The notes beneath the pieces were generated by a model. The model did not search any database. It worked only from the letters and a program-made list of their open reading frames with translations, and had not been told where the DNA came from. From a virus, in the IMG/VR virus record IMGVR_UViG_3300046777_001822, positions 1-23,375 of that record: 23,375 bases of DNA. One strand, 5' to 3'. Numbering within the stretch: the first letter of the stretch is position 1; the number at the start of each line of letters is the position of its first letter. Shown piece by piece: positions 1 through 23,375 of the stretch. Position numbers and translations under genes: made by a program.

Positions 1-1
1 G

Positions 2-352
2 ATTAACATTGTAAGAATAGATCCTAAACAATTAAATTTTACAATCAAAGAAGGTTTAGTTTTTCATGCACATACTGATTTGAATAGGAAAGCCGGAAAA
101 GTTATGCCATATTATACTTTTGTTATATATGTACAAATGCCAAACAACCTATCTGGGGATGACGGTGTTTTGTATCTAAAAGATAGTGATGGTAATATTT
201 TTACATTTCTTCCAGAAGAGGGTGATTGTATAATAATGGATGGGGATTTATTACATGTACCTGGGTATGCTAAAAATTCGAGTGTTGATAGGTTGGTGTT
301 GGCCGGTAATACCACATTTCAAAAAAGAAAGACTAACAAAACATTACTTTAA
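2..352 (+). CDS. 2OG-Fe(II) oxygenase, 5'-truncated by window edge
   Basis: The reading frame is open from base 2, so the gene starts upstream of the window; the first in-frame ATG (base 104) lies after catalytic residues and is not the start. Numbering from base 2, a 2-oxoglutarate/Fe(II) dioxygenase signature is visible: HxD iron ligands at H24/D26 (FHAHTD), a distal iron-binding H85 (LLHVPGY) and R97, the likely 2-oxoglutarate carboxylate ligand, 12 residues later. The segment between them has the alternating beta pattern of a double-stranded beta-helix (jelly roll). Enzymes of this fold hydroxylate proteins, nucleic acids or small molecules; the substrate here is unknown. The stop codon overlaps the next ATG by one base (TAATG), so it is probably translationally coupled to the sulfotransferase-like gene that follows. 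The family call is fairly sure from the ligand pattern; the N-terminus is not visible. Confidence 0.7.
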   Translation: MNIVRIDPKQLNFTIKEGLVFHAHTDLNRKAGKVMPYYTFVIYVQMPNNLSGDDGVLYLKDSDGNIFTFLPEEGDCIIMDGDLLHVPGYAKNSSVDRLVLAGNTTFQKRKTNKTLL

Positions 353-1059
353 TGTTAATTGAAGATAAATTCATATTTATTAATATTCCAAGATGTGCAT
401 CAACATCTTTCCATATATCCTGTATTAATTCGGGATTCGATGTGAAATATTACACAAACGATGAGATTTTTAGAAAAGTAAAGAAGTTTGAGGAAAACGA
501 TCATATACATACACATGAATCTATAAATGAATTGGAAGCCAAATTTGGGAACAAATATCCAATCATATCAATAAGAAGACAAAAGTATGAAAGGTTTTTT
601 TCGATGTGGAAACATGTGATTGGGGAAGCTTTAAGATATGGTGACAAAAAAAGCGCCAATGTATTTACAAAGTTAAAGGTAAACGATATATTGTATTATG
701 ATTCTGACGATGTGATCGATTCAAAAAACAGGCACAATTTCATTATGAAATTCCTTTTAAAAAATGGCTTATCTGTTGTTGAAGTTGATCAAAGGATATT
801 AACCATGTTAAATGTTTTAATTACCCCGACATCTCATTATCATAATAATAGGAGTGACATTATTTGGTTTAATTTTCAAGATCTAAATAATCTTGAAAAA
901 TGGGTACAAGAATTGGTGGGGAAACCGTTTAACTTACAAAACGTAAATTCCAGCAAAAATATTGATTGTGCGATTAAAATTAATGAGGACTTAATAAGGG
1001 AATATGATAGAATATATAGTGTTTTTGATAACCATAAAGAAACAAAAAGCATAATTTAA
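352..1059 (+). CDS. Sulfotransferase-like protein
   Basis: This 235-residue protein begins with a beta strand and a loop, IPRCASTSFH (residues 12-21). It resembles the 5'-phosphosulfate-binding P-loop of PAPS-dependent sulfotransferases (compare the PKTGGTS type of the Sulfotransfer_2 family). A second motif, RRQKYERFFSMW (75-86), fits the 3'-phosphate-binding element, a strand followed by R...R..S.W. The family moves a sulfuryl group from PAPS to hydroxyls of glycans, tyrosines or small molecules; the acceptor cannot be read here. The start is the ATG overlapping the stop of the preceding oxygenase gene. The leader has no Shine-Dalgarno. It is one of three sulfotransferase-like genes within 4.5 kb; the other two resemble each other more than this one. 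The C-terminal half is less recognisable. Confidence 0.65.
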   Translation: MLIEDKFIFINIPRCASTSFHISCINSGFDVKYYTNDEIFRKVKKFEENDHIHTHESINELEAKFGNKYPIISIRRQKYERFFSMWKHVIGEALRYGDKKSANVFTKLKVNDILYYDSDDVIDSKNRHNFIMKFLLKNGLSVVEVDQRILTMLNVLITPTSHYHNNRSDIIWFNFQDLNNLEKWVQELVGKPFNLQNVNSSKNIDCAIKINEDLIREYDRIYSVFDNHKETKSII

Positions 1060-1109
1060 CCTTTTGGTTGGAGACACTATTTATATATAAAAATCAAATA
1101 TTTTAAAAT
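1060..1109 (+). promoter_or_regulatory. AT-rich intergenic leader with CTATTTATATATA element
   Basis: This 50-base gap precedes the ATP-grasp/Hint gene. It contains CTATTTATATATA at 1077-1089. TATTTATA is the exact reverse complement of the T4-type late promoter core TATAAATA, and the same CTATTTATA string recurs before the second small fibre gene (12356-12364). Whether it acts as promoter, leader or neither cannot be decided from sequence alone; in this AT-rich DNA chance occurrence is possible. Confidence 0.25.
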
Positions 1110-2603
1110 ATGAAAGGTATAATACTCGGCAGTGATTTTATAGAAAAGGACAATTCTGTTAAAATTCTAGAAACTAACACAAATACTACATTTTTCAATG
1201 AAGGGTCCGAATTTTTGGATTATGACCCCTTATTTAACGTTTTTATACAAAATAACATAACGGAGCTTCATTTTATATATACTGTTGGTGATAGTTACTT
1301 ACCAACTAATGATCCAGTATTTGTGTTTGAGGAAATACTCAAGGAAAAATGTGATCAGAATAATATCCAATATTTTGCATATACTGTGCCAGAAAATTCA
1401 GTTACGGTGCCATACATTGAAGATGCCCCTAATAAATTTATTCTTAGACAGGCTTTCGACACAACAGCTTTGGTTGATGAAACCTACTGTGCAGATAAAT
1501 TCGAATTTTTAAAATTATTAGAAAATAGTAGTTTAACACCTAAGTCATATTTTAATGATCCTACTTTAGGAAGTAATGAATTATTGGAAATAACAGACAA
1601 TGGATCTGATGTTCCAAATATTCTTGTAAAATACAGATATCCGAATTATGACGGTAAAGAATATCCACAAATATATAATTTAACGAGTAATGAACAATTG
1701 GCAGAATTAAAAGCTGGTTTAGAAGAAGGTTATATTATTCAAGAATTTTTATACGATCAGGTTAATTTAGTACAAAATAGATGGTCTGTTATAAGATCAA
1801 TAGATATTATATATGGCTCAGAATTGGATGTTGTTAGTTTAGGTGGTTATAGAACAACAACAAATTTACCAATTGATTATTATGGTAATGAGTTCGTTTC
1901 TGGTACAAGAAAATATAATCAAAAAACTAGATATAAATTTATCAATAAACAAAACGGTAATTTTTACGACGTAACTTACCACGTTGATAACGATAGTAAT
2001 ATCATCATGTCAGATGGTACAACTCGAACACTTAACAATGTGGCAGTAAATGATACACTTAAATCTTTACAATTTACAGATTTAAACGGAATTGGGTCAT
2101 CACATGAAAACAATTTACAGTCATGGGATGGTACGTTTAATAAAACGGTTGAAACATTAACTGATGTTGACACAACTGCAGTATCTATTCATAGTAGTGA
2201 TATCAAAGCTTTATTTATTAAAGTTACGTTAGAGAATGGGACGACATGGTCAGATAGCCCATATTCAATATTTTATTTTGAAGAAAAAGATATTGAATCA
2301 ACTAGATGGGATTTATTAAACAAAATGGTAGTAGGTGATAAGTTTATCATTAGAAACAAAGTTACTGGAGAATTAAGTAAATTGGCAATCACTAATTTAG
2401 AAATAGAGTATATGGAAAAAACTGTATACGAATTAGATGTTGAACCTTCTGATGTTTTCTTATCTGATCTAGGTAATGATTTATATGCTATCATGCACAA
2501 CAATTGTGAAGGTTGTGGTAGCCCATGGGGGGGATTTTGTGGTAACTGGCAATGTTATCCGTATTGTGGATTCTGTGGCGGCGGTTCCCCAGCACAAAAA
2601 TAA
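1110..2603 (+). CDS. ATP-grasp-like protein with degenerate C-terminal Hint domain and Cys/Gly-rich tail
   Basis: This 497-residue protein has three parts. Residues 1-250 look ATP-grasp-like: KFILRQAF (109-116), ILVKYRYP (171-178), YIIQEFL (208-214) and RWSVIRSIDI (224-233) match the usual order of ATP-grasp strands and ligands. Residues about 286-465 look like a Hint domain: a block-A-like IIMSDGT (298-304) with VAVNDTLKS, a block-B-like KVTLENGTTW (371-380) with VVGDKFI (407-413), a block-F-like VYELDVEP (439-446) and a block-G-like MHNNC (462-466). The Cys normally expected about eight residues before the block-A Met is absent (Val292), and the block-B His is not evident, so full splicing is unlikely. 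C-terminal Asn cleavage at H463-N464 or N465/C466 remains conceivable. Residues 466-497 hold six Cys with many Gly and aromatics; only two other Cys occur in the protein. The leader has no Shine-Dalgarno. The Hint call is fairly firm; the ATP-grasp call is moderate. Confidence 0.6.
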   Translation: MKGIILGSDFIEKDNSVKILETNTNTTFFNEGSEFLDYDPLFNVFIQNNITELHFIYTVGDSYLPTNDPVFVFEEILKEKCDQNNIQYFAYTVPENSVTVPYIEDAPNKFILRQAFDTTALVDETYCADKFEFLKLLENSSLTPKSYFNDPTLGSNELLEITDNGSDVPNILVKYRYPNYDGKEYPQIYNLTSNEQLAELKAGLEEGYIIQEFLYDQVNLVQNRWSVIRSIDIIYGSELDVVSLGGYRTTTNLPIDYYGNEFVSGTRKYNQKTRYKFINKQNGNFYDVTYHVDNDSNIIMSDGTTRTLNNVAVNDTLKSLQFTDLNGIGSSHENNLQSWDGTFNKTVETLTDVDTTAVSIHSSDIKALFIKVTLENGTTWSDSPYSIFYFEEKDIESTRWDLLNKMVVGDKFIIRNKVTGELSKLAITNLEIEYMEKTVYELDVEPSDVFLSDLGNDLYAIMHNNCEGCGSPWGGFCGNWQCYPYCGFCGGGSPAQK

Positions 2604-2626
2604 TACTTACTTAAAATTATAATAAT

Positions 2627-2785
2627 ATGTCAAATAATTCAAACGAAGCACAATCAACAAGAGTAGAAAGACCAGATGTAACGATTAAAAAAATAGTTAC
2701 CCCATTATCCAATGATGTTAAAGTCAAGATTAATAATGCGATGGTACAAATTGTTGATAAAATTAAGGAAAAACATTTATCATAA
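2627..2785 (+). CDS. Small hypothetical protein (52 aa)
   Basis: A complete 52-codon ORF fills the gap between the ATP-grasp/Hint gene and the next sulfotransferase. The protein starts MSNNSNEAQSTRVERPDVT, has a Ser/Asn-rich polar N-terminus, then VKVKINNAMVQIVDKIKEK, which could form an amphipathic helix. There are no Cys and no signal peptide. It is supported by its position in an otherwise uniformly packed strand, by the AT-only leader like its neighbours, and by a sensible amino-acid composition. Function is not recognised. It could be a small virion, scaffold or partner protein; a spurious ORF is possible but would leave an unusually long gap. Confidence 0.55.
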   Translation: MSNNSNEAQSTRVERPDVTIKKIVTPLSNDVKVKINNAMVQIVDKIKEKHLS

Positions 2786-2801
2786 CATTCATGTGTGATA
2801 T

Positions 2802-3332
2802 ATGGAAATATTAATAATATCCTTACCAAGGACAGGATCAACCGAGTTATCTAAGAGAATATCCGAACAACAAAAATTGACTTTAATAGGAGAACCCTTT
2901 AATGATTTTTATCCTGAAAAACGTTATTATAATGAAAACCACATTTATAAAGATTGTGTGTTAAAAACAAATATTTTCCATAAACCATTTTTTATTAGAG
3001 AAGAAGATAGACTTGAATGGTTAATTAGCTTAAGTAAAAAATTTAATAAGACAATTCTTTTAAGTAGAAAAGATATTAAAGCCTGTGCCGAAAGCTGGGC
3101 TTTTTATAGTTTTAGGGTTAAAAACTTCAATTTCTCACACAACTTAGCATATTTTTGGGAAAAAACACCAAATTATGATGAATCAGTAAAAAAGATCAAT
3201 ACATGGAATGAAGAGATTAACTTTCTATCTAAAGAATTAAACATTCCCATCACTTATTATGAAGACAATTTTGATGTAAACTCGACAGAGCGATTAAGAA
3301 AGGGGGATTTGATTATTAATAAAATCATTTAA
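2802..3332 (+). CDS. Sulfotransferase-like protein
   Basis: This 176-residue protein opens with SLPRTGSTEL (residues 7-16), a good match to the 5'-phosphosulfate-binding loop (PR.GST.L) of PAPS-dependent sulfotransferases. EPF (31-33) follows and LLSRKDIKACAESWA (86-100) fits the 3'-phosphate-binding strand/helix with R, K and S in place. It is short for the family (often 230-350 residues) and lacks much of the usual C-terminal part, so it is a minimal or divergent member. It shares the R-T-G-S-T loop, the EPF motif and the RKD....ES pattern with the gene at 3862-4509, suggesting these two are related by duplication. The acceptor substrate is unknown. It lies four bases upstream of a prolyl-hydroxylase-like gene, so the two are probably co-expressed. 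Confidence 0.7.
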   Translation: MEILIISLPRTGSTELSKRISEQQKLTLIGEPFNDFYPEKRYYNENHIYKDCVLKTNIFHKPFFIREEDRLEWLISLSKKFNKTILLSRKDIKACAESWAFYSFRVKNFNFSHNLAYFWEKTPNYDESVKKINTWNEEINFLSKELNIPITYYEDNFDVNSTERLRKGDLIINKII

Positions 3333-3336
3333 ATTA

Positions 3337-3855
3337 ATGTTAAAACAAAAGATTTTATTCACCGAAGAGGAGTGTAAAAATATTATAGATTTAAAAAACA
3401 AATATCCGTTGATAGGTGATAATGGTAGATGGGATGAGTTTGACAATTTCAAATACAAGTTTTACACTTTAAACGAAGCTGCAGATGTTAATTGGATAAT
3501 AAATAGAATGTGTGATTTTTTCGAAGATGAAATGAAATTACATATTTACACTAGACCCATAAAACTTAGTTTACATCATTATACACCTGGCGATGAATTT
3601 GGTAAACATATAGATACCGGAACCCCAATTAAAGAATGGAATGTTGGGTTATGCCTAAATGACAACTTTGATGGTGGTGATTATTTACTATATGATGAAA
3701 ATGACAACCCGATTGAGATAGCTAAAAAAACTGGAAATGTGTCCATATATCAATCTCAAGTTTTTCATCAAGTGACCCCTATTATTTCTGGTGAGAGATG
3801 GGCTATCGCAATGTTTATTCATAAGTTTAGAATGAATAAAAAACCAATTTTTTAA
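3337..3855 (+). CDS. Prolyl-4-hydroxylase-type 2OG-Fe(II) oxygenase
   Basis: This 172-residue protein shows the full set of residues for an Fe(II)/2-oxoglutarate dioxygenase: HID (H91, D93) in GDEFGKHIDTG, distal H144 in QVFHQVTPI, and R154 ten residues later in SGERWAIAMFIH. The preceding LHHYTPGDEFG and following FDGGDYLLY segments are typical of the P4Hc/PKHD family. That family hydroxylates prolines or other residues in proteins, though phage members rarely have known substrates. The length fits a single jelly-roll catalytic domain with no extra domains. It sits between two sulfotransferase-like genes with 4- and 6-base gaps, as if the enzymes were co-expressed. The family call is strong; the target (fibre protein, host protein or a small molecule) is open. 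Confidence 0.85.
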   Translation: MLKQKILFTEEECKNIIDLKNKYPLIGDNGRWDEFDNFKYKFYTLNEAADVNWIINRMCDFFEDEMKLHIYTRPIKLSLHHYTPGDEFGKHIDTGTPIKEWNVGLCLNDNFDGGDYLLYDENDNPIEIAKKTGNVSIYQSQVFHQVTPIISGERWAIAMFIHKFRMNKKPIF

Positions 3856-3861
3856 TTATAT

Positions 3862-4509
3862 ATGAGAATAGCGATACTAACAAGTGAACGAACCGGGTCC
3901 ACAACTCTTTTTCATTTAATACGAGAGCATCTAGAACCGAGTGGATATATATGCCACATCGAACCATTCAACCAATATTTACATGAAAAACTAAACAGAA
4001 ATGTTTACAGTCCGGATTTTTATAATGATAAGAACAATGTTTTTATAAAAACATTTCTTAGTGAAATTCATAGACCAAAAGAACTAATAGGTAATGACGA
4101 GGCATATTGGGATTGGTTTTTTAAATATTTTGAAAAAATCATAATTTTAGATAGGAAAGATAAAACCTCACAAAGTGAGAGTTTTACATATCACGCAATT
4201 AAAGGTAAAACAAGTACTTGGCATAAAAGACAATACTATGATTTTGATGGTATTGAAGAGGGGCACGTTGAGTATAGAAAAAATATATTTAATGAAGAAT
4301 CTAAGAAATTACATGAGATATCTGATAGGGGTTACCCAATAGTATATTTTGAGGATATATATGTAAATAGGGATAAAACAACACTTAAAGATATTTTAGA
4401 TTATATTGGTGTGGACCTAAACGATACCTTATATGAAAGATATATTTTATCCGATTCATTTAGAGTAAGACTAAACAAAGGGGAATCTCCATTCACAGGA
4501 ATAATTTAA
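3862..4509 (+). CDS. Sulfotransferase-like protein
   Basis: This 215-residue protein has SERTGSTTLF (residues 8-17), a 5'-phosphosulfate-binding loop, then IEPFNQYL (33-40) and IILDRKDKTSQSESF (94-108), the 3'-phosphate-binding element with R, K and S. The same three motifs in the same order occur in the gene at 2802-3332, and the general fold (strand, P-loop, helix, conserved EPF) matches Sulfotransfer-family proteins. The extra C-terminal segment (VYFEDIYVNRDKTTLKDILD) is like the late helix-loop seen in bacterial sulfotransferases, where a short strand ending in ED precedes a helix. It would transfer sulfate from PAPS to an unknown acceptor. The start ATG lies six bases after the oxygenase stop; the leader is AT-only. 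Confidence 0.7.
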   Translation: MRIAILTSERTGSTTLFHLIREHLEPSGYICHIEPFNQYLHEKLNRNVYSPDFYNDKNNVFIKTFLSEIHRPKELIGNDEAYWDWFFKYFEKIIILDRKDKTSQSESFTYHAIKGKTSTWHKRQYYDFDGIEEGHVEYRKNIFNEESKKLHEISDRGYPIVYFEDIYVNRDKTTLKDILDYIGVDLNDTLYERYILSDSFRVRLNKGESPFTGII

Positions 4510-4585
4510 ACCAGATAACCCAAAATTTATAAAGCCATATTCGTTAACCAAAGTATTTATCTAAATAAAATAACACAATATTTAG
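4510..4585 (+). promoter_or_regulatory. AT-rich leader of the giant fibre gene
   Basis: This 76-base gap marks the change from the enzyme cluster to the fibre module, and a promoter would be expected here. It contains GTATTTATCTAAATAAAATAA at 4553-4573, related to the TATTTATA/TATAAATA elements before other structural genes in the window. No Shine-Dalgarno and no convincing hairpin terminator are visible. Assignment as a late promoter is a guess from resemblance to T4-type late promoter cores. Confidence 0.25.
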
Positions 4586-7500
4586 ATGAATATTTTTGAT
4601 CCACAAGTATCGGGTTCCCTGTCAGTTTCGGGCTCAAGCGAAATTTCGGGCGATTTAAGAGTCTTAGGTACCTTATTTGCAACAATTTCAGGTACTGCCG
4701 AAAATGCCGTTTCAACCTCACACGCTGCAGCATATACCCTAACATCAAGTTTTCACCAATTTACCTCATCTTACACTACCGGAGCGTTTACGGGTTCTTT
4801 TGGTGGAAATGGTGCTGGGTTATATGACATCCCGGCTAGTGGTGTTACGGGACTTAATTTAACCAGAATTGCTGATGGTTCTGCTACGGCATCCATTTCT
4901 CAAGCTGATGGTCTTAGAATTAACACCAACACAGAACTAACCGGATCATTGAAAATATCAAATATTAACCTTGGTTCTGATAAGGTTATATTGGTAAACG
5001 TAACGGATTCTGGTGGAAAATACTTTATTGATGGGGTAAGAAGCCCAATTTTAAGTCTAATAAAAGGATTTACATATAAATTCTTATTTCCAAATATAGG
5101 GGCGCATCCTTTTAGATTCTCTACAACAAATGATGGAACACATAATGGTGGAACGGTTTATACAACAGGTGTAACCACAGGTTCAACACCAGATTACATT
5201 CAAATTGAAGTAACTGATAGTACACCATCTACACTTTATTATTTCTGTACTTCACATCATATGATGGGTAATGGTATTGGGGTATATTCGGATCTTTTAA
5301 ATGTTGAAGCGGATAGACAAGTTGTTTACATCAACCCATCTATAATTGCAACAACAGGTTCAAATACGTTTATCGGTACTGAAACAATAAGTGGGTCTCT
5401 TTCTGTTACTGGATCGGTTAATATAACAGGATCTATTTCATTAAATGGTCAGGCTATTGGTACTGGTAAATTAGATGAGGTTGTGTTCAATAGTTACACA
5501 TCATCCAATGACACAACAAACAGTCTACAAAACGGTAGATTAGATTTGTTGGAAACGTCGACATCATCGTTAAATACATTTACATCCAGTACAAATAATA
5601 GGTTAAACACTGTTGAAACATATACTGGAAGTTTAAATACCAGATTAGATATTATTGAAACTTCAACAAGTAGTTTAAATACATTTTCATCTAGTATAAA
5701 TAATAGAGTTGGTATTATTGAAACTTCAACAGCTAGTTTAAATATTTTTACCTCAAGTGCAAGTAGTAGATTATTATCAATCGAAACAAGCACTGCTAGT
5801 TTAAACATATTTACTTCAAGTACGAATAATAAACTATCTGCAATAGAATCAACAACTTCAAGTTTGAATTCGTATACCGCTAGTAACAATACTAGATTAG
5901 ATGTTATAGAAGGAACTACAGGTAGTTTAAATACATTTACTTCAAGCACAAGCAACAAATTAAGTGCAATTGAAACTTCAACTAGCAGCTTAAATTTATT
6001 TACATCAAGCACTAATTTAAGTTTAAATTCTGTTCTTACTAGTACAGCTAGTTTAAACACATATACAAGTAGTAATAATACTAATATTAATGCTATTCAT
6101 ACTGCAACAAGTAGTTTGAATACTTTTAGTTCGTCAATATTAAATGCTATCGAGGTTACCGGATCTAACTTAACAATTAAGGGTGATTTATTAGTTAAAG
6201 GTACAACGACACAAATTGATTCTACTACTCTTAACATTGGTGATAATATTATATCATTAAATGGTACTGCAACAAATAATGCTGGCCTTGTTGTTCAAGA
6301 CGCTAGTGGTGCAAGTATCGTTTCAGGTTCATTATTATGGGACACATCAACAGACTTTTGGAAGGCTGGTAAATTAGGTAGTGAAGAAAGAATTATATTA
6401 GTTAATGAATATAATACATTCTCAACTTCAATAGATTCTAGAGCGACTAGTTTACAAACTGCAACTAGTTCTTTAAATTCATATACAAGTAGCAATACTA
6501 GTAACATAAATGCAATTCACACTTCAACAAGTAGTTTGAATACATTTACATCTAGTGCTAACGGTAGATTAGATTCTTTAGAAACAAGCACAGGTAGTTT
6601 AAACACTTACACTAGTTCAACAAATACGAGATTAGGTGTGATCGAATCTACAACAGGTAGTTTAAATACATTTACTTCCAGTGCAGATAGTCGTTTAAAT
6701 GCTGTTGAGACTTCAACTAGTAGTTTGAATACTTTTAGTTCTAGTACAAATGATAAATTATCTTCTTTAGAATCTGCTAGTTCAAGTATTAGAACGGATT
6801 TTAATTCATATACGAGTTCAAATAATACTGTTGAGTCTACACAAAATGGTAGACTAAGTGCGTTAGAAACTACAACAGGTAGTTTGAACACATATACAAG
6901 CAGTAACACAACAAATATAAATGCAATTCATACCGCAACAAGTAGCCTTAATAGTTTTACTAGTTCTATTAATACAACTGTTAAAAATAAACTAAATGCT
7001 GATGGTGTAATATCCGGAAGCATTCAAGTTGAGATTACTGGAACTACAGGTTACTCAACATTTAGTGGATCTATAGCTACAACAGATTCAACACAAAACG
7101 ATAGAATTGCCGCATTAGAATCAATGACTGGTTCTTATGCAACAACTGGTTCAAGTAATATTGTTGGTAATCAAACAATTACAGGTTCTGTTTATATTAC
7201 ACAAAACTTAACTGTTCTTGGATCGTCATCTTTCCTTTATTTAACAGCATCACAATTGGCTGTTAGTTCGTCAACAATATCAGTTAATGTTTTCGAACCA
7301 GCTGAAAGATTTGGGGGATTAAAAGTATATGATAGTGGTTCATTATCACATCAAGCAACAGCATCACTTTTATGGGATTCACAAAATAATCACTGGATAT
7401 ATCAAAACGCATACGTTGGTGGATATTCAGGTGGTATGTTAATTTCAGGCCCAAGAAATACTGGAGCGTTAGGTGATGAGGCTGGTACTATAGCCAACGT

Positions 7501-10500
7501 TGTAATGAAAGGACAAGGTGGTGATCATATCACGGGTTCCAACATTACAGATACTGGTACAAAAGTTTCAATTAATTCAAATACTGAAGTAACTGGAACT
7601 TTAAAGGTTACTGAAAATATAACTAGTCCTAATATAACTGCAATAGAAACATCTACTAGCAGTTTAAATACATTTTCATCATCTATATTAGCTGCTGTAG
7701 AATTAACAGGTTCTAACCTAACAGTTAAAGGTAACTTATTAGTTAAGGGAACAACAACAAATGTTAATACAACAACACTTGATGTTGATAATAACTTAAT
7801 TAACTTAAACGGAACAGGAGCAACACTTGCTGGTTTAAGAGTTAAAGATACAACAGCACCAAATCAAGTTTCGGGATCTTTATTATGGGATGCAACAAAT
7901 GACTATTGGATTGCGGGTCAATTAGGTTCAGAACAAAGATTAGTTAGAGAAACAGAATTTAATAATGCTGTAAATAGAGTTGATAGTTTAGAGATCTCAA
8001 CAGCATCTTTAAATACATTTACAAGTAGTGCTGCAAGTAGATTATCTTCACTTGAAACTGCAAGTGGTAGTATTAGAACTGACTTTAATTCATATACAAG
8101 TAGTAACAACACAACAAACAATACACAAAACAGTAGATTAACTTCTATTGAATCAACAACTGGATCATTAAATACATATACTAGTTCAAATACAACTAAT
8201 ATAAATGCTATTCATACTGCAACAAGTAGTTTGAATAGTTACACAAGTAGTAACAATACTACTATATCTTCTTTAAACTCATATACAAGTAGTAACACAA
8301 CAAATATAAATGCTATTCATACCGCAACGGGTAGTTTGAATTCATTCACAAATTCATTTAATAGTGCATTTAGTTTAAGTGGTGCTGATGTTACTGTTAG
8401 AGGTAACTTTACAGTATCGGGTACAACAACTACTGTTAATTCAACAACGGTTGCAATAGGTGATAACATCATTCAATTAAATGGTTCTGGTGCAACTAAC
8501 GCAGGTATTGTTGTTAGAGACGCAACATCACCAACAACAACATCTGGTTCATTATTATGGGATACAACAAATGATAAATGGATTGCTGGCCCCTTAGGTG
8601 CTGAAGATGATGTTGTTTTAAGAACCGCAACACAAACATTAACAAATAAAACAATCAACGCATCTCAACTAGTTGATGCGTCTGTAACAAATACAAAATT
8701 AGCCAATTCATCTTTTAATATTGGTACAACATCTATATCATTAGGTAGAACATCGTCTGCACAAACTTTAAGTGGTGTGTCGATTGATGGAACTGTAACC
8801 AAAACATTGGCATCTGGTGTTGGAGAAAATTTCTTATATGCAAATGTTGGTTCGGATGATTATGTTCGTGTTCGAGGAGGTTCAGATAGCTATAATACAG
8901 GATGGATTGAAATCGCTACATCAGATGATGGAACAGAACCAATTTATGTTAGACAATATACAGGAGTGTTTACAACTGTTGCAAGAACCGCAACTTTATT
9001 AGACGGTAGTGGTAACACATCTTTCCCTGGTACTATAAATGGTTTAACAGTGTCTTCAGGTACTATTACTTCAGGCACTTGGAATGGTACAGCAATTGCC
9101 AACGCATACTTAGCAAACTCATCGTTTTTTGTTGGTACAACATCTATATCATTAGGTAGATCGTCCGCATCACAAACATTAACAGGTGTTTCTATTGATG
9201 GTAATGCAGGAACTGTTACAAATGGTGTTTATACAAGTGGTGATCAAACAATTGGGGGGGCAAAAACATTTAGTTCAAATATTACCAATAGTGCAACTGC
9301 TGATTGGTATATGTATGGCTTTGGTGCTAGAGGCGCAAGCTCAGGACAATATGGTATGGGTCTTGCATCTGATATTGCAAATAGAACATTATCATTCCAT
9401 GTACCTAATCATACTGCTTATTCATCTTCAGGCGCCGTACCTAAATTTGGTTGGTACTCTAATGGGGCTGTTGAGTTAATGTCATTACAAAGTGCCACAG
9501 GTAATTTAGTTGTTACAGGAACAATTGCAGCATCTAATTTAAGTGGTACAAATACTGGAGATCAAACAACTATTTCGGGTAATGCTGGAAGTGCAACGAT
9601 ATTACAAACAGCTAGAACAATAGGCGGCGTTTCATTTAATGGTTCGGCAAATATCGATTTACCTGGTGTAAACACCTCAGGTAATCAAAATACAACTGGT
9701 AATGCCAACACAGCAACAACATTACAAACTGCAAGAACAATTGGTGGTGTTTCATTTAATGGTTCTGCAAATATTGATTTACCAGGCGTAAACACTACTG
9801 GTAATCAAAATACATCAGGTACGGCATCTAATATTACTGCTTTCACAATTAACCAAAACGTTGGTACAGCAAATACACCAACATTTGCTGGATTAACAGT
9901 TGGTGCTGGTCTTGCAACAGGAAGAAGTTCTTGGGGGGCACCCACTAATGCTAATATTATATTAACATCATCTGCATCAGATAGTACTGGTAACTGTGGT
10001 ATAGAATTCAGATCGGGAAATAATTTCCCATCAGATGGTGCATCGATATATTTTGAAAATAATGCATCAGGTGGTGCATCCGAAAGAGCTAAATTAACAA
10101 TTAGAGTTGAGAATGATGCGGAGGACTTTATGGAATTAAGAGCGGGTAATATCACTCTTAATTCGAATACCATAAGTGCTGGTGGTCAAAACCCATCAAT
10201 TATTTTCCAAAATTCTGGAACAACTATCTCATCTATTAGTAGTACTGGTGTTTACAATGGTAGTATTAGTGGTAATGCAGCAACAGTAACAAATGGTGTA
10301 TATACAAATGGTTCATATTCTGATCCTTCTTGGATAACATTATTAGCGGGCTCAAAGATAAATGGCGCAGTTGCAAGTGCTACAAACGCAACAGCTGCGG
10401 CTAACATTTCACTTACAAGTTTAGGAAATGGTTCGGTAAACGTAAATAACGGAAGTTCAGCGGTATATAGAAATGAAAACGGGTCGGGTGCGGCTTTATC

Positions 10501-11200
10501 ATATTCTCCAGTTTTTCATGCGGGCGCCGGTGATACGATGTGGCAAATTCAAGGTACTTACGGTACTTCCGGTAACGGTACATTCTATTTTAGACAAGGA
10601 TATAATGGAAGCTGGGGTAACTGGTTAACAATGTTATCATCAGCTAACTATAATTCATATTCACCAACATTAACAGGAACTGGTGCAAGCGGTAACTGGG
10701 GTATTAATATTACAGGTAATGCTGCAACAGCAACATCGGCTGACCAAATTGATGGTGTTGGATTTAGAAATACAGGTTCTAATGAGGGTGTTAATGCCCA
10801 ATCATTAGACTCTAATGGTATGACCTACGTAACCAATGTTGATGGTAGTAGTACCAATTTAACAGGTAACGCAACAGATGGTGCACTGTACTCTCAAATA
10901 TACAGTTCAAGTTGGCAACATCAAATATATGGTGATTACAGAACAGGTATCATGTATGCTAGAGGAAAAAACAACGGTACTTGGCAGTCTTGGAAGAGAG
11001 TTGCTTTAAGTAATTCAACAACATTCTCCAACGTGTCAAGTGTTAGCTTTACTCACAATTTAGGAACTGCAAACTTAACTGCGCAAGTATTTGATAGTAG
11101 TAATAATATGTTCTTCCCTTCTGAAATAAACATAACATCTACAACAGTTACAGTAACTTTTGCAGCAAATAGAACAGGTAGACTTGTTGTTACCGGATAA
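4586..11200 (+). CDS. Giant modular tail-fibre protein (2204 aa)
   Basis: This is a very long Ser/Thr/Asn/Gly-rich virion protein, most likely a trimeric side tail fibre. Residues 8-16 (VSGSLSVSG) match the same positions of the three following genes. Residues 60-80 carry the fibre motif AFTGSFGGNGAGL. Residues about 133-235 resemble a cupredoxin domain. Three arrays of 21-residue coiled-coil units (5552-6157, 6455-6985, 7991-8377) alternate with copies of a globular domain ending in SGSLLWD...W.AG.LG. The part from about 8640 has TLTNKTI, ANSSF..GTTSISLG repeats and GNA.T repeats typical of phage fibres. Near the C-terminus two knob-like segments, YNGSWGNWLTML and ARGKNNGTWQSWKRV, resemble the pyocin-knob family, which often contacts receptors. 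A final beta-rich segment (11010-11197) ends in RTGRLVVTG. The start is the only sensible ATG and the frame is unbroken. Structural role is sure; the receptor is unknown. Confidence 0.9.
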   Translation: MNIFDPQVSGSLSVSGSSEISGDLRVLGTLFATISGTAENAVSTSHAAAYTLTSSFHQFTSSYTTGAFTGSFGGNGAGLYDIPASGVTGLNLTRIADGSATASISQADGLRINTNTELTGSLKISNINLGSDKVILVNVTDSGGKYFIDGVRSPILSLIKGFTYKFLFPNIGAHPFRFSTTNDGTHNGGTVYTTGVTTGSTPDYIQIEVTDSTPSTLYYFCTSHHMMGNGIGVYSDLLNVEADRQVVYINPSIIATTGSNTFIGTETISGSLSVTGSVNITGSISLNGQAIGTGKLDEVVFNSYTSSNDTTNSLQNGRLDLLETSTSSLNTFTSSTNNRLNTVETYTGSLNTRLDIIETSTSSLNTFSSSINNRVGIIETSTASLNIFTSSASSRLLSIETSTASLNIFTSSTNNKLSAIESTTSSLNSYTASNNTRLDVIEGTTGSLNTFTSSTSNKLSAIETSTSSLNLFTSSTNLSLNSVLTSTASLNTYTSSNNTNINAIHTATSSLNTFSSSILNAIEVTGSNLTIKGDLLVKGTTTQIDSTTLNIGDNIISLNGTATNNAGLVVQDASGASIVSGSLLWDTSTDFWKAGKLGSEERIILVNEYNTFSTSIDSRATSLQTATSSLNSYTSSNTSNINAIHTSTSSLNTFTSSANGRLDSLETSTGSLNTYTSSTNTRLGVIESTTGSLNTFTSSADSRLNAVETSTSSLNTFSSSTNDKLSSLESASSSIRTDFNSYTSSNNTVESTQNGRLSALETTTGSLNTYTSSNTTNINAIHTATSSLNSFTSSINTTVKNKLNADGVISGSIQVEITGTTGYSTFSGSIATTDSTQNDRIAALESMTGSYATTGSSNIVGNQTITGSVYITQNLTVLGSSSFLYLTASQLAVSSSTISVNVFEPAERFGGLKVYDSGSLSHQATASLLWDSQNNHWIYQNAYVGGYSGGMLISGPRNTGALGDEAGTIANVVMKGQGGDHITGSNITDTGTKVSINSNTEVTGTLKVTENITSPNITAIETSTSSLNTFSSSILAAVELTGSNLTVKGNLLVKGTTTNVNTTTLDVDNNLINLNGTGATLAGLRVKDTTAPNQVSGSLLWDATNDYWIAGQLGSEQRLVRETEFNNAVNRVDSLEISTASLNTFTSSAASRLSSLETASGSIRTDFNSYTSSNNTTNNTQNSRLTSIESTTGSLNTYTSSNTTNINAIHTATSSLNSYTSSNNTTISSLNSYTSSNTTNINAIHTATGSLNSFTNSFNSAFSLSGADVTVRGNFTVSGTTTTVNSTTVAIGDNIIQLNGSGATNAGIVVRDATSPTTTSGSLLWDTTNDKWIAGPLGAEDDVVLRTATQTLTNKTINASQLVDASVTNTKLANSSFNIGTTSISLGRTSSAQTLSGVSIDGTVTKTLASGVGENFLYANVGSDDYVRVRGGSDSYNTGWIEIATSDDGTEPIYVRQYTGVFTTVARTATLLDGSGNTSFPGTINGLTVSSGTITSGTWNGTAIANAYLANSSFFVGTTSISLGRSSASQTLTGVSIDGNAGTVTNGVYTSGDQTIGGAKTFSSNITNSATADWYMYGFGARGASSGQYGMGLASDIANRTLSFHVPNHTAYSSSGAVPKFGWYSNGAVELMSLQSATGNLVVTGTIAASNLSGTNTGDQTTISGNAGSATILQTARTIGGVSFNGSANIDLPGVNTSGNQNTTGNANTATTLQTARTIGGVSFNGSANIDLPGVNTTGNQNTSGTASNITAFTINQNVGTANTPTFAGLTVGAGLATGRSSWGAPTNANIILTSSASDSTGNCGIEFRSGNNFPSDGASIYFENNASGGASERAKLTIRVENDAEDFMELRAGNITLNSNTISAGGQNPSIIFQNSGTTISSISSTGVYNGSISGNAATVTNGVYTNGSYSDPSWITLLAGSKINGAVASATNATAAANISLTSLGNGSVNVNNGSSAVYRNENGSGAALSYSPVFHAGAGDTMWQIQGTYGTSGNGTFYFRQGYNGSWGNWLTMLSSANYNSYSPTLTGTGASGNWGINITGNAATATSADQIDGVGFRNTGSNEGVNAQSLDSNGMTYVTNVDGSSTNLTGNATDGALYSQIYSSSWQHQIYGDYRTGIMYARGKNNGTWQSWKRVALSNSTTFSNVSSVSFTHNLGTANLTAQVFDSSNNMFFPSEINITSTTVTVTFAANRTGRLVVTG
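4982..5290 (+). other. Cupredoxin-like domain inside the fibre gene
   Basis: Residues about 133-235 of the giant fibre form a segment unlike the surrounding low-complexity repeats: richer in aromatic residues and without Ser/Thr runs. GFTYKFLF is followed by AHPFRFSTT (H174) and, 47 residues on, LYYFCTSHHMMG (C221, H224, M226/M227). This His ... Cys-x2-His-x-Met order is the type 1 copper ligand pattern of cupredoxins, and the HPFRFSTTNDGTHNGG stretch resembles cupredoxin-like segments found in other environmental proteins. It may bind copper or be only a beta-sandwich spacer; the ligand set being complete favours binding, but this is inference. Confidence 0.55.
5552..6157 (+). repeat. Coiled-coil repeat array 1 (21-residue units)
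   Basis: The pattern is E-T-S-T-S-S-L-N-T-F-T-S-S-x4-L-x2-I. There is one 21-residue unit (5552-5614), one 14-residue unit (5615-5656), seven 21-residue units (5657-6097) and a final 20-residue unit (6098-6157). Leu7, Leu18 and Ile/Val21 fall on heptad a/d positions with Thr in the rest of the core, as in trimeric fibre coiled coils. Codons differ between units while residues are kept, so the array is not a recent exact expansion. Confidence 0.85.
6182..6388 (+). repeat. Globular fibre domain, copy 1
   Basis: Encodes about 69 residues running from GDLLVKGTTTQIDSTTLNIG to SGSLLWDTSTDFWKAGKLGS. The same domain recurs at 7730-7933 and 8402-8608, and in a diverged form at about 7202-7415, always placed next to a coiled-coil array. 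It is probably a small beta-rich domain interrupting the shaft. Confidence 0.8.
6455..6985 (+). repeat. Coiled-coil repeat array 2
   Basis: Five 21-residue units (6455-6769) are followed by one 32-residue unit containing SIRTDFNSYTSSNN (6770-6865), one 21-residue unit (6866-6928) and a partial unit. The 32-residue unit is 21 plus 11 residues, which would introduce a hendecad, a known way to alter supercoil locally without breaking the core. Confidence 0.8.
7202..7415 (+). repeat. Globular fibre domain, diverged copy
   Basis: The segment QNLTVLGSSSFLYLTASQLA through ATASLLWDSQNNHWIYQN keeps the G-x-L-x-V-x-G start and the SLLWD.....W end of the repeated globular domain, but the middle has diverged. 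It is followed by a Gly-rich stretch rather than the usual LGSE. Confidence 0.6.
7730..7933 (+). repeat. Globular fibre domain, copy 2
   Basis: Encodes GNLLVKGTTTNVNTTTLDVD to SGSLLWDATNDYWIAGQLGS. It is close to copy 1 in residues but differs at many third codon positions, implying an old duplication held by selection on the protein. Confidence 0.8.
7991..8377 (+). repeat. Coiled-coil repeat array 3
   Basis: The unit lengths in order are 21 (7991-8053), 32 with SIRTDFNSYTSSNN (8054-8149), 21 (8150-8212), 35 (8213-8317, five heptads) and a terminal 20-residue unit ahead of globular copy 3. The 32-residue unit is the same variant as in array 2, so the two arrays share a larger order. Confidence 0.8.
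8402..8608 (+). repeat. Globular fibre domain, copy 3
   Basis: Encodes GNFTVSGTTTTVNSTTVAIG to SGSLLWDTTNDKWIAGPLGA. It marks the end of the coiled-coil half of the fibre; after it the protein changes to TLTNKTI and ANSSF-type fibre repeats. Confidence 0.8.
8701..9201 (+). repeat. Two ANSSF-GTTSISLG fibre repeats
   Basis: Copies at 8701-8792 and 9111-9201 encode ANSSF..GTTSISLGR.S..QTL.GVSIDG. They share a 27-base identical core reading ggtacaacatctatatcatt plus the following aggtaga. This short beta repeat is common in distal parts of phage tail fibres. Confidence 0.75.
9601..9840 (+). repeat. Tandem 120-base duplication in fibre gene
   Basis: The 40-residue unit starting LQTARTIGGVSFNGSANIDL occurs twice in direct tandem (9601-9720 and 9721-9840). 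Most residues are kept with scattered silent changes; the end of the second copy has drifted (TSGTASNI). It is probably a beta-helical or beta-rich shaft element. Confidence 0.8.
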
Positions 11201-11217
11201 AATACGTATATTAAAGT

Positions 11218-12351
11218 ATGTTAAGAGAAAATGTAATTGTTAGTGGCTCATTAGATGTTAGTGGACAATATATTATACCCAGAGGACCCAGAGCCAATAG
11301 ACCAGGAAGCCCAGAAATTGGGTCTCTTTATCTTGAAGAATCTGATAGTGGAAGTTTTGTTGTAACATATACCGCAGTATCTAATAGAGATGATGGATGG
11401 GAACCAGTTGGTTCACAAAACACGGATAGAATTGGTTTTTTATATAGACAAATTATTAATTATTCTTATTTGGCTGGTGGTTATAAAGATGCATCTCCTT
11501 GGAAAAATGTTCATAGAACAACAAATGCAACGGATCAAACTGTTCACTTAGGAGAATTGATGGATTATCCAGCATCATATACATCTGGTCATTGTAGTAA
11601 AACTATTTTATTTGTTTGGTCAACAAATACAGATGGCGCCTGGAAATCGGCAACACAAATACATTCAACTTGGACAACAGGGGTAAATATGGTAAATGAA
11701 ACGGCTTATGCTCACCAATCTAAATGGGATTTAGCAAATGCAAGAGATGACTTAGGAACTTTATTTCAAGAAACAGAATTTGCTTGGGTATTTGGGGGAG
11801 GTGTTGCAACTGTTGAAAAATTCAATTCAACCAACGAAGTTATGTATAGTGTTTATTACCCTAATATGGCACCATATCTAACATTAAAAACATCTATCAC
11901 CAGTTCATTAGGTTGTTCTGGGTTTTCTGATGAAAATTATGGTTATGGTTATGGATCGGAAAGTGGTAACAAACTATTCTTTGCAACTGATACCTTCACT
12001 AATAATCAACAATGGGGGGCCAGTGGGCAACAAAAGGGAATTAGTTCCAAGTGGGGTAAAGGATATGCGGGAAATGAGGGTAATTATAATGGTGGTTATA
12101 ACTTAAGAAGATGGAATGTGTTTAATGAAACAAATATTGGTAATGTGGCAAAACCACATGGAAACTGTGGTGAAGAAAATTTCACCATGGGACAAGACCA
12201 CCAATATATGTTAGGAAATTATGATGGTCTACAAAATAATACAAGTTGGAAATTTGTCTATGCAACTGACACTGGTGTTGTTAACCCTTCTGGGTTGGCA
12301 CCAGGCGTTAATGGTGGAACATCATCGGGGCATTGTGGGTGGAGAAATTAA
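11218..12351 (+). CDS. Tail fibre/adhesin paralog 1 (377 aa)
   Basis: This is the first of three tandem paralogs directly downstream of the giant fibre (17-base gap). Residues 8-16 are VSGSLDVSG, then a conserved stretch RANRPGSPEIGSLYLEES and DDGWEPVGSQ. The middle (about 85-275) has SYLAGGYKDASPWKNVH, TSGHCSKTILFVWS and QETEFAWVFGGG, with repeated aromatic strand patterns that may form a beta-propeller- or kelch-like fold. The C-terminus is strongly conserved among the paralogs: GISSKWGKGYAGNEG, GGYNLRRW, NCGEENFTMGQDHQYMLGNY and SSGHCGWR, with conserved Cys that may pair. This copy is the most divergent of the three in the middle. It is a virion receptor-binding or decoration protein by context; the exact location on the particle is unknown. 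Confidence 0.7.
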   Translation: MLRENVIVSGSLDVSGQYIIPRGPRANRPGSPEIGSLYLEESDSGSFVVTYTAVSNRDDGWEPVGSQNTDRIGFLYRQIINYSYLAGGYKDASPWKNVHRTTNATDQTVHLGELMDYPASYTSGHCSKTILFVWSTNTDGAWKSATQIHSTWTTGVNMVNETAYAHQSKWDLANARDDLGTLFQETEFAWVFGGGVATVEKFNSTNEVMYSVYYPNMAPYLTLKTSITSSLGCSGFSDENYGYGYGSESGNKLFFATDTFTNNQQWGASGQQKGISSKWGKGYAGNEGNYNGGYNLRRWNVFNETNIGNVAKPHGNCGEENFTMGQDHQYMLGNYDGLQNNTSWKFVYATDTGVVNPSGLAPGVNGGTSSGHCGWRN

Positions 12352-12355
12352 AAAA

Positions 12356-12368
12356 CTATTTATAGAAT
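12356..12368 (+). promoter_or_regulatory. CTATTTATAG element before paralog 2
   Basis: CTATTTATAG at 12356-12365 ends three bases before the ATG of the second paralog. It matches the CTATTTATA before the ATP-grasp/Hint gene. It lies too close to the start for an ordinary leader if it were a promoter core, so it could instead be a translation leader element or coincidence. Confidence 0.2.
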
Positions 12369-13475
12369 ATGCGTCACGATAATATAGAAATTAGTGGTTC
12401 TTTAAGAGTTCAGGGAGTTTCAAAACCACCCAGAGGCTCAAAAGCAAATAGACCTGGGAGCCCAGTTACGGGATCATTATATCTTGAAGAGGCAGCAAGT
12501 GGTAGTTTTTTAATGGTATATACTGGTTTAAATAATGGGGATAATGGGTGGGTTAGAGTTTCTTCCCAAGTTAACTCAAATGTTGGTTTTAAATTTAGAC
12601 AAATAATTAGTGTTTCCTATTTAGCTGGTGGTTACAAAAACTCATCACCATGGAAGAATGTTCATAAAACAATTAATTCTACTGATCAAACAACACATAT
12701 TGGTGAACTATTAGATTACGCTGCATCATATACTTCGGGGGCTTGTAGTAAATATATCTTTTTTGTTTGGTCCGTTAATGAAGATAATGCATTTAAAGGA
12801 CCAACTGATGTTAATGGTATTAGAACATCTGCAATTAATATGGCAAACGATACCAAATATACACATCAAACTAAGTTTAACATAACGACTGCAAGGAGTG
12901 ATGTTGCTACCATGCATAAAGAAACAGAATTTGCATACATGTTTTCTGCCGGTAGTTCTATTGTTGATAAATTTGATTTAAGTAATGAAACAATTATGAC
13001 TGGGTTCAATTTAACAACAATAAATGGTAGTGATGGTGGTAGTGCATTTTCTGATGAGAACTTTGGATACGGTTGGACATCTAGCGAAGGTATCAAGTTT
13101 AGTTTTGCATCTGAAACATTTTCATCATCTGTTCATTGGTCAGCACACGCGCAACAAAAAGGGATTAGCTCAAAAGTTGGTAAAGGATATGCGGGAAATG
13201 AAGGGTCATATAGTGGTGGATATAACTTAAGAAGATGGAGCAATGCTAGCGACACTAATATTGGTAATGTGGCAAAACCACATCCAAACTGTGGAGAAGA
13301 AAATTTCACAATGGGTCAGGATCATCAATATATGTTAGGTAATTATGATGGTGCACAAAATAATACAAGTTGGAAATTCAGCTACACAACGGATACAGGA
13401 ACTACCAGCGTAAGTGGATTAGCACCCGGCGTTAACGGTGGAACATCTTCTGGCCATTGTGGTTGGAGAGCATAA
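12369..13475 (+). CDS. Tail fibre/adhesin paralog 2 (368 aa)
   Basis: Second copy of the family. Residues 8-16 are ISGSLRVQG, followed by PPRGSKANRPGSPVTGSLYL and a DNGWVRVSSQ segment. Central landmarks are SYLAGGYKNSSPWKNVHKT, TSGACSKYIFFVWSVNED and KETEFAYMFSAG. The C-terminal third is close to paralog 3 (GISSKVGKGYAGNEGSY, GGYNLRRWSN, KPHPNCGEENFTMGQD, SSGHCGWRA). Differences between the copies cluster in the central part, consistent with receptor-facing variation, while the ends are kept for assembly. No signal peptide or membrane segment is present. The ATG is preceded by A/T-only bases without Shine-Dalgarno, 17 bases after the previous stop. Confidence 0.7.
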   Translation: MRHDNIEISGSLRVQGVSKPPRGSKANRPGSPVTGSLYLEEAASGSFLMVYTGLNNGDNGWVRVSSQVNSNVGFKFRQIISVSYLAGGYKNSSPWKNVHKTINSTDQTTHIGELLDYAASYTSGACSKYIFFVWSVNEDNAFKGPTDVNGIRTSAINMANDTKYTHQTKFNITTARSDVATMHKETEFAYMFSAGSSIVDKFDLSNETIMTGFNLTTINGSDGGSAFSDENFGYGWTSSEGIKFSFASETFSSSVHWSAHAQQKGISSKVGKGYAGNEGSYSGGYNLRRWSNASDTNIGNVAKPHPNCGEENFTMGQDHQYMLGNYDGAQNNTSWKFSYTTDTGTTSVSGLAPGVNGGTSSGHCGWRA

Positions 13476-13477
13476 AT

Positions 13478-13485
13478 TATAAATA
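13478..13485 (+). promoter_or_regulatory. TATAAATA element before paralog 3
   Basis: TATAAATA, identical to the T4 late promoter core, lies two bases upstream of the ATG of paralog 3. A transcript initiated here would start at or inside the gene, so a promoter role for this gene is doubtful; it may be chance in A/T-rich DNA. Confidence 0.2.
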
Positions 13486-13487
13486 AA

Positions 13488-14600
13488 ATGTTATACGAGA
13501 ATTTAGAAGTAAGTGGTAGTTTAAGATCAGATAGGGTAATTAATAGACCTCCAAGAGGCACTAGAGCAAATAGACCATCAAGTCCTCGTTCAGGTTCATT
13601 ATACCTTGAAACATCAAGTAGTGGAAGTAGTTATTTGATGTTGTATACTGGTGTATCAAACATTGATGACGGTTGGGAAAGAATCGCTGCACAAGAAACA
13701 CAACCTACCGCATTTAGATATAGACAAGTAATTAATTATTCTTATTTGGCTGGTGGTTATAAAGACTCGTCACCTTGGAGAAATGTTCACAAGACAGTTA
13801 ATCTTATTGATCAAACAACACACATTGGTGAACTATTAGATTACCCAATTTCATATACATCCGGAGCGTGTAGTAAATCGATACTTTTTCTTTGGTCTGT
13901 AAATGATGACGGGGCGTGGAAAAGTGCCGGAACAATACATGGAACGAGAACAGCTGCTATCAATATGATTACGGACACAAATTACGCACACCAAACAAAA
14001 TTCAACACTGGTATTGCTAGAAGTGATCTTGGAACTATGCAAAAAGAAACTGAGATAGCATATTTGTTTTCTGGCGGATCAACAACGATTGAAAAATTTA
14101 ATTTATCGAATGAAAGCTATGTAAGTGGATTTGGGGTTTCATCAATTAGTGGCGACGATGGTGCTGGAGCATTTTTTGATGAAAGTTTTGGTTACGCTTG
14201 GACATCATCTGCTGGTATTAAATTTAATTTTTCCAATGAAACACCTAGTTCATCTAGTCAATGGGGTAACCATTCACAACAAAAGGGGATTAGCTCAAAA
14301 GTTGGTAAGGGGTATGCTGGAAATGAGGGAAGTTATAATGGTGGTTATAATTTAAGAAGATGGAGCAATTCTAATGATACTAATATCGGGAATGTTTCAA
14401 AACCGCATCCAAACTGTGGGGAAGAAAACTTTACATTAGGTCAAGATTGGCAATATATGTTAGGAAATTATGATGGGGTACAGAACAATGTTAGTTGGAA
14501 GTTTTGGTATGCAACGGATGTTGGCTCAACTAGTATTACCGGATTAAACCCTGGTGTTAATGCAGGAACGTCTTCTGGCCATTGTGGTTGGAGACAATAG
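13488..14600 (+). CDS. Tail fibre/adhesin paralog 3 (370 aa)
   Basis: Third copy of the family. Residues 8-12 are VSGSL, as in the other fibres, but the following residues (RSDRV) depart from the S/D-V-S-G pattern. PPRGTRANRPSSPRSGSLYL then follows. The centre has SYLAGGYKDSSPWRNVHKT and TSGACSKSILFLWSVNDD. The C-terminal part keeps GISSKVGKGYAGNEGSY, NCGEENFTLGQDWQYMLGNY (with Trp where the others have His) and SSGHCGWRQ. It is closer to paralog 2 than to paralog 1, suggesting two successive duplications, possibly with gene conversion at the C-terminal end. It is the last gene of the fibre module. By context it is a virion adhesin or fibre-tip protein. Confidence 0.7.
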   Translation: MLYENLEVSGSLRSDRVINRPPRGTRANRPSSPRSGSLYLETSSSGSSYLMLYTGVSNIDDGWERIAAQETQPTAFRYRQVINYSYLAGGYKDSSPWRNVHKTVNLIDQTTHIGELLDYPISYTSGACSKSILFLWSVNDDGAWKSAGTIHGTRTAAINMITDTNYAHQTKFNTGIARSDLGTMQKETEIAYLFSGGSTTIEKFNLSNESYVSGFGVSSISGDDGAGAFFDESFGYAWTSSAGIKFNFSNETPSSSSQWGNHSQQKGISSKVGKGYAGNEGSYNGGYNLRRWSNSNDTNIGNVSKPHPNCGEENFTLGQDWQYMLGNYDGVQNNVSWKFWYATDVGSTSITGLNPGVNAGTSSGHCGWRQ

Positions 14601-14648
14601 TTGATAATTCAAAAAAAATTACTTATATTATAACAAAACAATTTATTT
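14601..14648 (+). promoter_or_regulatory. AT-rich leader with TTACTTATATTATAA
   Basis: This 48-base gap contains TTACTTATATTATAA at 14619-14633. A near-identical string, TTACTTAAAATTATAA, precedes the small ORF (2607-2622), and TATATTATAA recurs at 21730-21739, 16 bases before another gene start; here the spacing is 15 bases. It may be a phage promoter core. Evidence is limited to this recurrence. Confidence 0.3.
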
Positions 14649-15410
14649 ATGGAAGGTTACAAATATGACAGAGAACAAAACTTAAACAACCCGTTTGATG
14701 AAAAACTAATGAAGATTTCTGAAAGTATGTCTTTTGCACTACCAAAGTACAAAGCGTATAATTTCGTAGGCGGTGCACAAATAACGTCATATGCTAAATT
14801 AAAACAGTGGTTATTAGAATTAAGAGGTAGAGAAGATGCTGTTGAACATCTCGAGTATACAGTAAGAAAAGCTGAACTTGAAATCGAAATGGATAAGGAA
14901 AGTAAAGAGTTTATCACCGACTCTAAAAGAAAAGAGATGATTGATCTAACAGTTGCTGATAAACTTATTGATTTAAGAAAGTTTAAAAGAAACTTAAGAG
15001 ATGCTTACAGAGAAAGACAAGGTTTTATTGAGTTAATTAAAGAGTTTTTGGAAACCGAAGAAGCTATTCTTCCAGATGGAACAAAATTAATTGATGTATT
15101 TGGTAATCCAGAATTAGAAGAAAAATATGAACATGAATATTGGACAATTCGTATGGCTAAACAAGCGATGTTGGATATGATTTCATATGGTAGAATTGGA
15201 ACTGGTAATTTAGATTCAATTTTAATGATGGACCCTGAACAACAAAAACAAGTTTTAACACTTGCATCAGCATACACAATATCAATTGATAGAAATATTA
15301 ATCATTTGATGACACAAGCAACAACAAATAATTTCTCAATTGAAGAATCATTAAAAAACCAATTGAAGTTAGATAACTCAAATAAGATTGAAACAGAAAA
15401 ACTATTATAA
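14649..15410 (+). CDS. Helical hypothetical protein (253 aa)
   Basis: Family not recognised. The protein is highly charged (many Lys, Glu and Arg) and mostly helical. Residues about 56-140 (WLLELRGREDAVEHLEYT onward, through VADKLIDLRKFKRNLRDAYR) have heptad-like spacing and could form a coiled coil. A less charged C-terminal third contains EYWTIRMAKQAMLDMISYG and MDPEQQKQVLTLASAYTISI. It has no Cys, no signal peptide and no membrane segment. It overlaps the next gene by one base (TAATG) and follows the fibre paralogs, so a cytoplasmic assembly or chaperone role, or an internal virion role, is possible, but nothing in the sequence proves it. Confidence 0.75.
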   Translation: MEGYKYDREQNLNNPFDEKLMKISESMSFALPKYKAYNFVGGAQITSYAKLKQWLLELRGREDAVEHLEYTVRKAELEIEMDKESKEFITDSKRKEMIDLTVADKLIDLRKFKRNLRDAYRERQGFIELIKEFLETEEAILPDGTKLIDVFGNPELEEKYEHEYWTIRMAKQAMLDMISYGRIGTGNLDSILMMDPEQQKQVLTLASAYTISIDRNINHLMTQATTNNFSIEESLKNQLKLDNSNKIETEKLL

Positions 15411-16150
15411 TGACACATATAATTTTTAAACTACAAGGTAACGTTCCAGGATATATTCAGGTTGTTGGTATGTATTTAAATTACAACTATGGTAGAATTG
15501 CGGATGAGTACAATGATATGAGGGTTGAACTTAATAAACTTGGGGCAGCAATTATTCCACCAGAAGTTGCTAGAGGATTTGTATTTGCTGACATCTATAA
15601 AGATTATATTAGTGTTAGAACTAATTCTCATATCATGGATGAGATTCCTCAATTAGCGGAATCTGGAGAAACGGATGAACAAAAAGTAAAACACTTTTTA
15701 ACTGATGAGGACAAAGCTGCTGGTGTTGCATTTAACAAGGCTGTTATGAGAAAACTTGTTGCTGATAGATTCTCTGAAAGATATAAAGAATTAATGGTGG
15801 ATGCATCTATCTTAGAAAAAGATACATGGGAAGAACAAAAGAGAGAGGCGTTTGGTTGGACGGCAGATAGTGATTATCAAACACCGATCATCGATGTATT
15901 ATCAACAGGTAGAGGAATTGATAAAGCAACATTTGTTCAAAAAATTATCAATAACGTAACTGATTATAATACCAAGTTAGCTAACTTGTTATTAGAACAA
16001 CAATTATTGGAAGAAAGAATTAAAGATTGTCAAAATATCGCAGATTGCCACAGATTGAAACATGAAAAGTTTGGTGTGGCAATGAGTAAACAACAAAAAG
16101 AGGATGAAAACGTTTCAACAACACCTCTTACATTGAGAATGGACTTCTAA
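15410..16150 (+). CDS. Hypothetical phage protein (246 aa)
   Basis: Family not recognised. The N-terminus (MTHIIFKLQGNVPGYIQVVG, then YLNYNYGRIADEYNDMRVEL) looks mixed alpha/beta. The C-terminal half is helical, with FVQKIINNVTDYNTKLANLL and LEQQLLEERIKDCQNIADC suggesting a coiled coil that ends in two nearby Cys. The start ATG overlaps the stop of the preceding gene (TAATG), so the two are probably made together and may form a complex. It lies between the fibre module and the radical SAM cassette; a role in tail assembly would fit but is inferred only from position. Confidence 0.75.
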   Translation: MTHIIFKLQGNVPGYIQVVGMYLNYNYGRIADEYNDMRVELNKLGAAIIPPEVARGFVFADIYKDYISVRTNSHIMDEIPQLAESGETDEQKVKHFLTDEDKAAGVAFNKAVMRKLVADRFSERYKELMVDASILEKDTWEEQKREAFGWTADSDYQTPIIDVLSTGRGIDKATFVQKIINNVTDYNTKLANLLLEQQLLEERIKDCQNIADCHRLKHEKFGVAMSKQQKEDENVSTTPLTLRMDF

Positions 16151-16160
16151 AAAAGAATTA

Positions 16161-17162
16161 ATGAATTTAGCAATTAATGGGACATGCGCTAAAGGTTGTT
16201 CATTTTGTTTCACTAAAGAAGATGCAAGATTAAAACACACATTAGGTGACATGTCATTAGAAATGGTTGATAAAATTATCAACCATTATCATTTAGATAT
16301 GCCTCAAGAGGAAATAACAATTCTTGGTGGTGAACCAACACAACATCCTAATTTTATTGGTATTCTTGATCATATCTTTTCAAAGAATATAAAGGTAAAT
16401 TTAGTTAGTAATTTCTTATTCAGTAAAACAACAAGGGATTATCTAATAGAAAATATCAAGAATATTCGATGGGTGTTCCCCAATGCAGCAGAACTTAATG
16501 AAAAAAATAGAATAGTTTTATTTAAAAAGAACTATTTGGAAATTTACAAGGCTTATGCTAATACCTGGGGGTTTGATACTAACCCAAGGCTTTATTTAGC
16601 TGTAACGATGTCTAAAGACTGGAAGGATAGAAACTTCTACGAATACATCAAATGGTTATACCACGAGCTAGATGGTAAAATAAATGCAATTAGGGTCGGT
16701 TTAGACCTTACAGGGACTTATCTTATCAATAATAAGGAAATGGGTGCGGAGATCACTAAGATCCTTAAATTCGGCTTATATAACGGTATTAAGATTACTT
16801 CAGATTGTCAAGTTCCACCTTGTTTATGGGAAGGGAAGACAAAGAAAGCTGTTTTAGAGAATTCTTTGAATTTTGCTACCTTTAAGATCCCCGAATATGA
16901 TACCATATGTGGATTTATGCCATTGGACGTTTTCCCAGACGGAAGTTCAATTCATTGTTATCCACTACAGGATAAAGTAAAGATTGATAATGTTTTGGAA
17001 ATATCAGCTAAAAGTGGTATATTAGATTTAAGGGACGAGTTTGATAAACTTTATATTGCAAATCATAAAAATTATACCGTACCACAAGACTGTTTAGATT
17101 GTGTCTTTTATAAGGGCGATTGTAATGGTATATGTGGTGGATGTCTAGAAGGTAACAAATAA
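16161..17162 (+). CDS. Radical SAM/SPASM-type enzyme
   Basis: This 333-residue protein has the radical SAM CxxxCxxC cluster very near the N-terminus (C9, C13, C16 in NGTCAKGCSFCF) and the SAM-contact motif LGGEPTQHP (55-63). A C-terminal Cys-rich region matches the SPASM layout closely: C250-x10-G-x4-C266, then C311-x2-C314-x6-C321-x3-C325-x2-C328. SPASM proteins carry extra 4Fe-4S clusters and most known ones modify ribosomal peptides or proteins (anSME, sactipeptide and PQQ-type maturases). Some act on other substrates, and the substrate here is unknown. The near N-terminal cluster means the enzyme is compact, lacking a leader-peptide-binding (RRE) domain. Its stop overlaps the next gene (TAATG), linking it to the U32-like protein. 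Family call is strong. Confidence 0.88.
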   Translation: MNLAINGTCAKGCSFCFTKEDARLKHTLGDMSLEMVDKIINHYHLDMPQEEITILGGEPTQHPNFIGILDHIFSKNIKVNLVSNFLFSKTTRDYLIENIKNIRWVFPNAAELNEKNRIVLFKKNYLEIYKAYANTWGFDTNPRLYLAVTMSKDWKDRNFYEYIKWLYHELDGKINAIRVGLDLTGTYLINNKEMGAEITKILKFGLYNGIKITSDCQVPPCLWEGKTKKAVLENSLNFATFKIPEYDTICGFMPLDVFPDGSSIHCYPLQDKVKIDNVLEISAKSGILDLRDEFDKLYIANHKNYTVPQDCLDCVFYKGDCNGICGGCLEGNK

Positions 17163-18199
17163 TGAAAAAAATATTCTCAATACCACTTAATCCGATGATG
17201 TCGGAAGATATGTTTATGAATAAATTTTATCCATTCTTAGAAAGAAATAAGGAATGGATATATGACATTTATTTTACCTGTAGAGTTCCACCATTTACTC
17301 AAGATGCAATGGGCGCTGTGTTCAGAGATGAAGACAGAGATATTGTTTTTGAAAATGCAATGATCATTCAACAAGCATTGGGTATTAAAATAAGTGCAAC
17401 ATTTAATAATGTTAATGTTTCCCCTAGATATGACAACTACAAATTGTTTGTTGATAATTTAAAACCTTTATATGAAAAAGGTTTAAGGTGTATCACCATC
17501 CCACACGGTCATTGGGTGGCGATGGGTTTAAAGAAACACTTTCCTGAAATGGAAATTAAAAATACCATTTTAAGAAAAGTTGCAACCGGTCAAGACTTCT
17601 GGTACAATGCCGATCAAGGATTTGATTACATTAACCTTGACAGGATTTTAATGAGGGATGTTGAGGAATTAAAAAATATTAAGAGGGCACAGTTAAAATA
17701 TTACGAAGAGAAGGGTAGATATGTTAAACTATCATTACTAGTTAATGAAGGATGTTTAGGTAGATGCCCAGTTATGGATGAACATTATTCATATAACAAT
17801 CTTAGAACCAATAATGAATTACCATATTTTCATCATGAGATATCTAAAGTAACTTGTGAACATAAATGGGAGAAAGATATTAATGCGTTCTTCTTTAAAA
17901 CCGGTACCATTCCTCCATTCAAAGAAGAGTTTGATGAGTTCTTAGAATACATTGATGTTTTCAAAATGCATGGTAGAGATAGTTTTAATCGATTAGATGA
18001 AACGATGGAGATTGTTGATTCATATGCTGCAGATAAAAATGTCTTATCTAAAACATCTGAAATATATTTGGATGGTATACCACACGAAGAACTTAAGGGT
18101 TGGAGAAATAAAATAAAGAAATGTAAATTCCAATGCTGGGATTGTAATTACTGTGATATTGTTGCGGATCATAAGAAAAAATCATATGGACTTAATTAA
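17162..18199 (+). CDS. U32-peptidase-like Cys-rich protein
   Basis: This 345-residue protein appears to be TIM-barrel-like. It shows LVNEGCLGRCPVMDEHY (193-209), reminiscent of the Fe-S region of U32-family proteins (the UbiU/TrhP/RlhA group), and a third Cys at C232. A four-Cys tail, C321-x3-C325-x2-C328-x2-C331 (KKCKFQCWDCNYCD), could hold another cluster. Known U32-family proteins take part in oxygen-independent hydroxylations, of ubiquinone precursors or of RNA bases; the name peptidase is historical. The N-terminal half has strand/helix alternation (KISATFNNVNVS, LRCITIPHGH, FDYINLDRIL) fitting a barrel. It is coupled to the radical SAM gene by a one-base overlap and overlaps the methyltransferase gene, so the three probably work together. 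Family resemblance is moderate; substrate unknown. Confidence 0.6.
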   Translation: MKKIFSIPLNPMMSEDMFMNKFYPFLERNKEWIYDIYFTCRVPPFTQDAMGAVFRDEDRDIVFENAMIIQQALGIKISATFNNVNVSPRYDNYKLFVDNLKPLYEKGLRCITIPHGHWVAMGLKKHFPEMEIKNTILRKVATGQDFWYNADQGFDYINLDRILMRDVEELKNIKRAQLKYYEEKGRYVKLSLLVNEGCLGRCPVMDEHYSYNNLRTNNELPYFHHEISKVTCEHKWEKDINAFFFKTGTIPPFKEEFDEFLEYIDVFKMHGRDSFNRLDETMEIVDSYAADKNVLSKTSEIYLDGIPHEELKGWRNKIKKCKFQCWDCNYCDIVADHKKKSYGLN

Positions 18200-18851
18200 A
18201 CATATAGACGATTCAATTGAATGGGGTAAACTTGAAGTATCAAAATTAACTCAAGACATTTTAGATATTCATGGAATCACAAGCAATAAGGTTAAATGTT
18301 TTTTAAATAACATTTGCAATATTGATGGTGCAACATATCTAGAGATAGGCGTGTTTCGTGGCGCAACATTTTGTTCAGCAATTTATGGTAACGATATCTA
18401 TGCAATAGGTATTGATAACTTTATGTCACCCAACTTAACACCAAAAGGTGTGAGTCAAAAAATGGGGAATTATTATAAACATAACATTGACGTGCTACCA
18501 CAAGAAGAGTTCTTATCTAACGTGAAAAAGTTTGGTGATGTAGATAAGATATCTGTATATAAAACTGATTATCAGCTATTTGATTTCAAAACTTTATCCA
18601 ATCCAGATATTATTTTTTATGATGGTGAAACTAAATTTCATGATCAATACATCGCGTTAAAGAATATCCTACCAATTATATCAAATGAAACAATTATAAT
18701 CATGGACGATTGGAATTGGGATAGTGGTGCGTTTGAAAAGTTTGTAGATGAAAACAATTTGTTGATTTTACATTCAAGACAATTATACACTTCTGGTGAA
18801 GATTCTGATGATTTTTGGAACGGTCTGGGTATATTTTTACTAAGTAAATAA
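18186..18851 (+). CDS. Class I SAM-dependent methyltransferase-like protein
   Basis: I place the start at the ATG at 18186 (MDLIKHIDDSIEW, 221 residues); an upstream in-frame GTG at 18153 would add 11 residues read from within the preceding gene and is less likely. Motif I is clear in TYLEIGVFRGATFCSAI (50-66), followed by a strand ending in Asp (YAIGIDNFM), PDIIFYDGET and IIIMDDWNW, matching the Rossmann order of Methyltransf_24-type enzymes. These methylate varied small molecules, sugars or proteins; the acceptor is not predictable here. It overlaps the U32-like gene by 14 bases and ends the radical SAM/U32/methyltransferase cassette. C-terminal residues (WNGLGIFLLSK) match the last strand of the fold. 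Confidence 0.75.
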   Translation: MDLIKHIDDSIEWGKLEVSKLTQDILDIHGITSNKVKCFLNNICNIDGATYLEIGVFRGATFCSAIYGNDIYAIGIDNFMSPNLTPKGVSQKMGNYYKHNIDVLPQEEFLSNVKKFGDVDKISVYKTDYQLFDFKTLSNPDIIFYDGETKFHDQYIALKNILPIISNETIIIMDDWNWDSGAFEKFVDENNLLILHSRQLYTSGEDSDDFWNGLGIFLLSK

Positions 18852-18918
18852 CTTCTTTTTACGCGTTTTTTTGTTTATATTAGAGTTAATAATAAACTTT
18901 TCTTAAACAAAAAAACAA
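18852..18918 (+). promoter_or_regulatory. Intergenic leader before the TonB-receptor gene
   Basis: This 67-base gap includes TTTTTTTGTTTATATTAGAG near 18867-18886 and TTAATAATAAAC at 18886-18897. TATATTAG at 18876-18883 is one mismatch from the Bacteroidota -7 element TAnnTTTG, but no clear -33 TTTG is seen at the expected spacing. A TTGTTT/TAATAA sigma-70-like pair is an alternative. A promoter here is plausible since gene function changes at this point; the exact element is uncertain. The ATG is preceded by a long A-rich leader without Shine-Dalgarno. Confidence 0.3.
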
Positions 18919-20694
18919 ATGAGAAAAACAATGAAAATGCTATCGCTAATGTTAGCATTATTGTTTACTACTACTATGTCATTTGGACAACAAAGTAGCG
19001 GTACAATTAAAAAAGACACAACTTCAATAGAATTGAAAGAAGTTGTTGTTGTTGGGGGCACCAACTATCAGGTGCAACAAGTAATAAAAAACCCGAAAGT
19101 ATACTTGAACTCTGCACGGATTCAGGAAACAAGTCCGGGACAACTAAGTCCATATGTTGGTGCGTTTACTGGTAATCAAGTTGACCAATCAATTAATGGT
19201 ATTAGGGTTAATAACGGTTTGTTTAGAACCGGGCCAAACCAATATTTTGGATGGGTTCCACTAGAATTTACAAAGTTAATTTCTATTACTGATGGTGGTA
19301 ATATTGGTGGAACAATCGAAAGAAAGGTTGGTGTACAATCATCACATGTTGGATTAAATTATGTGGGTGGCACGGATGGATTTAGCCAATCAGCATCTTA
19401 TAAGGGTAAGAAATTTGGTATTGGTTTTAACAACATCGACTATGGTAATGTAATATCTCCTGATAGTACATTTCAACACAGTGCTTACAATCAAAAAGCA
19501 TTGGTGTCTGAAGCGAACTGGTCTTCAACACAAAAAACAACTTTAATTTTTTCACAATCAAATGATTTAGAAAGAACAGATAGATGGAATGGTGGCTTCA
19601 GAATCTCTGGTTATCAAAGACCGGCGGTTTATACATGGGAACTACAAAGATATTTGTTTGTTAATCATGAGATGAACTTAAACAGATTACGTGTAAATCT
19701 AGCATATCAAAATAGTTCAGAAGATATTTTAGATGGTACAAAAAAGGTAGTTACTCGTTTAGACGCATATACTGCAAATCTTGAATATCAACTACCACAT
19801 TCATTTAGCATATACTCAACTAACACAATCGAAAAAATCAGATATGAAAATGGTTTAGTTGGTGGAATATCAAATGATGATTATAAAACAACAAAACACG
19901 GTATTCGCTGGATTAACGAAATAGGTAAAGTAAAAGTATACACAAGCTTGGGATTAAAGAATGTTCAAATAACCGATGTTGATCCGTTTAATGGTATGGA
20001 ATATTCTGCAATTGTTGGATACAAAGGTCTATTTGTAAGTTATGACAATAGCTTAAATGCACCAAGTTATTTGATGATTAAACAAGCAATGACAAATGGT
20101 AGAGGTACACAACTACCAAATCCAGATTTAATACAGGAGAGAGGTCAAACGTATCGATTTGGTTATAAACGAAGTAATTTATATTTTGATGTTTACTTCA
20201 AAGAATTAGATGACGCATTTAATGTTACTATATTATCAACAAATGTTTTTAGAACTGATAATATTGGTGGTGTTTCAGTAAATGGTGCAACGCTAGGTTA
20301 TTTTAACGATAGTTTGTTTGGAACTAAACTAGGTGTGAATGCTAGAGCAGAATATGTTTATGGTGTTAAAAGATTAACTGGAGCAACAACAGAACCAGTT
20401 GATAAAACAGTACCATATTTTGGCTACATAAAACTAAATTATAATGAGCTATGGGTGGAAGGTAGATATCAACCAATTGATCAATCTTTATCATTTGCAG
20501 ATAGAAATGATGTTCGACAATTTTTACACAATAAAGGTGTGAGATTAGTGAACATTGGATACACCACAAAGTATAAAAATTTAGAATATACAATGTTGTT
20601 TTATAACTTATTCAATGATGCTAGTAGAGTTTGGGGATCGTCAGTTGATTTACCAACAAGAAGTATTAATTTAAACCTTAAATATAATTTTTAA
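18919..20694 (+). CDS. TonB-dependent outer-membrane receptor
   Basis: This 591-residue protein starts with a signal peptide (MRKTMKMLSLMLALLF, hydrophobic core then TTTMSFGQQ, cleavage likely near residue 23). A TonB-box-like ELKEVVVVGG follows (38-47), typical of Bacteroidota receptors. Residues about 58-137 look like the plug domain (SPGQLSPYVGAF, DQSINGIRVNNG, then GGNIGGTIERKV in place of the usual GGxIxxxTK). The rest is an alternating-strand beta barrel with the receptor motif LPNPDLIQERGQTYRFGY at about 395-412, and the chain ends in the aromatic residue of KYNF, as needed for outer-membrane insertion. It is short for the family (commonly 650-1000 residues) and lacks the carboxypeptidase-D-like N-terminal domain of SusC types. 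Such receptors import siderophores, vitamins or glycans using TonB energy. A permease follows after two bases. Substrate unknown. Confidence 0.82.
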   Translation: MRKTMKMLSLMLALLFTTTMSFGQQSSGTIKKDTTSIELKEVVVVGGTNYQVQQVIKNPKVYLNSARIQETSPGQLSPYVGAFTGNQVDQSINGIRVNNGLFRTGPNQYFGWVPLEFTKLISITDGGNIGGTIERKVGVQSSHVGLNYVGGTDGFSQSASYKGKKFGIGFNNIDYGNVISPDSTFQHSAYNQKALVSEANWSSTQKTTLIFSQSNDLERTDRWNGGFRISGYQRPAVYTWELQRYLFVNHEMNLNRLRVNLAYQNSSEDILDGTKKVVTRLDAYTANLEYQLPHSFSIYSTNTIEKIRYENGLVGGISNDDYKTTKHGIRWINEIGKVKVYTSLGLKNVQITDVDPFNGMEYSAIVGYKGLFVSYDNSLNAPSYLMIKQAMTNGRGTQLPNPDLIQERGQTYRFGYKRSNLYFDVYFKELDDAFNVTILSTNVFRTDNIGGVSVNGATLGYFNDSLFGTKLGVNARAEYVYGVKRLTGATTEPVDKTVPYFGYIKLNYNELWVEGRYQPIDQSLSFADRNDVRQFLHNKGVRLVNIGYTTKYKNLEYTMLFYNLFNDASRVWGSSVDLPTRSINLNLKYNF

Positions 20695-20696
20695 TT

Positions 20697-21704
20697 ATGT
20701 CAATTCTAATCAAAGGACAAGAGTTCCTTGTCTATTTAATATTCATTATGTTCGTTACAGGTATCCTCAAAGAAAGAGGATACCTTATGGACATCTTCAG
20801 ACTACTTGAACAAAAAGTTAAGTCTAAAAGAATGGTGGTATTTTTAGTATCACTATTTGGTGGTATCTTACCTATCCCCGGCCGTGTTGCATTATCAGCA
20901 TCAATGTTAAACAGCATTGCACCTGTTGATAACAAGAAACGTAAGAAGTTTGGGATCATTGATTACCTAGCAACACACCACTATTATCTATGGTCTCCAT
21001 TAGAGAAGACCGTTATCATTCCAATGGCGGTGTTAAGTTTAACTTATATGCAATTCATGTCATATATCTGGCCGTTACTTTTAATATCTGTATTATATGT
21101 GACATATTATATTTTATCATTAGAAGATGATGAAATTGATATTGAAGTTAAAGATGAACCAATTAATATGCAAAACATAACTATGGTGGTTATACCATTC
21201 TTGGTTACCATACTAATGTGCGTATTTCTTACTGAATACTATTTTGGTTTCTTTACAGGATTCACTCTATGGTTAGTATATTACTCTAAAAGCTGGAATA
21301 AACTAATGGGTTATATTGATTGGGAATTGATATGGATCGTTGCATTAGTAATCATTCTAGGTAACCTTGTTGGTTCTTACTATAGTGTGATAGAATCATA
21401 TATTAAACAATATAGTAAACCAGAATATATTCTAGTAGTTTCTGTTATATCTTTCCTATCATCATTTATGTTAGGTTCCTCAGCAAAGTATGCAAGTATC
21501 GTTAGCTTATTAACAAGTGTGTTTGGTATGCAGTATTTTGTTCTATTCTTCACATTAGAATATTCAGCATATTTGATCTCACCGTCACATAAGTGTTTAC
21601 CTATTGGTCAAAGGTATTTCCATACCGGATTTATGACCTATTTAAAAGCGTTAATTGTGTGGATCTCGATTATGATGACCTATGCGCTTTTGACAATAAT
21701 TTAG
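20697..21704 (+). CDS. Multi-pass inner-membrane permease, DUF401-like
   Basis: This 335-residue protein is very hydrophobic with roughly nine or ten membrane segments (for example 8-24, 46-66, 103-140, 161-195, 210-230, 245-295 and 312-335). It resembles the DUF401 family of predicted ion-transporter-type permeases: the loop FGGILPIPGRVALSASML (54-71) corresponds to the family's LP.PGG region, and IDYLATHHYYLWSPLEK (88-104) to its next conserved stretch. Compared with that family it seems to lack the first 50-60 residues. No ATPase or binding protein is nearby, so it would be a secondary transporter. It starts two bases after the TonB-receptor stop and is probably co-translated with it, which suggests a shared substrate path across outer and inner membranes. 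The family name is tentative; the membrane nature is certain. Confidence 0.65.
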   Translation: MSILIKGQEFLVYLIFIMFVTGILKERGYLMDIFRLLEQKVKSKRMVVFLVSLFGGILPIPGRVALSASMLNSIAPVDNKKRKKFGIIDYLATHHYYLWSPLEKTVIIPMAVLSLTYMQFMSYIWPLLLISVLYVTYYILSLEDDEIDIEVKDEPINMQNITMVVIPFLVTILMCVFLTEYYFGFFTGFTLWLVYYSKSWNKLMGYIDWELIWIVALVIILGNLVGSYYSVIESYIKQYSKPEYILVVSVISFLSSFMLGSSAKYASIVSLLTSVFGMQYFVLFFTLEYSAYLISPSHKCLPIGQRYFHTGFMTYLKALIVWISIMMTYALLTII

Positions 21705-21755
21705 TGTTTACTTTTTTAAAAATAACATATATATTATAAAAGATAATTTAAATTT
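21705..21755 (+). promoter_or_regulatory. AT-rich leader with TATATTATAA
   Basis: This 51-base gap between the permease and the next gene contains TATATTATAA at 21730-21739, the same 10-mer found at 14624-14633, at nearly the same distance (16 versus 15 bases) from the following ATG. It may be a phage promoter core; support is only the shared string and spacing. Confidence 0.3.
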
Positions 21756-22211
21756 ATGGACAAAATTACATTAAAACTAGGTGACGTTCTACAATTAGAA
21801 AGCGAAATAAATGGTTATGTTGATCCACAGTCTGGTGAACAGATTTATGAGGGATTTTCTAAGCAAAATCTATCAATCATTTTAAAATATGAACTAAGCG
21901 ATTTCTCAACAACACTTAAAAGTGAGAGAAGTAAAGTTGAAGCATTAAGAGATGATTTGATTAAGAAACACGGCGAAGAGGATGCTAATGGTGGTATCAT
22001 GGTTAAAATGAGAAATGAAGTTAAAGACGAAGAAGGTAATGTAACCGGAACCGTTATTAATCCAAAGTATCTTGAATTCGATAAAGAATATGGTACACTT
22101 TTAAATCAAGAAATTGAAATAGAATATCCTGAAATTACTAAAGAAGATCTAAAAGATGCTGGGAAAACAAAAGACAAATACCTGGTATTATTTAAGTTGA
22201 TTAAGAAATAA
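21756..22211 (+). CDS. Acidic hypothetical protein (151 aa)
   Basis: The protein is rich in Glu, Asp and Lys with no Cys and no signal or membrane segment. It has an N-terminal segment ITLKLGDVLQLESEINGYVD, a central helical part (TTLKSERSKVEALRDDLIKK) and a C-terminal segment with LNQEIEIEYPEITKEDLK. The layout (short beta start, long charged helix, NPKYLEFDKEYGTLLNQE, beta end) recalls small tail-module proteins of the DUF1617 type, but similarity is too weak to assign. It is the last plus-strand gene before a strong bidirectional terminator and so ends the transcription unit. Function unknown. Confidence 0.75.
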   Translation: MDKITLKLGDVLQLESEINGYVDPQSGEQIYEGFSKQNLSIILKYELSDFSTTLKSERSKVEALRDDLIKKHGEEDANGGIMVKMRNEVKDEEGNVTGTVINPKYLEFDKEYGTLLNQEIEIEYPEITKEDLKDAGKTKDKYLVLFKLIKK

Positions 22212-22215
22212 AAAG

Positions 22216-22241
22216 AAAGGAGCTTTTAAAGCTCCTTTTTT
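22216..22241. terminator. Bidirectional rho-independent terminator
   Basis: AAAGGAGCTTT and AAAGCTCCTTT form a near-perfect inverted repeat (22216-22226 and 22228-22238) with a GGAGCT/AGCTCC core and a T run after it on the plus strand. On the minus strand the same hairpin is also followed by T-rich sequence. It lies between convergent genes and serves both; the minus-strand glycosyltransferase stop codon (22226-22228) falls in the hairpin, so the last codons of that gene double as stem. Confidence 0.88.
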
Positions 22242-23335
22242 ATTTGTATTAACATATTACCTATGTGATATTCGCCAGGTTCATAATATGGTATTGATAA
22301 TCTTAATCTTTTTAAAGTGTTGATATCTTCATCCGTAAATTCGCTAACCTCAGTGATAAGTACGTCTACAGTATCTGTTAATGTAAATTTAGTTCTAATA
22401 TCATATCTGGTTCTCTTTTGTTCATTGTTAATATAATCTTCAGGTATTTCCCCTAAATCTATTTTGTCGAAAAACGGTTCTACCTCCATTAGTCTCTTTT
22501 TGTTTCTTGTAAGTAAGCCCATTGAAAATGTATTGTACTTAAAATTTTTCTCTTCCCAATAACGTAATTCGTTAAACACTGATATTGTTATCCCCCATTT
22601 TCTAACGAAATTTCTAGTAGATGCTACTTCATGAATTATTCTGTCTTTTTTAAACTCATCACTAAATCTAGACGTTTGTGAAACAAAATGATAAACAATT
22701 GCAGACTCACAAGTTTTTAATTCATAACCTTTTAATTTAGCTCTAATAATAAAATCATCATCTTCACAGAAACAAGGAACGAAACTAAACCCATCAAAAA
22801 ACCCGACTTCTTCAAACCTCTTCTTATATCCACTCATAAAGAAAACTGCACCATCATATAAAATGTCGTTATTATTATTCGCAGTAACATATGCATTAAA
22901 GTTAAAGTAATCAAAATCAGCAAACGATGAGCCCAGATCTATTAATACTTTACCTGGTCTTCTATGTCCCTTAAAAATGGGTGGTTCTATTGTTGTATAT
23001 GATAATAACATGTTCGGGGTTAATAGTCTATCTATAGCCTCTAAAAACCCTTCACCTATGATCATATCATTGTGAATCAAAACTAATTTTTCAGTATCGA
23101 CCATCTTAATTCCTGAATTGTATGTTTCAGAAAATGTTAATCTATCGTCATCGTGAAAAATTGTTAAGTATTCATCTTTATCAGACATTTCTAACAACCA
23201 TTCTTTTGTACCATCAGTTGAACCACCACTACTTATAACGAATGGTGCTTCTGGGTAAAGATCCCTTATTCTAGAATAACAATCTTTGGTTAAATCTAAT
23301 TTATTTAATACTGCAAGAACAAATGTTATATTCAT
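22226..23335 (-). CDS. Family 2 (GT-A) glycosyltransferase
   Basis: This 369-residue protein is the only complete minus-strand gene. It has a GT2 layout: N-terminal strand ITFVLAVLNK, the nucleotide-sugar segment VISSGGSTDGT (33-43), and KLVLIHNDMIIGEGFLEA (83-100), where HND stands in the position of the DxD metal motif. FFDGFSFVPCFCEDDDFIIR (179-198) then carries the catalytic-base ED, and AIVYHF (212-217) holds the late His. It has no membrane segment, so it is cytosolic. It resembles rhamnosyltransferase-like GT2 enzymes that add sugars to glycans or proteins; the acceptor is unknown and could be a fibre protein, phage DNA base or host glycan. The C-terminal 130 residues are less conserved and may bind the acceptor. 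The leader is A-rich without Shine-Dalgarno. Confidence 0.85.
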   Translation of the reverse strand: MNITFVLAVLNKLDLTKDCYSRIRDLYPEAPFVISSGGSTDGTKEWLLEMSDKDEYLTIFHDDDRLTFSETYNSGIKMVDTEKLVLIHNDMIIGEGFLEAIDRLLTPNMLLSYTTIEPPIFKGHRRPGKVLIDLGSSFADFDYFNFNAYVTANNNNDILYDGAVFFMSGYKKRFEEVGFFDGFSFVPCFCEDDDFIIRAKLKGYELKTCESAIVYHFVSQTSRFSDEFKKDRIIHEVASTRNFVRKWGITISVFNELRYWEEKNFKYNTFSMGLLTRNKKRLMEVEPFFDKIDLGEIPEDYINNEQKRTRYDIRTKFTLTDTVDVLITEVSEFTDEDINTLKRLRLSIPYYEPGEYHIGNMLIQIKKEL

Positions 23336-23338
23336 ATA

Positions 23339-23375
23339 TTATTTTTTTGTTGGTCTATTGACGATCCATATGTGA
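23339..23375 (-). CDS. Partial 3' end of an upstream minus-strand gene
   Basis: On the minus strand one frame reads ..HIWIVNRPTKK and stops with TAA at 23341-23339, three bases before the glycosyltransferase ATG. The tight spacing suggests an upstream co-transcribed gene whose body lies outside the window. Only about 11 codons are visible, so another frame (ending at 23355) cannot be excluded. Confidence 0.3.
   Translation of the reverse strand, partial: HIWIVNRPTKK

Follow-up and report, generated by a model that had tools for sequence, protein, structure and literature searches.

The stretch of DNA analysed here, referred to as the window, is 23,375 bases of a virus record. At positions 1110-2603 on the plus strand it contains an open reading frame for a 497 amino acid protein, made up, from N-terminus to C-terminus, of a glutathione-synthetase-like ATP-grasp domain, a degenerate Hint domain, and a tail with six Cys (Table 1). 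An earlier note on this DNA described the open reading frame and the blocks IIMSDGT, VVGDKFI, VYELDVEP, and MHNNC within it, and all are found as described. The protein is called the hub here, being the putative centre of a phage biosynthetic cassette. Tailoring enzymes that share a C-terminal tag are encoded beside it, in agreement with the phage setting with modifying enzymes proposed in that note.

Table 1. Features of the hub and of the neighbouring cassette genes, in window positions.
Feature	Position	Strand	Remarks
2OG-Fe(II) oxygenase-like, 5' part outside the window	2..352	+	Tagged, ends TNKTLL
Sulfotransferase-like	352..1059	+	Tagged, ends ETKSII; PHROG galactose-3-O-sulfotransferase, E 6e-6
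ATP-grasp domain of the hub	1110..1955	+	Residues 1-282; glutathione-synthetase-like motif order
Degenerate Hint domain of the hub	1980..2501	+	Residues 291-464; no Cys1, no block-B His
His291 codon at the catalytic Cys1 position	1980..1982	+	Structural alignment; invariant in 50/50
His463-Asn464, predicted cleavage after Asn464	2496..2501	+	Zero entropy, 67 relatives
Six-Cys Gly/aromatic-rich tail, candidate released peptide	2502..2600	+	Residues 465-497, pLDDT <50
Small conserved protein, 52 amino acids	2627..2785	+	Directly after the hub; ends KEKHLS
Sulfotransferase-like P-loop protein	2802..3332	+	Tagged, ends LIINKII
2OG-Fe(II) oxygenase	3337..3855	+	Variant tag with Phe as the last residue (NKKPIF); Pfam E 5e-11
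Sulfotransferase-like	3862..4509	+	Tagged, ends SPFTGII

Elsewhere in the window, a fibre-like protein of 2204 amino acids is followed by three tandem paralogues of ~370 amino acids each (11218-14600), the first of which matches PHROG 1417; all three end with the motif GTSSGHCGWR. The radical SAM gene at 16161-17162 is weakly like the prokaryotic viperins, at scores far below cut-off (PADLOC pVip E 2e-10, NCBIfam E 4e-8). A 591 amino acid protein with a Bacteroidota-style signal peptide and the look of a TonB-type outer-membrane receptor is encoded at 18919-20694, with no Pfam match, and after it comes a DUF401/citrate-transporter-like permease (20697-21704, E 2e-9).

The N-terminal DFIEKDNSVKILETNTNT of the hub carries the E-x-N pair of the ATP-grasp domain (E21 and N23); the usual position of this pair in ATP-grasp enzymes is late. 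The suggestion that the protein starts as an ATP-grasp-like enzyme is borne out by the predicted fold. Residues 1-282, modelled alone with AlphaFold2, have a pLDDT of 86, and the ATP-grasp fold is recognized by Foldseek with an E-value of 1e-5. In VIA comparisons of these residues the Z scores are 9.8 for yeast glutathione synthase (1m0w), 9.6 for YgiC (7uk8), and 9.1 for human GSS (2hgs). The best 26 VIA rows are ligases of the glutathione, glutathionylspermidine, and trypanothione synthetase type, followed by TTL, RimK, LysX/ArgX, and Ddl. The hub has its fold in common with glutathione synthetase, glutathionylspermidine synthetase, YgiC, RimK, TTL, and LysX/ArgX, and its order of motifs with the first of these, keeping the acidic, Asn, Lys, and Arg positions. 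Residues E21, N23, R113, K130, K174, E212, R229, and D232 are invariant in all 50 of the aligned members; their catalytic, metal, and ATP-ligand roles are assigned by conserved position, not from a solved complex. This part of the hub is probably an active carboxylate-amine ligase. Unlike the known ATP-grasp ligases, it is fused to a Hint domain and a peptide and is without a sequence match in the PDB, even by profile. A profile search of PDB sequences found no match for either the ATP-grasp or the Hint domain, thus the folds of the hub rest on predicted structure.

The Hint domain that the earlier note had placed in the C-terminal part of the protein is modelled with confidence at residues ~287-467 by AlphaFold2, using 50 family members. 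Foldseek matches to it are the hedgehog autoprocessing domain (1at0, E 3e-8), BIL domains, and inteins (RecA intein 2in0, TMt 0.81), and VIA aligns hub residues 291 to 464 on intein residues 1 to the last Asn, with a Z of 16.6 to BIL 6y75. Where the note saw Val at the block-A Cys site, structural alignment places His291, which is present in 50 out of 50 aligned members. Its observation that block B lacks His is correct: Thr and His are both absent, and the window has S383 and S386. In the aligned members, C, A, S, or T occurs at position B:10 and A, S, T, or L at B:7. All 50 have Asp448 where block F would usually have His, and block-F position 4 is likewise lost in the aligned Hint domains. 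The roles of these Hint and intein residues are taken from the summary in PMC4031507.

Since Cys1 and block B have been lost in every aligned member, it would be the C-terminal chemistry alone that remains. The Hint is predicted to be inactive on its N-terminal side and to have kept the His-Asn that Asn cyclization needs. Conservation of this pair among homologues was checked by alignment: His463-Asn464 is present without exception in 67 of 67 full-length relatives (zero entropy) and in 13 of 13 members of the superfamily that were aligned, with identities as low as 21%, the penultimate His being lost in a few wider relatives (SANAP, SYNSP, and TSNSP). Residue 465 varies freely in the same 67 relatives, with 2.1 bits and S, G, T, A, P, and others represented. 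The constraint ends exactly after Asn464, which is the pattern expected for a cut there without splicing, as no +1 nucleophile would be needed. This break in conservation fits cleavage, short of proof. The chain would most likely be cut after Asn464, freeing a peptide of 33 residues with six Cys. Class 3 intein chemistry is ruled out for the window hub, as its Hint domain has no Cys. Type A BIL domains and inteins share the fold (Z ~16) and the terminal His-Asn with the hub, and the +1 residue of the BILs need not be a nucleophile, as in the hub. Unlike them, the hub has His in place of Cys1 (50/50), has no block-B His, is predicted to keep the C-terminal chemistry only, and interrupts no host gene.

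The earlier note counted 32 residues after HNNC with six of the eight Cys of the protein; the Cys count stands, and the tail after His463-Asn464 has 33 residues (465-497). The tail Cys include C466 of HNNC, and the other two Cys of the hub are C81 and C127. Among the 67 full-length relatives, C466, C477-G478, C486, and C489 are invariant, with a spacing of approximately C-x-C-x4-CG-x2-C-x4-C-x2-C, so that conservation of the tail Cys pattern in homologues holds as a peptide-like module. This conservation is far beyond chance. In the distinct tails, Cys makes up 21% of the residues, Gly 13%, Trp 10%, and Tyr 9%; charged residues are few, and the majority of the tails finish with K-[LIV]. The model has no confident structure from residue 467 on. 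No positive selection on the tail was seen; synonymous and other changes are both high there, possibly through recombination.

Six spaced Cys would also suit a metal-binding or disulfide module, which counts against release. It is possible, if rather doubtful, that the Hint is an inert scaffold, that the tail is a metal-binding or disulfide-rich domain of a protein with a structural or assembly role, and that the enzymes decorate a tail fibre or surface glycan, for example. Most of the Hint assisting residues are gone, and purifying selection acts on the tail (dN/dS ~0.19). A long fibre gene adjoins the cassette (4586-11200 in the window; 16 loci), and an S74-like chaperone domain comes after the Cys module of the L077 hub (5001-6695), albeit at E 0.02, below cut-off. 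APS kinase, which is untagged, is often near (21 of 81 loci) and would suit sulfation of any acceptor. Against this, invariance of the His-Asn would be needless in an inert domain, particularly while the next residue drifts, and three relatives have an intact Hint, predicted to be self-cutting, directly after the tail.

In these three hubs (L069, L073, and L080), the tail continues into a second Hint in which Cys1, the block-B His, and HN are all intact, matching Pfam PT-HINT or Intein_splicing with a best E of 4e-14. The Cys module is therefore between two Hints, which fits a releasable peptide. Within one such protein, hhalign of the degenerate against the intact Hint was not significant. 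SICLOPPS is an engineered intein-peptide-intein order for making cyclic peptides. In the same way, the three relatives have a peptide between a Hint predicted to be able to cut C-terminally and a Hint with an intact Cys1. Unlike in SICLOPPS, both Hint folds are complete and neither is a split half; the order is absent from most hubs, including that of the window, and the resemblance is one of the order of parts, with no sign of cyclization.

A search with the second Hint uncovered a wider superfamily with a similar ATP-grasp start, a degenerate first Hint mostly ending HN, and then between one and three intact Hints, with 0 to ~30 linker residues from one to the next, VHNK being the commonest end. 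Examples are L182-L211 and L262-L340 (e.g. L198:3618-6356 and L187:2694-5408), and up to four Hint folds occur in single proteins with almost no extein between them. Three hubs of the second-Hint type (L282, L283, and L285) end in HNRGIPKL or similar; as a PK[LI] end is common to these and to the Cys-tail hubs, the hub may have a C-terminal motif of its own.

Searches of Pfam, PHROGs, NCBIfam, and PADLOC gave no match to the hub, the sole intein-like hint being from NCBIfam at E 0.12. The hub has no match in 50,697 phage records. In IMG/VR, 84 relatives were identified by a simple search and 132 by a profile search, typically with 43-55% identity over the whole length, and a profile of the wide family reaches 202 contigs. 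The cultured phages have no match to this wide family outside the Hint part. The close family is not found in bacterial genomes (84,980 species genomes); in the same collection the wide family has one weak match with 27% identity, on a short contig (L261) of a euryarchaeal metagenome bin. The L261 relative is a truncated ATP-grasp part, and the contig is perhaps viral. All relatives of the hub are metagenomic in origin. The signal-peptide style in the window suggests Bacteroidota as the putative host.

Cassette enzymes identified by Pfam include a Trp halogenase (2e-87), 2OG oxygenases, radical SAM/SPASM, SET, and methyltransferase proteins. Tailoring enzymes are encoded beside a ribosomal peptide, the arrangement that marks a RiPP cluster. 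A tagged Cys-rich protein of 95 amino acids is present in 67 of 81 loci. The hub, which is single-copy, and the small protein after it are the constant members of the cassette, and neither is tagged. The small protein is usually 41-50 amino acids (~46) with a KHL or KHS-type end in most members. It is present at every locus in one set of hub loci and at 30 out of 30 and 43 out of 46 wider-family loci.

This constancy could mean that the small protein is a carrier, with the ATP-grasp domain ligating a building block to its C-terminus, the tagged enzymes acting on the bound group in a manner like LysW/ArgX, and the hub tail serving assembly or regulation. The small protein directly follows the hub in nearly every member, also in those without the Cys peptide, its C-terminal end is conserved, and among the structural matches of the ATP-grasp fold are ligases that work on C-terminal carboxylates, such as LysX/ArgX, RimK, and TTL. 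Such a role is nonetheless improbable, in that the small protein has no obvious carrier-like acidic C-terminus and the role of the Hint would be left unexplained.

The tag has the consensus K-x-x-K-[TS]-L-I, and most neighbouring open reading frames of the hub end in K-[ST]-[LI]-[LI]. Two Leu/Ile terminate 460 of the 728 distinct open reading frame ends from the window and 80 related loci, compared to 3.0% of internal dipeptides. The sulfotransferase-like families are tagged in 73/73 and 78/79 cases, the 2OG oxygenase families in 137/147 and 57/61, the halogenase in 41/43, and SGNH in 59/64; methyltransferases are also among the tagged kinds. The tag is absent from APS kinase (0/21), nucleotidyltransferase (0/25), and other families (0). 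In one phage of 287 kb, two terminal Leu/Ile are found for 13 of 14 cassette genes versus 14 of 296 elsewhere (P 9e-15), and in another of 237 kb for only 6 of 234 open reading frames outside the first 20 kb. All 19 complete radical SAM proteins in the cassettes of other members carry the tag. The radical SAM gene of the window (16161-17162), which the earlier note had tentatively linked to the hub, is untagged (it ends LEGNK) and is located beyond the tail-fibre genes; being untagged, its link to the hub is rejected. At the level of sequence, the tag and its confinement to the cassette can be regarded as established.

A DNA signal, such as a late promoter or an overlapping start codon, was considered and rejected. 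The tag is kept in 86 of 99 cases where the next gene is >20 nt away, Leu and Ile are encoded by many codons, and, outside overlaps, Ile codon usage is close to background. Since neither codons nor stops are fixed and the tag persists at a distance from the next gene, selection is on the protein. The tag might then be a degradation or timing signal for a host protease, the hub being functionally separate. It consists of basic residues and two aliphatics at a free C-terminus, and a basic-hydrophobic C-terminus is what ClpX reads in MuA. This is very unlikely, as only cassette enzymes have the tag, with genes of the same phage and even of the same region lacking it (APS kinase, nucleotidyltransferase, and, among tagged genes, the helicase gene of L111). 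The last residue of the tag also changes with hub lineage. In the three second-Hint lineages it is usually Phe instead of Ile/Leu, and F/M/V is found at the end in 7 of 10 compared to 8 of 611, the sequences being related rather than independent. A shift with hub lineage across unrelated enzyme families is as expected for a common receptor.

KxxK[ST]LI would thus be an address tag, most likely docking the enzymes to a common receptor that may be the hub or the adjoining small protein; the tag is most likely read by one or other of these two, as they are the untagged constants. The composition of the tail plausibly suits a Trp halogenase, 2OG oxygenases, radical SAM, sulfotransferases, and a SET methyltransferase. 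In the window lineage the tail is the best candidate for the substrate, because the enzymes suit its residues and, in other lineages, self-cutting domains lie on either side of it. The Cys/Trp/Tyr/Gly-rich peptide would be modified by the docked enzymes and then released. The full model, in which tagged enzymes at a common receptor modify a peptide, probably the hub tail, and Asn cyclization then releases it, is given a probability of about 0.4; its cleavage, its docking at a receptor, and its substrate are what we infer.

Several observations weigh against parts of this model. The block-F His, which aids Asn cyclization, is Asp448, and a few wider relatives have lost the penultimate His, both of which argue against release. 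Wider relatives have tagged enzymes and no Cys peptide, thus the peptide is not the substrate in all members, and there the enzymes either have a different substrate or act elsewhere. The WxWxIP motif is present in 11 of 43 halogenase relatives, and its absence from many of them is counted against the full model.

RiPP clusters are comparable in that there too a short Cys/aromatic-rich peptide ends a larger protein near halogenase, radical SAM/SPASM, oxygenase, and methyltransferase genes. Borosins are enzyme-core fusions among these clusters. Unlike in RiPP clusters, release of the hub peptide would be by a Hint in place of a protease, and the C-termini of the enzymes carry a shared recognition-like motif. 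In the most specific form of the proposal, which is rather unlikely as a whole, this would be an inverted RiPP-like system. The tag of a dozen or so unrelated enzymes would be read by the self-processing ATP-grasp/Hint hub or its small partner, the peptide would be displayed, modified, and released by Asn cyclization, and a second Hint would excise or cyclize it in some lineages.

Genes for 2OG oxygenases and tryptophan halogenase are present in T4-like marine phages, including HTVC008M and cyanophages (PMC3037559). HTVC008M has a homologous halogenase (36% identity) and 2OG oxygenases, as does the cassette; unlike their cassette homologues, the HTVC008M proteins checked have no C-terminal tag, and no hub was found in the phage collection. 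A full-text search of the open-licence literature found no paper combining ATP-grasp, Hint domain, and phage. The domains are known singly. For the whole, a hub with a near-constant small partner and unrelated enzymes bearing the same tag, no described counterpart was found.

Hundreds of contigs from uncultured phages contain the hub system, which is absent from the cultured phage collection. The cassette suggests that viruses have a so far unknown means of bringing enzymes together at a single protein or peptide. Should the tag prove to be an address, it would amount to a transferable code by which enzymes are assembled on a target. Release of the peptide, if it occurs, would let these phages make modified peptides without the need of a protease.
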